Positions 1 through 56,530 of a stretch of 56,530 nucleotides of DNA are shown here, piece by piece. Source of the DNA: Microcoleus sp. FACHB-1515 (GTDB lineage Bacteria > Cyanobacteriota > Cyanobacteriia > Elainellales > Elainellaceae); NCBI RefSeq assembly GCF_014696105.1, contig NZ_JACJPO010000048.1, forward strand, positions 1 through 56,530, given 5' to 3'. Numbering within the stretch: position 1 is the stretch's first letter; the number at the start of each line of letters is the position of its first letter. The position numbers were made by a program, and so were the translations under genes. The notes below the pieces were generated by a model, which worked only from the letters and a program-made list of their open reading frames with translations, was not told the DNA's origin and did not search any database.

Positions 1-191
1 CCCGATGAATTTCTGCGTCAATCTGGTGTGCGGCTTGATTGCTTACTCTCACCAACCCAAAAAGCCATCCCTCAAACTGGAGTTTGCTTAATTGCCTTAT
101 CCAGAACTCACGTCATCATAGGGTTCCTCGGTTTGTGATTCAGGATCACAGGATTTACAAACAAATAAAATATGCTTCGTCATGAGCGTTA

Positions 192-1175
192 CTATCCTTT
201 TACGAGATGTTCAAACAGGTCATCAATTACGGCATTTGCAGATAGAATACCGCTGCCAATCCAGTAGCTCGGCACAACATAAATTTGTTCTTTTTGAACT
301 GCTTTTAACTGCTGCCATAGGGGATTAGTTCTGATTAGTTGCAAGATGGGTTGTGCTGTTTGAGCGATCGCCGCTTGGTAGCCATAAGACCAAACAAAAA
401 TTACATCTGCATCTAAATCGCTGATCCGCTCCAGTGAAACAAGCCAATCTTCCGGTTCAGAAATTAGGTTGAGTCCAGCATCTTGTAAGATGTTGCTACA
501 AAAAGTGTCTGAAAGATAAGGAGAAACCCCAGCATTGGTGACGCGCAGCACTGAGACTGTCATTAATCGGAAGTTTTCGCGAAGGCTGATTTGAGCTTTG
601 AAATTTTTTAGGCGATCGCCATACGCTTCAATCAGTTGATTTGCCACCTCGGTTTTACCCAGAGACATTGCATTGTGCATCAAAATTTCTTTCCACTGTT
701 CGCTACTTTGAAAATCAAACGAAACAGTAGGTGCAATTCGCGTTAACTGTGAATAAATTGTTTCATCTTCAACTAGTCCTAAAATCAGGTCGGGTTTGAG
801 GGAAAGAACCTTTTCTAAGTTGGGCTGGTTTAGGTTGCCTACAATTTCGACACCAGACAGGCGATCGCGCAAGAAAGTTCGTTCCTCTAACCAGGCTGAA
901 GACACTGCGACGCCTACAGGCTGTATGCCAAGGGCGAACACATTTTCAAGCGAGAAAGGATCGATCGTGATCACGCGCTGGGGATTCAACGGCACACAAG
1001 TTTCCCCCATTGCGTGCTGAATTAGCCGACATTCTGATGCAGGAGAAGATGAATAGATGGCGCTGATTTGATTCGGCTGAATTGAATTCGTGCCGCAGGA
1101 TGCAACCAGTAGAAATGTGAGCATTGCTAGCATGATTTGTTGAATAATCGCTTTAAGATGCTGGACTTGAATCAT
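192..1175 (-). CDS. Iron-siderophore ABC transporter substrate-binding lipoprotein (module A)
   Basis: Predicted periplasmic binding protein of the FecB/FhuD (class III, helical backbone) type that hands a ferric siderophore to an inner-membrane ABC importer. The N-terminus is a lipoprotein signal with a lipobox ending LVASC (Cys about residue 27). The mature part begins with the family hallmark, a short motif with HAMGETCVP followed by PQRVITIDP, then PDLILGLVEDE in the first lobe and a C-terminal INxLxxDDLF-like helix (here NAVIDDLFEHL). Length of 327 residues is normal. It is transcribed after the receptor gene, only 32 bases downstream, so the two are probably one operon with the AraC gene further upstream. 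No permease or ATPase is adjacent; the FecCDE set at 32.4-35.3 kb is the only such importer in the window. Exact siderophore is unknown. Confidence 0.9.
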   Translation of the reverse strand: MIQVQHLKAIIQQIMLAMLTFLLVASCGTNSIQPNQISAIYSSSPASECRLIQHAMGETCVPLNPQRVITIDPFSLENVFALGIQPVGVAVSSAWLEERTFLRDRLSGVEIVGNLNQPNLEKVLSLKPDLILGLVEDETIYSQLTRIAPTVSFDFQSSEQWKEILMHNAMSLGKTEVANQLIEAYGDRLKNFKAQISLRENFRLMTVSVLRVTNAGVSPYLSDTFCSNILQDAGLNLISEPEDWLVSLERISDLDADVIFVWSYGYQAAIAQTAQPILQLIRTNPLWQQLKAVQKEQIYVVPSYWIGSGILSANAVIDDLFEHLVKG

Positions 1176-1207
1176 GCTGCTTTCAGTTCATCTTCTCGCT
1201 GTACTGG

Positions 1208-3751
1208 CTAAAACTCGATCGATACTGACCCCAAGATTGTCAAGGGAGTACCAGGATTTGCAGTTCTACCAAAACTTGCATTTTGAATGTAATCAATATC
1301 AAAAAGATTCTTGATATTGATAGCGGCTCGAAAATTATTTCGGCGGTAGAAAATGCTGGCGTCTGTGCGGACATAGCCAGGAATTTCATAGTTATTGTCG
1401 AGGTTTCCAGGGCGATCGCTGGCAAAAAATAGACCGATTCCGAATCCTAAACCTTCTAGATTGCCGCTTTGAAGTTCATAGCTTGTCCACAGGCTACCAG
1501 AATTTTGAGGAACATCAGCGAGGCGATTTCCCTCTAATAAACTGCCGCCATCATCAGTGACTTCAGCATCCGTATGGGCATAGGAGGCAATGATGTTCCA
1601 GCCGGAAGCAATCTCGCCAATCACGTCAAATTCGATGCCTCGGCTACGCTGCTCACCGATCGCAATGCTGAAGTCAGTATTGTTGGGATCAGTTACGGCA
1701 ATATTGCGTTTGGTTAGATCGTAAGCGGCTAGATTTGCGATCACTCTGCCGTCAAACAATTCGCCTCTTGCGCCAATTTCAAATTGCGTTCCGCGTTCGG
1801 GTTCTAGCAAATCACCGTCTACGGTTGTGCCGGAGTTTGGTGTGAAAGATTGGCTGAAGCTTGCGTATAGTGATAGCGGTTCGATCGGCTGATAGACGAT
1901 TCCCACACGCGGCGTAAATGCCTCATCTGTTTGACTGGAATCAACGCCATTAAACCTTGAATCTTGCTCGATGATGTCAAATCGTCCACCCACAAGCAGG
2001 ATTAAGTTATCAAGAAGGTCGATTTGATCTTGCACATAAAATCCGATATTGTCAATTTCATCTCGGAAGACAAATCGTTCGGTGAGATCGCTGCGATCGG
2101 GTCGATCGGCCAATCTATATTCTGGATCAAAAATGTTAATCGGTGGTGGTGGAGTGGCGGAGGAGCGATTATCAAATGCATCGGTGATGCGAAGCAAATC
2201 AACCCCAACGAGCAGCGTGTGATTGATCGATCCCGTTGAAAATTCGCCTTGAATGCTACTTTGAATCGAATAGTTCCAGAAGGTCGATTCGTTGTCGCTC
2301 CAGTCCGATCGCGTCAGTTCACCTGTTGCTTCATTGAGCGCTCCGACTCTAGCAAATTGGAAGGAATTGTCGGTCGTAAAAAATCGCACTCCATTTCGGA
2401 GCGTCCAATCATCGCTGAGTTGATGATTCAGTCGTAAAGCCGCACTAAATTCTTCAACGCTAGTGACATCATCAGGTTCACCCAAAATTCGATCGAACGG
2501 AATATCTGCAAGTCCATCACCAAAGGCAATGATGCCGCGATCGAACGGACGCTCATCTCGCAGATATTCAAGTTCCAAAATGAGATCGGTGCGATCGCCA
2601 ATTTCCCAGCTTACAACCGGAGCAATAAACAGTCGTTCAATTCCCTGATCAAAGTCACGAAAGTCATCCGAGCGCTCATAAACAGCATTGAGGCGATAGC
2701 GCAAGGAGCGATCGTCATTTAGCGGGCCTGTGAAATCAATGCTAGGGCGAATTGTGCTGAAACTGCCTCCCTGCAATTCCACCACATACTGCGGATTTTC
2801 TAAAGGTAACTCGGTGACAAAATTGACGATACCGCCCGGTTCCAAATTGCCAAACAGAACGGATGCTGGCCCTCTAAGAACTTCGATCCGCTCAACGTTT
2901 GCCAGTTCTCGAAACGTCCGAAAGTTGCCGCGCTCTAAAAAGCCGTTGCGTAACGTATCAATCGTAAAGAAACCGCGAATCACATAGCTTTCGCGTGAAC
3001 CACCAAACGCATTTCCCTCACCCACGCCGCTGACGTTGCGAAGCGCATCTCGACTGCGAAGAATCTGCTGGTCTTCAATCACCTGCTGGGGAATAATCGA
3101 AATCGATTGGGGAATGTCGCGCAGCGGCGTATCCGTTCGGGTTGCGGTTGTGGCGTTATCGACAACATAGCCTTCTTCCTGAGTGCCCGTCACCACGACT
3201 TCGATTGCATCCTCCTCTGCTCCTGCCGTTTCTGTTCCGGGCGTAACGGCCAGCACCAAGCCGCGATCGATGTTGAAACTGGCAGTCGGCGGTGCATCAA
3301 CTCCGGTGATCGCCACTCGCACTCGGTCTCCTACCAAATCCGTAACGCTCACCAGCGCAATGCCTTCAGCCGGATTCGCCGCTTCAAACTGGTCGCCGTC
3401 CGCCAATGTCAGTACCGCATTTGGGATATCCACAATCAAAGCGTTGCCGACGACAGAGGTAGAAGGAGTCTGCAAGGGTTCGCTGGTTTCCAGCGCGATC
3501 GCCAGCCCTGCTTCCGTCACATTCACCTCAACGCCCGTCACCTGCACCAGCGATTGAGCAATCTGAGCCACCCAAGCGTCGATCGAGGCGGCAGGCTGTT
3601 CAAGCTCGCTCAGTCGGGGAATTTCGGCAGATGGCGTAGGTGCGATCGATGGGATAATCGCTTCCTCAATTCCTTCTGCTTGAGCAGGAAAAGCCGCCAG
3701 GACAGACAACACACTCGCAACAAACGCCAACCGTCGTACCTGATTCATCAC
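1208..3751 (-). CDS. TonB-dependent siderophore receptor with AMIN domain (module A)
   Basis: Outer-membrane ligand-gated barrel for a ferric siderophore, energised by TonB-ExbB-ExbD. The 847 residues hold a signal peptide ending at about AQA (25), an AMIN domain at about 71-170 (includes VGNALIVDIPNAVL and RVRVAITGVDAPP), a TonB-box-like DAIEVVVTG near 181-189, a plug domain from about 208 (LRDIPQSISIIPQQV; ERIEVLRGPASVLFG) and a barrel to a terminal phenylalanine. The AMIN domain between signal and TonB box is typical of cyanobacterial receptors. The gene starts 144 bases after the AraC gene and is followed closely by the binding protein. The gap holds tandem 21-bp repeats and a Fur-like palindrome, so it likely has its own regulated promoter. 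Substrate type cannot be read from the sequence. Confidence 0.93.
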   Translation of the reverse strand: MMNQVRRLAFVASVLSVLAAFPAQAEGIEEAIIPSIAPTPSAEIPRLSELEQPAASIDAWVAQIAQSLVQVTGVEVNVTEAGLAIALETSEPLQTPSTSVVGNALIVDIPNAVLTLADGDQFEAANPAEGIALVSVTDLVGDRVRVAITGVDAPPTASFNIDRGLVLAVTPGTETAGAEEDAIEVVVTGTQEEGYVVDNATTATRTDTPLRDIPQSISIIPQQVIEDQQILRSRDALRNVSGVGEGNAFGGSRESYVIRGFFTIDTLRNGFLERGNFRTFRELANVERIEVLRGPASVLFGNLEPGGIVNFVTELPLENPQYVVELQGGSFSTIRPSIDFTGPLNDDRSLRYRLNAVYERSDDFRDFDQGIERLFIAPVVSWEIGDRTDLILELEYLRDERPFDRGIIAFGDGLADIPFDRILGEPDDVTSVEEFSAALRLNHQLSDDWTLRNGVRFFTTDNSFQFARVGALNEATGELTRSDWSDNESTFWNYSIQSSIQGEFSTGSINHTLLVGVDLLRITDAFDNRSSATPPPPINIFDPEYRLADRPDRSDLTERFVFRDEIDNIGFYVQDQIDLLDNLILLVGGRFDIIEQDSRFNGVDSSQTDEAFTPRVGIVYQPIEPLSLYASFSQSFTPNSGTTVDGDLLEPERGTQFEIGARGELFDGRVIANLAAYDLTKRNIAVTDPNNTDFSIAIGEQRSRGIEFDVIGEIASGWNIIASYAHTDAEVTDDGGSLLEGNRLADVPQNSGSLWTSYELQSGNLEGLGFGIGLFFASDRPGNLDNNYEIPGYVRTDASIFYRRNNFRAAINIKNLFDIDYIQNASFGRTANPGTPLTILGSVSIEF

Positions 3752-3814
3752 TCACACCACCATCAAAAGCGAGAAAGCAAAAGTTCGGCTGCATCTACAG
3801 CCAAATTTCTACAC

Positions 3815-3829
3815 TGAGAAACCTTCTCA
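3815..3829 (-). promoter_or_regulatory. Candidate Fur-like palindrome before module A receptor
   Basis: Perfect inverted repeat, TGAGAA-GGT-TTCTCA in the direction of the receptor gene, also readable as the 7-1-7 form TGAGAAG-G-TTTCTCA expected of a Fur box. It lies about 64-78 bases before the receptor start and just after a possible -10 (TATCTT), so binding there would block transcription. That Fur binds is inference from the half-site resemblance and from similar TGAGAA sites near other genes of this island. Confidence 0.42.
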
Positions 3830-3853
3830 AGAAGATAGCGGGAATCAGCCGTT

Positions 3854-3893
3854 CAATTTGCGCCCGAACCGGAACAATTTGCGCCCAAATCGG
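3854..3893 (-). promoter_or_regulatory. Tandem 21-bp direct repeats, candidate AraC-regulator operator (module A)
   Basis: Two copies of CAATTTGCGCCC (plus-strand reading) begin at 3854 and 3875, exactly 21 bases apart; the match extends to 19 bases with two differences. In the receptor's direction the core is GGGCGCAAATTG. They lie between the AraC gene, whose stop is 3 bases away, and the receptor it probably controls. Two direct repeats spaced two helical turns apart, just before a -10, are the usual layout of AraC/XylS activator sites. A similar arrangement is seen before the module D receptor. Confidence 0.6.
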
Positions 3894-3895
3894 AA

Positions 3896-4867
3896 TTACT
3901 GCTGATTTTGCTTTGAGAACGCCTTGGGATTCACGCCAAACGATTTGCGGAAGACGGCGGCAAAGCGGCTCTGGCTGGCGTACCCCACTGCTTGCGCGGC
4001 TTCGTGAACGTTCATGCGTCCTTCCATCAGCAGCAGCTTTGCTTGCTCCATCCGGTGCTGGCGCAAACAGCCGAATACGGTGGTGTTGAACACTTCGCGA
4101 AAGCCACGCTTGAGAGTGCATTCATTCAGTCCCACCTGTCGGGCAAGCTGCATCAAAGACGGTGGATTATTCAGGTTTTGCAGCAGAATTGCTTTGGCCT
4201 GGTAAATGCGATCGACATCATCTCGATTCAATTTGACAAGCGATCGCTTGCCCTGAGCTTCTGTCTCATCTTCCAACAGCAGCACCATCAGTTCCCAAAC
4301 TTTACTTTCAAGAAACATCCGTTTCGTAAATCCCTGATAGGGACAGTGCAAAATTTGCTGAAGGATAGCTTGCATTGCTGGGGTCGATCGCCCCGAACGA
4401 ACATAGTATTCCTGACTTGGGTTTCTAACTAAATGCTCAAATTCTAAAGGAATCGCTTCAGATTCACGACTCGCAAACGATCGAAATACTTCTGGCTGAA
4501 TGTGAACGCTGACCCAGGCACTCCGCTCTTGAGAGGCTAGTTTCCAAAGCTCGGCGGGACAAGTGCCACTGCCGTAAAGATAGTAAGGAATGTTGGATGT
4601 AGTGCGCTGCTGTTCTGACAGATGAAACGTATATTCTAAGGGATGCTCACTATCAGGAAATGCCGTGATGATGTCGTCATGCACTTGATAGTCAGCGATC
4701 GCCAATTCTAACCCGTCTCGCAATTGAATTTGTCGTACAAAGCCCTGCCCCAATTGCGATGGATAGTTCCAGATCATCTCATCTTTTAAGCCGGAAATAT
4801 TTCGCTCATCCTCCGCACTTTCCTCAAACAGTGCCCAGTAGTCGTGATGTGAAAGGGCGATCGCCAT
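3896..4867 (-). CDS. AraC-family regulator, PchR-like (module A)
   Basis: 323-residue transcription regulator. The C-terminal third is an AraC double helix-turn-helix: PSLMQLARQVGLNECTLKRG is the first HTH, followed by FREVFNTTVFGCLRQHRMEQA and then EAAQAVGYASQSRFAAVFRK with the conserved G-x-S-x-F-x-x-x-F-K signature. The N-terminal two thirds are variable and probably sense the siderophore, as in PchR and YbtA. Start ATG at 4867 is preceded by GAGGAAG. It lies directly upstream of and co-directional with the receptor, as do its three paralogues here. It probably activates the receptor operon when the cognate siderophore enters; this is inference from family and position. Confidence 0.92.
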   Translation of the reverse strand: MAIALSHHDYWALFEESAEDERNISGLKDEMIWNYPSQLGQGFVRQIQLRDGLELAIADYQVHDDIITAFPDSEHPLEYTFHLSEQQRTTSNIPYYLYGSGTCPAELWKLASQERSAWVSVHIQPEVFRSFASRESEAIPLEFEHLVRNPSQEYYVRSGRSTPAMQAILQQILHCPYQGFTKRMFLESKVWELMVLLLEDETEAQGKRSLVKLNRDDVDRIYQAKAILLQNLNNPPSLMQLARQVGLNECTLKRGFREVFNTTVFGCLRQHRMEQAKLLLMEGRMNVHEAAQAVGYASQSRFAAVFRKSFGVNPKAFSKQNQQ

Positions 4868-4898
4868 TGCTTCCTCGTGTTAACAGCAGTAAACTTTG

Positions 4899-4927
4899 AT
4901 TCTGAAGCTTTTGAGAATTGCTGTCAA
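4899..4927 (-). promoter_or_regulatory. Candidate sigma-70 promoter with TGAGAATT Fur-like half site, module A regulator
   Basis: Reading toward the AraC gene: TTGACA (plus 4922-4927), 17-base spacer, CAGAAT (plus 4899-4904). The spacer contains a CAATTCTCA segment (TGAGAATTG at 4912-4920 on plus), matching the half sites seen before the other three AraC genes. A repressor bound there would cover the promoter. Function is inferred from the sequence only. Confidence 0.45.
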
Positions 4928-4954
4928 TAACTTGGATTTGGCGCGAAGAAGAGC

Positions 4955-5293
4955 TTACAGAATTCCGTTTAGCGTTAAGACAAATCCAGGTAATACTTCC
5001 TCGCCTGAAATTTCAGTTGAAGAGTGCAAAACTTCAACAGTTCGATCGCTCCGATAAATTTCCACCTGCTGGTCTTGCAGATTGATCAGCCAGCCTAGCT
5101 GCATTCCGTTTTCCAGATATTCCTGCATTTTGGCTTGCACATCTTTCAGTGCATCGCTAGCTGAGCGCAGTTCGATCGCAAAATCAGGACACAGCGGCAG
5201 AAATTTGTTGGGGTCAGGCCGTAAGGCTTTGAGTCGGTCTCGTTTCACCCAAGCCGCATCGGGCGATCGCGAATGAACCGAAAAAGATTCCGT
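4955..5293 (-). pseudogene. Uma2-family endonuclease remnant (N-terminus lost)
   Basis: The reading frame codes for the C-terminal half of a Uma2 (DUF820, PD-(D/E)XK fold) protein: RSPDAAWVKRDRLKAL, then PDFAIELRSASDALKDVQAKM and GWLINLQDQQVEIYR. Full-length members are about 185-200 residues. The frame runs upstream through SRSPDAAWV to an in-frame TAA near 5294-5296 with no start codon before it except an internal GTG at 5248, which would drop the SPDAAWV motif. The N-terminal half is not seen in the sequence up to the ABC gene at 5428. Best read as a truncated, inactive copy, though a short protein from the GTG cannot be excluded. Confidence 0.7.
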
Positions 5294-5427
5294 TTAGGAA
5301 TCAAAAAAATCCCGCTGGGAATCAAATTAATCTTTCAAAATCGTTGCATTCACGCTACGCTAATTGGGTTTAAGTTCTGAGGAATAAAGCATTTCTTGAT
5401 GAATTAACCAGGCAGAAAAGTTTATAA

Positions 5428-7203
5428 ATGAACATTCGGGTGCGTCAGTATTGGAAGCTCTTTGCAACCTATCTGCATTTTCAGCGATCGCGTGTCTTCT
5501 GGCTAGCAGTAACCTTACTGGGCAGCATTGCGCTTCAGTTGATCAATCCACAAGTTTTAGCAAACTTTATTGATGCAGCAGTCGCAGGGGAATCGACTCA
5601 AACATTGCTGCAAACTGCGCTGTTATTTTTGGCGATCGCCCTGCTCACTCAGGGCACAACGCTAGCAGCAACCTATTTCAGTGAACTGGTCGCTTGGACG
5701 GCAACCAATGCTTTGCGATTAGATTTAGCCGATCACTGTTTGCGCCTTGATTTGTCGTTTCACAAAAACTCGACATCGGGCGAACTGGTGGAGCGCGTCG
5801 ATGGCGATGTGAATACGCTCTCGCGCTTTTTTTCGGAATTTATTTTGTATGTGATTAGCAATTTAATTTTGCTGCTCGGTATTTTAATCGTGTTGTGGTT
5901 CACCGATTGGCGAGCCGGATTTGGCTTAACTGCCTTTACGCTGCTGGCGATCGCCCTCTTATTGCGACTGCAATCGATCGCGCTTACTTCTTGGATTGAA
6001 TATCGGCAAATCAACGCAAATTTCTTCGGTTTTTTGAGTGAACATCTGGCCGCAACCGAAGATTTACGGGCAAATGGCGCGATCGAATATGTGATGCGGC
6101 GTTTCTATCATTTGCTGCAACGCTGGCTCCCCTTGTTTCATCGAGCGCGGTGGGGCGGGACGCTGCTGTGGAGTGCGACGGTGGGATTGTTTGCGATTGG
6201 CAATGCGATCGCGCTGAGCATCGGGGCGTATCTGTGGAGTCGTCAGGAAATTTCGATCGGCACGGTTTACCTAATTTTTTCCTACACCAGTTTGCTGCAA
6301 GACCCGATCGAGCAAATTCGCGCTCAGCTTGAAGATTTTCAGCAGGCCGAGGCGAGCATCCACCGGATTCAGGAATTGTTTAACGTGCGATCGCGGTTGA
6401 CAGCGGGGGGCGATCGCACCTTACCTGCGGGCGCGTTGTCCGTCACGTTCGATCGCATCTCGTTTCGCTATCCCGAAGCGATCGAGTCCAACTTCTACAG
6501 CCTGCGCGATCTGTCGTTTGAACTGCCTGCGGGTCAGGTGTTGGGGCTGTTGGGACGCACGGGCAGCGGCAAAACCACGATCGCCCGCTTGCTGTTGCGC
6601 CTGTACGACGTGGAATCGGGGCATTTGCGCTTGGGCGGCGTTGACATTGATCAAGTGGCGATCGCCCAGCTACCGCAGCAGATTGGACTGGTGACGCAGG
6701 ACGTACAGCTTTTTCAAACGACGATTCGCAACAACTTGACCTTCTTCAATCCGCAAATTCACGATGCGGAAATTCTGCGGGCATTGGCTTGGCTGGAACT
6801 GCTGCCCTGGCTGGAGTCGCTGCCGCAGGGATTGGACACGCCACTCGGCGCAGACAATGGCGGCTTGTCGGCAGGACAGGCGCAATTGTTGGCGTTTGTG
6901 CGTGTGTTTCTAAAAAATCCGGGCTTGGTGATTCTCGATGAGGCGTCATCGCGGCTCGATCCGCTGACTGAAAAGCTTGTCGAAGGCGCGATCGATCGCC
7001 TGCTACACAACCGCACGGGCATCATCATCGCGCATCGCCTTTCAACGGTGCAAAGAGCCGATCGCATCTTGATCTTGGAAGCAGGTCAGCGCGTGGAGTT
7101 TGGCGATCGCATTACGCTGGCGAAGCATCCGCAGTCGCGGTTTGCTCAGTTGCTCAAGGCAGGTTCGATCGATCCGCTAGGCTTGACGGGTGGAGACATC
7201 TAA
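5428..7203 (+). CDS. ABC exporter-fold transporter, permease fused to ATPase (module B)
   Basis: 591-residue half transporter: six-helix type-1 exporter membrane domain (about 20-310) fused to an ATPase domain. Walker A is GRTGSGKTT (376-384), Q-loop VTQDVQ, Walker B VILDEAS with the catalytic Glu at about 505, and H-loop AHRLST. The signature is LSAGQ (about 480-484) rather than the canonical LSGGQ. It stands before, and co-directional with, the module B regulator (44 bases). In this setting it may import ferric siderophores, as IrtAB does, or export siderophores. The altered signature matches the defect in the transporter at 17838-19649, so the two are plausible partners. Function is inferred from motifs and context. 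Confidence 0.88.
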   Translation: MNIRVRQYWKLFATYLHFQRSRVFWLAVTLLGSIALQLINPQVLANFIDAAVAGESTQTLLQTALLFLAIALLTQGTTLAATYFSELVAWTATNALRLDLADHCLRLDLSFHKNSTSGELVERVDGDVNTLSRFFSEFILYVISNLILLLGILIVLWFTDWRAGFGLTAFTLLAIALLLRLQSIALTSWIEYRQINANFFGFLSEHLAATEDLRANGAIEYVMRRFYHLLQRWLPLFHRARWGGTLLWSATVGLFAIGNAIALSIGAYLWSRQEISIGTVYLIFSYTSLLQDPIEQIRAQLEDFQQAEASIHRIQELFNVRSRLTAGGDRTLPAGALSVTFDRISFRYPEAIESNFYSLRDLSFELPAGQVLGLLGRTGSGKTTIARLLLRLYDVESGHLRLGGVDIDQVAIAQLPQQIGLVTQDVQLFQTTIRNNLTFFNPQIHDAEILRALAWLELLPWLESLPQGLDTPLGADNGGLSAGQAQLLAFVRVFLKNPGLVILDEASSRLDPLTEKLVEGAIDRLLHNRTGIIIAHRLSTVQRADRILILEAGQRVEFGDRITLAKHPQSRFAQLLKAGSIDPLGLTGGDI

Positions 7204-7204
7204 C

Positions 7205-7219
7205 TGAGAATAATCTGCA
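7205..7219 (+). promoter_or_regulatory. Candidate Fur-like site before module B regulator
   Basis: TGAGAATAATCTGCA lies 2 bases after the ABC transporter stop and 29 bases before the AraC start. The left half TGAGAAT recurs before the other AraC genes of the island; the right half is imperfect. Its place inside an apparent operon suggests a separate iron-controlled promoter for the regulator. Confidence 0.35.
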
Positions 7220-7247
7220 TTAAGAGGAAACGTGAGCGGAGACGATT

Positions 7248-8189
7248 GTGGCGATTTGCCTTTCAAGTGTGGACTATGCGGAACTGTGGCAGGACGATCG
7301 TTCAGCAGCTTCTTCGATCGAATCAGTGCGGGTTTGCTCTACCAAAGTGGGAAGAGGCTATAAGCGCTGGATTCAGCTTCGAGACATGACGCTTTTGATT
7401 CATGATTACGAGCTATCAGAAGATTTATTCGTTGAGTATTCCAGCGAAGAGGCAGGCGAAATCGGATTAGAGTTTGGATTTCAGCTATTGGGAAATCGCT
7501 GCGATCGACAGTCAGGTCAAAACTTTTTATACGGCGGCTTCAGCGAAGACGGAGAAGCGATCGCAGAATTTTTAAGCGATCGAATTTTGCAGGTAGATAT
7601 TCACTTAAACTCAATTCAGCAGCTTTGCCGCTTCGCGTCACAGGGCTTAGATGGTTTGCCTGAAGATCTTCAGCAGCTATTAGCAGACGATCGCAGTTTG
7701 GAATACGGCGATGTAGCCGCAATTACGCCTGCGATGAGAACTGCGCTAGAGCAACTGTTGAACTGTCCTTATGTCGGAATTACGCGACAGCTTTATCTGG
7801 AAAGTCGCTGTTTGGAATTAATTGCCTTGAAGTTGGAGCAGCTATCCGATCGCAAGCTCGAATCGAAATTAAAACCAGACGACGTCGATCGCATTCATCA
7901 GGCAAAAGATATTTTGAGCGATCGCCTTGACAATCCTCCTTCGTTAATCGAACTCGCCAGACAGGTCGGGCTAAATGACTACAAGCTGAAAGTTGGCTTT
8001 CGGGAAGTGTTTGGCACAACGGCATTTGGCTATCTGCGCCAGCACCGGATGGAGCGAGCGAGTCAGCTTCTTTCGGAAGGTCGGCTCAACGTGAAAGAAG
8101 TGGCGCGATCGGTCGGATATGCGAATCAAAGTCGGTTTGCGGCAGCGTTTCGGCAGCAGTTTGGCGTGAATCCGAAATCCTACAGATAG
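7248..8189 (+). CDS. AraC-family regulator, PchR-like (module B)
   Basis: 313 residues, GTG start preceded by a GGAG motif. C-terminal AraC DNA-binding domain: PPSLIELARQVGLNDYKLKV (first HTH), FREVFGTTAFGYLRQHRME, then VARSVGYANQSRFAAAFRQQ and GVNPKSYR. The N-terminal sensor region resembles the other three regulators (GYKRWIQLRDMTLLIHDY). It precedes the module B receptor by about 120 bases and presumably controls it. Ligand unknown; a ferric siderophore is the natural guess from the PchR/YbtA relatives. Confidence 0.92.
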   Translation: MAICLSSVDYAELWQDDRSAASSIESVRVCSTKVGRGYKRWIQLRDMTLLIHDYELSEDLFVEYSSEEAGEIGLEFGFQLLGNRCDRQSGQNFLYGGFSEDGEAIAEFLSDRILQVDIHLNSIQQLCRFASQGLDGLPEDLQQLLADDRSLEYGDVAAITPAMRTALEQLLNCPYVGITRQLYLESRCLELIALKLEQLSDRKLESKLKPDDVDRIHQAKDILSDRLDNPPSLIELARQVGLNDYKLKVGFREVFGTTAFGYLRQHRMERASQLLSEGRLNVKEVARSVGYANQSRFAAAFRQQFGVNPKSYR

Positions 8190-8202
8190 AAATCCCTCAG
8201 CA

Positions 8203-8238
8203 GCGCAAAAAGATCCGTTTGCGAGCCAAAGCGATCGC
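8203..8238 (+). promoter_or_regulatory. Weak 21-bp spaced repeat, candidate regulator site (module B)
   Basis: GCGCAAAAAGATCCG at 8203 resembles the module A repeat reading GCGCAAATTGTTCCG (12 of 15). A second, weaker copy (AGCCAAAG) starts 21 bases later at 8224 and runs into a HIP1 octamer. Same position, between regulator stop and receptor start, as in modules A and D. The second half is weak evidence. Confidence 0.3.
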
Positions 8239-8312
8239 CAATAGTCCAACGCTAGCCTGTAATCTTTTTGCTAAGGATTATCAACTAAACGGTTTGCTGA
8301 AGGTGTGGTGTG

Positions 8313-10892
8313 ATGTTAACTCAGTTCCGGTTTTTGGTTTGGAGCGTTGCTTTCTCAGCGCTGGCTGCTCCGGCGATCGCGTCCGGTACAGGTTCGCAAT
8401 CCAGCGCGGATCAACCTGCAACCACCGTAGAGGAATGGGTCAGCCAAATTCAGCAAGATGAATCTACCAATCAAGCGGTCATTGAGATTACGAATGTCTT
8501 AGTTAACCCAACAGAAACGGGTGTCGAAATCGTTCTCGAAACAGCAGGCGGCGAATTGTCAATACCCGCGACTCAGGTGTTAGGAAATGCGCTGATTGCA
8601 GATATTCCCAACGCTTCGATCGCTGAACCTTTTGAACAGGTAGAACCGACAGAGGGAATTGCTTTTGTGGAGGTGATTGGCTTACCGGGACGAGTCCGCA
8701 TTGCCATCACTGGATCGGATGCACCGCCAACAGTGAACATCAGCACGAACACACAGCAGCTTATTGTTAGCGCGATTGCTGGATCTGAAGGTGATGCGAT
8801 CGCTGAAGAAAACACAATTAATGTGATCACAACGGCAACTCGGACGGAAGAAGAACTGCAAGATGTGCCGCGATCGGTGACGGTGATTACTCGTGAAGAA
8901 ATTGATGAGCAAAGCCGTTTAACTCGCAACTTTGGTGATATTTTGTCCCAACTGTTACCAGGGTTTAGTGCGCCAACCGGACGCACAAATACTTTTGGTC
9001 AAACGCTGCGAGGACGTGAATTTTCCGTTCTGATTGATGGCATTCCCCAAAATACAAACCTCGGCTCAATTCCTGCTGCACTGACAACGATCGATCCGCA
9101 ATCGATCGAGCGAATTGAAGTTTTGCGTGGTCCCAATGCGGTTTATGGCGGCCAGGCAACAGGCGGTTTAATTAACATCATTACGCGCCGCCCTGAAGCA
9201 GGCGTGACCAACACGATCGAGGTGGGCGTGAACGCTGCTGCGGGTGGAGGTGACAGTTTTCTGCTGGGCGACAGTTTCGGCTATAACCTGCGCTATTCGC
9301 TATCAGGAACAACAGGCAATTTTGACTGGTTGGGCAGCTTATCGTATGTTCCAACGGGTGCATTTTTTGATGCCGAGGGCGATCGAATTCCAAGCGATCT
9401 GGTCAATGCTGATACTGAAGAATTAAATGGGCTAATTCGATTGGGTCTGGATTTGAGTGAAGCAGAACGCTTACAGTTCACGTTCAATCATTTTCGTCAG
9501 CTTCAAGATACTGATGTTTTCAGCGATCCCGCGATCGACTTGCTTCCAGGAATTCAAGAAGCGCGAGCAATCCTAATTCCTGACGAATCACGAGTGATTG
9601 GCGCACCAGAAGATGCGTCTTTAACAACAACAAACTTGACCCTGCAATACCTCAATGATGACTTGCTTAATAGCGAAGTGCAGGGACAAATTTACTACCG
9701 CAACTATGCTTTTGTCGGTGGTAGACCAACTGACAATCGCGAGTTTTTCGGCGTGATTTCTCAGTCTCCCGGCGAAACTGAGCAGTGGGGTGGTCGCTTA
9801 CAAATTGATACGCCTTTGGACTCAGAAGACACGGTTAGTTTGCTTTGGGGTGTTGACTATGTGAACGAAAATAGTTCACAGCGATTCAATCTGTTTGACC
9901 CGGAAGAATTTGATGAAAGCGGCGGCTTAATTTTCCGCAAAATCGATGAAATTGATTTCGTTCCACCTTACACATTGAGCGATCTAGGCCTGTTTGCTCA
10001 GCTTCAGTGGGAACTTTCCGATCGACTCATTCTCAGCGGCGGCACACGCTATGTCAATCTCAACATCAGCACCAACGACTACACAACCTTTGACGGCAAC
10101 GACATTGAAGGCGGCACAATTAATGCTGATGCGTTTGTTTTCAATGCTGGAGTTGTATTTGAATTTACCGACGAAATTAGCGCATTTGCAAGTTTTTCGC
10201 AGGGCTTTTCTTTGCCAGATATTGGTCGAGTGTTGCGGTCTGCGCCTCCTGGATTTGCAGTCGAAGCAGACGTAGATTTAACCGAACCTCAACGGGTAGA
10301 TAACTATGAAATTGGGGTGCGCGGCAGTTGGAATTCGCTGCAAGCATCGATCGCCGGATTCTACAACTATTCTGCTTTGGGAACTGATTTTGCAGCCGTG
10401 CCTAGAGGACCATTGAGAACAATTCGCGCTCCCCAGCGAGTGTATGGAATTGAAGCCGCGATCGACTGGCAACCGAGCAATGGATGGGCTTTGGGTGGCA
10501 CGGCAATCTGGCTAGAAGGCGAAAATGATGAAGACCGCGATGGCGATTATCTTGCCCTCAACAGCATTACGATTCCGCCATTCAAATTGACAACTTATGT
10601 TGAGAATGAAACGCTTTCCGGATGGCGAAATCGCCTTCAACTTCTTTTTTCAGGTTCCCGCGATCGAGCTTTTGAAGATGCAGTGGACGGCGTACCAATC
10701 GAGAGCTACGTCACCTTAGATTTCTTAAGCAGTATTCAGGTTGGAGAAGGAGAACTTCTGATCGGCATTCAGAATCTCTTGAATGAAGAATACTTCCCAG
10801 TTTTCTCTCAGTATCTTTCGCCATTTGCTGACAGCCTTAATCGTCCCGGTCAAGGTAGAACTGTCAGTTTGACCTATCGAATTTCGTTCTAA
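8313..10892 (+). CDS. TonB-dependent receptor with AMIN domain, divergent type (module B)
   Basis: About 859 residues from the ATG at 8313 (a GTG lies one codon before); AAGGTG serves as ribosome site. Signal peptide ends near PAIASG (25), AMIN domain about 58-150 (VLGNALIADIPNASI; RVRIAITGSDAPP), plug from about 175 with NVITTATRTEEELQDVPRSV and SIERIEVLRGPNAVYGG, then a barrel ending in ISF. Unlike the other three receptors it lacks the EVVVTG-type TonB box, having ENTINVITTATRTEE instead, and the plug includes SVLIDGIPQNTN. It therefore probably takes a different substrate. Followed after about 50 bases by its binding protein. Confidence 0.92.
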   Translation: MLTQFRFLVWSVAFSALAAPAIASGTGSQSSADQPATTVEEWVSQIQQDESTNQAVIEITNVLVNPTETGVEIVLETAGGELSIPATQVLGNALIADIPNASIAEPFEQVEPTEGIAFVEVIGLPGRVRIAITGSDAPPTVNISTNTQQLIVSAIAGSEGDAIAEENTINVITTATRTEEELQDVPRSVTVITREEIDEQSRLTRNFGDILSQLLPGFSAPTGRTNTFGQTLRGREFSVLIDGIPQNTNLGSIPAALTTIDPQSIERIEVLRGPNAVYGGQATGGLINIITRRPEAGVTNTIEVGVNAAAGGGDSFLLGDSFGYNLRYSLSGTTGNFDWLGSLSYVPTGAFFDAEGDRIPSDLVNADTEELNGLIRLGLDLSEAERLQFTFNHFRQLQDTDVFSDPAIDLLPGIQEARAILIPDESRVIGAPEDASLTTTNLTLQYLNDDLLNSEVQGQIYYRNYAFVGGRPTDNREFFGVISQSPGETEQWGGRLQIDTPLDSEDTVSLLWGVDYVNENSSQRFNLFDPEEFDESGGLIFRKIDEIDFVPPYTLSDLGLFAQLQWELSDRLILSGGTRYVNLNISTNDYTTFDGNDIEGGTINADAFVFNAGVVFEFTDEISAFASFSQGFSLPDIGRVLRSAPPGFAVEADVDLTEPQRVDNYEIGVRGSWNSLQASIAGFYNYSALGTDFAAVPRGPLRTIRAPQRVYGIEAAIDWQPSNGWALGGTAIWLEGENDEDRDGDYLALNSITIPPFKLTTYVENETLSGWRNRLQLLFSGSRDRAFEDAVDGVPIESYVTLDFLSSIQVGEGELLIGIQNLLNEEYFPVFSQYLSPFADSLNRPGQGRTVSLTYRISF

Positions 10893-10921
10893 TTTTCAGC
10901 AAAAAAATCGAGAAAGGTTCT

Positions 10922-10948
10922 ATGAAAACGCAGGCTGTTAAATTTTGA
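10922..10948 (+). other. Eight-codon upstream reading frame overlapping the start of the next gene
   Basis: ATG at 10922, preceded by GAGAAAGG, codes for MKTQAVKF and stops at TGA 10946-10948. The stop overlaps the TTG start of the binding-protein gene (TTGA arrangement). It could be a leader for translational coupling, or mark a frameshifted original start of the binding protein. Whether it is translated is unknown. Confidence 0.35.
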
Positions 10949-12009
10949 AAGTTTTGCTTCAGTCGATTTGTAAGCTTCGCCGTCATTTCGATCGATTGCC
11001 AAAGACGCGATCGATCGATCGCATTGTGCAGCTTAGCTTTCTTGCGATTTTGATGCTCTTGCAGATTGCAGCCTGTGGAGAACTTCACTCACCCAAACTA
11101 GAGCAATCCGCTCAAAACTGTCGAATTATTGAACATGATGTAGGACAAACTCACCTCTGCAAACCACTCCAATCGATCGCCGCTCTTAGTCCTCATGTCC
11201 TGGATATAATGTTGGCGCTTGGCGTTGAGCCTGATGCTTATGCCGATGTTTCTGTACTTAATCAGCGTCGATTTGATCAGCCAGCAAAACAAATTCGCTA
11301 TTTGGGTAGCCGTATGACCAAGCAGCCAATTAACTTAGGCGATCGCCATAGTCCAGCTTTAGAAACGCTTGCTTTTTTGAAGCCCAATTTAATTTTGGGC
11401 GAAGCTTGGCAGGGGTCTCAAGGTCAATATGATCTGCTCTCGAAAATTGCTCCAACTGCCCTCTTTGAAGATCAACCAGTGGGCGGTTGGCGACGCAGTA
11501 TCGAGGGAATTGCAAAAGCGATCGATCGCCAAGATCGAGTGTCGTTCATTCTCGCGGCTCAAGAACAGCGGATTATCAATGCTCGACAAGCATTATCACC
11601 CGTTGTTGCAATTCATCCTCGAATGCTGCTGTTAAGTTCTGGCAGTTTGGCGGCTGGTTTTTATATGTTTGGTCAAGAGCCAGATTTATACTCGACACTG
11701 ATCGAAAAATTGGGGTTTCAACTGGTTCGAGTTGACAGTTTCGATGCTCCAATTTCTGTTGAAAGGCTCTCTAAAATTGATACGGATTCAATCATTGTTA
11801 TCTCTTGGGATGAAGCAGATAATGCAAATCCTTCTGCTTGGCAGCGGCGGCAGCAAGAATGGAATCAAATTCCCGTCTTAAATGCACTAAAAGTTTCTCA
11901 AGCAGGCCGAGTGTACTTTATGGATGCTCATTTAACGACGCTGCGCGAACCGATCGCAGAAGAACTCATTCTTCAAGATCTTCTCAAACTGCTTGCCCCC
12001 TCCAATTAA
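10945..12009 (+). CDS. Iron-siderophore substrate-binding lipoprotein (module B)
   Basis: 354 residues from a TTG start; no ATG or GTG in frame precedes the signal. The N-terminus is long before the lipobox LQIAAC (Cys about 44), so an internal start is possible. Family features: CRIIEHDVGQTHLC, ALSPHVLDIMLALGVEP, LKPNLILGEAW and a C-terminal EELILQDLLKLL helix. It closely resembles the module C protein (AVSIERLSKIDTDSI versus SLSIEVLPEINADLI type segments). Probably binds a ferric siderophore after import by the upstream receptor. The coding frame continues after its TAA into a relic of another binding-protein C-terminus. Confidence 0.88.
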   Translation: MKVLLQSICKLRRHFDRLPKTRSIDRIVQLSFLAILMLLQIAACGELHSPKLEQSAQNCRIIEHDVGQTHLCKPLQSIAALSPHVLDIMLALGVEPDAYADVSVLNQRRFDQPAKQIRYLGSRMTKQPINLGDRHSPALETLAFLKPNLILGEAWQGSQGQYDLLSKIAPTALFEDQPVGGWRRSIEGIAKAIDRQDRVSFILAAQEQRIINARQALSPVVAIHPRMLLLSSGSLAAGFYMFGQEPDLYSTLIEKLGFQLVRVDSFDAPISVERLSKIDTDSIIVISWDEADNANPSAWQRRQQEWNQIPVLNALKVSQAGRVYFMDAHLTTLREPIAEELILQDLLKLLAPSN

Positions 12010-12132
12010 ACCCCAACCGTGCAGGGTGATCGCGTTTACGCCGTCGATAGCGAAGCTTGGATCGCTGGATGGAATCCGATCGCTGCTAACGTCATTCTCG
12101 ATGATCTGTTTCGATTCCTCTTGATGCCCTAA
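12010..12132 (+). pseudogene. C-terminal relic of a second siderophore-binding protein
   Basis: Directly after the TAA at 12007-12009, and in the same frame, the sequence codes for VQGDRVYAVDSEAWIAGW then NPIAANVILDDLFRFLLMP and a stop at 12130-12132. This matches the last 35 or so residues of the other binding proteins here (module A: VQKEQIYVVPSYW and NAVIDDLFEHL; module D: VQRDQVHLVGAHW and NAILDDLFKYL) better than it matches the module B gene it abuts. Only this tail remains. It probably records a deletion or recombination between tandem binding-protein genes. Confidence 0.75.
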
Positions 12133-12150
12133 GCAAATCAAGTAGATTAA

Positions 12151-12165
12151 TGAGAAAATATTCCA
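12151..12165 (+). promoter_or_regulatory. Candidate Fur-like site before module C regulator
   Basis: TGAGAAAATATTCCA, with TGAGAA half site and an imperfect right half, 27 bases before the AraC start. Similar to the sites before the other three AraC genes. Evidence is resemblance and position. Confidence 0.33.
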
Positions 12166-12191
12166 TCTAGTGCCGTGAATATCTTCTTAAC

Positions 12192-13178
12192 ATGACGTTG
12201 CTTCTTTCAGAAAAAGAGTTACAGCCTGCTGAATGCGAAACTTGCGATCGGACAAATCACGATCGATCGGGTAGCTATGAACTCGCGATTGCATCGACTG
12301 AAACAAATAGTCGAGGATACAAGCGATCGATCAATTTGCGGCACGGGCTGAATTTATTAATTCGAGATTATTGGCTGCAAGATGCCCTAGTCGAAGAAAG
12401 CTTGTCTCGTGCGTCTGGACTAGAGCTAGAGTTTGGCTTCAATTTATTCGCTGATCGCTCAATGGATGAGGGCGATTCAAATTCCTGTAGCTTTTTGCAA
12501 TTTGGTCAAACGAAAACTGAGGATAGCTTTCAGGAATGGCAATCTCAAAGCAGAATTCTAAAAATTGATCTGCACCTGACGACTCGCGATCAGGAAGTGT
12601 TTGAGGATGATCAGTTGGCATTAATTCCGCTGGAACTACGAGAGGCGATCGCGCCAGTCAATGAAGACTGGTATCAGCCTGTTGGGTCGATCACGCCTGC
12701 GGTTGAAGTTGTGCTTCAGCAAATTCTCAACTGCCCCTATCAAGGTTCAATTCAGCAAATCTATCTGGAGGGAAAAGCCCTCGAACTAATTGCTCTACAA
12801 ACCGCACAATTTCTGAATACGAGCAAAAATCAGCCAACTCATCGGCTCAAATCTTCGGATGTTGAGCGAATTCGCCAAGCAAAAGAGCTAGTTACAAATC
12901 GACTCGAAAACCCGCCCTCGCTGCTGGAATTAGCTCGTCTAGTCGGACTTAATGACTGCACACTCAAGCGCGGCTTTCGTCAAACATTTGGGACAACTGT
13001 GTTTGGCTATATTCGACAGCAGCGACTCGCAAAAGCGCAGCAGTTGCTATTAGAAACCGAGATGAATGTGGCTGAAGTTGCCTGTGCCGTTGGCTATTCT
13101 CATCCGGGCAATTTTGCGGCAGCGTTTAAGCAAGAATTCGGCATCAGTCCGAAAGCATTTTCTCGTTCCGTCTGGTGA
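12192..13178 (+). CDS. AraC-family regulator, PchR-like (module C)
   Basis: 328 residues with the same architecture as its paralogues: variable sensor region (SRGYKRSINLRHGLNLLIRD) and C-terminal AraC domain with PPSLLELARLVGLNDCTLKR, FRQTFGTTVFGYIRQQRLA and VACAVGYSHPGNFAAAFKQE. Starts 60 bases after the binding-protein relic. The receptor begins about 108 bases downstream, so the regulator probably controls it in response to one siderophore. Confidence 0.92.
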   Translation: MTLLLSEKELQPAECETCDRTNHDRSGSYELAIASTETNSRGYKRSINLRHGLNLLIRDYWLQDALVEESLSRASGLELEFGFNLFADRSMDEGDSNSCSFLQFGQTKTEDSFQEWQSQSRILKIDLHLTTRDQEVFEDDQLALIPLELREAIAPVNEDWYQPVGSITPAVEVVLQQILNCPYQGSIQQIYLEGKALELIALQTAQFLNTSKNQPTHRLKSSDVERIRQAKELVTNRLENPPSLLELARLVGLNDCTLKRGFRQTFGTTVFGYIRQQRLAKAQQLLLETEMNVAEVACAVGYSHPGNFAAAFKQEFGISPKAFSRSVW

Positions 13179-13229
13179 CTAAAAAATTCCGCCTCACAGC
13201 AGACGCGATCGCCCCATCTACTCTATAGT
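13177..13229 (+). promoter_or_regulatory. Candidate promoter and weak 21-bp spaced repeat, module C receptor
   Basis: A segment GACTAAAAAATTCCG at 13177 and a second, AGCAGACGCGATCGC, 21 bases later at 13198 match the module B pair in part, but the second match is mostly the HIP1 octamer. A good -10, TATAGT, lies at 13224-13229. The block GACGCGATCGCCCC followed by CTCTATAGT is shared with the module D promoter region (CTCTTTACAGT). Confidence 0.3.
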
Positions 13230-13285
13230 TCCCCTAGCTATTTGAAAATGATTTGCAGCTAGCAAGCGATTTTGGTGTGAGCAAC

Positions 13286-15769
13286 GTGAATTACAGGCAG
13301 TTGGGGTACAAAGTTCTAATCAGCTTGGCAGGTGCGATCGCCGCAGTCTTGCCCGCTCAAGCCCAAAATCGCCCAGCAACCACAGTGGAAGCGTGGCTTG
13401 CCCAAGAATCAATTTACCTGGCGCAGTCCGCAGCTTCGGTAATTGGGGTACAGGCCAACGCGACCGAGACAGGCTTGGAAGTGCTGCTGGAAACTGAGGG
13501 CGCGATCGCCACCCCAACTACTTCGGTAATCGGTAACGCGCTGATTGCCGACATTCCCAATGCAGTTTTGGCATTACCGGAAGGCGACGAGTTTCTGTTA
13601 GAAAATCCGGCTGAAGGAATTGCGCTGATTACCGTTTCACCCAGAAGAGATGGAATTCGAGTCGCGATTACAGGACTCGATGCGCCGCCGATCGCAGAAG
13701 TGGAAACGGCAGAACAAGGATTGCTTTTGAGCGTTGCGATCGGAACAGAAACAACTGGAGAAATTGAGGATTCGATCGAGGTTGTCGTCACCGGAGAACA
13801 AGACGAAGATTACTTTGTTCCTGATGTTGAAGTTGGCACTCGAACCGATACGCCGCTGCGCGATATTCCCTTTTCAATTCAAGTCATTCCTGAGCAGGTT
13901 TTAGAAGACCAGCAGCCCCGCAGCATCACCGAGGTGATTCGCAATGTTCCAGGAATTACGATCGTCAATCCGCCTCAATTTGTCTCCGAAGATTTCTTCT
14001 TCAGTCGAGGTTTTGAAACGGATGTTACGCTGAACGGACTGCGCGATACAACCCTGGGAACAACAGGTTCAGCCCTGGTCAATCTTGAGCGCATTGAAGT
14101 GTTAAGAGGGCCAGCAGGCGCACTGTTTGGATCGGGCGCACCCGGCGGAACGATTAACCTTGTAACCCGCCAGCCTCAAAGCGAATCTGCTTACGAAATT
14201 GAAGGCAGCATCGGCAGTTTCAACACCTATGAAGGATCGATCGATTTCACGGGTTCACTCAACGCCGATGACACGCTGCTTTATCGCTTCAGTGCCTCTG
14301 CTTCTCAGCTTGGAAATGAAGGATTTGCACCAGAATCCGAGCGATATTTCATTGCGCCTGTTCTCACCTGGCAGATGAGTGATGATACTCAAATTACCTT
14401 TGAAGGTCAGTATTTTGCGGGCTGGAGTCCGAATGGATTTGGGCTTCCGGCGATCGGCACAATCTTTGAGAATCCCAACGGTGATATTCCTCGCGATCGC
14501 TACATTGGTGAACCTTCTTTTGACCAGAACGATCGCCAAGTTGGACGAGTTGGCTACAACTTTGAACACCGCTTCAGCGAGAATTGGCAGTTGCAAAATT
14601 CATTTCGAGCTTCTTTTCAGCAGTTTGAAGAAAACGTCGTTTCTGGAATTGAACTGTTAGAAGATAATCGGACATTAATCAGAAGCGCAGGCTTCAGCGA
14701 CGCTTATCGCAATGTCTACCTGCTTGATACAAATGTTGTTGGCAACTTTGAAACAGGCAGCATCGCTCATCAGCTACTCTTTGGATTTGATCTATCGACT
14801 GACTTTTTTGAAGTCACATTTGGAGAAGCTGAAATCGCTCCCCTAGATTTGTTTGATCCGGTTTATGGATCTGAAACGGTGGGCGAATCGCGGCGAGATG
14901 AAAATCCATTTGCTCAAACGATCGATCGCTTGGGAATTTTCCTGCAAGATCAAATCACGCTTCTGCCTAATTTAAGAGTTCTGCTAGGCGGACGCTTCGA
15001 CATCATCAGCCAGGAAGCAGAATTTGCGGGTGATGTCGATTTTCAGCAGGATGAAGCGTTTAGTCCTCGATTTGGCATTGTTTATCAGCCCAGTGAAACG
15101 GTTTCACTTTACGGCAGCTACAGCCGCTCTTTTGAGCAGACAGCGGGGACAACATTCGATCGCGAACTGTTTGAACCGATTCGCGGTACTCAATACGAAA
15201 TTGGCGTCAAGGTAGACTGGTTAGAAGATCTATCCACCACTTTAGCGCTGTATGAAATCACCCGCACCAATGTCTTAACTGATGACCCAGAGAATCCCGG
15301 TTTTTCAATTCAAACGGGCGAACAGCGCAGCCGAGGCGTTGAGCTTAATGTTACAGGAGAAATTTTGCCGGGATGGAATGTGATTGGCGGCTATGCCTAT
15401 ACCGATGCTGAAATTACTGAAGACAATGTGTTTGAAGTTGGAAATTCCCTGGCTGGAATTCCAGAACACGCTGTTAGCTTGTGGACAACTTATGAAATTC
15501 GATCGGGTTCTTTAGAAGGCTTAGGATTTGGTTTAGGGTTGTTCTATGTGGGTGAACGACAGGGAACTTTGGAAAACTCATTTACCTTGCCTGACTATCT
15601 TCGTACCGATGCTGCACTGTACTACCGCCGCAATGATTTTCGCGCTGCGCTAAATGTCAGAAATCTCTTTGATGTAGAGTACTTTGAAACTCCGCTCAAT
15701 AGCGATGATCTGTCTTTGCTTGCGGGCTTTCCCTTTACTGTACAATTCACGCTAGGGTGGCAGTTTTAA
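13286..15769 (+). CDS. TonB-dependent siderophore receptor with AMIN domain (module C)
   Basis: Close relative of the module A and D receptors. The frame opens at a TTG (13253), but the GTG at 13286 places the signal peptide (LISLAGAIAAVLPAQA) at the N-terminus and is preferred. Domains (numbered from the TTG): AMIN about 62-162 (SVIGNALIADIPNAVL), TonB-box-like DSIEVVVTG near 173-181, plug with LRDIPFSIQVIPEQVLEDQQ and LERIEVLRGPAGALFGSG, barrel ending GWQF. The barrel has the family segments TGEQRSRGVELNVTGE and LRTDAALYYRRNDFRAALN. Its stop lies within 9 bases of the binding-protein ATG, indicating a common transcript. Confidence 0.92.
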   Translation: MNYRQLGYKVLISLAGAIAAVLPAQAQNRPATTVEAWLAQESIYLAQSAASVIGVQANATETGLEVLLETEGAIATPTTSVIGNALIADIPNAVLALPEGDEFLLENPAEGIALITVSPRRDGIRVAITGLDAPPIAEVETAEQGLLLSVAIGTETTGEIEDSIEVVVTGEQDEDYFVPDVEVGTRTDTPLRDIPFSIQVIPEQVLEDQQPRSITEVIRNVPGITIVNPPQFVSEDFFFSRGFETDVTLNGLRDTTLGTTGSALVNLERIEVLRGPAGALFGSGAPGGTINLVTRQPQSESAYEIEGSIGSFNTYEGSIDFTGSLNADDTLLYRFSASASQLGNEGFAPESERYFIAPVLTWQMSDDTQITFEGQYFAGWSPNGFGLPAIGTIFENPNGDIPRDRYIGEPSFDQNDRQVGRVGYNFEHRFSENWQLQNSFRASFQQFEENVVSGIELLEDNRTLIRSAGFSDAYRNVYLLDTNVVGNFETGSIAHQLLFGFDLSTDFFEVTFGEAEIAPLDLFDPVYGSETVGESRRDENPFAQTIDRLGIFLQDQITLLPNLRVLLGGRFDIISQEAEFAGDVDFQQDEAFSPRFGIVYQPSETVSLYGSYSRSFEQTAGTTFDRELFEPIRGTQYEIGVKVDWLEDLSTTLALYEITRTNVLTDDPENPGFSIQTGEQRSRGVELNVTGEILPGWNVIGGYAYTDAEITEDNVFEVGNSLAGIPEHAVSLWTTYEIRSGSLEGLGFGLGLFYVGERQGTLENSFTLPDYLRTDAALYYRRNDFRAALNVRNLFDVEYFETPLNSDDLSLLAGFPFTVQFTLGWQF

Positions 15770-15777
15770 GGCAACGA

Positions 15778-16842
15778 ATGAGGAGTAAGCAGCATCGAAA
15801 TATCCACTGGAAACGGATTATTTTTCAGTTGATCTTAGGGATTGCTGCTTCCCTTTTGGTGGGAGGCTGTAGCGATCGATTGCCTTCCATTTCCATCACC
15901 CCAATGGCCGATCGCTCCGGCGATTGTCGCGTGATTCAACATGAAATGGGAGAAACAACGGTATGCGGCCAACCTCAAAGAATTGTTGCGCTTGATCCGC
16001 ATATTCTTGATAGTATCTTGGCCTTGGGTGTTCAGCCGATCGCCTATGCCGAAAGCAGACTGCTAGACTTTGAACAGTTTAACCTTCCAGCCGAGCAAAT
16101 TCCTTATCTAGGCGATCGCATTACAACGAAGCCGCTGAATTTGGGCGATCGTCGCAATCCATCGATCGAAAGGATTCTTCAAGTAAAGCCAGATTTAATC
16201 TTGGGGGAAAGATGGCTGCATGAAGGCCATTATGATCGATACTCAAAAATTGCTCCAACGCTACTATTTAGCGATATCGGTGAAAATAGCGAGCAACATT
16301 GGAAGAACGATATTAAAGAAATTGCGAAAGCAGTGAATCGAGAATCTGAAGCCCAGCAACTTCTAGAAAAATTTCCTCAAAAAATAGCAACGGTACGAAA
16401 CAAGTTAGCTTCCGTTGTTGCTGCTTATCCTCACGTTTTGGTAGCCAGTTGGGATTCATTAACGAGTACGATTAGCATTGGACCAACCTCAGCCGGAAGA
16501 CTATTAGAGGCGATCGGATTTGAGCTAGTCAATACTTCAACAACGAATTTTGGTGAATGGGTTTCGCTATCGATCGAAGTTCTACCTGAAATTAATGCCG
16601 ATCTCATTTTTGTGATGGGAACGACACCAGAGTTTTATAATCCAGAAGCGCAACTCAGATCCAAATGGAAAGACCAACCGCTTCTCGCTTCCTTACCCAG
16701 TTCACAAGCAGGTCGCATATTTTTTGTCGATCAGCATCTTTGGATCAGTCAAATTCGCGGTCCAATTACAGATGAATTAATCCTTGAGCAAATTTTTCAG
16801 CTTCTACTGCCTCTAACCGATCGCCAGGAAAGCAAAGTATGA
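15778..16842 (+). CDS. Iron-siderophore substrate-binding lipoprotein (module C)
   Basis: Preferred start is the ATG at 15778; a GTG at 15757 in frame would overlap the receptor. Lipobox LLVGGC puts the lipid-bearing Cys at about 31. Family motifs: CRVIQHEMGETTVC, PQRIVALDPHILDSILALG, VKPDLILGERW and ITDELILEQIFQLL. Most like the module B binding protein. The stop overlaps the ATG of the ferredoxin-like gene by 4 bases (ATGA), so the two are translationally coupled, which ties that protein to siderophore uptake. Confidence 0.9.
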   Translation: MRSKQHRNIHWKRIIFQLILGIAASLLVGGCSDRLPSISITPMADRSGDCRVIQHEMGETTVCGQPQRIVALDPHILDSILALGVQPIAYAESRLLDFEQFNLPAEQIPYLGDRITTKPLNLGDRRNPSIERILQVKPDLILGERWLHEGHYDRYSKIAPTLLFSDIGENSEQHWKNDIKEIAKAVNRESEAQQLLEKFPQKIATVRNKLASVVAAYPHVLVASWDSLTSTISIGPTSAGRLLEAIGFELVNTSTTNFGEWVSLSIEVLPEINADLIFVMGTTPEFYNPEAQLRSKWKDQPLLASLPSSQAGRIFFVDQHLWISQIRGPITDELILEQIFQLLLPLTDRQESKV

Positions 16843-17822
16843 CGACAAACCCATTTTTTTGTGCAGAAAGCTCACGTGAATCTGGTGTTGATATTGTTGG
16901 CACTGCTTCCGATCATGAGATTTATATTGCGATCGAATGTCCTCCGCCTTGGGAAGCTGATGAAATTGAATCGCGATCGGTTCCCGATAATTTGCGTGAA
17001 CTCATCGAAGAAGTTGATGAGGAATACGATCGCTTTCTCACTCGCTTTTTGTTCATCTATAGCGAACTCAAGCAGGAAAACTGTACGCGGCTGCTGATTT
17101 TTCAGAAGCAGTCAGAACCCGCAATTGCATTCAAGAAGCTGGAGTTTGAGCTTGCTAGTATTGAGGAAGTTGCGCCACTGGTGAAAAACTACCTGATGAA
17201 CGGTTCGATTGATAAAACCTCGATCGAAAACTCATCTAAAGATGTTTTGATTTGTACGCATGGAAGTCGCGATCGCTGCTGTTCCCGCTTTGGCAATCCG
17301 CTTTATCGTCAGGCGGTTAAGATTGTGAATGATCGATCGCTGGATGTTCGCATTTGGCAGGCGAGTCACATCGGCGGACACCGCATGGCTCCCACCGCAA
17401 TTACCTTTCCGGATGTGCGGTATTACGGCTATCTTGATGCTGATTCGCTTACCTCAATCTTGACGAGAACTGGGGATTTTCAGTCTTTGCAAAATCTGTA
17501 TCGCGGCTGCGGAATATTGCCTTGGGCAGTGCAGTTTGTTGAGCGCGAACTAATGTTTCAAGCAGGGTGGAAATGGTTTGATTGGGCGATCGACGGTCGC
17601 GTTCTTGAACACAACGACGATGAGAGTTTTAACCAGGTTGAATTAATCGTTGAAACGCCGGAGGGCGCTCGCCAAACCTACACTGCAACTGTTGTTCTAG
17701 ATGACAGTAAAATTATTTATCTCAAGGGATCGTGCAGCAGCGAATCTGCTTCTAGAGTCGAGCAATATATCGTTAGAAACTTGACGCTGGTTGAGTCTAT
17801 CCGCTTCAATGCTTCTGCATAG
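16839..17822 (+). CDS. Sucrase/ferredoxin-like (Apd1-type) thioredoxin-fold [2Fe-2S] protein
   Basis: 327-residue cytosolic protein of the Suc_Fer-like family. Visible motifs: an N-terminal Cys in FFCAESSRESGVDIVGTA, IECPPPW, then ICTHGSRDRCCSRFG with the cluster-binding cysteines and HIGGHRMAPTAITFPDVRYYG with the histidine motif; the C-terminal part is less conserved. The family has thioredoxin-like ferredoxin domains; yeast Apd1 binds an unusual Cys/His [2Fe-2S] cluster. Start codon overlaps the binding-protein stop, and an ABC transporter follows 15 bases later. I infer an electron-transfer role, possibly reducing imported ferric siderophore to free iron, as FhuF or siderophore-interacting reductases do. 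Confidence 0.85.
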   Translation: MTTNPFFCAESSRESGVDIVGTASDHEIYIAIECPPPWEADEIESRSVPDNLRELIEEVDEEYDRFLTRFLFIYSELKQENCTRLLIFQKQSEPAIAFKKLEFELASIEEVAPLVKNYLMNGSIDKTSIENSSKDVLICTHGSRDRCCSRFGNPLYRQAVKIVNDRSLDVRIWQASHIGGHRMAPTAITFPDVRYYGYLDADSLTSILTRTGDFQSLQNLYRGCGILPWAVQFVERELMFQAGWKWFDWAIDGRVLEHNDDESFNQVELIVETPEGARQTYTATVVLDDSKIIYLKGSCSSESASRVEQYIVRNLTLVESIRFNASA

Positions 17823-17837
17823 ATCGGGGATGCACGA

Positions 17838-19649
17838 ATGACAGATGCCAAAATTCCAGGCTGGCGATACCGTTCCGGGACGCCACGATCGCTCTGGCAG
17901 CTAATCCTTTACGCGCCCAAACTTTACAGCATCGATAGCCTGTTTTGGGTTGCGATCGAAGGCATTCCCGCGATCGATGGCTTGCTGATCGGTGCATTTT
18001 TCGACGCGCTGACGGGGGAATCGTGGCTGTCTACAGGGCAAGCGATCGCACTCTTATTAATAGCAACGATCGCGCATATTGCGGTGATTTTGGCAGGGCG
18101 ATTCACCAAAACACAGCACCGTTTTACCGTTAGCGCTTTAGTCAGGCGGAATTTGCTCGATCGATTGCTGCACCGACCCGGAGCCGCACCGCTGGCAGTG
18201 GGCAATCGCACGGTCTCGACGGGTGAGGCGATCAGCTATTTTCGGGAAGATGTCGATCAAATTGAAGATGCGGTGGCGGGCGTGTCTGAGATTGCCGGAT
18301 CGGGATTGTTTGCGCTGGGATCGTTCGTGATTTTGCTGGCGATCGATCCGCAAATTACGCTGCTCGTCTTCGTTCCGCTTGCCGTAATCGTCCTCCTCGT
18401 GCAGCAAGTGCAAACGCGAATCAAGCGCTATCGTCGTGCCAGTCGTCACGCCACCGAACAGGTGACGGGCATGGCGGGCGAAATGTTTAACTCGGTGCAG
18501 GCGATCAAAGTGGCGGGAGCCGAAGATCACGTTTTGGCGCACTTTCGGCAGATCAACGACCAGCGGCGGCGCGTGATGATTCGCGATCGCCTGCTCACGG
18601 CTCTGCTCGACTCCAGCTTTCAAAATCTCGTCAGCTTCGGGACAAGTTTGATTCTGCTGGTGGCGGCTCAAGCGATGCGATCGGGGCGATCGACGCTCAC
18701 CGTCGGCGAACTGGCGATGTTCATCTACTACCTCGGCTTCATCACTTCATTTCTCACCTTTTTAGGCGAATCGATCGCGCTCTACAAACAAACCGAAGTT
18801 TCCTTTGAGCGCATGGCCGCACTCGTTCCCGCTGACTCGGATGCGCTGGCGATCGTCGCCCACCAGCCGCTCTACCTGCAACCCTTAGGAGATCAGCCGC
18901 CCCGCTTGCCCGATCGAACTCCGCAAGACCGGATTCCCTTGAGCGAACTGCGAGCCGAAAACTTAACCTACCGCTATCCCAAAACGGGGCAAGGCATTAC
19001 TAATGTTAGTTTGCAACTCGATCGCGGCAGTCTCACGGTCATCACCGGACGAGTGGGCGCGGGGAAAACAACGCTGCTGCGCGTCCTGCTGGGACTGCTG
19101 CCGCTTGAATCGGGCGCGATCTATTGGAACGATCGCCCCATTGCTAACCCTGCGGAATTTTTTGTGCCGCCGCAAAGTGCCTACACGCCGCAAACGCCGC
19201 AGCTTTTCAGCGATTCTTTACTGCAAAATTTGCTGCTGGGCTGGCCGGATGATGCCCTGACGGAAGCGATCGATCTGGCCGTATTTGAAGCCGATGTCGC
19301 CGCAATGCCAAAAGGCTTGCAGACGATCGTGGGGGCAAAAGGAATGCGCTTGTCGGGCGGACAGTTGCAGCGGGCGGCAGCGGCTCGAATGTTTGTCCGT
19401 CAGCCGGAACTGCTCGTTTTTGATGATTTATCCAGTGCGCTTGATATTCAGACGGAACTGAAGCTGTGGGCACGATTGTTTGATGTGGCAAAGCGATCGC
19501 ACTGGCAGCCGACTTACCTGGTTGTTTCCCATCGCCGCCCGATTTTGAAACGTGCCGATCGCATTCTCGTTCTCGATCGCGGTCAGGTTATTGCAGCAGG
19601 CAGCTATGTCCAACTGATTACTCAACCGGAACTACGACAATTTTGGTGA
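17838..19649 (+). CDS. ABC exporter-fold transporter, permease fused to ATPase (module C)
   Basis: 603 residues: type-1 exporter membrane domain (about 20-320), ATPase domain with Walker A GRVGAGKTT (404-412), Q-loop TPQTPQ, canonical signature LSGGQ (505-509) and H-loop VVSHRR. Walker B reads LLVFDDLSSALD, with Asp in place of the catalytic Glu at about 530. A lone half transporter with that change would be a poor ATPase; the partner with an intact Glu and an altered LSAGQ signature is encoded at 5428-7203, and together they would make one good and one degenerate site. It lies 15 bases after the ferredoxin-like gene in the module C operon. Direction of transport is not readable; import of siderophore (IrtAB-like) is attractive. 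Confidence 0.88.
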   Translation: MTDAKIPGWRYRSGTPRSLWQLILYAPKLYSIDSLFWVAIEGIPAIDGLLIGAFFDALTGESWLSTGQAIALLLIATIAHIAVILAGRFTKTQHRFTVSALVRRNLLDRLLHRPGAAPLAVGNRTVSTGEAISYFREDVDQIEDAVAGVSEIAGSGLFALGSFVILLAIDPQITLLVFVPLAVIVLLVQQVQTRIKRYRRASRHATEQVTGMAGEMFNSVQAIKVAGAEDHVLAHFRQINDQRRRVMIRDRLLTALLDSSFQNLVSFGTSLILLVAAQAMRSGRSTLTVGELAMFIYYLGFITSFLTFLGESIALYKQTEVSFERMAALVPADSDALAIVAHQPLYLQPLGDQPPRLPDRTPQDRIPLSELRAENLTYRYPKTGQGITNVSLQLDRGSLTVITGRVGAGKTTLLRVLLGLLPLESGAIYWNDRPIANPAEFFVPPQSAYTPQTPQLFSDSLLQNLLLGWPDDALTEAIDLAVFEADVAAMPKGLQTIVGAKGMRLSGGQLQRAAAARMFVRQPELLVFDDLSSALDIQTELKLWARLFDVAKRSHWQPTYLVVSHRRPILKRADRILVLDRGQVIAAGSYVQLITQPELRQFW

Positions 19650-19708
19650 ACTCATTTTAATCATTCTTTTCGATCGAATTTGGACAATCTCAAACGGAGT
19701 ACGAGTGG

Positions 19709-20410
19709 CTACACCGAGTCGGGATCAATGCCCAGTTCTCGTAACTTGGCCGCTAGCCGTTCTGCTTTATCTTCTGCGGCTTGCCTCGCATTTTCTGCGG
19801 CTTGCCTAGCATTCTCGGCCTCAGCATGAGTTAAAAGTTTTTCACCCGTTGCTGGATTATAAAAACGAAGTTCTCCTTGTTCCAAGCGGAGTTCTAAACC
19901 TAAAACTCGACTGGCGATCGACAGTCCACCATTAACTAAGTTGGCTGTGGGAAGTGGAAAGTAGTTGCCGTCAATCAGTTGATAGCCTTGCAGGGGAGGA
20001 GTTAGATAGTCGGCACTGGGGTCATACTGAAAATATTCAGGTACGCCCCAGAAGGCATACAGGCCGCGCTTTGTTCCTTGATCTTCGCTGACAGTTGATT
20101 TGGACGTAATTTCTAGAATGAAGCTTGGATACTGGTTGTTTTCCTGCCAAACTTTGTAGGAGGTGCGTTTTCCTTTGGGGCGATCGAAGACAACAAATAC
20201 ATCTGGAGAAACGCTGGCTTTTGGGTTGCCTTCTTCGTAATAAATCAGCAGGTTTCCAGAGACATAAATATTTGACCGATCGGCAAAGAAGATATTCAAA
20301 ACTTCAGTACCATACGCCACATACGGACGCTGGTAATCGCTTTCAGCCATCGGCTTGCCATCAGAATCGGGATAGTCAACGTCTGCGGTTAGAGAAGTTG
20401 CGCTCGTCAT
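19709..20410 (-). CDS. Uma2-family endonuclease-fold protein
   Basis: About 233 residues from the ATG at 20410 (an in-frame start 33 bases upstream is less likely). Uma2/DUF820, PD-(D/E)XK fold: VSPDVFVVFDRPKGKRTSYK, then FILEITSKSTVSEDQGTKRG with the ExxSxxT...K pattern, and GVPEYFQYDPSADYL. The C-terminus has a short heptad-like repeat (ENARQAA twice, coded by near-identical DNA) and ends AAKLRELGIDPDSV, common in this family. These proteins are very numerous in cyanobacteria and their role is unsettled. It sits alone between the module C operon and the TonB locus, on the other strand. Confidence 0.88.
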   Translation of the reverse strand: MTSATSLTADVDYPDSDGKPMAESDYQRPYVAYGTEVLNIFFADRSNIYVSGNLLIYYEEGNPKASVSPDVFVVFDRPKGKRTSYKVWQENNQYPSFILEITSKSTVSEDQGTKRGLYAFWGVPEYFQYDPSADYLTPPLQGYQLIDGNYFPLPTANLVNGGLSIASRVLGLELRLEQGELRFYNPATGEKLLTHAEAENARQAAENARQAAEDKAERLAAKLRELGIDPDSV

Positions 20411-20519
20411 AATCGCCGTTCTCCAGCATGGTGACAGCTTCAATTTAGCATGGGAGTTGCGGCATCATGAATGCTGCTGCGTCCAAGGCTTAAGCAAACG
20501 ATCTATTGAAATTATCATG

Positions 20520-20535
20520 CTCGTTTCTAAACGAG
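20520..20535. repeat. Short inverted repeat upstream of the secreted-protein gene
   Basis: CTCGTTT-CT-AAACGAG, perfect 7-base arms with a 2-base spacer, in the 189-base gap between two divergent genes. Suitable as a small operator or a weak hairpin; no T-run follows. Regulator unknown. Confidence 0.3.
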
Positions 20536-20632
20536 TAAATAGAAACAATTGTTATCAGTCTAGAGAAGATGTGATTCCAGGGCAATTGCGGTTGGCGATC
20601 GCTAGCATGAGAGTAGTGCTTGACTCGTTGCC

Positions 20633-21214
20633 ATGAAGCTACTCACCTGGATTTCAATCTTTTCAGTTGCTGCCTTGTCGATCGCCAGTTCCGCAGCCTT
20701 TGCCCAGACGATCGCCGCCTCTGATGCGCCTGTTGTTGAGTCGGCTGGCCTCACTGCCGATCTAAATGTGCCTTGGTCGCGTCCGGTTCAAGTGGTCGAT
20801 CCGTTTGAAGGCGAATTTTTGGCTGTGTTCGATCGCAACGACATCAGCCAGCGGTTCCGAGACGGCGGTGGTCCCAGTCGATTCGTCAGTCTGTGGAGTC
20901 GCAATTCGATTCGCGTTCTGCTGCTGAGCGAACAAGGGTGTGACCACACATTTTTTAGTCCTTATTTTTCAGGTGCGGTTTGCGATCGCGTGGAAGTGCC
21001 GCGAGTGGTGAGAACGCTGTTCGTGCGTGTGGGCGATTCCGTCCTCGAAATTCCCGGTGAAAACAGCCGCTTTGCCGTGAATGAGGCGGTGGCAGCGGCT
21101 CTGCGAAATGCACCAGAGCAAAACATTGCGATTCGTCTGGTACTTGAAGGCGGTGAAACGATCGACAGCGAAATTGGTAAAGGAACGGTAGCCGCTTGGC
21201 GATCGATTTACTGA
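20633..21214 (+). CDS. Secreted protein of unknown function next to tonB
   Basis: 193 residues with a clear Sec signal (MKLLTWISIFSVAALSIASS, cleavage near AFA). I do not recognise a domain. The mature part has two cysteines in CDHTFFSPYFSGAVCDR that could form a disulfide, and a tail with AVAAALRNAPEQNIAIRLV and ETIDSEIGKGTVAAWRSIY, suggesting a compact periplasmic protein. It is convergent with the tonB gene 71 bases away and lies in the iron island, but nothing in it shows a metal site. Confidence 0.75.
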   Translation: MKLLTWISIFSVAALSIASSAAFAQTIAASDAPVVESAGLTADLNVPWSRPVQVVDPFEGEFLAVFDRNDISQRFRDGGGPSRFVSLWSRNSIRVLLLSEQGCDHTFFSPYFSGAVCDRVEVPRVVRTLFVRVGDSVLEIPGENSRFAVNEAVAAALRNAPEQNIAIRLVLEGGETIDSEIGKGTVAAWRSIY

Positions 21215-21242
21215 CCGCTGGGGATCGCTCCAGGCCGAATCA

Positions 21243-21274
21243 GCTTGGGAAGATTGCTTAGGCTCACCCCAAGC
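21243..21274. terminator. Possible bidirectional terminator between convergent genes
   Basis: Inverted repeat GCTTGGG ... CCCAAGC with an 18-base loop, in the 71 bases between two convergent genes. No U-run follows on either strand, so it is a weak candidate, but position is right. Confidence 0.25.
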
Positions 21275-21285
21275 GAACTCATCGC

Positions 21286-23091
21286 TTAAGGAGTGGTGGG
21301 CGCGGCTTCGGCAGGTGGTGCTTCTGGCACTGGATCGGGGCGGGGTGCAGGCTCACGCGCAGGCGCAGGATCAGGTCTGCGCTCTGGCCGATTTTCCGGT
21401 CTCCGTTCGGGTCTGCGCTCTGGGCGATTTTCTGGACGGCGTTCGGGTCTGCGCTCTGGGCGTGGTTCAGGTCTAGGTTCGGGTCGGCGTTCTGGGCGTG
21501 GTTCGGGCGCGGGTTCGGGTCTAGGTTCTGGAGTGCGATCGACGGGTCGTTCGGGTCTGGGTTCTGGAGTGCGATCGGGCTGTTCATCTGCCGGAGTTGG
21601 GCGACGGGCAGGCGCGGGATCAGGACGGCGATCGGGTTCAGGATCAGGACGAGAGGCTGGCTCTCGCGCTGGAGCGGGATCAGGAGAAGGTTCAGGCCGT
21701 TCTGCTGGCGCTTCGTTCGCGGGTGCGGTCGGCGTTTCTGGTGTGTCTGCCGAGGGCGTGTCAGGAGACGAGGCTGGAGGCGTTTCGCGATCGGGGGTGC
21801 GATCGGGTTCTGGGGCATCGCGATCCGGTTCCGGCTGTGCTTCGCGATCGACTGCGGCGGGTTGGGGCGATCGATCTTCGCTAGGACTGGCGGCAGCTTC
21901 GGGCGATCGGGTTGGGGCTTCTGCGGCCTCTGGTTCAGGATCAGAAATTACAATACTGCGACGCTCACCTCGTTCACGAGCTTGTTCTTCTGCTTCTGAA
22001 CCTGGTTGAACAAAGTTGAATTCAACCGAGATTCGATCTCCAGGTCTAGCTCCCTGCAATCTTGCTTGGCGAGCCTGCCGGAGTGCCGTGCGATCCAAAG
22101 CTGCATTACCGCTCGATCGAGCAAGGACAGGGAAAGGTTGCCCCTGAGCGTCGATTTCAAACGTTACCAAAGCGGTTCCTTCTGCTCCGTCTGCGTCTTC
22201 TGGATATTCCGGTTCACAATTACGGCAGGTAATCTCACGAGAGCTACTGTCTCGTCTAGGGCGATTCTCCTCTGGAGGAGTTGCATTGCCGCGATCGCCC
22301 TCCTCACCTGTTCCGGTTCCTTCGCCTGTTCCTGTCCCTGTCCCCGTTCCTGTCCCTTCACCCGAACCGTTGCCTTCACCTATACCCGTTCCCGTTCCCA
22401 AGCCTGTGCCTGTTCCTAAGCCTGCGCCCGCACCCGGAGCAACTGCTGTTTCCGTTTGGTCGCTGCTTCCAGCTTCGGCTTGACGAGCCGCTTCACGTTC
22501 AGCATCGCGATCGCGCCGCAGTTGTTCTAGCAAATCTCTGAAGTTAGAAGCCGCCGTTTGAGTTTCAGGCGTAGCGGTGGGCGAGACAGACGGCGTGGGC
22601 TGAGGTGTGGCGGAAGCGATCGGTGTAGGTGTAGCGGTCGCTTCGGGGGAAGGGCTTGGTTCAGGTGTCGGACTGGCTTCTGGACTGGGGACGATCGCAG
22701 CTTCGGGCGTGGGTTCTGGTTCGGGTACAAGCTCTGGCGGCGGTTCGACGGGTTCGATCGGCGCGGCGGCTTCGATCGGAGGAGCAACTTGAGGAGGAGC
22801 TTGGGGAGATCGTGCAGCACTGCCGCCTTCACTGCCACCGCTGCCCGTCAGCACTTCCGCATCGGATTCGGGTTCCGGTTCCACTTCTTCAACTTCCGGT
22901 TCATCGATGCTGTCGGTGACAATGATGATTTCTTCTTGTTGAGCTAAATCAGGCTGAAAAAATGGCTTGACGTTTGCCAGCAGCAGGGCAGCGTGGAATG
23001 CGATCGATCCGCCCAACGCCCGCAGCAATAGTGTCTTGAGCGTTTTCTTTTGCGATTCTCGCTGTTGAGCAACAAATTCTGAAGAAATCAT
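21286..23091 (-). CDS. tonB: TonB-family energy transducer with long proline/arginine-rich tail
   Basis: 601 residues. One N-terminal membrane helix (about 21-40, LLLRALGGSIAFHAALLLAN), a Pro/Glu-rich spacer (about 65-180), a Gly-Thr/Gly-Glu repeat (about 220-262), then a TonB C-terminal domain at about 286-362 (EPEYPEDADGAEGTALVTFE; GNAALDRTALRQARQARLQG). Unlike classical TonB, about 240 residues follow this domain: an Arg/Pro/Glu-rich low-complexity tail with PERRPE, PEPRPE and PENRPE units. A CRNC motif stands at the start of the folded domain. It should link ExbB-ExbD, encoded divergently, with the four receptors. The tail could contact peptidoglycan or membrane; no evidence for that here. 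Confidence 0.88.
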   Translation of the reverse strand: MISSEFVAQQRESQKKTLKTLLLRALGGSIAFHAALLLANVKPFFQPDLAQQEEIIIVTDSIDEPEVEEVEPEPESDAEVLTGSGGSEGGSAARSPQAPPQVAPPIEAAAPIEPVEPPPELVPEPEPTPEAAIVPSPEASPTPEPSPSPEATATPTPIASATPQPTPSVSPTATPETQTAASNFRDLLEQLRRDRDAEREAARQAEAGSSDQTETAVAPGAGAGLGTGTGLGTGTGIGEGNGSGEGTGTGTGTGTGEGTGTGEEGDRGNATPPEENRPRRDSSSREITCRNCEPEYPEDADGAEGTALVTFEIDAQGQPFPVLARSSGNAALDRTALRQARQARLQGARPGDRISVEFNFVQPGSEAEEQARERGERRSIVISDPEPEAAEAPTRSPEAAASPSEDRSPQPAAVDREAQPEPDRDAPEPDRTPDRETPPASSPDTPSADTPETPTAPANEAPAERPEPSPDPAPAREPASRPDPEPDRRPDPAPARRPTPADEQPDRTPEPRPERPVDRTPEPRPEPAPEPRPERRPEPRPEPRPERRPERRPENRPERRPERRPENRPERRPDPAPAREPAPRPDPVPEAPPAEAAPTTP

Positions 23092-23518
23092 GTTTGTCGA
23101 GTCAGGGCTGATGAAAAGTCAGAAGTTTTTGACTAATTTTTTGATGAAAACTGATTGCTGAACTGAGCGAGCAGCGATCGAAAATCTTGTGAAAGGCGAT
23201 CGCTTAGAACTCGCTTTCAGAATTCTAGGTCAAAGGCAGCTTATTGCAAGCAATTACCAAGATGTCTGCTCCAGATCACCTTACAACACTTCACGCCAGT
23301 TATTTTGTCTACTGGCAAACAGCCTAAACAGCAAGCATAGGAACACTTTGCAGCAGTATTGCGAGTTTTGCTAAGCATTCAGGCTTGACAAGAGTTCTCA
23401 TTAAGCATACTGTTCTTTGAGAAAGATTTTTGTTGTCAATCAGAATTTGCCTGCGAATTGCGGCAGATGCGATTTTGCAAGGATGCGCTGAGGCGAGAAA
23501 GGGAGGAACGAGTTTGTC
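23092..23518. other. Divergent tonB/exbB control region without a gene
   Basis: 427 bases between the divergent tonB and exbB genes. No convincing reading frame. It holds the exbB-side promoter described separately and a HIP1 site near 23.2 kb. The tonB side is AT-rich with runs such as TGACTAATTTTTTGATGAAAAC, where a promoter is likely but not clear. Confidence 0.5.
23385..23423 (+). promoter_or_regulatory. Sigma-70 promoter for exbB-exbD flanked by TTCTCA/TGAGAA
   Basis: TTGACA at 23385-23390, a 17-base spacer, TACTGT at 23408-23413. TTCTCA (23395-23400) in the spacer and TGAGAA (23418-23423) just past the -10 are inverted copies of the half site seen at other iron genes of the window. The long spacing differs from a standard Fur box, so repression by Fur is possible but unproven. 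The exbB ATG is about 100 bases downstream. Confidence 0.5.
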
Positions 23519-24178
23519 ATGCTAATTACCGATTTGTTTGCGGCAGGCGGAATTGTGATGTATCCGCTGCTGATATTTTCGATTTTGGCGATCGCCCTGA
23601 TTATTGAGCGCTGCATCTTTTGGTCAAAGGTGAATCGTCAGCAAAAGCGCGTCGTGCGTGAGGCGTTAGCGGGTTACGAAGCAGGTTCGGACACGGTTTT
23701 GCCGAAGCTCAAAAAGCATGGCGACTTGCCGATCGCCCGCATCCTGATCGAGGCAATGGAAATGGAATATGCACCTCCGCAGGCGTTTCACAACTTCATT
23801 GAGGGCGCAATTCAGGCAGAACTCCCGTTACTGCGTCGGTTTAACACCATCTTTGATACGATCGTGGCCGCTGCTCCGCTGCTGGGACTGCTAGGGACAG
23901 TGCTGGGACTGATTCGATCGTTTGCCAGCCTCGATCTAGGCAGCGTCGGACAGGAAGGGACGGCGAGAGTGACAGGCGGGATCAGTGAAGCGCTGGTTTC
24001 GACCGCATCGGGTTTGGTCGTGGCTCTCTTGGTGCTGCTGTTTGCCAATATTTTCCGAGGCTTCTACCGTCGCCAGTTGGCTTTGATTCAGGAATATACC
24101 AATCAGCTTGAAGCGCTGCATTTCTGTCGGTTTGAGGCCAATCGAACCGGAGAGCCAGTGCGACTGGAACGCCTGTAA
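23519..24178 (+). CDS. exbB: ExbB/TolQ/MotA-family proton channel subunit
   Basis: 219 residues with three membrane helices: about 8-30 (GGIVMYPLLIFSILAIALII), about 115-135 in the segment FDTIVAAAPLLGLLGTVLGL, and about 155-180 (ALVSTASGLVVALLVLLFAN). The GTVxGLIxSF and A-L-x-(S/T)-T-A-x-G motifs are the family's proton-path signature. With ExbD it drives TonB using the proton gradient. ATG at 23519; the ExbD gene follows 32 bases later. The only ExbB in the window, so it probably serves all four receptors. Confidence 0.93.
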   Translation: MLITDLFAAGGIVMYPLLIFSILAIALIIERCIFWSKVNRQQKRVVREALAGYEAGSDTVLPKLKKHGDLPIARILIEAMEMEYAPPQAFHNFIEGAIQAELPLLRRFNTIFDTIVAAAPLLGLLGTVLGLIRSFASLDLGSVGQEGTARVTGGISEALVSTASGLVVALLVLLFANIFRGFYRRQLALIQEYTNQLEALHFCRFEANRTGEPVRLERL

Positions 24179-24210
24179 AAACCTTTTCAATCCTCTACTT
24201 CTTACTGCTC

Positions 24211-24621
24211 ATGGCAATTCGTGACGACGATCTCGACATTCCTCCTCAGATCAATATCGTGCCGATGATTGATGTGATCTTCGCGATTTTGACCTTTTTC
24301 ATCATGGCAACGTTGTTTCTAACCCGATCGGAAGGCTTACCCGTCAATCTACCCAATGCCCAAACCGCTACGCTCACCAACTCACGTGAACAGCGGCTCA
24401 CCGTTACTGTCAACGAACAAGGCGAAGTGCTGCTCGATCGCCAACCAGTCACTGTGGAAAACCTCGCCGCGCAAGTGCGATCGCAAAAGGGAAATCAACC
24501 TGAAATTCTCGTGGTGATCAATGCCGATCGCGCGGTTGATCACGGTACAGTCATCACCGTCATGGATCAGCTTCGGACGATTCCGGGCGTGAAGCTGGGG
24601 ATCGCTGCAAAGCGCGAGTAG
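24211..24621 (+). CDS. exbD: ExbD/TolR-family protein
   Basis: 136 residues. One N-terminal membrane helix with the essential Asp (about residue 21) in INIVPMIDVIFAILTFFIMA, then a periplasmic domain (VNEQGEVLLDRQPVTVENLA; VINADRAVDHGTVITVMDQL). Length and layout are ordinary for ExbD. Part of the exbB-exbD operon. Confidence 0.94.
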   Translation: MAIRDDDLDIPPQINIVPMIDVIFAILTFFIMATLFLTRSEGLPVNLPNAQTATLTNSREQRLTVTVNEQGEVLLDRQPVTVENLAAQVRSQKGNQPEILVVINADRAVDHGTVITVMDQLRTIPGVKLGIAAKRE

Positions 24622-24645
24622 CGCAGGCAACAGCCGCCTCTCACT

Positions 24646-24663
24646 ATTGAAAATATTCTCAAT
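24646..24663 (+). promoter_or_regulatory. Candidate Fur-like palindrome before module D regulator
   Basis: ATTGAAAATATTCTCAAT is a near-perfect 18-base palindrome (one mismatched pair), 11 bases before the AraC ATG. It is the most symmetric of the sites before the four AraC genes. Fur binding is inferred. Confidence 0.42.
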
Positions 24664-24673
24664 CTAAACGCTC

Positions 24674-25663
24674 ATGCAGCAGGTTATCTCTAGCGTGGAG
24701 GGCGATCGCCTGCATCAGGAATTTTCGGTTTGCCCAAGCTCGATCGAACCGTATGAATCGCTGGAAATTGTGCCCGCTGATGAAGGACGGGGCTATGTTC
24801 GCTGGGTTGAATTGGCGACGGGAATTGACTTAGATATTTCTGATCATGAGTATTTTGAGGATTGCCGCCACAAAGAATTTGATCATGAGCATTTGATTCA
24901 GTTTTCGGTTGCGCTATCAGGCAGGGTCATTACCAACATTTATCCAGCTATTGATAGCGAACACTGCTATTTATCGGGTAGCGGGATTTCACACGGCTAT
25001 ATCAATTGCCACCCGCAAGGTGAGCGATTGCGAATGGTGGATGTTCACATTGAGCCAGAGCAGCTACAGGCCTTTTTTGCGGATGGTGAGCAAGATTTGG
25101 TGAGTGAGAAATTGCTAATTCGATCGAACGAGTGGAAAGCATCTTTCTTCCCGAAAGTGACACCTGCAATTCGCTCGATCGCCCAGCAGATCATTGATGC
25201 GCCGTTTCGAGGTGGAATGAAGCGGCTGTATCTTCAGGCGAAAGTGTTTGAGCTATTGACGTTGCAGCTTGACGCGGTTTTGAGCGATCGCACTCAAGCT
25301 TTGCCATCTGTAAAACTTAAAGCAGATACGATTGCACGGCTGCATCATGCCAAAGAAATTTTGACGGCTCAGCTTGAAAATCCACCTGCTTTGTTGGAAC
25401 TAGCGCAACAGGTAGGGCTGAGCGATCGCACCCTCCAGCGCGGCTTCAAACTGCTATTTGATTCAACGGTCGTCGGCTATTTAGCTCAGCGGCGGATGGA
25501 GCGGGCAGAGCAGCTTTTGCGGCAAGGAGATCGATCGGTTGCGGAAGTTGCCAATCTGGTTGGATTTAGCCATTTGGGAAATTTTGCGGCAGCATTTAAG
25601 CGGCAGTTTGGGATCACGCCGAGTCAGTGTTTGGCGGGAAAACTGGCGGTTTTTGGATCATAA
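24674..25663 (+). CDS. AraC-family regulator, PchR-like (module D)
   Basis: 329 residues; the sensor half (RGYVRWVELATGIDLDISDH) is related to but more divergent than the others. C-terminal AraC domain: PPALLELAQQVGLSDRTLQR, FKLLFDSTVVGYLAQRRMER and VANLVGFSHLGNFAAAFKRQ, with a canonical G-x-T-P ending. It lies 52 bases after exbD, same strand, and its last codons overlap the first of two 21-bp repeats that precede the module D receptor, which it probably controls. Confidence 0.92.
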   Translation: MQQVISSVEGDRLHQEFSVCPSSIEPYESLEIVPADEGRGYVRWVELATGIDLDISDHEYFEDCRHKEFDHEHLIQFSVALSGRVITNIYPAIDSEHCYLSGSGISHGYINCHPQGERLRMVDVHIEPEQLQAFFADGEQDLVSEKLLIRSNEWKASFFPKVTPAIRSIAQQIIDAPFRGGMKRLYLQAKVFELLTLQLDAVLSDRTQALPSVKLKADTIARLHHAKEILTAQLENPPALLELAQQVGLSDRTLQRGFKLLFDSTVVGYLAQRRMERAEQLLRQGDRSVAEVANLVGFSHLGNFAAAFKRQFGITPSQCLAGKLAVFGS

Positions 25664-25685
25664 ATGGCGGTTTTTGGATAGACGC
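25644..25685 (+). promoter_or_regulatory. Tandem 21-bp direct repeats, candidate AraC-regulator operator (module D)
   Basis: TGGCGGTTTTTGGAT occurs at 25644-25658 and again at 25665-25679, 15 of 15 identical with a 21-base period. The first copy includes the AraC gene's last codons and its unit reaches across the stop codon. A -10-like TACAGT follows near 25.70 kb. Same spacing and place as the module A repeats, different core. Confidence 0.6.
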
Positions 25686-25765
25686 GATCGCCCCGCACTC
25701 TTTACAGTAGCTCTATTCCGCTAAACGGGAATTATTTGCAATTAGAGCTTGCTGGAGTGAGGGTG

Positions 25766-28291
25766 ATGCTGCGATCGATCAAGTTGCTGGTGGCGATGCT
25801 GGGCTGTGTGGCGATGACGCTGCCTGCGGAAGCACAGGAAGAACCTGCGGCAATTCCGGCCAATGAAGTGCCGATGCTGAGCGAGCTTGACCAGCCTGCA
25901 ACCTCGATCGATGAGTGGATGGCGCAGGTGGCGCAGGCGGCTGTGGTGAAAATTACGGCTGTGCGCGTGGAGCCGACGGAGACGGGTTTGGCGATCGTGC
26001 TGGAAACCGAGGGCGGATCGATCGAAGTGCCTGCGACGAATGCGATCGGCAATGCGCTGATTGCGGATATTCCCAACGCGACGATCGCAGAAGAAATTTT
26101 TGAACCAGAGCCGATCGCGGGGATCGCGCTGGTGGAGGTGACACAGTTGCCAGGGGATCGCGTCCGGGTGGCGATTACGGGGACGGATGCGCCACCTGTG
26201 GCTGAGGTGCGATCGGATGGGCAAAATCTTGTGTTGGGTGTGGCAATCGGGACAGTTGCGGCACAGGATGAGGAGGCGATCGAGATTGTTGTCACAGGCG
26301 ATCAGGATGATGACTATCAGGTAGACACGACCTCTGTGGGAACGCGAACCGACACGCCGCTACGTGATGTTCCGCAAGCGATTCAAGTGATCCCGCAACA
26401 GGTGCTTGAAGATCAGCAAGCTAGAAGCATTATCGATGGATTGCAAAATGCCGTTGGCCTGACTGCATTAGCCAATCCATCATCATCACGAACCTATTTC
26501 ACAATTCGAGGCTTTGAGAACTTTGGCAACTTTCTTGTCAACGGTATTCCTGACCCACAAATTTCTTCAGATGCAACCTTTATCAATGTGGAACGGCTAG
26601 AGGTGTTGAGAGGACCTGCCTCTGTTCTATATGGTCAAACTCGATTTAGTGGCTTGGGAGGCACAATCAATGTAGTGACTCGGCAACCGCTGAGAAATCC
26701 ATTTTATGAAGTCAGTGCCACTGCTGCGAGCTTCAATGATTATCAGGGGGCGATCGATTTTTCTGGTCCCTTAAACGATGCAAGAACCGTTCGCTATCGT
26801 TTCATTGCTGGCTATCAGGATTTTGACAGTTTTCTCGATTTTGAAGAAGGAATCGAAATTTCTGTTGCACCCAGCCTCGCTCTTGAATTAGGAGAAAATA
26901 CCGACCTCACTATCGAAGGAGATGTCAATATTCAGGAGCGCAATGGACAGCAGCCTGAAGGACAACCTGCGGTAGGAACTGTGCTGCCAAACCCAAATGG
27001 CACAATTGACCGCAGCTTTAACCCTGGTGGACCACAAGTTGATAACTTCACTGTGAATGCTAGAGCGGGCTATCGCTTTGAGCATCGATTTAGCGAAGAT
27101 TGGCGAATTCGCAATGCATTTCTCTACACCATTTATGACGACGACGATCGAGATGGAGCGCCACAGATTTTCAATGGTAGTCTAGCGCCTGATAACCGCA
27201 CGTTGAATCGACGTTATTTTAGCGGCAGCCAGTTTTACGATAGCTATTATTTGGACACTAATTTACTCGGTGAATTTCGCACAGGCACAATTGATCATCA
27301 GCTTCTATTTGGCTTTAGCTTGAGCCGAGATGAGAGCGACGTTACTGGTGAAGTTGGAGATGCGCCTCCTATCGACATCTTCAATCCCGTCTATGACCAA
27401 AACGTAAATTTGACAGGCCCAACTTTTAGCAACTTCACGACTAGAGATACGCTTGGTCTTTACCTGCAAGATCAAGTTACATTGGCGGAGAATTTGAGAT
27501 TTTTGTTGGGAGGTCGGCTTGACTTCTTTGAAGAGCGCACTGACGATCGATTAGCTGACACAGAAACCAACCAGTCAGATACCGCATTCAGCCCGCGCAT
27601 CGGCGTTGTCTACCAGCCAATTCCAGCAGTTTCGCTCTATGCTAGTTATTCTCGCTCCTTTGCTCCCACGATCGGACTTGCGGCAGATGGGGAAACCTTT
27701 CGACCAGAGCGAGGAACGCAATATGAGATTGGAGCCAAAGTAGACATTAACGATCAGCTTTCGGCAAACTTGGCGCTTTATGATTTGACCCGTACGAACG
27801 TCACAACAGCCGATCCCGACAACCCGAACTTTTCCATTCAAACTGGAGAGCAAAGAAGCCAGGGAATTGAAGTTGATATCAACGGCGAAATCTTACCAGG
27901 CTGGAACGTGATTGCTGGATATGCCTACAACGATGCCAGAGTCACCGAAGACAACTCCATTCCCGAAGGAAATCGACTGCGAAATGCGCCTGAACATTCG
28001 TTTAATCTGTGGACAACCTACAGAATTCAAGCAGGTGATTTAGAGGGGCTTGGGTTTGGTTTAGGCTTTTACTTTGTGGGCGATCGTCCAGGCGATCTTG
28101 CTAACAGTTTTAAGCTACCCAGCTATTTCCGCACCGATGCCGCTATTTTTTATGAGCGCGATCGATTCCGCGCTGCAATCAACATTCGGAATCTCTTTGA
28201 CATCGAATACTACCCTACAGCCGATTCCATTAATCGGGTTGATGTCGGTGCGCCATTTACTGTCCAAGGCACTCTTGCTTGGCGATTCTGA
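25766..28291 (+). CDS. TonB-dependent siderophore receptor with AMIN domain (module D)
   Basis: Best start is ATG 25766 with GGAG eight bases before it; the frame is open from TTG 25736. Signal peptide LLVAMLGCVAMTLPAEA, AMIN domain (NAIGNALIADIPNATI; DRVRVAITGTDAPP), TonB-box-like AIEIVVTGD, plug with LRDVPQAIQVIPQQVLEDQQ and VERLEVLRGPASVLYGQ, barrel ending TLAWRF. Very similar in pattern to the module A and C receptors (TGEQRSQGIEVDINGEILPG). Its binding protein begins 13 bases downstream. Confidence 0.93.
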   Translation: MLRSIKLLVAMLGCVAMTLPAEAQEEPAAIPANEVPMLSELDQPATSIDEWMAQVAQAAVVKITAVRVEPTETGLAIVLETEGGSIEVPATNAIGNALIADIPNATIAEEIFEPEPIAGIALVEVTQLPGDRVRVAITGTDAPPVAEVRSDGQNLVLGVAIGTVAAQDEEAIEIVVTGDQDDDYQVDTTSVGTRTDTPLRDVPQAIQVIPQQVLEDQQARSIIDGLQNAVGLTALANPSSSRTYFTIRGFENFGNFLVNGIPDPQISSDATFINVERLEVLRGPASVLYGQTRFSGLGGTINVVTRQPLRNPFYEVSATAASFNDYQGAIDFSGPLNDARTVRYRFIAGYQDFDSFLDFEEGIEISVAPSLALELGENTDLTIEGDVNIQERNGQQPEGQPAVGTVLPNPNGTIDRSFNPGGPQVDNFTVNARAGYRFEHRFSEDWRIRNAFLYTIYDDDDRDGAPQIFNGSLAPDNRTLNRRYFSGSQFYDSYYLDTNLLGEFRTGTIDHQLLFGFSLSRDESDVTGEVGDAPPIDIFNPVYDQNVNLTGPTFSNFTTRDTLGLYLQDQVTLAENLRFLLGGRLDFFEERTDDRLADTETNQSDTAFSPRIGVVYQPIPAVSLYASYSRSFAPTIGLAADGETFRPERGTQYEIGAKVDINDQLSANLALYDLTRTNVTTADPDNPNFSIQTGEQRSQGIEVDINGEILPGWNVIAGYAYNDARVTEDNSIPEGNRLRNAPEHSFNLWTTYRIQAGDLEGLGFGLGFYFVGDRPGDLANSFKLPSYFRTDAAIFYERDRFRAAINIRNLFDIEYYPTADSINRVDVGAPFTVQGTLAWRF

Positions 28292-28303
28292 GGGGTAGGA
28301 TTG

Positions 28304-29272
28304 ATGAGGAATGCTGTGTGCCGCTTTTTCTGCTTACTACTTTTTAGCATTTTCACAAATGCGTCCATCTCAGCTTGCAGTGTAGTAAGTATTCCTAACA
28401 ACACCCATATCCAACAAGCTATTACAGATTGTCGAACTGTGCAGCATGTTATGGGTAGCACCTGCATTCCTCGAAATCCTCAACGGATTGTGATGCTCCG
28501 AGAAGATTATTGGATCAATAGTTTGAAATTAGGTGTTCAGTCTATAGCAACCGTTTCTGTTCCAGGATTTCCTTTCGCTAAATATCTTGAAGGCAAAGTA
28601 GACCCGATAGAATCCGTTGGCGGATACGGTTCTCCAAACCTGGAAAAGATTCTGTCTCTTCATCCCGATCTCGTTTTGGCTGAGTCCTCTTACTCAGAAA
28701 ACCTCTACAAACAACTATCTCAGATTGCGCCCACTGTTGTATTAAACATGTCCTTTCCCTCTCCTCCCTGGGAAGACCAATTGAAGGAGCTTGCTTACGT
28801 ATTAGACAAGGAAGCAGCGGGCAAACAACTCATCAATGAATATTGGAGACGAGTGGAAGAACTGAAGCAGGCTTTGGGCGATCGCCGCCATCATCTAAAA
28901 GTGTCCATTGCCAATACATCTTCAGAATATGGCATTTGGTCTTATGGAGAAAAACACCACGCTGGAGAAATTTTGCAAGACATCGGCCTACAGCGTCCCG
29001 AATCCCAAAGAGGAGATTTCTTCTACATTGAAAACATATCTAAAGAAAAAACATCCGATCTCGATGGAGATGTTCTTTTCTTCGTGTCGTGGGAAAGAGA
29101 AAATGATCAAAAGACGTTAGAAAAACTCAAACAAAGCCCTCTATGGGCGAGACTTAATGTTGTTCAACGCGATCAGGTGCATCTTGTGGGCGCACATTGG
29201 CATAATTCAGATATTTTCGCTATCAACGCCATCCTAGATGACCTATTCAAATATCTCGTCGATACTCCTTAA
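28304..29272 (+). CDS. Iron-siderophore substrate-binding lipoprotein (module D)
   Basis: About 322 residues from the ATG at 28304 (TTG one codon earlier). Lipobox-like SISAC places the lipidated Cys at about 25. Family segments: CRTVQHVMGSTCIPRNPQRI, LHPDLVLAESSYSE, and a C-terminal INAILDDLFKYLV. It resembles the module A protein more than those of B and C. Follows its receptor directly and precedes the DUF1636 gene by 3 bases. Confidence 0.9.
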   Translation: MRNAVCRFFCLLLFSIFTNASISACSVVSIPNNTHIQQAITDCRTVQHVMGSTCIPRNPQRIVMLREDYWINSLKLGVQSIATVSVPGFPFAKYLEGKVDPIESVGGYGSPNLEKILSLHPDLVLAESSYSENLYKQLSQIAPTVVLNMSFPSPPWEDQLKELAYVLDKEAAGKQLINEYWRRVEELKQALGDRRHHLKVSIANTSSEYGIWSYGEKHHAGEILQDIGLQRPESQRGDFFYIENISKEKTSDLDGDVLFFVSWERENDQKTLEKLKQSPLWARLNVVQRDQVHLVGAHWHNSDIFAINAILDDLFKYLVDTP

Positions 29273-29275
29273 ACT

Positions 29276-29647
29276 ATGTCAAAACACAATTTATTTGTTT
29301 GCAAATCCTGTCACCTCTCCGAAGCGCAACCCGAAGACCAACCAACTGATGGCACTTGCTTACTCGATCGACTCAACCAATTAAACGCTAATCGATCGCA
29401 CTCCGCTGAGCTTGAAATTCAACCTGTTGATTGTTTGTGGACATGCGATCGACCCTGCGCCGTTGCCTTTTCCGCTCCTCACAAACCCACCTATCTCTTC
29501 ACCAACCTACCCACTGAGGAAACCGCCACTGCCCTCCTGCAATTTGGCGATCGCTATTTCAACAGCAAAACAGGCGATGTTCCCTGGAAACAATTTTCTG
29601 AAGTATTGCAAGCAGTGAGTGTCGCCAAGATTCCCACTCTCAAATGA
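29276..29647 (+). CDS. DUF1636 predicted metal-binding protein
   Basis: 123 residues with the DUF1636 layout: N-terminal CKSCHL (CxxC) and a second cluster VDCLWTCDRPCAVAFS. The paired cysteine motifs suggest an Fe-S cluster or metal site. It begins 3 bases after the binding-protein stop, so it belongs to module D. Family members are found near metal uptake genes; the reaction is not known. A role in handling released iron is inference. Confidence 0.82.
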   Translation: MSKHNLFVCKSCHLSEAQPEDQPTDGTCLLDRLNQLNANRSHSAELEIQPVDCLWTCDRPCAVAFSAPHKPTYLFTNLPTEETATALLQFGDRYFNSKTGDVPWKQFSEVLQAVSVAKIPTLK

Positions 29648-29759
29648 AAGCAGATTGAGGGCGATCGCACTCTTCAGAAATGACTTTCACGATCGATCGT
29701 CCTTCTCAAAGCGCTGGCCTCTAGAATGTTTGTAATCTTCACTTGTAAAATCGCAGCAA

Positions 29760-30062
29760 ATGACAGCAACCACCATTGATATTGGCACTTTCATCAGCAG
29801 CACCCCCGGACTTCACGGCGGCGCTCCCCATATTTCCGGCAAAGGTATCACCCTTCGCCGCATCGTTTCCTGGTACAAGCGCGGCCTAGCCCCCGAAGAG
29901 ATTGGCGATCGCATCGGACACATCACCCTTGCCGAAGTTTATGCCGCACTCACCTACTACCACGCCAACGTTGCCGCGATCGAAGCCGATATTGCCCATC
30001 AAGCCGCAGAAGCAAACCGTCTAGAAATGCTACATCAATCCTCCACAGACTCGATCGCATGA
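29760..30062 (+). CDS. DUF433 antitoxin
   Basis: 100 residues, DUF433 winged-helix protein: TPGLHGGAPHISGKGITLRR, IVSWYKRGLAPEEIGDRIGH and LAEVYAALTYYHAN are the standard motifs. DUF433 proteins act as antitoxins of PIN-like DUF5615 toxins. The stop overlaps the ATG of such a toxin gene (ATGA), but that gene has a nonsense codon, so the antitoxin is probably an orphan. Confidence 0.88.
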   Translation: MTATTIDIGTFISSTPGLHGGAPHISGKGITLRRIVSWYKRGLAPEEIGDRIGHITLAEVYAALTYYHANVAAIEADIAHQAAEANRLEMLHQSSTDSIA

Positions 30063-30424
30063 GCCAAATTCGTCTCTACCTCGACGAAGATTCTCAGGAT
30101 CAAGCACTTTTGAGAGCGCTACGCGCCCGCAGTGTTGATGTGATTACAGTCCAAGAAACCTAAACTGAAGGCTCGATCGATGTCGAGCAATTGCGTCTAG
30201 CAGCACAGCAACAACAAGTCATCTATAGCCACAACATCAGCGATTTCTACCAGCTTCATATCGAGTTCATTGTAAGCTCAGAAAATCACTCAGGAATTGC
30301 TTTCCTCGCTCAAAATTATTCGGTTGGAGAACAAGTTCGAGCCATTTTAGAACTGATTGCAAATAAAACCGCTGAAGAAATGGAAAATCAATTAGAATTT
30401 CTCAGCAAATATCTGAGAATCTAA
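30059..30424 (+). pseudogene. DUF5615 PIN-like toxin with in-frame stop
   Basis: ATG at 30059 opens MSQIRLYLDEDSQDQALLRA and continues to VDVITVQET, then TAA at 30161-30163, then in the same frame TEGSIDVEQLRLAAQQQQVI and YSHNISDFYQLH to the stop at 30424. Both halves match the DUF5615 plan (LDEDxxxxLxxxLR; IYSHNxxDF), so a single nonsense codon at position 35 breaks an otherwise complete toxin of about 121 codons. A one-base change from CAA would explain it. Restart downstream would lack the first acidic motif. Confidence 0.85.
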
Positions 30425-30681
30425 AGATTCGATAAAACAAACATTAAGCGAGGCGATCGAGTTTGAGAAGCGATCGCAGGTTGATTGGAAGGGCGATCGG
30501 TGGAAAGAAAAATCAATGCTTTACAAAAGATGGGAATTGAGAAGTGATTGGATTGTGCAGGTTGGGCGATCGCAGTCAAAATATTAGCTTGCGAGCGATT
30601 GTTCTATTATTTATTTTCATTGATTGAGAGTAAATGAACCAAGCGATCGATAATTCTACTGCACGTAACTTCTAATCAACA

Positions 30682-32457
30682 ATGGCGATTCGCTCTACTC
30701 ATTCTTTGCTGCATCTATTTCACTACGCAAAACCCTATCGAATTCAAATTGTGGGGGCGATTGCCTGCTCTATTTTCAACACGCTCTTGGATCTCGCTCC
30801 GCCCTACCTAATTGGCGTTGCCGTTGATGTCGTTGTCGAACGAGAGAATTCGCTAATTGCTCGATTTGGAATTCAAAATGTAGTGAATCAGTTGATGGTT
30901 TTGTCGCTGCTCACGATCGCCACTTGGGGTTTAGAATCGCTGACGCAATATTTGTACGATCGCCTTTGGCGCAACTTGGCGCAGACAATGCAGCACGAAT
31001 TTCGCGTCGATGCCTACAGCCATTTGCAGGAGTTGGAACTGAGTTTTTTTGAAGACCGCAGTACCGGAATTTTGCTTTCTGTTCTCAATGACGATATCAA
31101 TCAGCTAGAGCAATTTCTCAATACGGGCGCTCACAATATCCTCTGGTTTTTTACAACGATTATTGCGATCGGCACTAGCTTTATTCTGCTGGCTCCGGGC
31201 ATTTCCTGGCTGGCAATGTTACCGATTCCCTTCATTTTGTGGGGCACGATCGCCTTTCAAAATCGGCTGGCGGTTCGCTATGATGCCGTGCGCGATCAGG
31301 CCGGATTAATTAGCGATCGCCTTGCCAACAATCTCTCTGGCATTGCTACAGTTAAGAGCTTTACGGCTGAAGCGTATGAGCGCGATCGCGTCCGTCAAGA
31401 AAGTGATGCCTACCGCCGTAGTAACCGCCGTGCAATCGCGCTTAGCAGTGCCTTTGTACCGCTGATTCGGTTTTTGGTGTTGGCGGGTTTTGTGACGACG
31501 TTGTATTTAGGTGGAATCGCAGTCATTAATGAGCACCTGTCGATCGGAACCTATGGCTTTATGGTGTTCATCGTCCAAAGTTTACTCTGGCCGTTCACGG
31601 AACTGAGCGAGATTATGGATAGCTATCAGCGAGCGATGGCATCCATTCGGCGCGTTATGGGACTGTTAGAAACCCCGATCGCCATTCGCACCGGAGCGCA
31701 AACTATTAAACAGGTGCGCGGCGAAGTGACGATCGATCGCGTCAGCTTTACTTATGATGGAATTACTCCGGTTTTGAAGAATATTTCGCTGCATATTCCA
31801 GCGGGTGCAAATGTTGGGATTGTTGGCGTTACGGGGTCAGGAAAAAGTACGTTGGCGAAGCTATTGCTGCGGTTTTATGAGGTGCAAACGGGCAATATTT
31901 TGATTAATAGAATGGAGATTCGATCGCTGCAACTGCAAGAGTTACGACGCTGCATCGGTTGGGTGAGTCAGGACTTATTTTTGTTTCAGGGAACCGTCGC
32001 TGAAAATATTGCTTACGGGCGAATTGATGCGACTCCAGCGCAAATTATGCAGGCGGCAAAATTGGCAGAAGCGCATGAATTTATCGATCGCTTGCCGCAA
32101 GATTACGACACGATCGTTGGGGAGCGGGGTCAAAAACTTTCGGGTGGACAACGACAGCGAATTGCGATCGCTCGTGCGCTGCTCAAAGACCCGCCGATTT
32201 TGATTCTCGATGAGGCCACTTCCGCTGTTGATAATGAAACGGAAGCGGCAATTCAAAAATCGTTAGCGGCCATTACGAAAAACCGCACGACGATCGCCAT
32301 TGCTCACCGTTTATCAACGATTCGACATTGCGATCGAATTTATGTGATGGCGCAAGGTGAAATTGTTGAACAGGGTCAGCACGATCAACTGCTAGCCATG
32401 CAGGGAATTTATGCCGGATTGTGGCAGGTGCAAGCAGGGCTACAGACTGGAGTTTGA
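30682..32457 (+). CDS. ABC exporter, permease fused to ATPase, canonical homodimer type
   Basis: 591 residues, MsbA/multidrug-like. Six-helix membrane domain (about 15-310) with [20 protein letters not shown] at the start; ATPase domain with GVTGSGKST, signature [22 protein letters not shown] and AHRLST all intact, so a homodimer would have two good sites. The upstream 257 bases hold no other gene. Its 3' end overlaps the convergent FecE-like gene by 18 bases. Substrate unknown; siderophore or lipid export are both possible given the position between module D and the iron importer. Confidence 0.9.
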
Positions 32458-33237
32458 GCGAGCAATCGGCACACACATCGGCGTTCCCTTCACCGGATCG
32501 CGAACAATTTGACAGTCCACTTCAAACACATCGCGCACCAGTTCGGGCGTCATTACCTCGCTCGGTTTGCCCTGCGCGTAGATCGTCCCCTGCCGCATCG
32601 CAACCAGGTAATCGGCATAGCGACAGGCTTGATTGAGGTCGTGCAGCACCATGACAATCGTGCGGCCTTCCTGCTGATTGAGGTCGTGCAACAGGTCTAG
32701 CACTTCCATTTGATGCGCCAGATCAAGAAACGTGGTTGGTTCATCCAGGAGCAAAATCTCGGTGTCTTGCGCCAGCGTCATCGCGATCCAAGCTCGCTGC
32801 CGCTGTCCGCCCGAAAGCTGATCGAGGGGGTGAGCAGCAAAGGTCATCAGGTCGGTTTTGGCGATCGCTTCCTCCACCCGTTTTTCATCCAGTTCTGACC
32901 ACTGCTGCCACCAGGTTTGATAGGGATAGCGTCCCTGCGCCACCAGATCGCGGACGGTCAAGCCTTCGGGAGCGATCGGATTTTGCGGCAGCATCGCTAA
33001 GCGTTTGGCAACGCTGCGGGTCGAAAGCTTAAAGATGTCGGCTCCATCGAGCGCAATCCGACCGCGCCTCGGTTTAAGCAGTCGCGCCAGTCCGCGTAGG
33101 AGGGTAGATTTGCCGCAGCCGTTTGGCCCAACCAGAACCGTAATTTGTCCAGTCGGAATCGTGAGGTTGAGATGTGCGACGATCGAGCCGCGATCGTAAC
33201 CGAGCGTGAGATTTTCAGCTTCAAGGCAGTGAGACAT
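32440..33237 (-). CDS. Iron-siderophore ABC importer ATPase (FecE type)
   Basis: 265 residues. Walker [15 protein letters not shown]-loop MLPQN, signature [13 protein letters not shown], Walker [13 protein letters not shown], and [20 protein letters not shown] with the switch His: the FepC/FecE pattern. Last gene of a three-gene operon with two permeases (5-base gap). Powers import of ferric siderophores delivered by the lipoproteins of modules A-D; no binding protein is encoded inside this operon. Overlaps the end of the convergent ABC exporter gene. Confidence 0.93.
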
Positions 33238-33242
33238 AGCAG

Positions 33243-34274
33243 TTATCGAGAACGATTGCGAATAAGTAGATAGACGAAGTAGGGCGCACCGATCGCCGAT
33301 GTGACCAGACCGCAGGGAATTTCGATCGGGGCAAACAGCAGGCGTCCAACCAAATCGGCTAAGACGACGATCGCGCCGCCAATCAGGGCAGAAGCCGGAA
33401 GCAGCGCTTTATGATCCGAGCCAACGAGTTGCCGCGCCAAATGCGGAGCCATCAAATCCACAAAGCCGATCGATCCTGCCGTTGCCACGCTTGCCCCTGC
33501 CAGCGCAACTGATGTTAGGAGCAATAAGCCGCGCTGCCACTCAATGCGACTGCCCAAACTGCGAGCCACTTCATCGCCCAGTTGCAGCACATTCAGTTCG
33601 CGCACCTGCAACAGTGCCAAACTGCCAAAGCCAATTAGCCAGGGCAAAAAAGCCGCAATCTGCTCCCAACTGCGTCCGTAAACGCTGCCCGCCAGCCACA
33701 CCAAGGCTTGCGAAACCGCATCGATATTGCCAAATGTAGTCAGCACTTCAGTTGCGGCACTGACAATCAAGTTCACGCCCACGCCAATCAAAATCAGTCG
33801 GACAGGAGCGCTGCCGCCTTGCCATGCCAGCCCATAGATCAGCAGGGCAGTTGCCAGTCCACCTAGGAAAGCAGCGGCGGGCAGGTAGGCGATGGCTCCG
33901 CCTCCTTCGGGCGACACAGCCGGAAACACAATCAGCAGGACGACAGCGGCCAAAGATGCGCCCGCATTCACACCCACAATTCCCGGTGCGGCGAGTGGAT
34001 TGCGCGTGATTCCCTGCATGATCGCGCCCGCCATCGACAAGGCCATGCCAACGAGGACAGCGACGATCGATCGCGGCAATCTCAGCGTCCGCACGACAAA
34101 GGCATGATCGGGATTGCCTGTGTCGATGCCGATCATGGTTTTGGCGACATCCAGCCACGCGATCGGATATTCGCCAAAGCTGGTACTGGCAATTAGGCCA
34201 AAGCCAATTACGAACAGCAAGGCAAGCAGCACGATCGCCACCTGCGGTTGAGGAGCGGCAGCGCGAATCGTCAT
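33243..34274 (-). CDS. Iron-siderophore ABC importer permease (FecCD family), second subunit
   Basis: 343 residues, very hydrophobic, about ten predicted helices. Family motifs: [40 protein letters not shown] and [20 protein letters not shown], the last being the ATPase-coupling region. Its ATG overlaps the stop of the other permease by 4 bases. With that protein it should form the heterodimeric channel of the importer. Confidence 0.93.
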
Positions 34275-35299
34275 TGCTTCACCTTCTGATGCGTCAAGTA
34301 CACAAAAAACGGCGCACCGATTAGCGGCATGACGAGGCCGACAGGAAGTTCGATCGGACGCAAAATCAATCGCGCACAGATATCCGCCACGACCAGCAAG
34401 ATCGCGCCAAACACTGCCGAATAAGGCACAATCCAGCGGTAATCCACACCGACAAAAAAGCGCACCAGATGCGGAATAATCAAGCCGACAAAGCCGATCG
34501 GTCCCGCAACGGCCACGCTTCCACCCGCCAGCAGCACGACGCTCAGGGCGCTTATGCCTTTCACCCAGCCCGTCCGCTGTCCCAAACTTCGCGCCACATC
34601 ATCCCCCAAACTCATTGCCGTAATCGGACGACCGAGTGCTAAAGCCAAAGCCAGCCCGATCGCCAAAAACGGCAACGCCTGCCACAGCAAATCCAGATCC
34701 CGCCCCGCTACCGATCCGGCTAGCCAAAAGCGAATTTCTTCTAAGGTGCGCTGACTGACAATCAAAATTCCCGCTGTCAAAGAGGCGATCAAAGCGGTGA
34801 GGGCGGCTCCGGCGATCGTCAGATTCAACGGCGTCAAACCGCCACGACCGAGCGATCCAATTCCGTAGACGGCGATCGCCACAATGCCCGCGCCCAAAAA
34901 CGCCACGCCCATCTGAGTGCGAATCGACTCGCTGCCAAATAAGAAAACGGCGACAACAACCGCAAAGGCGGCTCCGGCATCGACGCCCAGAATATCCGGC
35001 GCAGCAAGCGGATTGCGCGTCAAGCCCTGCATTAAAGCTCCGGCGACCGAGAGCGCTCCGCCGACTGCAATGGCGATGAGCGATCGCGGCAGTCGCACTG
35101 TGCGAATAATCAAATGCTCAGTCGAGCCATCAAACGCGAACAAGGCAGAAATCACGGTGGCAGGGGGGATATCTGCCGCGCCCAAGGTGAGACTCAGAAC
35201 CAAGCAGCCAAACAGAATCACAGCACCCACACCCAAACCAAGCAGGAGAATAGGCGGCGATCGCCTGACAGGGGTTGAACGAAGGGTAGATGAAGTCAT
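34271..35299 (-). CDS. Iron-siderophore ABC importer permease (FecCD family), first subunit
   Basis: About 342 residues from the ATG at 35299, which gives a standard FecC length; a start 54 bases upstream adds a non-hydrophobic leader and is less likely. Motifs: [40 protein letters not shown] and GPIGFVGLIIPHLVRFFVGV. First gene of the operon. A TTGAGAAAATTTC segment lies about 42 bases upstream. Confidence 0.92.
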   Translation of the reverse strand: MTSSTLRSTPVRRSPPILLLGLGVGAVILFGCLVLSLTLGAADIPPATVISALFAFDGSTEHLIIRTVRLPRSLIAIAVGGALSVAGALMQGLTRNPLAAPDILGVDAGAAFAVVVAVFLFGSESIRTQMGVAFLGAGIVAIAVYGIGSLGRGGLTPLNLTIAGAALTALIASLTAGILIVSQRTLEEIRFWLAGSVAGRDLDLLWQALPFLAIGLALALALGRPITAMSLGDDVARSLGQRTGWVKGISALSVVLLAGGSVAVAGPIGFVGLIIPHLVRFFVGVDYRWIVPYSAVFGAILLVVADICARLILRPIELPVGLVMPLIGAPFFVYLTHQKVKQ

Positions 35300-35340
35300 A
35301 GAAGCCGAAAACGCGATCGAGCTTGATCGCGCAAATTTAG

Positions 35341-35353
35341 GAAATTTTCTCAA
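35341..35353 (-). promoter_or_regulatory. Candidate Fur-like half site before the FecCDE operon
   Basis: TTGAGAAAATTTC in the direction of the permease genes, carrying the same TGAGAA half seen at the AraC genes, 42 bases before the preferred ATG. The right half is poor. Iron regulation is expected for such an operon; the site itself is tentative. Confidence 0.3.
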
Positions 35354-35391
35354 TAGGAGAGTATGATTGATTGCTGCCGACTGTCAAGCAG

Positions 35392-35713
35392 ATGAGTCAA
35401 GCGAAAGCTGTCTTTCCAGTAAAATTACGCGATCGTCTACTTCAAGAAATTCTCAAAATCTTTTCCAAGGCGCTCAGTGACTACTGGGGAGGGCGCAAGC
35501 AACTGGCGATCGCAGGCTACGGACTCTCTGCCCTCATCACACCGCTATTTGCCATTGCCAGCAGCCCAACTTCGATCTTGGTAGCGCGGTTTGGCGATCG
35601 CTTTGGCAAAGGCATTCATTCGCGCTGCCCCGCGCAACGCCTTGGTTGCAGACACGACTCCTGCTGAATCACGCAAAGCAGCCTTTGAGCTGCTGAGCAT
35701 TTTGCTGACTTGA
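35392..35713 (+). pseudogene. MFS transporter fragment with frameshift
   Basis: From the ATG at 35392 the frame reads RLLQEILKIFSKALSDYWGG, RKQLAIAGYGLSALITPLFA and ARFGDRFGKGI, which is the motif-A region of an MFS transporter. It then shifts: the tetramer ATTC is duplicated (ATTCATTC at 35614-35621), and the other frame continues RAAPRNALVADTTPAESRKA to a TGA at 35711. Removing four bases restores GKGIRAAPRNALVADTTP, typical of the family. Both ends of a normal 400-residue protein are missing. It is not functional. Confidence 0.8.
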
Positions 35714-35771
35714 TTTGTGCTGCTTTTACAAAAAGCGATCGCCAAACCGCGATAATCTTTGCCTTTTATCT

Positions 35772-35803
35772 AAACTGAACACTGCAAGCTTAGTGTTCAG
35801 TTT
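35772..35803 (+). terminator. Strong hairpin upstream of the two-component genes
   Basis: AAACTGAACACT, 8-base loop, AGTGTTCAGTTT: twelve perfectly paired bases, followed on the plus strand by GGTTGAAATTTTTC. It could terminate transcription from the decayed MFS gene, or act as an operator for the histidine kinase promoter, whose likely -10 lies just downstream. The palindrome is certain, the function is not. Confidence 0.55.
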
Positions 35804-35865
35804 GGTTGAAATTTTTCTCACCTTTTATGCTACTTATGATGGGCTGATTTTCGATAAAGTAAAGG

Positions 35866-37344
35866 ATGATAAATCGAACTGCAAAAGTTGGCATGATATT
35901 TCACAGTATTTCTTCTCGAAGTGCAAGCTGGCAACGTATGATTTGGAGTGCAAGAACTCGTATTTTGCTAGGATTAGCAGTTCTCATTACCCTGTCGATC
36001 GTTCTCTCTATCGCGCTGATTCGGCAAATTCTTTTTACTCAGCTTCAGCAACGAGTACAGCAATCCTTACAGCAGGAAGTTGAGGAAATGCAGCGACTAG
36101 AGCGCGGGGTCAATCCGGCAACAGGACAACCCTTTAATCAAGATTCTTCCTCAATTTTTAAGGTGTTTTTGTCTCGCAATATTCCAGTTGATCATGAGAG
36201 TTTTATCACCCTGATTAACGGAGAAATTTATAAAACGAGTCCAAATCCCCTTCCTCCAAATATAAACTTAAATCAACAGTGGTTGAATGCTTTTACCCAA
36301 TTCGATCGCCCTGCTCAGGGACAGCATCAAACCGCCACCGCAACCTTTCGCTACATCGCCTATCCGCTTCAAAATGATGGTAATCAGCGAGGCGTATTTG
36401 TGGTGATCCATTCTCTTAGCGGCGAACAGCAAGAGATTGATCGGGCGGTTTGGGTTGCTGCGTATGTATTTGTGGCAGTGATGCTGGTTGCTCTCTTTTT
36501 GGCCTGGTGCATTATTGGACAAGTTCTATTTCCGTTGCGAACGCTAACAGAAACGGCTCGATCGGTGCGGGGCATGGAAACGATCGCAAAACCGTTGGCT
36601 GTGCAGGGTGCAAAGGAAATCGCCGAACTTACTATGACTTTTAATGAAATGCTCGATCGACTTCAGGCTTCTTTTGCCAGCCAGCGTGAATTTATTAATG
36701 ATGCTAGCCATGAATTTCAAACGCCGATTACCGTCATTCGCGGACATTTGGAAATCTTGAGCCAAACTTTGGGCGATCGCCAGGAAAAAAGTCATTTGGG
36801 AGCGATCGATCTGATGATTGATGAGCTAAATCGGATGAGCCGACTGGTAGATGATTTGCTGCTGTTGGCAAAGGCAGAACGTCCCGATTTTTTAGACCTA
36901 GATATACTGGCTGTGGATCAGTTAACGGAAGAAATTTTTGCCAAATCAACCGCTTTGGCTCCTCGACAGTGGCAGCTTATTTCAAAAGCATCGGTTCGCG
37001 TTGTAGGCGATCGTCAGCGGTTGACGCAACTGATGATGAATCTGGTGCAAAATGCCATCGAGCATACGATCGAAACAGATACCATCGAAATTGGTAGCCG
37101 TCTCGTCGCAGATTCCGTTCATTTCTGGGTGAGAGATACGGGAACTGGGATTTTACTGCAAGATCAAGCTCGCATTCTCCAGCGTTTTGCGCGGGGGCAG
37201 GGTCGCCGCAGAAGCAAAGGAGCAGGGTTGGGATTGGCGATCGTCAAAGCGATCGCAGAGGCGCATGGCGGAGAACTGCTGTTGCAAAGTCAGCCCGGAA
37301 AGGGGTCTCAATTTACTGCCATTATTCCGGTTGATGCTTTTTGA
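35866..37344 (+). CDS. Membrane sensor histidine kinase
   Basis: 492 residues: helix 1 about 32-57, an extracytoplasmic sensor of about 140 residues, helix 2 about 196-220, HAMP about 220-272, then H-box with the phospho-acceptor His at about 282 (DASHEFQTPITVIRGHLEIL), N-box LMMNLVQNAIEHTI, G1 VRDTGTGI and G2 KGAGLGLAIVKAIAEAHGGE. Signal unknown. The response regulator gene follows 45 bases later, so they form one two-component system, with the kinase gene first. Confidence 0.92.
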   Translation: MINRTAKVGMIFHSISSRSASWQRMIWSARTRILLGLAVLITLSIVLSIALIRQILFTQLQQRVQQSLQQEVEEMQRLERGVNPATGQPFNQDSSSIFKVFLSRNIPVDHESFITLINGEIYKTSPNPLPPNINLNQQWLNAFTQFDRPAQGQHQTATATFRYIAYPLQNDGNQRGVFVVIHSLSGEQQEIDRAVWVAAYVFVAVMLVALFLAWCIIGQVLFPLRTLTETARSVRGMETIAKPLAVQGAKEIAELTMTFNEMLDRLQASFASQREFINDASHEFQTPITVIRGHLEILSQTLGDRQEKSHLGAIDLMIDELNRMSRLVDDLLLLAKAERPDFLDLDILAVDQLTEEIFAKSTALAPRQWQLISKASVRVVGDRQRLTQLMMNLVQNAIEHTIETDTIEIGSRLVADSVHFWVRDTGTGILLQDQARILQRFARGQGRRRSKGAGLGLAIVKAIAEAHGGELLLQSQPGKGSQFTAIIPVDAF

Positions 37345-37389
37345 GTCAGTCTTTCCACCTCTTAATTAATGTTAGTTTAACTAAATTTT

Positions 37390-38079
37390 ATGGAAAACGA
37401 TCGCAGCATGAATCGAATTTTAATTGCTGAAGATGAGCCTCGAATTGCGGCATTTTTGCAAGAAGGATTAGAACGAAAAGGCTTTGTTACAAAAGTAGTG
37501 GAGGATGGCGATGCTGCAATTACCTGGGGCAAAACGGAAGAGTTCGACGTACTCATTCTTGATCTAGGACTGCCTGGAAAAAATGGAATTGCCGTTATTG
37601 AAGCGTTGCGCCAGCGAGGTGAACAGCTTCCAATTATTGTTCTCACCGTGTTCCAAGATGTACGAGACAAAGTACGTGCATTGGAAGCAGGAGCAAATGA
37701 CTATGTGACAAAACCCTTTTCGCTAGCTGAACTGATTGCGCGAATTCGAGTCCAGATTCGCCAGCAGCGATCGCCTACTCTCCCAGAAGAAATAGTGCTA
37801 AAGGTGGGCAGTTTGACGATCGATTTGCGGCGGCGACGAGTTGAAGTGAAAGGGCGATCGATTGAGCTTTCAACCCGCGAATTTGTTTTATTAGAAATGC
37901 TTGCTCGTCAGCCCGGACAGACCTGTAGCCGTGAAGATTTGCTCAAGCAGGTCTGGGGATACGATTATGATCCCAATACTAATATTGTTGAGGTTTATAT
38001 TGGCTACTTGCGAAAAAAATTAGGGCATGGTTCGATCGAAACCGTGCGTGGAATCGGCTATCGGCTCGCATACAAGTAA
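37390..38079 (+). CDS. OmpR-family response regulator
   Basis: 229 residues: receiver domain with ILIAEDEPRIAAFLQ, phospho-acceptor Asp at about 58 in DVLILDLGLPGKNG, and the TKPFSLAELIARI lysine motif; then an OmpR/PhoB winged helix (LSTREFVLLEMLARQPGQTC; VEVYIGYLRKKLG; ETVRGIGYRL). A second in-frame ATG lies 6 codons in. Partner of the kinase upstream. Targets are not evident from the sequence. Confidence 0.93.
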   Translation: MENDRSMNRILIAEDEPRIAAFLQEGLERKGFVTKVVEDGDAAITWGKTEEFDVLILDLGLPGKNGIAVIEALRQRGEQLPIIVLTVFQDVRDKVRALEAGANDYVTKPFSLAELIARIRVQIRQQRSPTLPEEIVLKVGSLTIDLRRRRVEVKGRSIELSTREFVLLEMLARQPGQTCSREDLLKQVWGYDYDPNTNIVEVYIGYLRKKLGHGSIETVRGIGYRLAYK

Positions 38080-38123
38080 GTGATTTAATTTGGCATCTTT
38101 CGATCGGTAGTTTCGGTAGAGAA

Positions 38124-38157
38124 ACTTCTTCTCTCAACCGGAGAGATGAGAGTTTTC
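38124..38157 (+). terminator. Probable terminator after the two-component genes
   Basis: CTTCTCTC-AACCG-GAGAGATGAGAG forms a stem with one mismatch, followed by TTTTCTTACC. It separates the two-component pair from the glycan operon. Confidence 0.45.
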
Positions 38158-38241
38158 TTACCTTCTGCTCACACTCGATTCGAGCGAAGCTAAGATTCCA
38201 GCAAGAAACAATAGCGATTGCCTGGAAGGGAGAAGGTAAAG

Positions 38242-39456
38242 GTGCTGAACAATTCTTCTCATAGGTGGCGAGTTGCGCTCTACTCTCATGACACAATGGG
38301 ACTAGGACACAAACGCCGTAACCTACTGATTGCTCAAACTTTGGTAGATTCTGGCTTACCTGTTGATGTTTTGCTGATTAGTGGAATGCAGGATGCAAGT
38401 CGCTGTCCTGCGATCGCTGGCGTTGATTATTTAACGCTGCCTGCGCTGCATAAAGATACAGACGGACAATATCAGGCGCGACGGCTCGATCTGTCGCTTC
38501 AGGAGATTATTTCACTGCGATCGCAACTGCTCCGAACGGCTTTAGCCAGCTTTAAGCCGGACGTGTTCATTGTTGATAATGTGCCCAGAGGTGCAGTCAA
38601 AGAGCTTGATTTGTCTCTCAAGTATTTGCACAAACACACTCAAACGCGCTGCATTCTTGGCCTGCGCGACATTTTAGATGAGCCTGCGGTTGTGCAGCGA
38701 GACTGGAATCGGGCGGCGAATGAAGACGCTATTCGTCGTTACTATCATGAGGTTTGGGTGTACGGCGATCGAGCCGTTTATGATGCCGCGCAGGAATATC
38801 AATTCTCCAGCGATATCGTCGCCAAATTTCGCTATTTGGGCTATCTCGATCAGCGATCGCGCCTCAAATTTGTTGACAAAGAAAGCGTTCAAGCCGTTGT
38901 TGATCTTCAACTTCCGCAGGAGCAGCTTGCCGTCTGCTTCGTCGGCGGTGGACAAGATGGCGCTAATCTCGCTACGGCGTTTGCTCAAGCTACCTTACCG
39001 CCTGAAGCCAGCGGCGTAATCGTAACAGGGCCATTTATGCCGCTGTCGGTGCGTCAGGAACTCCAGGCTTACGCCAACCAGTCCGATCGCTTAAAGGTGC
39101 TGGACTATTTGCCGGAACCGACTTTGCTGCTCGCTCAGGCGGATTGGGTTGTGAGCATGGGCGGATACAATACCACCTGCGAAATTCTTTCGTTTGAGAA
39201 GCGATCGCTGGTTGTGCCTCGCGTGAAGCCACGTCAGGAACAGATCATTCGCGCCGAGCGATTGCAGCAAATGAACATTGTTGATCTGCTACATCCTGAC
39301 CAGATTCATCCTGCTGCTTTGACAGGATGGATGGCGCAGTCCAAATCGGCTCCTCGTGTGCGCGATCGCCTCGATTTGAATGGACTTACGCGCATCGCGG
39401 AGCGCATCGAAAAGGTGCTGACGACGCCCGCTTATTGCAGCCGCTACGCCTCATAA
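38242..39456 (+). CDS. Glycosyltransferase, MurG-like (GT-B, Glyco_tran_28 C-terminal)
   Basis: About 404 residues from the GTG at 38242, which has GGAGAAGG at a good distance; a TTG 24 bases earlier lies in the ribosome site. GT-B fold: SHDTMGLGHKRRNLLIAQTL near the N-terminus resembles the MurG GxxGH motif, and the C-terminal half has PEPTLLLAQADWVVSMGGYN, TTCEILSFEKRSLVVPRVK, the nucleotide-sugar site. Looks like the predicted glycosyltransferases of COG4671. First gene of a five-gene glycan cluster (12-base gap to the next). Confidence 0.85.
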   Translation: MLNNSSHRWRVALYSHDTMGLGHKRRNLLIAQTLVDSGLPVDVLLISGMQDASRCPAIAGVDYLTLPALHKDTDGQYQARRLDLSLQEIISLRSQLLRTALASFKPDVFIVDNVPRGAVKELDLSLKYLHKHTQTRCILGLRDILDEPAVVQRDWNRAANEDAIRRYYHEVWVYGDRAVYDAAQEYQFSSDIVAKFRYLGYLDQRSRLKFVDKESVQAVVDLQLPQEQLAVCFVGGGQDGANLATAFAQATLPPEASGVIVTGPFMPLSVRQELQAYANQSDRLKVLDYLPEPTLLLAQADWVVSMGGYNTTCEILSFEKRSLVVPRVKPRQEQIIRAERLQQMNIVDLLHPDQIHPAALTGWMAQSKSAPRVRDRLDLNGLTRIAERIEKVLTTPAYCSRYAS

Positions 39457-39468
39457 AAGGAGCCTAAA

Positions 39469-40743
39469 ATGTTGCAGCAGTCGATGCGGGTTGCCTATGT
39501 CCTAAAGCGCTATCCCCGCTATTCAGAAACCTTTATTGTCAATGAAATTTTGGCTCACGAAGCCGCAGGATTAGAAATCGAAATTTTTGCGCTGCGTCCG
39601 CCTTGTGATACTCATTTTCAAAACATTATTTCTCAGGTACGTGCGCCCGTCACCTACATTCAGCAGCCTGATCAGGGACGCAATAGTGCATCGCTCACCA
39701 GTCCTACGCCAACTGCGGCCAGCTACTTTTGGGCAGAGCTACAGGAAGCCAGTCAGGTGATTCCGGGATTTTGGAGCAAGCTGGCAGTTGCTCAAGGAGA
39801 ACTAGACGGTACGGTTTATCAAGCTGCCTGGTTAGCCCGCGAAGTTCAACTCAGGCGCATCGATCACATTCATGCTCACTTTGGCTCGATCGCCACAAGT
39901 GTCGCCCGCCTTGCCTCGCACTTCACCGGAGTTCCCTACAGCTTCACCGCCCACGCCAAAGATATTTTTCACGAAAGCGTTCAACCCCAAGAGATGCAGC
40001 GCAAGCTTGCAGATGCGGCTTTTGTGGTGACGGTGAGCGATTACAACCTGCGCTATTTGCAGCAAACCTACAAAGCCGATCGCGTCCAGCGCATCTACAA
40101 CGGACTCGATCTCAGCCAGCTTACCTATCGATCGCCTCACAATCATCCGCTGCGAATCATCTCAGTCAGTCGCTTGGTCGAGAAGAAAGGGCTGTCTGAC
40201 CTGATTGATGCCTGTGCGATTCTTCAGCAGCAGGGCTGGGAGTTTTGCTGTCAGCTTGTGGGAACGGGGCCGCTGGAAGCATCTCTTCGCCAGCAGATCG
40301 ATCGACTGGGCTTACAGTCTGTGGTTGAAATCGTTGGCCCCCGTCCTCAAAATGAAGTGTTTGAGCTTGTTCAGCAGGCGACGATTTTTGCTGCGCCCTG
40401 TGTGATTGGCTCGGACGGCAACCGCGATGGACTGCCGACCGTACTGCTCGAAGCAATGGCATTGGGAACTCCCTGCATCGCGACGGATGTGACGGGAATT
40501 CCAGAACTGGTACGGCATGAGCAAACCGGATTGATTGTGCCTCAACACGATCCCCAGCAGCTTGCGATCGCCCTGCAACGCCTGTTCAGCGATGACGCTC
40601 TGCGCGTCACGCTCTCTAAACAGGCGCGAGGTTTAATCGAAGCCGAGTTTGACATCCACCGCAATGCGGCGGTGCTGCGATCGCGGTTTCAGCCTGCCGA
40701 TCCGACACTTCATCAGAAGGCTTTGCAGGAGGTGGGCGGATGA
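39469..40743 (+). CDS. Glycosyltransferase family 4 protein
   Basis: 424 residues, GT-B, GT4. N-terminal KRYPRYSETFIVNEILAHEA is the WcaL/colanic-acid-type motif; HIHAHFGSIATSVARLASHF and PYSFTAHAKDIFHE follow; the donor site has SVSRLVEKKGLSDLIDACAI and DGLPTVLLEAMALGTPCIAT with the E-x7-E motif. Ends with an ATGA overlap to the next gene. Cytoplasmic, probably adding a sugar to a lipid-linked or peptide acceptor; exact linkage unknown. Confidence 0.9.
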   Translation: MLQQSMRVAYVLKRYPRYSETFIVNEILAHEAAGLEIEIFALRPPCDTHFQNIISQVRAPVTYIQQPDQGRNSASLTSPTPTAASYFWAELQEASQVIPGFWSKLAVAQGELDGTVYQAAWLAREVQLRRIDHIHAHFGSIATSVARLASHFTGVPYSFTAHAKDIFHESVQPQEMQRKLADAAFVVTVSDYNLRYLQQTYKADRVQRIYNGLDLSQLTYRSPHNHPLRIISVSRLVEKKGLSDLIDACAILQQQGWEFCCQLVGTGPLEASLRQQIDRLGLQSVVEIVGPRPQNEVFELVQQATIFAAPCVIGSDGNRDGLPTVLLEAMALGTPCIATDVTGIPELVRHEQTGLIVPQHDPQQLAIALQRLFSDDALRVTLSKQARGLIEAEFDIHRNAAVLRSRFQPADPTLHQKALQEVGG

Positions 40744-41906
40744 GAATTGCTTACGTCTGCGCCGATCCGGGCGTTCCCGTCTTTGGACAAAAAGGCTGCT
40801 CAATTCACGTGCAGGAAATCATCCGGGCACTGCAACAGCAAGGAGCCGAGGTGGAACTGTTTGCGAGCCGTTGGGGTGGAGAACCATCGGCAGATTTAGC
40901 AGCGGTTAAACTGCATCATCTGCCGCAAATTCCCAAAGGCGATCGCGCCCTGCGAGAACAAATCGCGCTGTCTGCCAATGCGGAGTTACGGCTTCAGCTT
41001 GAAAGGGCAGGCGCATTTGACTTGATCTATGAGCGCTATTCGCTGTGGAGCTTTGGCGCGATCGAACACGCTCGATCGATTGGCGTTCCCGCCCTGCTGG
41101 AGGTGAATGCACCGCTGATTGAAGAACAGGCTAAGCACCGAGGACTGATCGATCGCTCGGCAGCAGAACAAATCGCGGAACGAGTCTTTCAGGCGGCGAC
41201 GCATCTGATCGCCGTTTCAGCCGAAGTCAAAACCTATCTGGAAGGCTATGTGAGAAGCGATCGATCAATTCACGTCATTCCCAACGGCGTCAATCTCGAT
41301 CGCTTTCCGGCCAAGCTTGAACCTGCTTTTCCAACCGATGCCTTCACGATCGGCTTTGTCGGAACGCTCAAGCCTTGGCACGGACTGCCCGTTTTGATCG
41401 AAGCGTTCGATCGACTACACCAGCGTCATCCCAAAACGCAACTGCTAATCGTGGGGGATGGGCCTGAGCGGGAAAATTTAGAAATGGATGTAGCTCAGCG
41501 CGGCTTAGCTGCTGTTGTTCACTTCACTGGAGCGATCGCGCCCGATCGAATTCCAGGCTGGCTCGCCTCAATGCAGGTGGCCGTTGCACCTTATCCGGCT
41601 CAGTCCGATTTTTACTTTTCACCGCTGAAAGTGTACGAATACATGGCCGCCGGACTCCCGACTGTGGCAAGCCGCATCGGGCAGCTAGCCGATCTCATTG
41701 AAGATCAAGTGACAGGCTTACTTTGCACGGCGGGCGATCCGATCGATCTCGCCACTGCCCTCGAACAAGTCTTGCGATCGCCAGATCACAATCGATCGAT
41801 GGGACAAGCTGCCCGACAGAAAGTGATGCAGCATAGCTGGAATGCGATCGCGCAAAAACTGCTGCAACTGGCGTTTTCTCCCGCGATCGCAGGAGGACAG
41901 CGATGA
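40740..41906 (+). CDS. Glycosyltransferase family 4 protein
   Basis: 388 residues, GT4: YVCADPGVPVFGQKGCSIHV at the N-terminus, IYERYSLWSFGAIEHARS, VIPNGVNLDRFPAK, TIGFVGTLKPWHGLPVLIEA and the donor motif SPLKVYEYMAAGLPTVASRI. Overlaps both neighbours by 4 bases, so translation is coupled. Works with the other two glycosyltransferases on one glycan. Confidence 0.9.
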   Translation: MRIAYVCADPGVPVFGQKGCSIHVQEIIRALQQQGAEVELFASRWGGEPSADLAAVKLHHLPQIPKGDRALREQIALSANAELRLQLERAGAFDLIYERYSLWSFGAIEHARSIGVPALLEVNAPLIEEQAKHRGLIDRSAAEQIAERVFQAATHLIAVSAEVKTYLEGYVRSDRSIHVIPNGVNLDRFPAKLEPAFPTDAFTIGFVGTLKPWHGLPVLIEAFDRLHQRHPKTQLLIVGDGPERENLEMDVAQRGLAAVVHFTGAIAPDRIPGWLASMQVAVAPYPAQSDFYFSPLKVYEYMAAGLPTVASRIGQLADLIEDQVTGLLCTAGDPIDLATALEQVLRSPDHNRSMGQAARQKVMQHSWNAIAQKLLQLAFSPAIAGGQR

Positions 41907-43729
41907 AGCGTCGTTCTTCCCTGTCGAAGCTTTGGCGGCTGCTGCGCCGTTTTTCTCCGTACATTCGGCAGCAGCAGACTTTGCTGATTTTGTCTGGTCT
42001 TGCCCTGCTTGCGAATGTCGCCCTGCAACTATTAGAACCTTGGCCGCTGAAGTTTGTCTTTGACTATGTTTTGATTCCCTCGGCCAATCAAAAGCTGGCG
42101 GCAATTCCGCTAATCAATCAGCTTGATCCCAGCAAACTTTTAGCGCTAGCTGCGATCGCCGTCATTGCGATCACTGCGCTGCGGGCACTGGCCGCTTATT
42201 GGAGTACGTTCGGACTGGCGATCGTCAGCAGTCGCGTCATGGCGCAGGTGCGAAATCAGCTTTATCACCACTTGCAGCATTTATCGATCGCCTACCACAC
42301 CAAAGCCAGAAGCGGCGATCTCGTCGTTCGCGTCAGCAGCGATGCCAGCCGTTTGCAGGAGATTTTGCTGACTGCGCTTGTGCCGCTCGTTGTCAGCATC
42401 TTCACGCTGTTCGGGATGGTGGGCGTGATGCTGTGGATGCACCGCGATTTATCTTTGCTTGCCCTCCTCACCTTTCCTTTGTTTGCGATCGCCACCCAGC
42501 ATCTCAGTCAGCGGATTCGCAAAGCTTCGGTCGCCCAGCGGCAGGAAGAAGGAGCCGTTGCCGCCACTGTTGCCGAGTCGATGAGCGCGATCAAGCTGGT
42601 GCAGGCGCTTTCGCTCGAAGATGCGTTTGAGAACGTTTTCTTTCGCGAGAACGAAAGAAGTTTGCGCGAAAGCGTGAAAACTCAGCGCTTAGCCGCCAGT
42701 TTAGAGCGCAGTGTGGACGTGATTATTGCACTGGGAACGGCGATCGTCCTCTGGAAAGGGGCGCGTTTGGTTTTGCGCGATGCCCTGACGCCCGGTGATG
42801 TCCTCGTCTTCCTCACCTATCTCAAGAATGCGTTTAAGCCCGTCCAAAACTTTGCCAAGTACACCGGACGCATCGCAAAAGCTGCCGCATCAGGCGATCG
42901 CATCCTCGATATTCTCGATGAAGTTCCAGATGTAACCAATCTCCCAAGCGCAACGGCGGCTCCAGCATTTCGAGGAGCAGTGCGCTTCGATCGCGTCAGT
43001 TTCGGCTACGAGCCAGGACAAGAATTGCTCAAGCAAATCAGCTTCACCGTAGACCCAGGACAGCGAGTGGCGATCGTCGGCACGTCCGGCAGCGGCAAAT
43101 CCACCTTGATGAGCTTACTGCTGCGGCTTTACGATCCCACGCAGGGACGCATTCTGATTGACGGACAGGATATCCGCGATTACACCCTCGAAACCTTTCG
43201 CCCGCAAATCAGCGTCGTCCTGCAAGATAGCCTCATGTTTGCCGCAACCGTCCGGGGAAACATCGCCTACGGCGTTCCCAACGCCACCCGCGCAGAAATC
43301 GAAGCTGCCGTGCGCTTAGCAAACGCGCAATCCTTCATCGAAGCACTTCCCCAAGGCTATGACACGATCTTGGGCGAACGAGGCGCAACGCTCTCCGGCG
43401 GACAACGGCAACGACTGGCGATCGCTCGTGCGGCCATTCGCGAAGCACCAATTTTGATTCTGGATGAACCCACAACCGGACTCGATCAGGCAAACGAACA
43501 GGCGATCGCGGCTGCCCTCGATCAGCTTGCCGAAAATCGCACCACCTTCTTAATTACCCACAACCTTCATCTGGCAACGCGATCGGATTTGATTCTTTAC
43601 CTCGAAAATGGACGAATTTTAGAACAAGGAACGCACAAAGAACTGCTACGGCTTCAAGGCCAATATGCCGCACTCTATCAGATGCAAGCGGCCATGCAGG
43701 AGCAATCCGCACCCAAGTTAATGTCCTAA
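41903..43729 (+). CDS. ABC exporter, MsbA-like, of the glycan operon
   Basis: 608 residues: six-helix exporter domain (about 25-320) and ATPase domain with [31 protein letters not shown] and LITHNLHLA. All catalytic motifs are intact. The ATG overlaps the glycosyltransferase stop by 4 bases. Likely flips or exports the glycan or glycolipid made by the operon; substrate is inferred from neighbours only. Confidence 0.92.
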   Translation: MKRRSSLSKLWRLLRRFSPYIRQQQTLLILSGLALLANVALQLLEPWPLKFVFDYVLIPSANQKLAAIPLINQLDPSKLLALAAIAVIAITALRALAAYWSTFGLAIVSSRVMAQVRNQLYHHLQHLSIAYHTKARSGDLVVRVSSDASRLQEILLTALVPLVVSIFTLFGMVGVMLWMHRDLSLLALLTFPLFAIATQHLSQRIRKASVAQRQEEGAVAATVAESMSAIKLVQALSLEDAFENVFFRENERSLRESVKTQRLAASLERSVDVIIALGTAIVLWKGARLVLRDALTPGDVLVFLTYLKNAFKPVQNFAKYTGRIAKAAASGDRILDILDEVPDVTNLPSATAAPAFRGAVRFDRVSFGYEPGQELLKQISFTVDPGQRVAIVGTSGSGKSTLMSLLLRLYDPTQGRILIDGQDIRDYTLETFRPQISVVLQDSLMFAATVRGNIAYGVPNATRAEIEAAVRLANAQSFIEALPQGYDTILGERGATLSGGQRQRLAIARAAIREAPILILDEPTTGLDQANEQAIAAALDQLAENRTTFLITHNLHLATRSDLILYLENGRILEQGTHKELLRLQGQYAALYQMQAAMQEQSAPKLMS

Positions 43730-43918
43730 CTCAGCACCTCAACTCCTCAGGACTGACGCACTGTCCACTAGGAAATCAATTCCCAGAGCTTCATCGTTGA
43801 AGTCCCAAAACGGACGATCGATCGCGAGGATCAACCCATTTCAATAGGTTTTCGCTTTCAGCCGGAAATTGATTTCACGGCCTCTGTCCTACTCCTTCAT
43901 CCGATTAAACAAGCACCC

Positions 43919-44929
43919 TTGAGCATTTCAATTACTGACCCTTTGAACATCACAACCGATGTCAAAATGCCCTGGCTCATTCGGGCAATCGATCCCCTGT
44001 TCGTGCAGCAGCAGTTTACTCAATGTCTACCACCTGCCTTGAAGACCGCTCAACTCTGCGCCATTCGAGTTATGCGTCATAAACCAGGTCGCCGCTGCCT
44101 GATCGAATATGACCTGGAAGTCAACAGATTGCCCATTCAAAAAATCACGCTGATCGGGAAAATTCGCGCCAAAGGCACGGATGTTCACTGCTATCAGCTT
44201 CAGCAAGCTTTGTGGAACGCCGGATTTGCAGATGATAGCGAAGACGGCATCTCTGTTCCAGAACCGATCGCCCTCATTCCTAACTTGCAAATGCATCTTC
44301 AGCGCAAAGTTCCAGGCACGATCGCCACCGAACTTCTGCCTCAGTCAAACGGCATTGCTCTCGCTCAACGCATTGCTGAAGCAGCACACAAACTGCACCA
44401 AGCCAACATTCCACCTCATCGTCGTCACACCATGACAGACGAACTCAATATTTTGCGCGATCGCCTCTCTCAAGTCATGCAGCAATATCCCCATTGGGAA
44501 ACGCGATTACAGCGAATTCTCAATCTTTGCGATCGCTTAGGAGCAGCTACGCCCGAAATCAAATTCTGCGGAATTCATCGAGACTTCTATGCAGATCAAG
44601 TCCTGGTTGATGGCTCCCGATTGTATTTATTAGATTTAGATTTGTATTGCCAAGGCGATCCGGGTCTCGATATCGGTAACTTTATTGGACACATGACCGA
44701 GCAAGGACTCAGAACCCTTGGAGATGTTCATGCACTGCGCGATCGAGAAATTGCCCTAGAAAAAGCGTTTGTACAGCTTTCTGGCAGTGCTGTTCAAGCA
44801 TCAGTACAAGCCTATACTGCCCTCACTCTGGTACGACACATCTATTTAAGTACTCAGTTTGCAGAACGTCGATCGTCTACCGAGATTTTGCTACAGTACG
44901 CTGAGCAGTTGCTATTTGCCGAGCCGTAG
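43919..44929 (+). CDS. Aminoglycoside phosphotransferase-fold (APH) protein
   Basis: 336 residues from a TTG; the frame is open for about 50 codons before it but has no ATG, GTG or TTG there, so the start is uncertain. Kinase-like core: GIHRDFYADQVLVDGSRLYL with the catalytic Asp, and LLDLDLYCQGDPGLDIGNFI with the metal-binding DLD. The usual Asn of H-x-D-x4-N is Gln here. It follows the glycan operon after 189 bases on the same strand and may phosphorylate a sugar or lipid in that pathway; antibiotic resistance is not implied. Confidence 0.82.
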   Translation: MSISITDPLNITTDVKMPWLIRAIDPLFVQQQFTQCLPPALKTAQLCAIRVMRHKPGRRCLIEYDLEVNRLPIQKITLIGKIRAKGTDVHCYQLQQALWNAGFADDSEDGISVPEPIALIPNLQMHLQRKVPGTIATELLPQSNGIALAQRIAEAAHKLHQANIPPHRRHTMTDELNILRDRLSQVMQQYPHWETRLQRILNLCDRLGAATPEIKFCGIHRDFYADQVLVDGSRLYLLDLDLYCQGDPGLDIGNFIGHMTEQGLRTLGDVHALRDREIALEKAFVQLSGSAVQASVQAYTALTLVRHIYLSTQFAERRSSTEILLQYAEQLLFAEP

Positions 44930-45446
44930 TGCCTCAGTCATGCCCTACTGATCGAACAGTTAACGATTTATCTGCGCCATCATTAGCTTGGCTGCCGAAA
45001 CCGTGACCGAATAGCCCATCGTCACGACCATCTGCATTCTGCTGCCATCAGCCGACTGCCCAGACTCGTCTCGCGCTGGTCTTCGGACTGCTTCGATCGG
45101 CTGGCCTGCCAAATTTGCCTTCCTACGGAAGGAAAGCGATCGCGGCGCGAAAAGCGATTAGGCATAAAGCACATCTTGGCAAAATGACTCAGGGCAGAAC
45201 TTTACAAATTGCAATTCAAGATTTCTTCCATAGCGTCTCACGTGAAAATGAAATCAGAATGAAATTTGAAATTGGAGTTGTAATGAAGCTGAAATGATCG
45301 CTGATTCTTATCGAAAACAGCCCTACTGAGTGTAAGGAAAATAGGCTTTCCAATCTCAAAGGGCTGTTGAAGAATTTAGGAGAAGATCGCTAGAGGCAAG
45401 AATTCGAGCAGACTAGTGCTTGAGTGAAGATTTCGATTGTTTCGGA
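44930..45446. other. Gene-free stretch between glycan and copper clusters
   Basis: 517 bases with no convincing gene; the 60-codon frame at 45115-45297 has no family features. HIP1 sits near 45.14 kb. The right part contains the nested inverted repeat described separately. Otherwise nothing was recognised. Confidence 0.5.
45316..45368. repeat. Nested inverted repeat, terminator or MITE-like
   Basis: Outer arms AACAGCCCT (45316-45324) and AGGGCTGTT (45360-45368), 9 bases; inner hairpin GGAAA-ATAGGC-TTTCC (45336-45351). Located between convergent clusters, 80 bases after the cupredoxin gene ends. Could be a terminator; the ends also look like a short terminal inverted repeat of a non-autonomous element. 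Confidence 0.45.
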
Positions 45447-46034
45447 CTATTTTGGGGCTTGAGCAGATTCAGCCATCGCCGCAATCGATCGAGACGTTGC
45501 AGTAGATTGGGCAGCCTGCACTTCGATCGCGCCCCGAAACATATTCATGCCGCAGGTGAATTCATACTTGCCAGGTTTTTCCGGCGTAAATTCGATCGCC
45601 GTTGTTTGGTTGAGCGGTAGCGGTTTGGCGATGTGAAAGTCAGGCAATTGCACTTCTTCAAGGCAACTGCTGGGGTCTTTGCGATCGAACTTCAATCGCA
45701 CAAGTTGTCCCGCCTGAACGACAATTTGACTCGGCTCATAGCCACCGTCTACCGTCACCGTGACTTCTTGAACGCCACTCTCAGCCGTTGCTTTCCGTGA
45801 CTTAGGTTTGCTCAGCAAGAACCACCAAAGCTCCAGGCCAATTAAGCCCAAACCGCCCAGTGTCACTGCAACCTTGTTGGCGATCGGCTGCTCAATCCGG
45901 CGAAACTCAGCCTGTTCAGGTTGAGCAGAATTCATGTTTTCCATGTTGTGCCGCATTTGGGCAATTGCTGGCAATGAGACGACGCCAAACGCCAATCCAA
46001 AACTTGCTACACCACTAATCATTCGCTTTTTCAT
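45447..46034 (-). CDS. Cupredoxin-domain protein of the copper operon
   Basis: 195 residues. N-terminal signal or anchor (GVASFGLAFGVVSLPAIA), a second hydrophobic helix at about 50-70 (VAVTLGGLGLIGLELWWFLL), then a cupredoxin domain: PSQIVVQAGQLVRLKFDRKD, SSCLEEVQLPDFHIAKPLPL, EFTPEKPGKYEFTCGMNMFR. The Cys/Met-rich ends (CLEEV; CGMNMF) probably bind copper. Strong AGGAGG-type ribosome site before the ATG. Last gene of the copper operon. Probably a membrane-anchored periplasmic copper acceptor for CopA. Confidence 0.88.
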   Translation of the reverse strand: MKKRMISGVASFGLAFGVVSLPAIAQMRHNMENMNSAQPEQAEFRRIEQPIANKVAVTLGGLGLIGLELWWFLLSKPKSRKATAESGVQEVTVTVDGGYEPSQIVVQAGQLVRLKFDRKDPSSCLEEVQLPDFHIAKPLPLNQTTAIEFTPEKPGKYEFTCGMNMFRGAIEVQAAQSTATSRSIAAMAESAQAPK

Positions 46035-46046
46035 CCTCCAAACCTC

Positions 46047-46127
46047 CTATAGAATTGCCCCTGAAAGTGAGCCAATCAAAAAGCCAAATCCGGCTAATGT
46101 TGAGAAGAATACGGCTGGTTTAAGCAT
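46047..46127 (-). CDS. 26-residue membrane peptide between copA and cupredoxin
   Basis: ATG at 46127 overlaps the copA 3' end by 8 bases in another frame, so translation could be coupled. It codes for [20 protein letters not shown] then LSGAIL: a single hydrophobic helix with glycine zipper spacing and a basic N-terminus. The gap to the next gene is 12 bases, which would be odd wasted space otherwise. Not recognised; candidate small partner of the P-type ATPase or cupredoxin. Confidence 0.5.
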
Positions 46128-48426
46128 GGTGATAGCCTCTGCCTGATTCATTTAATTTGGGCTGAAAGTTGCGGAGCCGTAGCGCATTCGTGACGACCGA
46201 AACTGAACTGAAAGCCATTGCTGCACCTGCAATAATCGGGCTGAGTAGCCAACCGAAAATCGGGTAAAGAATGCCTGCGGCGATCGGAATTCCAGCCACG
46301 TTGTAGATAAAGGCAAAAAACAGATTTTGCTGAATATTGCGAATCGTGGCGCGGCTCAGTTGAATGGCCGTAACGATGCTTTGCAAATCGCCGGAGATGA
46401 GCGTGATATCGCTGGCGGCGATCGCCACATCGGTTCCCGTCCCGATCGCCATGCCGACATCAGCCTGTGCGAGTGCGGGCGCGTCGTTAATGCCATCGCC
46501 GACCATCGCGACAATCTTGCCTTCTGCCTGAAGCGTTTCGATCGTCGCGGCTTTTTGGTCAGGGCGAACTTCTGCAATCACGCGATCGATGTTAGCTTCC
46601 CGCGCAATCACTTTCGCCGTGCCCCAGTTGTCTCCGGTGAGCATCACGACTTCTAGCCCCAATCGTTGCAGGGCGCGAACGGCCTGCACAGACGACGGCT
46701 TGAGTGCATCCGCGATGCCCATGATGGCCTGCACTTTGCCATCGACGGCCAGCCAAATCACCGTTTTGCCCAAATATTCCAGCTTGTCTCGCTGTGCTTG
46801 CAGAGCTTGGGTGTCAATGCCGAGTTCATTCAACCAGCGCTGTGTGCCAATTTGCACGAGCCGATCGCGAAGCGCTCCCAGAACGGTATCGCTCACCCAA
46901 CCTTGAACCCCGCTGCCCACTGTCGCCTCAAACTCTTGAACGTCAGTCAGTTCAACTTGCTGAGACTGCGCGTACTGCACAACAGCTTCCGCCAGCGGAT
47001 GCTCGGAGTTACGCTCGATCGAAGCTGCCAGCCGCAACAGCTTGAGTTCATTGCCGTTCGCGGTTCCGTTCACCGTGATGAAATCCGTGACGGTGGGTTT
47101 GCCCTGCGTTAAAGTTCCAGTTTTGTCGAGGACGATCGTTTGCAGCTTATGCGCCAGTTCCAGACTTTCCGCCCCTTTGATGAGGATGCCGTTTTCCGCG
47201 CCTTTTCCGGTTCCAACCATGATCGAGGTCGGCGTCGCTAAACCCAAGGCACAAGGGCAGGCGATGATCAGTACACCTACTGTGGTGATGAGCGCCATCG
47301 TCACGTTGCCCATGACGTTGTACCAAATGATGAACGTCAAGATCGCGATCGCAATTACAGCAGGCACAAACCAGCCCGTCACCTGATCGGCTAGACGCTG
47401 AATCGGGGCTTTTGAGCCTTGCGCCTGCTGCACGAGTTTGACGATTTGTGCCAGAAACGTATCTTTGCCGATGCGGGTGGCGCGGAATTTGAAGCTTCCG
47501 GTTTTGTTGAGCGTTGCGCCAATCACTTCATCGCCCGATCGCTTCTTCACCGGAACGCTTTCGCCTGTCACCATCGCTTCATCGATCGTTGAACTGCCCT
47601 CGATGATTTCGCCATCCACCGGAATGGTTTCACCCGGACGCACCAAAATCACATCGCCGACTACGACTTGGGCGATCGGCAAATCAATTTCCTGCCCGCG
47701 TCGAATCACCCGCGCCGTCTTTGCCTGCAAGCCCATCAGCTTGCGAATCGCTTCGGAGGTTTGCCCTTTGGCGCGATTTTCCAGCAGTCGCCCCAGCAAC
47801 AGCAGCGCGATGATCACGGCGGCAGCTTCAAAATAAACGTCGGGTCTGAGTTCCTGTTGAATGAACCATTCGGGGGCAAAGGTGGGAAAGAGCGAGTAGA
47901 GGTAGGCTGCCCCTGTACCGATCGCCACCAAGGTATCCATCGTTGCCGCGTGGCGCTTAAGTGCTTTCCAGGCATTGACGAAGAATGACCCACCGCACCA
48001 AAACATCACGGGTGTCGTCAACACCAGTTGAAGCAGCGGATGATGCAGCCACATGGGAATGAACGGGATGGGCAATCCGGTCATCATCGGCAGCGACCCA
48101 ATCACAATCACGGCACTGATCAGGCCGGATATCCAAACCTTGCGGCTTAATTTGCGGTTTTCAGTTTGGCGATCGCGCCGTTCTTGATCGTCTTCGGGGG
48201 CCAGCACATCCTCTTGCATCGGCACCGCCGAGTAGCCTGCGGCATCAACTGTTGCTTGGATTTGGGCAATATTGGTTTGCTGAGGGTCAAAGGCGATCGC
48301 CGCCTGCTCTGCACCAAAGTTGACGCTGCATTCGTTCACGCCCGGAATCGATCGAATCGCCTGCTCAATATTGTTGGCACAGGAGGCACAACTCATGCCT
48401 TGTAACTTCAATGTGGTTTTCTCCAT
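46120..48426 (-). CDS. copA: Copper-translocating P1B-type ATPase
   Basis: About 768 residues from the ATG at 48426 (GAGGTGC before it; an in-frame start 27 bases upstream is less likely). One HMA domain with [17 protein letters not shown]; eight-helix P1B core; the transport motif [15 protein letters not shown]; actuator TGES; phosphorylation [18 protein letters not shown]; and [20 protein letters not shown] hinge. CPC plus the neighbours point to Cu(I) export from the cytosol or delivery to the thylakoid lumen (PacS/CtaA-like). The C-terminus ends in HHA. Confidence 0.94.
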
Positions 48427-48605
48427 ATGCACCTCGCGTTTTAAAAGATTCACAAACTGGATTGTGTGTCAGTCGATTGCTGGGGAATGCTGAGCGATCG
48501 CGTTATTCTTTGCGTTAAAGCACGCAGCGAAAACAAGAAAGAACTGCTCAGAATCAAGCAGTCTTGAGCAAATGAAGCGCTTGGATACTCAGTTGAAATG
48601 CTGTC

Positions 48606-49019
48606 CTAGCTTTGCTCAATCATTGGACAAATTGCCTCTTCAGGAGTTGCAGCGGTTTCTCCGCTCGCTAGTAAGCTTTCAAGTTCTTTCTTGAGTAGGA
48701 GTAGCTGATGAATTTGCTCATCGACTTCTCGGAGTTTTTCTGATAGCTTGAGCTTGACTTCATCGCAAGGCAACTGGCCGCGATCGTGAACTTCGAGTAA
48801 TTCTTTGATTTCTGCCAAACTCAAGCCCAACCGTTGAGCGCGTTTGATGAAATGTAAACGAGTAAACACATCGACATCAAACAGTCGATAGCCACCTTCC
48901 GTTCTACCCAAAGTCGGCAACAAACCGAGTTCTTCGTAATAGCGAATGGTCTTGATCGGCAAACCGCTGGCTTTGGCAACCGCACCGATCAGTTGTGGGG
49001 TTTCCTGAGCTAACATCAC
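48606..49019 (-). CDS. MerR-family heavy-metal regulator
   Basis: 137 residues. N-terminal MerR HTH (KASGLPIKTIRYYEELGLLP; EGGYRLFDVDVFTRLHFIKR), long dimerisation helix, and cysteines at LPCDEV (start of the helix) and AICPMIEQ (near the C-terminus), placed like the metal ligands of CueR/MerR. It lies between copZ-like and copA genes, 12 bases after the former, and probably activates the stretched promoter at 49.26-49.29 kb in response to Cu(I). The metal is inferred from the neighbours. Confidence 0.9.
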   Translation of the reverse strand: MMLAQETPQLIGAVAKASGLPIKTIRYYEELGLLPTLGRTEGGYRLFDVDVFTRLHFIKRAQRLGLSLAEIKELLEVHDRGQLPCDEVKLKLSEKLREVDEQIHQLLLLKKELESLLASGETAATPEEAICPMIEQS

Positions 49020-49031
49020 CTATCTCCTGGC

Positions 49032-49226
49032 TTATTCTGGTGAGTAACCCGCTGCGACGATCGCCTGCTTGATATCGGCTGCGTTGGCCTGCGTTTCAAT
49101 CTTGACCTGCTTAGTTTTGGGATCGGCATCCACTGTTGCGGCTGGATCAATGGCAATCACAGCTTTGGTAATCGTGGTAGCGCAAGCGGAGCAAGCCATG
49201 TTGGGAACTTTCAGTTGAAGCGTCAT
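49032..49226 (-). CDS. copZ: Copper chaperone, HMA-domain protein (CopZ/Atx1-like)
   Basis: 64 residues, a single HMA fold with the metal site MACSAC (Met-x-Cys-x-x-Cys) and a C-terminal AADIKQAIVAAGYSPE. Carries Cu(I) to the N-terminal HMA domain of CopA. First gene of the copper operon, 33 bases after the candidate -10. Confidence 0.93.
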   Translation of the reverse strand: MTLQLKVPNMACSACATTITKAVIAIDPAATVDADPKTKQVKIETQANAADIKQAIVAAGYSPE

Positions 49227-49259
49227 CGGAGATTTCCCCTAATTAATTGAATTAGTTTC

Positions 49260-49291
49260 ATTGTGAAGTCTCCAGTGGGCTAGATAGTCAA
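49260..49291 (-). promoter_or_regulatory. MerR-type stretched promoter of the copper operon
   Basis: Reading toward copZ: TTGACT (plus 49286-49291), 20-base spacer, CACAAT (plus 49260-49265). The spacer, ATCTAGCCCACTGGAGACTT, contains an imperfect dyad centred on CCCA, and the over-long spacing is the hallmark of MerR-regulated promoters. The MerR gene of this operon is the natural regulator. Confidence 0.6.
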
Positions 49292-49879
49292 GGGGGTTAG
49301 AGGAGCAATTTTTCAACTGGCTCAATCGCGATCGCCACACTCGACTGAGCTGCGGGTTATCGATCGACTTGTGCGAGTAGCTATTGCATTTCGGCAATCT
49401 CCGCGAGGAAGTGGAGGCGACCATCCACCACTACAAGGCGAGTTTGCAAGATCAATCATTACTTCTACATGATTACCATCTTGAACGCCCTGAGCCGGGT
49501 TGTCGCTGACTTCGTAGCTAAACCTTGCCCCCCCACCGCTGATGGAGACCGCTGCTGAGTTCGACTTGCCGCTCTCAGGGTTCAAACAGTGGGTGAAGCT
49601 GACTGAGCAGTTGAAAGGGGCACTGTAGCAGTCGCCGCTCGGCTTTGGCACTCAAGCAACTCAAGAAAGCAAGCGGTCTACTCGGCAAAAAGCGGTTCCT
49701 TCGCAACGCGGAGTCACCCAAGAGTTGGCTTGTGTGCTGATGTTTGTCGGGGAATTGTTTCATTCCTACACCGTTGCCGATCGCCTGTGGTCACTCCTGT
49801 CTACGGCGCACGGGATGCCGCAACCGCGATCCTCCCCGCCGCCAACCGCAGAATAGCCTATTTTTATTCCCGACACGCT
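49292..49879. other. Region without a clear gene, possibly decayed coding DNA
   Basis: No intact gene is convincing. On the minus strand a frame reads GGARFSYEVSDNPAQGVQDG, and after a shift VVVDGRLHFLAEIAEMQ. On the plus strand a frame from ATG 49542 is broken by one TAG at 49626 and goes on to ELACVLMFVGELFHSYTVAD. These could be relics or chance. A HIP1 site lies near 49.33 kb. Confidence 0.3.
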
Positions 49880-50398
49880 ATGACATCACTCCCCTTAAAT
49901 CTCGACGGCGATCGGCGCGATCGTCTCATCTTTGGTCAACCCCTCGACTGGCAGAGTCAAGCTGCACAACAGCGACGAGTTAGCTTTGATAAACTGCCCC
50001 TTTGCACACTGGAACAGTTGATCCAGGAAGGGTTTGTGCAAGCTTCTGAGCAGCCTCTCAGCGATCCGGATGCGCTTGAACTGGTTGAGGTTGCCCGATG
50101 TTTCAACCGTCCTAGCTTGTCCGGTTGGGTTGAAGTCTTGGGCAGCCCACCTGCTTGCCAAGAGTGGGTACGGATTACAGCAATCCGGTTCGAGGGCATG
50201 ATTACACCCGCAGAGCGATCTTTCTTTTGGCGATCGTTTTATCACGTTCGCTCCTTAGAGATGACCCCTCGATTGCTGCGGGCAACGTTTGATTCTGCCG
50301 CCCTGCTGTTCGTTTCGCATCCCGTCGTGGCATATCAAAACGTAGTGCCGTCGGATTTACCGGAACCTGAAGACGGCTATGACTCGATATTCGCCTAA
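49880..50398 (+). CDS. Hypothetical protein
   Basis: 172 residues from ATG 49880 (the frame is open 150 bases upstream but that part looks non-coding). I do not recognise it. Visible: MTSLPLNLDGDRRDRLIFGQ, PSLSGWVEVLGSPPACQEWV, MITPAERSFFWRSFYHVRSL and an acidic C-terminus LPEPEDGYDSIF. No signal or membrane segment; probably soluble. Same strand as the next two unknown genes. Confidence 0.55.
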   Translation: MTSLPLNLDGDRRDRLIFGQPLDWQSQAAQQRRVSFDKLPLCTLEQLIQEGFVQASEQPLSDPDALELVEVARCFNRPSLSGWVEVLGSPPACQEWVRITAIRFEGMITPAERSFFWRSFYHVRSLEMTPRLLRATFDSAALLFVSHPVVAYQNVVPSDLPEPEDGYDSIFA

Positions 50399-50525
50399 TC
50401 GTGACTGTTCAGCAGGAGCGATGACAACTGCCAACGTGATCGATCGAGTGCCGTAAGTCCTCTACCTTGAAACCGTCCCTCAACCGCTTGAGTATCAACT
50501 GGATGATTGCAGCTTTGCCCGCTTG

Positions 50526-51086
50526 ATGAATTTGGAGAACCGCATGAACCCAAACAACTCCCCGCCTGAAGAGCCGTCCTCAGCGCCGTTCAACAGGTTT
50601 CTGTCCGAAGCGCGTGTGCGAGAATTGCTTCGCATTGAAGAAGAGTGCGGCTGCGACATTGGCGCAGGACGGAACTGGGGCATACAGATGGGGATGTTCC
50701 TGCAAGATCCCATAGAAATGGAGCGTTTAGCGCAACTGCGCGATTGGCTGCTGAGTGAATTCCGCTTGCTGCTGAGCGAGTGGAAGTTGGGCAGGATCAC
50801 CGACACGCTCCTTTTGATCGGGCAGCAACTGTTGATTGAACGCTTTCGCCAACCGCCGCCGGAAACTCAGGAACTGCTTTGGCACCTGTTTGAGCAATCG
50901 CAGGCGACGCAATTGGATCACTCCAGCGCGGCACTCCCTCGTGCCAACGACGCTCGAACCCAAGTGCGGGCGCTGATCGCGAGAACGTTGACCTCAGGCG
51001 ATTGGCAAGCTTTGACGCAAGCAGCGGTCGAGACGCTCGAACAATACTTGTCCACTCAGCAAGCAGAACTGAACCGAGAGGACTAA
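50526..51086 (+). CDS. Hypothetical protein, helical, soluble
   Basis: 186 residues from ATG 50526; another ATG follows six codons in. Not recognised. N-terminal Pro-rich stretch, then a long helix-rich body (FLSEARVRELLRIEEECGCD; MERLAQLRDWLLSEFRLLLS; ETLEQYLSTQQAELNRED). No membrane helix. It lies in a run of unknown same-strand genes, an accessory setting. Confidence 0.55.
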   Translation: MNLENRMNPNNSPPEEPSSAPFNRFLSEARVRELLRIEEECGCDIGAGRNWGIQMGMFLQDPIEMERLAQLRDWLLSEFRLLLSEWKLGRITDTLLLIGQQLLIERFRQPPPETQELLWHLFEQSQATQLDHSSAALPRANDARTQVRALIARTLTSGDWQALTQAAVETLEQYLSTQQAELNRED

Positions 51087-51334
51087 GCGACTCAATCTCG
51101 ACCGCTGATTTTGCTTGAGCCGATCGCCTGGAAAGTTCGCAATTTTTACGAACATTGGTCGAATCCTGCTCAAGTCATTCTCCGGGGTAGGCGTTAATGA
51201 TGACGTTCTTTACTGGTTAAAGACAGCTCAGCTTTTGATCACGTTGGAGACAGATGGGCAGTGGTGTGTCAAATCCGTCCTGCTCCGCTCAATGACCCAC
51301 TAGCGCTTCCCTGTATCTGAGATTGAGGAGCAGC

Positions 51335-51727
51335 ATGACACACTATTTTTATTTCGGTGAGAGCCGTGAAATGAGCGCCCTGCACTGGTTAATGGAAAAT
51401 TGCCCATTGCTGCCGTCGCCGCACGAGGATACGGTCGAATTGCTCGTGAAAGCTGCCTGTCGGCAGTGTTTGATCGAAGCGTCTTGGGAAGATACGGCTG
51501 CGATCGAATTGTGCCAGGAATTGATCGATCGCACCCATCCGCCAGAGTCGGCACAAAAGTTACTGGAGCAATGTCAGGCAGGGAACTTAGAAGCATTCGA
51601 GCAAGCCCTTCTGAGACTGCAACAGCAAGTAAAAATTGAAATTATGAAACCGCCAAACGCCGATAGTACAGACAATCCCACTGTTTTCCCAGATGATTAT
51701 GCTGGCGAAAATAAAACGTTCTTCTGA
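51335..51727 (+). CDS. Hypothetical small protein
   Basis: 130 residues from ATG 51335 (in-frame start 12 bases earlier). MTHYFYFGESREMSALHWLM, HEDTVELLVKAACRQCLIEA, then ELCQELIDRTHPPESAQKLL and an acidic, disordered tail. Not recognised. The 248 bases before it contain a short open stretch (LLEPIAWKVRNFYEHWSNPA) but no clear gene. Confidence 0.5.
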   Translation: MTHYFYFGESREMSALHWLMENCPLLPSPHEDTVELLVKAACRQCLIEASWEDTAAIELCQELIDRTHPPESAQKLLEQCQAGNLEAFEQALLRLQQQVKIEIMKPPNADSTDNPTVFPDDYAGENKTFF

Positions 51728-51917
51728 CTTTAGCGATGACAATAAATGCCCTAGCTTCTGGTTGATTCAGCCAGATGTAAAAACCCTTGAGGTATCTGCA
51801 AGCAACTGCCCAGTCCAGCAATTCACACAACCGCTTTAGAGTGACAGACTGAGGCGCTGCCGACCCATGCTTTGAGTTCTTGCCGAAGGTCAATTGCCAT
51901 CTGCTGGATTGCCATTG

Positions 51918-52451
51918 CTACTTTGCAGCACTATTAGTCGTAGGCTGAAACGGGTTTGCAACAGGACAGTCTTCAATATGGCGATGCACTTTTGCCGCAA
52001 ATCTTTGAAATCGTTTGCCCTGGTTGTACAACTCGGCGAATCGTTTAGAAAACTCTTCGAGAATGAGTGATGGAAGTACTGCCACTTCGTCACCCCGCTT
52101 GCCGTAGCAAAATTCAGGAATCATTTGCTCTTTGAATTCTCTGCCCACCCACAATTCAGCCCCAAGTGCATGAACAGGAGTTTCGTTGGATTTGAAGTGA
52201 TCAGGCTGTTCGCTGTAGATCACCAAAATCACGCTGGCAGTAGGCATCGTTGGCAGGGAAAAGCTTTCTTGTAGTGCTCGGCTTGATCGATACTTAACCC
52301 GACGCGAAGTGTTGCGATCGCCCCGCTTCAAATAGTGCGATCGGCGTTTATGACACCGCTCTCGTTCATCTGTCCAGCATGGGCGCTGCCGCGCCTCTGT
52401 AATAGAGAGCCGAGCACATTCAATACAATTGCGATTTGCGGGTCGCGCCAT
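51918..52451 (-). CDS. Hypothetical protein with N-terminal cysteine cluster
   Basis: 177 residues. The N-terminus has NRNCIECARLSITEARQRPC then DERERCHKRRSHY, a Cys/His-rich basic region that could bind zinc or nucleic acid. The rest (SVILVIYSEQPDHFKSNETP; HALGAELWVGREFKEQMIPE; LPSLILEEFSKRFAELYNQG) is soluble. Not recognised. It is divergent from the recombinase gene at 52686. HIP1 near 52.31 kb lies within it. Confidence 0.55.
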   Translation of the reverse strand: MARPANRNCIECARLSITEARQRPCWTDERERCHKRRSHYLKRGDRNTSRRVKYRSSRALQESFSLPTMPTASVILVIYSEQPDHFKSNETPVHALGAELWVGREFKEQMIPEFCYGKRGDEVAVLPSLILEEFSKRFAELYNQGKRFQRFAAKVHRHIEDCPVANPFQPTTNSAAK

Positions 52452-52685
52452 TAACTGTTAGCTTCCATTAAAACGAGGTACGTCTCTACAGTCTATGCAA
52501 ACTGAGCATCTGAGGCGACCGAGGGGCGACGTATTCTGGCTTACTGACTTTCGTAGGTAGACTCCAGCTAATTTAGTCAGAGTTTAATTAGATACAGATA
52601 CCAAGCGATTATCTTTAGCTTAAAGAAGCTGGGCAATTGTACTAACATCGGTCATAACTTTATCCAGAAGCCCTGGAGCCGCAAC

Positions 52686-53807
52686 ATGACTACCCCTAAA
52701 CTGAACTTCTTTGAGTCTCCCCAGTTGCCTACTTCAGTTTCTCCTGCCCTGAACCGTCTCCAACCGCATCCGCCTAATCTTAGAGAGCCTGCACTTGATG
52801 ATTTGCGATGGATGCGAGTCGGACAGTGGCTGGCTGCCAAATCCTTATCAGCAAATACCAAGCGCTCCTACATCAAAGAATTAAAGCGGTTTTGGAACTG
52901 GACAGACAAGCCTTGGGATCAAGTGACTACCTGGGACGTTACACGCTATAAAGACCATTTAGAAAAAGCGGCGATTCAAGATTCAAAGACAAATTCACCG
53001 AAGCGGCAGCTTTCATCTAATTCTGTAGCGTTGACAGTACGATCGCTCAAAAGCTTTTTCCGCTGGATGCAGCAGGCGCATTACATTGCTGAGAACCCGA
53101 CACTAGCGGTAAGCGTGCCTAATGAACCAGAACCGGAATCCAAAGAACTCACCCAGATGCAGGTTAAAACACTCTATGCTGCTTTGGAACGACGAGGGCA
53201 TTCACGGCTTCGTGATACTGCACTGCTGGCGGTCCTGAGTCATGGGCTACGAGCAGAGGAGACAAGTCACTTAAACGTTGAAGATTATGACGGCAGGCGG
53301 CTCCATATCCGGGAGGCGAAGCAGGGATCAACTGGGCGAGTACCATTGGACACGGCTGCGTGTGCTGCACTGAATGTTTATTTGGAGGCGCGAAAAGCGC
53401 AGGGCGAATCACTGATCGCAGATATTCCACTGTTTGTGAACTACTCTCGTGATCCCAGAGTAAAGGGGAAGCGGCTTAGCTACGATGGGGTGTATTTGGT
53501 GATAAAGCAACTGGGGAAAATGGCGATCGACCTCGCACTTGAACAGATTCAAGATGAACCCGAAGCACATTCAGTAGCGGATTTGGTAGGTTGGGAGATT
53601 GCTGCCTTAGCGGAAGTCCATCCACATCAACTGCGCCATACCTTTGCCTCAAACTTGGTGACGGGCGGCATGGATGCTTACCTTGCAATGGCACTGACTC
53701 GACATCGATCCGTATCGGTTTTTAAGCGGTACAGCAACAAAGCTCGCGAAAAGCAAGCAGAAAAGGCATTCCGACAAATGCGAGGCGAGGAACTTGATCA
53801 TGAGTGA
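52686..53807 (+). CDS. Tyrosine recombinase / phage-type integrase
   Basis: 373 residues. N-terminal SAM-like core-binding domain (LSANTKRSYIKELKRFWNW; SVALTVRSLKSFFRWMQQAH) and C-terminal catalytic domain: first Arg in SHGLRAEETSHLNVEDYDG, HxxR in HPHQLRHTFASNLVTGGMDA, the His of ALTRHRSVSVF and the nucleophile Tyr in FKRYSNKAREKQ. All catalytic positions are present. The next gene overlaps its end, suggesting co-transcription. It may mobilise this accessory segment; no att site was identified. Confidence 0.9.
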   Translation: MTTPKLNFFESPQLPTSVSPALNRLQPHPPNLREPALDDLRWMRVGQWLAAKSLSANTKRSYIKELKRFWNWTDKPWDQVTTWDVTRYKDHLEKAAIQDSKTNSPKRQLSSNSVALTVRSLKSFFRWMQQAHYIAENPTLAVSVPNEPEPESKELTQMQVKTLYAALERRGHSRLRDTALLAVLSHGLRAEETSHLNVEDYDGRRLHIREAKQGSTGRVPLDTAACAALNVYLEARKAQGESLIADIPLFVNYSRDPRVKGKRLSYDGVYLVIKQLGKMAIDLALEQIQDEPEAHSVADLVGWEIAALAEVHPHQLRHTFASNLVTGGMDAYLAMALTRHRSVSVFKRYSNKAREKQAEKAFRQMRGEELDHE

Positions 53808-54483
53808 TGACTGGACTGATATAGATGATACGAATGCTGTAACCAGCAGCTTCGTCTCTTGCTCAACACCTGCCAGCCGACGAGCAAAGCTTCATTTGAC
53901 CCTACTGGGTTTGATTGATAGAAAAGCCGTCAATCAGCAGATTCAGGCACTCAGACGTAATGTGTATCAACCCATTTTTGAACAGGTTCTACTTGAGATT
54001 GCCGACTATGCACTTGAGGTTTATTTAGAAAAAATACAAGCAAAAATTCAGTTACAGGAATTAGACTACAAAGTGATTCAGAGACGGACGTGCTTTGAAA
54101 TCTTCATTTCTGAAGACAATAAACACATAATTGCACTGAGAGATAAACCAAAACTCGTTGTTCGAGTAACAAATCACTTAGACAAGTTATGTCGGGTCTG
54201 GAAGATCCAGTTGCACAATGATTTAGAACAAGAAGTAGGGGAGATAATGGCTGCTTTAACGCTGGCTAGCATGGAGGATGCTCAGGGATTGGATTTCATA
54301 GGGAGTATGTCTTCAGGTCAAATCAAAAACTTGTTCAATCAATATTTTAACCATCAGGAAATAAAACACCAGTTACAAGAATGGTATGGGAATCATATTA
54401 TAGGGCTAGTACATGAAAACTTTGAGCAGATTGGGATAGAAAAGCTTTCTGTAGAAGAACTGGAATACTTTTTAGGATTTTAA
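53800..54483 (+). CDS. Unrecognised protein overlapping the recombinase gene; N-terminal part of a split frame
   Basis: 227 residues from ATG 53800, inside the last codons of the recombinase gene. Not recognised: MSDDWTDIDDTNAVTSSFVS, a helix-rich body (LRRNVYQPIFEQVLLEIADY; LEVYLEKIQAKIQLQELDYK; KPKLVVRVTNHLDKLCRVWK). It stops at TAA 54481-54483, but the same frame stays open for a further 1.2 kb with no start codon until a TTG at 54661, so it is probably the front part of one longer gene or a mutated gene. AT-rich and without HIP1, unlike most of the window. Confidence 0.65.
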   Translation: MSDDWTDIDDTNAVTSSFVSCSTPASRRAKLHLTLLGLIDRKAVNQQIQALRRNVYQPIFEQVLLEIADYALEVYLEKIQAKIQLQELDYKVIQRRTCFEIFISEDNKHIIALRDKPKLVVRVTNHLDKLCRVWKIQLHNDLEQEVGEIMAALTLASMEDAQGLDFIGSMSSGQIKNLFNQYFNHQEIKHQLQEWYGNHIIGLVHENFEQIGIEKLSVEELEYFLGF

Positions 54484-55676
54484 TCAGAACTTTGGCTCTA
54501 TCGTCGTCTAAGGCAAATTCTTCAGGATCTTGGTTTTACTCTAGGGGAGCAGATTCAGAATTTCGATAAAGCCATAGCACTCTTCCGGCGAACAAGTGGG
54601 TTTAACAGCTTTGAGAATCAACCTGAAAGCCTTTATCAAAGACAAGCTGAACTTGAAAATTTGCTTAAGGCGGTAGAGCCTCCTCTCTTCAAGAGTGGAG
54701 TGACAGAACCAGTTTTTACAGGTTTGCTGCCAACCAGTATTGTCCTTGCCTTACTTGATCCTGCTAAGTGGAAGACAAAAGACTTAGGAGAAAATCAATC
54801 TCTTGCCGCTCAACTAATCATGGAGATGGTCGCAGTTCTTTTAAGCCCACTTGATGTATCTTTGGTATCACCCTATTCTAAAAGTCTTGGCATTAGACTA
54901 ATTCTGTTTGAACGATTCTGGCAATCGATTTTACGACCACTCATACGCTCAGGCGAATGGGAAACTCTGGATCGAGATGAAGGCTTTGTTTTAACCCAAT
55001 TTACTCCAAAAGCCGTGCAAAAGCGGTACGCTCTCTCCTACCAAATGCTGCCGCTGTACGGGCAAGCTTGGGATGCACAAACTATACTAAACACAATTTT
55101 TCATGCGCCTAAACACTTGGGAGTGGAAGTTGCCAAGATTCATCTCATCTTTTGCGCCTACACGTCGAGAAATGCGACGAACACAAGCTTTTGTCTTAAG
55201 GGAAGCGATCTCATACAGACGCTTGGCTGGACTAAAAACAAGGAGAGAAATCGTTCAGAGCTTTTAAACCAACTAGCCAAGTACACTTTGCTTCTGGGTT
55301 GGCTCCATTTTATTAGCCCGTGGGACACAAATTTTTCCTACCGGTGCCTAAATCAGCCGATTTGGGGTGTAGACATCAAAAAAATCTCATCGGAAAACCT
55401 GGTGGGAGAAGAAATTCAAGAAATTGTGATTCGAGTGCAACCTGGACATTGGGTTAAGCCATTTCAAAAAGAATTTCGTCAGGCTTTGGTCAACTCTTCT
55501 AACAATATACTTTCTTTGAGTAAGGACTTACTTGAGATTGACTCTTACCATCATAGGCTTGCGCTAAAACTAGCCTTTTACCGTAGTTTGCATCGTAGTA
55601 CCTATCAGCCTGGAATACGTCGCACTTCCATTCTGTTAGAGCAATTAGGTGAATATTCTGGAGCGTTCTTCAATCG
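54484..55676 (+). pseudogene. Downstream part of the split frame, cut by the IS21 element
   Basis: Continues in frame from the preceding stop: SELWLYRRLRQILQDLGFTL, GEQIQNFDKAIALFRRTSGF, then LLPTSIVLALLDPAKWKTKD, LSPLDVSLVSPYSKSLGIRL, LKGSDLIQTLGWTKNKERN and RRTSILLEQLGEYSGAFFNR. The body looks like real coding sequence. The last 36 codons of the open frame come from the IS21 left end, so the true C-terminus is lost. TTG 54661 is a possible start. Family unknown; a plasmid replication or helix-turn-helix protein is one thought from SDLIQTLGWTKNK, with little support. Confidence 0.6.
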
Positions 55677-56530
55677 TGTGTCAGACGACAATGCAGATGA
55701 CGGGCAACGCCAATGCCTTGGCGGGTTGAGCATTAGTCCATCAAATCACCCATCGTTGCGCCAAAGCTTGAAGTTCAAGCCGCAATAAAAAGACACTCTT
55801 GGGCAGTCCATGTGTGAAATGGAGCCGCTCAACAGTGCCTGGTCAAACAATTCAAGCGTATCAAATTCGAGTGTATATGAACGCACGCAATCTCGGCTTG
55901 ACCCAAGCCGACGCCGCTTCTGTGGCCGAATTCTCCGAGCGCAGTGCCCAACGGATTGACGCTGGCACTCACCAACCGAGGCGCGGCCAGCCACCCAATA
56001 GACCTGCCAGCGCTGACCCGCTTGCTCAGGTATGGAACAGCGAGCTAGAGCCAATGCTGCGGCGTGAACCGAAGCTCAAGCCCATGACCTTGTTCGAGTA
56101 TTTGCAAGATCGCTATCCCGGTCAGTATGGGCAAGTGTTGCGGACGTTGCAGCGTCGCGTCCAAGCATGGAAGGCGTTGCACGGGGAATCGCCGCCTGTG
56201 ATGTTCGAGCTACGGCACGAGGCTGGACGCCTGGGCTTGTCCGACTTCACCCAACTTAAGGGCGTCAGCGTCACCATCGGCGGTAAGCCATTCGAGCATT
56301 TGCTCTACCACTACCGACTCGCCTACAGCGGCTGGCAGTACGCCCAAGTTATTCAGGGCGGCGAAAGCTTTATCGCCTTGTGCGAAGGCTTGCAAAACGC
56401 CCTGTTTGCCTGCGGCGGTGTGCCCGAGCAGCATCGCACTGACAGCTTGAGCGCCGCTTACCGCAACTTGGGCGGCAAACGTGATAAACCTGTCACCCGC
56501 TTGTACGAGCAGTTGTGCGACCACTACCGG
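55677..56530 (+). mobile_element. IS21-family insertion sequence, left part (runs off window)
   Basis: The element's left end is placed at about 55677, where TGTGTCAGACGACAATGCAG begins and the reading frame of the interrupted gene turns non-family. It contains the start of istA and continues past the window end, so the right end, istB and target duplication cannot be seen. The boundary is an inference accurate to perhaps a few bases. Confidence 0.7.
55835..56530 (+). CDS. istA: IS21-family transposase IstA, N-terminal part
   Basis: Open to the window end (232 codons seen). From GTG 55835: PGQTIQAYQIRVYMNARNLG, then LTQADAASVAEFSERSAQRI (HTH), FEYLQDRYPGQYGQVLRTLQ RRVQ, the start of the catalytic domain (LGLSDFTQLKGVSVTIGG) and GGVPEQHRTDSLSAAYRNLG with the second acidic residue of the DDE triad. 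The true start may be GTG 55814. IS21 transposase expected length about 500, so the rest lies beyond the window. Confidence 0.88.
   Translation, partial: MPGQTIQAYQIRVYMNARNLGLTQADAASVAEFSERSAQRIDAGTHQPRRGQPPNRPASADPLAQVWNSELEPMLRREPKLKPMTLFEYLQDRYPGQYGQVLRTLQRRVQAWKALHGESPPVMFELRHEAGRLGLSDFTQLKGVSVTIGGKPFEHLLYHYRLAYSGWQYAQVIQGGESFIALCEGLQNALFACGGVPEQHRTDSLSAAYRNLGGKRDKPVTRLYEQLCDHYR

Follow-up and report, generated by a model that had tools for sequence, protein, structure and literature searches.

The window analysed here, a 56,530-nt stretch of the Microcoleus sp. FACHB-1515 genome, carries four modules of the same build. In each of them (4/4), the gene for an AraC-family regulator is followed by one for a TonB-dependent receptor with an AMIN domain and then by one for a periplasmic binding protein, which is the order characteristic of PchR/IutR-type systems. 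Module A lies at the left end of the window on the minus strand. It comprises RegA, a PchR/IutR-like AraC-family regulator (3896-4867; Pfam HTH_18, 2e-21), the TonB-dependent siderophore receptor A with its AMIN domain (1208-3751; Pfam; TIGR01783, 2e-134) and a periplasmic binding protein (192-1175; Pfam Peripla_BP_2). Module B spans 7248-12009 (RegB, 7248-8189; receptor B, 8310-10892), module C 12192-16842 (RegC, 12192-13178; receptor C, 13253-15769) and module D, with RegD, receptor and binding protein, 24674-29272. With the TIGR01783 siderophore-receptor model, receptors A, C and D score above the cut-off and receptor B just under it (216.5 vs 223.5). The best-covered named relatives of RegA are cyanobacterial; a distant blastn search of the locus against plasmids returned two partial regulator matches only.

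The predicted structure of RegA (mean pLDDT 58) is poor outside the DNA-binding domain, while block means for residues 211-320 are 75-92. Two helix-turn-helix motifs are present in the model, formed by helices 238-245/249-260 and 287-293/299-310; their second helices, 249-260 and 299-310, are the recognition helices. No Pfam family matched the N-terminal domain, and hence the ligand is assigned by analogy only: the RegA signal is probably a ferric siderophore. Between RegA and the ABC transporter genes there is a truncated gene for a Uma2-family endonuclease (4955-5293, minus strand), which covers the C-terminal part of the profile only (Pfam 1.2e-26); a further Uma2 gene is located at 19709-20443 on the same strand.

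The 144-nt gap between RegA and receptor A contains a tandem repeat. The 12-mer CAATTTGCGCCC is found at 3854-3865 and again at 3875-3886, with a spacing of exactly 21 bp, as the sequence-only reading had stated. That reading gave a unit match of 17 of 19 positions and a 3-bp distance to the regulator stop; when counted, the units 3854-3874 and 3875-3895 (minus strand) share 19 of their 21 bases at lag 21, and the pair directly abuts the RegA stop codon (3896-3898). None of 20,000 dinucleotide shuffles of the gap reached 19/21 at lag 21. Five places in the whole window have 19/21 at lags of 15-40, and the four besides module A are all inside long open reading frames (ORFs). A 21-nt pattern with two degenerate positions and at most three mismatches identifies these two places only, both in the window and in the 5.79-Mb genome. 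With three mismatches allowed, the 12-mer CAATTTGCGCCC shows no enrichment in the window (64 occurrences vs 81 expected), and its exact form is not generally conserved at orthologous loci; the family motif was therefore learned from other loci. A palindromic reading was discarded, the two inverted pairs in 3700-4000 being both short and imperfect. Elsewhere in the window, lag-36 repeats at 21371-21512, inside a TonB_C-containing ORF (21286-23091, minus strand), are probably coding repeats.

Conservation at orthologous loci had been proposed as a check, and the 21/22-bp architecture is indeed kept there. Relatives of the regulator were searched in 117 genomes, giving 114 distinct regulators, 88 of which are followed by a receptor ORF that opens no more than 700 nt away. 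For each of these gaps, the best ungapped repeat was determined with a 16-nt window at lags 15-40, ties being shared. Lag 21 was best in 50.4 gaps and lag 22 in 15.0 (65.4 together), vs an average of 0.94 for each of the other 24 lags; in shuffled gaps lag 21 was best in 3.5. Repeats matching at 12 or more of 16 positions were present at lag 21 in 41/88 gaps and at lag 22 in 14/88, against a mean of 0.62 for other lags and 0.35 for lag-21 shuffles. The control regions gave few repeats of this strength: upstream of the same regulators 1/83 at either lag, inside the regulators 1/88 (lag 21) and 3/88 (lag 22), and after the receptors 1/59 and 0/59, respectively. When the regulators were clustered at 60% identity, lag 21 was best in 32.5 and lag 22 in 10.5 of 60 (43.0/60 together). 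The remaining 26 of the 114 regulators, which lack a detected downstream receptor, were set aside; 25 of these were evaluated and gave a weaker signal (lag 21 best in 6.0, lag 22 in 3.5).

A position weight matrix (PWM) derived from the receptor strand of the 88 gaps has the half-site consensus AAAAAwTCCGyyTaG. With lags of 10-60 allowed, its best dimer falls at lag 21 or 22 in 73/88 gaps, and 71/88 have a lag-21/22 dimer scoring at least 18; no dimer of this score was detected in 17/88 training gaps and 19/75 of the held-out gaps described below. Applied to module A, the PWM predicts an upstream half-site 1 at 3881-3901 and a promoter-proximal half-site 2 at 3860-3880, both on the minus strand. 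This dimer reads CAGTAATTCCGATTTGGGCGC AAATTGTTCCGGTTCGGGCGC from 3901 down to 3860, with a lag of 21 and a score of 24.7 (scored over 3863-3901 with the 18-nt PWM) compared to up to 45.1 for the best site; the A-rich stretches of module A are degraded. The closest site match is that of locus L009, whose regulator is 58% identical, and a GGCGC end is common to both sites. At module A, the two half-sites are direct, not inverted, and about two helical turns apart, as in sites of the AraC/XylS type.

The AraC-type assignment made in the sequence-only reading is supported by this lag architecture and, as discussed below, by helix covariation, prediction in new genomes and the distance to the -10 element; its unit, on the other hand, has to be shifted by about 6 nt. 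The predicted functional unit runs into the last codon of RegA and its TAA stop (3896-3898), both of which are included in half-site 1, and the informative strand is the receptor-sense one. In 29 of 127 dimers, the motif begins exactly 16 nt ahead of where the regulator stop codon ends, which means that half-site positions 13-15 are the stop codon. Collectively, the sequence pattern suggests that the predicted operator of module A is one instance of an operator of PchR/IutR-like regulators found across many sampled cyanobacterial relatives. Among seven named plasmid loci, three have a PWM dimer at lag 21/22 (NIES-970, PCC 7002 and Acaryochloris), and the Gloeocapsopsis dulcis locus, with no receptor near, has one at lag 24. 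The two Leptolyngbya loci and that of Gloeocapsa have no PWM dimer, and their top self-repeat is at lag 21 (11 or 12/16). Three further PCC 7002 modules yielded one PWM dimer (lag 22), one lag-22 repeat seen by eye and, in the last, nothing. Inspection by eye also revealed three half-site-like copies in a row in L092 (regulator 1923-2958, minus strand) and in L113 (about 5990-6070), those in L113 at lag 24.

Do the bases of the half-sites follow the residues of the recognition helices? In the covariation counts, dimers scoring below 18 were excluded, as were cases of disagreement between the halves from the residue-base tables. The two halves agree at 15.1/21 positions within a dimer vs 11.3/21 between dimers. 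This excess is confined to positions 6 and 11-20 and absent from the A-rich stretch, which argues against a simple recent duplication and fits the same variable bases being read by two subunits of one protein. The adjacent 21-mers of module A are near-identical, as a recent local tandem duplication without function would leave them. We consider this origin very improbable, given that the spacing is shared by most other regulator-receptor gaps, whose sequences differ, that no within-dimer excess exists at the A-rich positions, and that the covariation with the recognition helices is predictive.

For the preferred reading, a site bound by RegA, the covariation data point to particular residues. 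Site similarity tracks similarity of the DNA-binding domain when the N-terminal domain is allowed for (partial rank correlation 0.31; 0/500 permutations). Mutual information over approximately 310 protein columns ranks column 251 and then 250 at the top for site position 6, and the top columns for positions 14, 16, 17, 19 and 20 are all within 296-303. In the model, these columns fall on or immediately ahead of the N-terminal ends of the two RegA recognition helices. By covariation, each half-site would hence be read by both helix-turn-helix motifs of one subunit. For positions 11, 12, 15 and 18, the top columns (98, 273, 230 and 276, respectively) are weaker, and column 98 falls outside the DNA-binding domain. 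Position 6 also correlates with the N-terminal columns 95 and 79, less than with 251 and 250. We attribute such signals to shared ancestry. A tree built from the N-terminal domain requires 12 changes for position 6 (T vs any other base) and 13 for residue 251, against at least 30 in shuffles, so that the number of independent events is about a dozen rather than 127.

Among the 127 dimers, the residues at 250-251 are related to the base at position 6 as follows: Cys-Thr goes with T (44), Tyr-Lys with A (25) and Arg-Lys with G (15). The rarer pairs are Phe-Thr with T (6), Phe-Lys with A (6), His-Lys with C (3) or A (2), and Cys-Lys with C (3) or A (1); the two halves differ at this position in 17/127 dimers. 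By the residue-base tables, half-site 2 of module A agrees with the residues of RegA: its T at position 6 with Cys250-Thr251, its G at 16 with Arg301 and its C at 20 with Gln299. Position 19 breaks the rule that Ala303 goes with T or C (30/32 training dimers), since RegA has Ala303 and its site a G; L009 alone does likewise. A hand alignment places Trp42 and Arg46 of MarA at RegA residues 250 and 254. In MarA, the helix-3 residues Trp42, Gln45 and Arg46 contact bases (PMC3315485).

Four predictions were fixed beforehand, and they held in the 32 genomes outside the first 117 that were then examined. These genomes gave 77 regulator-receptor pairs, of which 75 were kept (two shared 85% or more identity with training sequences and were removed; median best identity 56%). 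The best lag was 21 in 39.2/75 and 22 in 14.2/75 (53.4 together), and lag 20 was somewhat raised (5.0/75). Residue-base counts were made on 56 dimers scoring at least 18, at positions with both halves agreeing. At position 6, Thr251 goes with T in 22/22 and Lys251 with A, G or C in 23/23. For residue 299, Arg corresponds to C (16/16), Leu to A (4/4) and Gln to A or C (4/4), while for residue 303, Ala corresponds to T or C at position 19 (23/23) and Ser, Cys or Asn to A (17/18). With the agreement filter off and counting per half-site, Lys251 goes with a base other than T in 54/54 and Thr251 with T in 48/52. In a cognate ranking, each site was scored against regulators not closely related to its own, with features picked on overlapping data; the mean percentile of the true regulator was 0.943 and the median 0.972 (n = 127 sites; null 0.5). 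When the code was trained without the window loci, each of the sites A, B and C fitted its own regulator best among five regulators of this genome.

Downstream of half-site 2, a -10-like hexamer, TATCTT (3832-3837, minus strand), lies 43 nt from the half-site start. Counted from the same point, TAnnnT occurs at offset 53 in 59/127 dimers and at offset 42/43 in 53/127 (shuffles 2.7 and 6.3, respectively), and 109/127 have it at one or more of these offsets vs about 9 in shuffles. The promoter of module A belongs to the near class (offset 43). The offsets are 10-11 bp apart, i.e., one helical turn, a spacing to be expected of an activator that has to approach the polymerase on one and the same face of the helix. 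With TATCTT as the -10 element, half-site 2 would be positioned at about -55 to -35, and roughly half of the related sites are located a further turn upstream. An octamer resembling GCGATCGC was noticed by eye in many loci between the operator and the -10, at an offset of about 24-31 from half-site 2; HIP1, as this octamer is called, is common in cyanobacteria. Closer to the receptor gene, GGTGTG is present at 3753-3758 (minus strand), ahead of the receptor A start. This hexamer precedes the receptor start in 77/127 loci, compared to 8-54 for other 6-mers of the same letters, mostly 4-8 nt ahead of an ATG, and is perhaps a ribosome-binding element. Its position suggests the ATG at 3748 as the likelier start of receptor A.

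Just after the -10-like hexamer there is an inverted repeat, TGAGAAGGTTTCTCA (3815-3829, minus strand), that resembles a Fur site and constitutes a putative box at the promoter, as in Fur-regulated promoters. Such boxes were scored by agreement at 10 or more of 14 letters with a 7-1-7 Fur consensus. A match at offsets 45-74 is present in 95/127 dimers vs 3.3 in shuffles. The Anabaena FurA consensus shares ATTCTCA with the consensus used (PMC4005646). The proximity of this box to the repeat would also suit a scheme in which Fur or an unrelated regulator reads the repeat and RegA acts elsewhere. The Fur-like box is, however, a separate inverted repeat downstream, and the bases of the direct repeat covary predictively with the recognition helices of the adjacent AraC-type regulator; we regard this scheme as hardly credible.

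In another scheme, RegA binds the site mainly as a repressor, or for autoregulation at the end of its own gene. Here, the overlap of half-site 1 with the RegA stop codon and the recurrence of the 16-nt register (29/127 dimers) could be cited, as could Pseudomonas PchR, which is described as both activating and repressing (PMC8477383). Against this scheme, the site is upstream of the -10 and not over it, only one of 141 strong dimers is classed as upstream of a regulator gene, and Synechocystis cells lacking all three IutR genes no longer induce their iron-uptake genes (PMC11221513). We therefore judge this scheme improbable, and activation of the receptor gene by RegA is the role assumed in what follows.

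The 141 distinct dimers are those scoring at least 27 in 2.16 Mb, i.e., the window and related stretches, where 113 dimers at or above this score are at lag 21 and 35 at lag 22, with at most 9 at any other lag of 15-30. Of the 141, 92 are in regulator-receptor gaps, 23 precede a receptor without a detected regulator, 5 follow a regulator without a detected receptor, 1 precedes a regulator and 20 are elsewhere; since the stretches were chosen for holding such modules, these shares are not genome-wide. Eleven of the 20 (the window's included) precede, as judged by eye, the start of an ABC-transporter-like ORF comparable to 5428-7203, and 6 are without a listed ORF. A strict degenerate pattern gave five matches in the own genome, none on the contig of the window; it misses known sites and is hence not a regulon survey.

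Within the window, predicted dimers are also found in module C between RegC and receptor C (13160-13201, plus strand; score 24.7) and, weaker, in the gap between RegB and receptor B (8186-8227, plus strand; 22.9). Module D is not matched by the PWM and has a variant 21-bp tandem repeat, TGGCGGTTTTTGGAT twice (25644-25679, plus strand), perfect over 15 nt at lag 21 (25644-25658 and 25665-25679). The first copy of TGGCGGTTTTTGGAT is inside the RegD coding sequence and the RegD stop falls between the copies. This half-site differs from the others; the sites of L104, L108 and L109 look related by eye, and module D and its lookalikes possibly form a variant specificity class.

The top dimer score of the window, 37.7 (scored over 5282-5320), belongs to a second predicted operator dimer at 5282-5323 (plus strand), upstream of a gene for an ABC transporter with membrane and ATPase domains in one protein (5428-7203, plus strand; Pfam). 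The open frame of the Uma2 remnant ends beside this dimer; an operator-like pair (4957-4995; score 21.7), located where the same truncated gene ends, is regarded as chance or a relic. The transporter gene is a probable second target: related ABC ORFs with enough upstream sequence are preceded by a lag-21/22 dimer scoring at least 25 in 12/28 cases (window's own included; 11/27 elsewhere), and none of the 28 has a dimer of that score at another lag. The scores of the site with RegA (8.9) and RegB (8.7) are nearly the same. RegB starts 44 nt after the ABC gene, and on this basis our guess is an operon of the two under the control of RegB.

Taken together, we hold with high confidence that the tandem repeat is the RegA operator; two RegA DNA-binding domains would be bound head-to-tail, with predicted activation of the receptor gene and a putative AND gate with Fur. 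The sequence data indicate that the repeat is very probably the docking site of the iron-uptake regulator controlling the neighbouring receptor gene. In this model, the two DNA-binding domains would occupy half-sites 21 bp, or two helical turns, apart. The first helix-turn-helix motif (residues 250, 251 and 254) would read the 5′ part, i.e., position 6, beside the TCC core after the A-rich stretch, and the second (296-303) would read positions 14-20 one turn on. The dimer, spanning about -76 to -35 with TATCTT as the -10, would end next to or over the -35 region and recruit RNA polymerase. The Fur-like box over the start would hold the promoter off under plentiful iron. Expression would then require both iron starvation, releasing Fur, and the signal sensed by RegA.

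We also find it likely, from covariation in sequence, that a natural recognition code of the AraC family links the PchR/IutR-like regulators of cyanobacteria to the promoters of their receptors. Residues 250-251 would set base 6 and residues 298-303 bases 16-20, paralogues would be insulated from each other, and a receptor or a shared ABC transporter could be matched to its regulator from sequence. For base 6, the rules would be T for Cys-Thr or Phe-Thr, A for Tyr-Lys or Phe-Lys, G for Arg-Lys, and C or A for His-Lys. With the operator defined, the regulator of a receptor should become predictable from sequence. Moreover, DNA specificity in this family would become directly testable through more than 100 natural regulator-site pairs whose residue-base rules are nearly deterministic.

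The closest known system is that of Synechocystis sp. PCC 6803, where, as in module A, the gene for an AraC-family regulator is upstream of a TonB-dependent transporter gene (PMC11221513). The PchR-like IutR1-3 bind TonB-dependent transporter promoters with differing specificity, as seen by gel shift and yeast one-hybrid analysis; IutR is needed for induction of iron-uptake genes under iron deficiency, and joint control with FurA has been proposed (PMC11221513). The main text of that study does not use the term "direct repeat" and, as far as we found, gives no spacing or residue-base rule; its three ChIP motifs are in a figure. Among the literature matches listed (title and start of abstract; subscription journals and figures outside the scope), we found no description of the operator or the code. 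In Pseudomonas aeruginosa, the AraC-type PchR and Fur control siderophore genes, with ferric pyochelin as the effector (PMC8477383, PMC8725597, PMC3672683); the likeness is in regulator type and the pairing with Fur. For the operator, the nearest parallels are the sites of XylS (TGCA-N6-GGNTA-N6-TGCA-N6-GGNTA) and MekR (CACC-N5-CTTCAA-N6-CACC-N5-CTTCAA), which consist of two consecutive direct half-sites with, when counted, a period of 21 nt as here (PMC4514859). The cyanobacterial sites differ from these in having a TCCG core after an A-rich stretch and a second promoter class approximately one turn upstream (offset 53). As for specificity, residue-base correlation has been applied to MerR, LacI and other families, in a text where "AraC" does not occur (PMC5045206). 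Respecification of MarA relied on laboratory selection of variants (PMC3315485), whereas the pairs described here are natural regulators with tandem sites. The operator itself belongs to a known type, and the residue-base code is the novel part.
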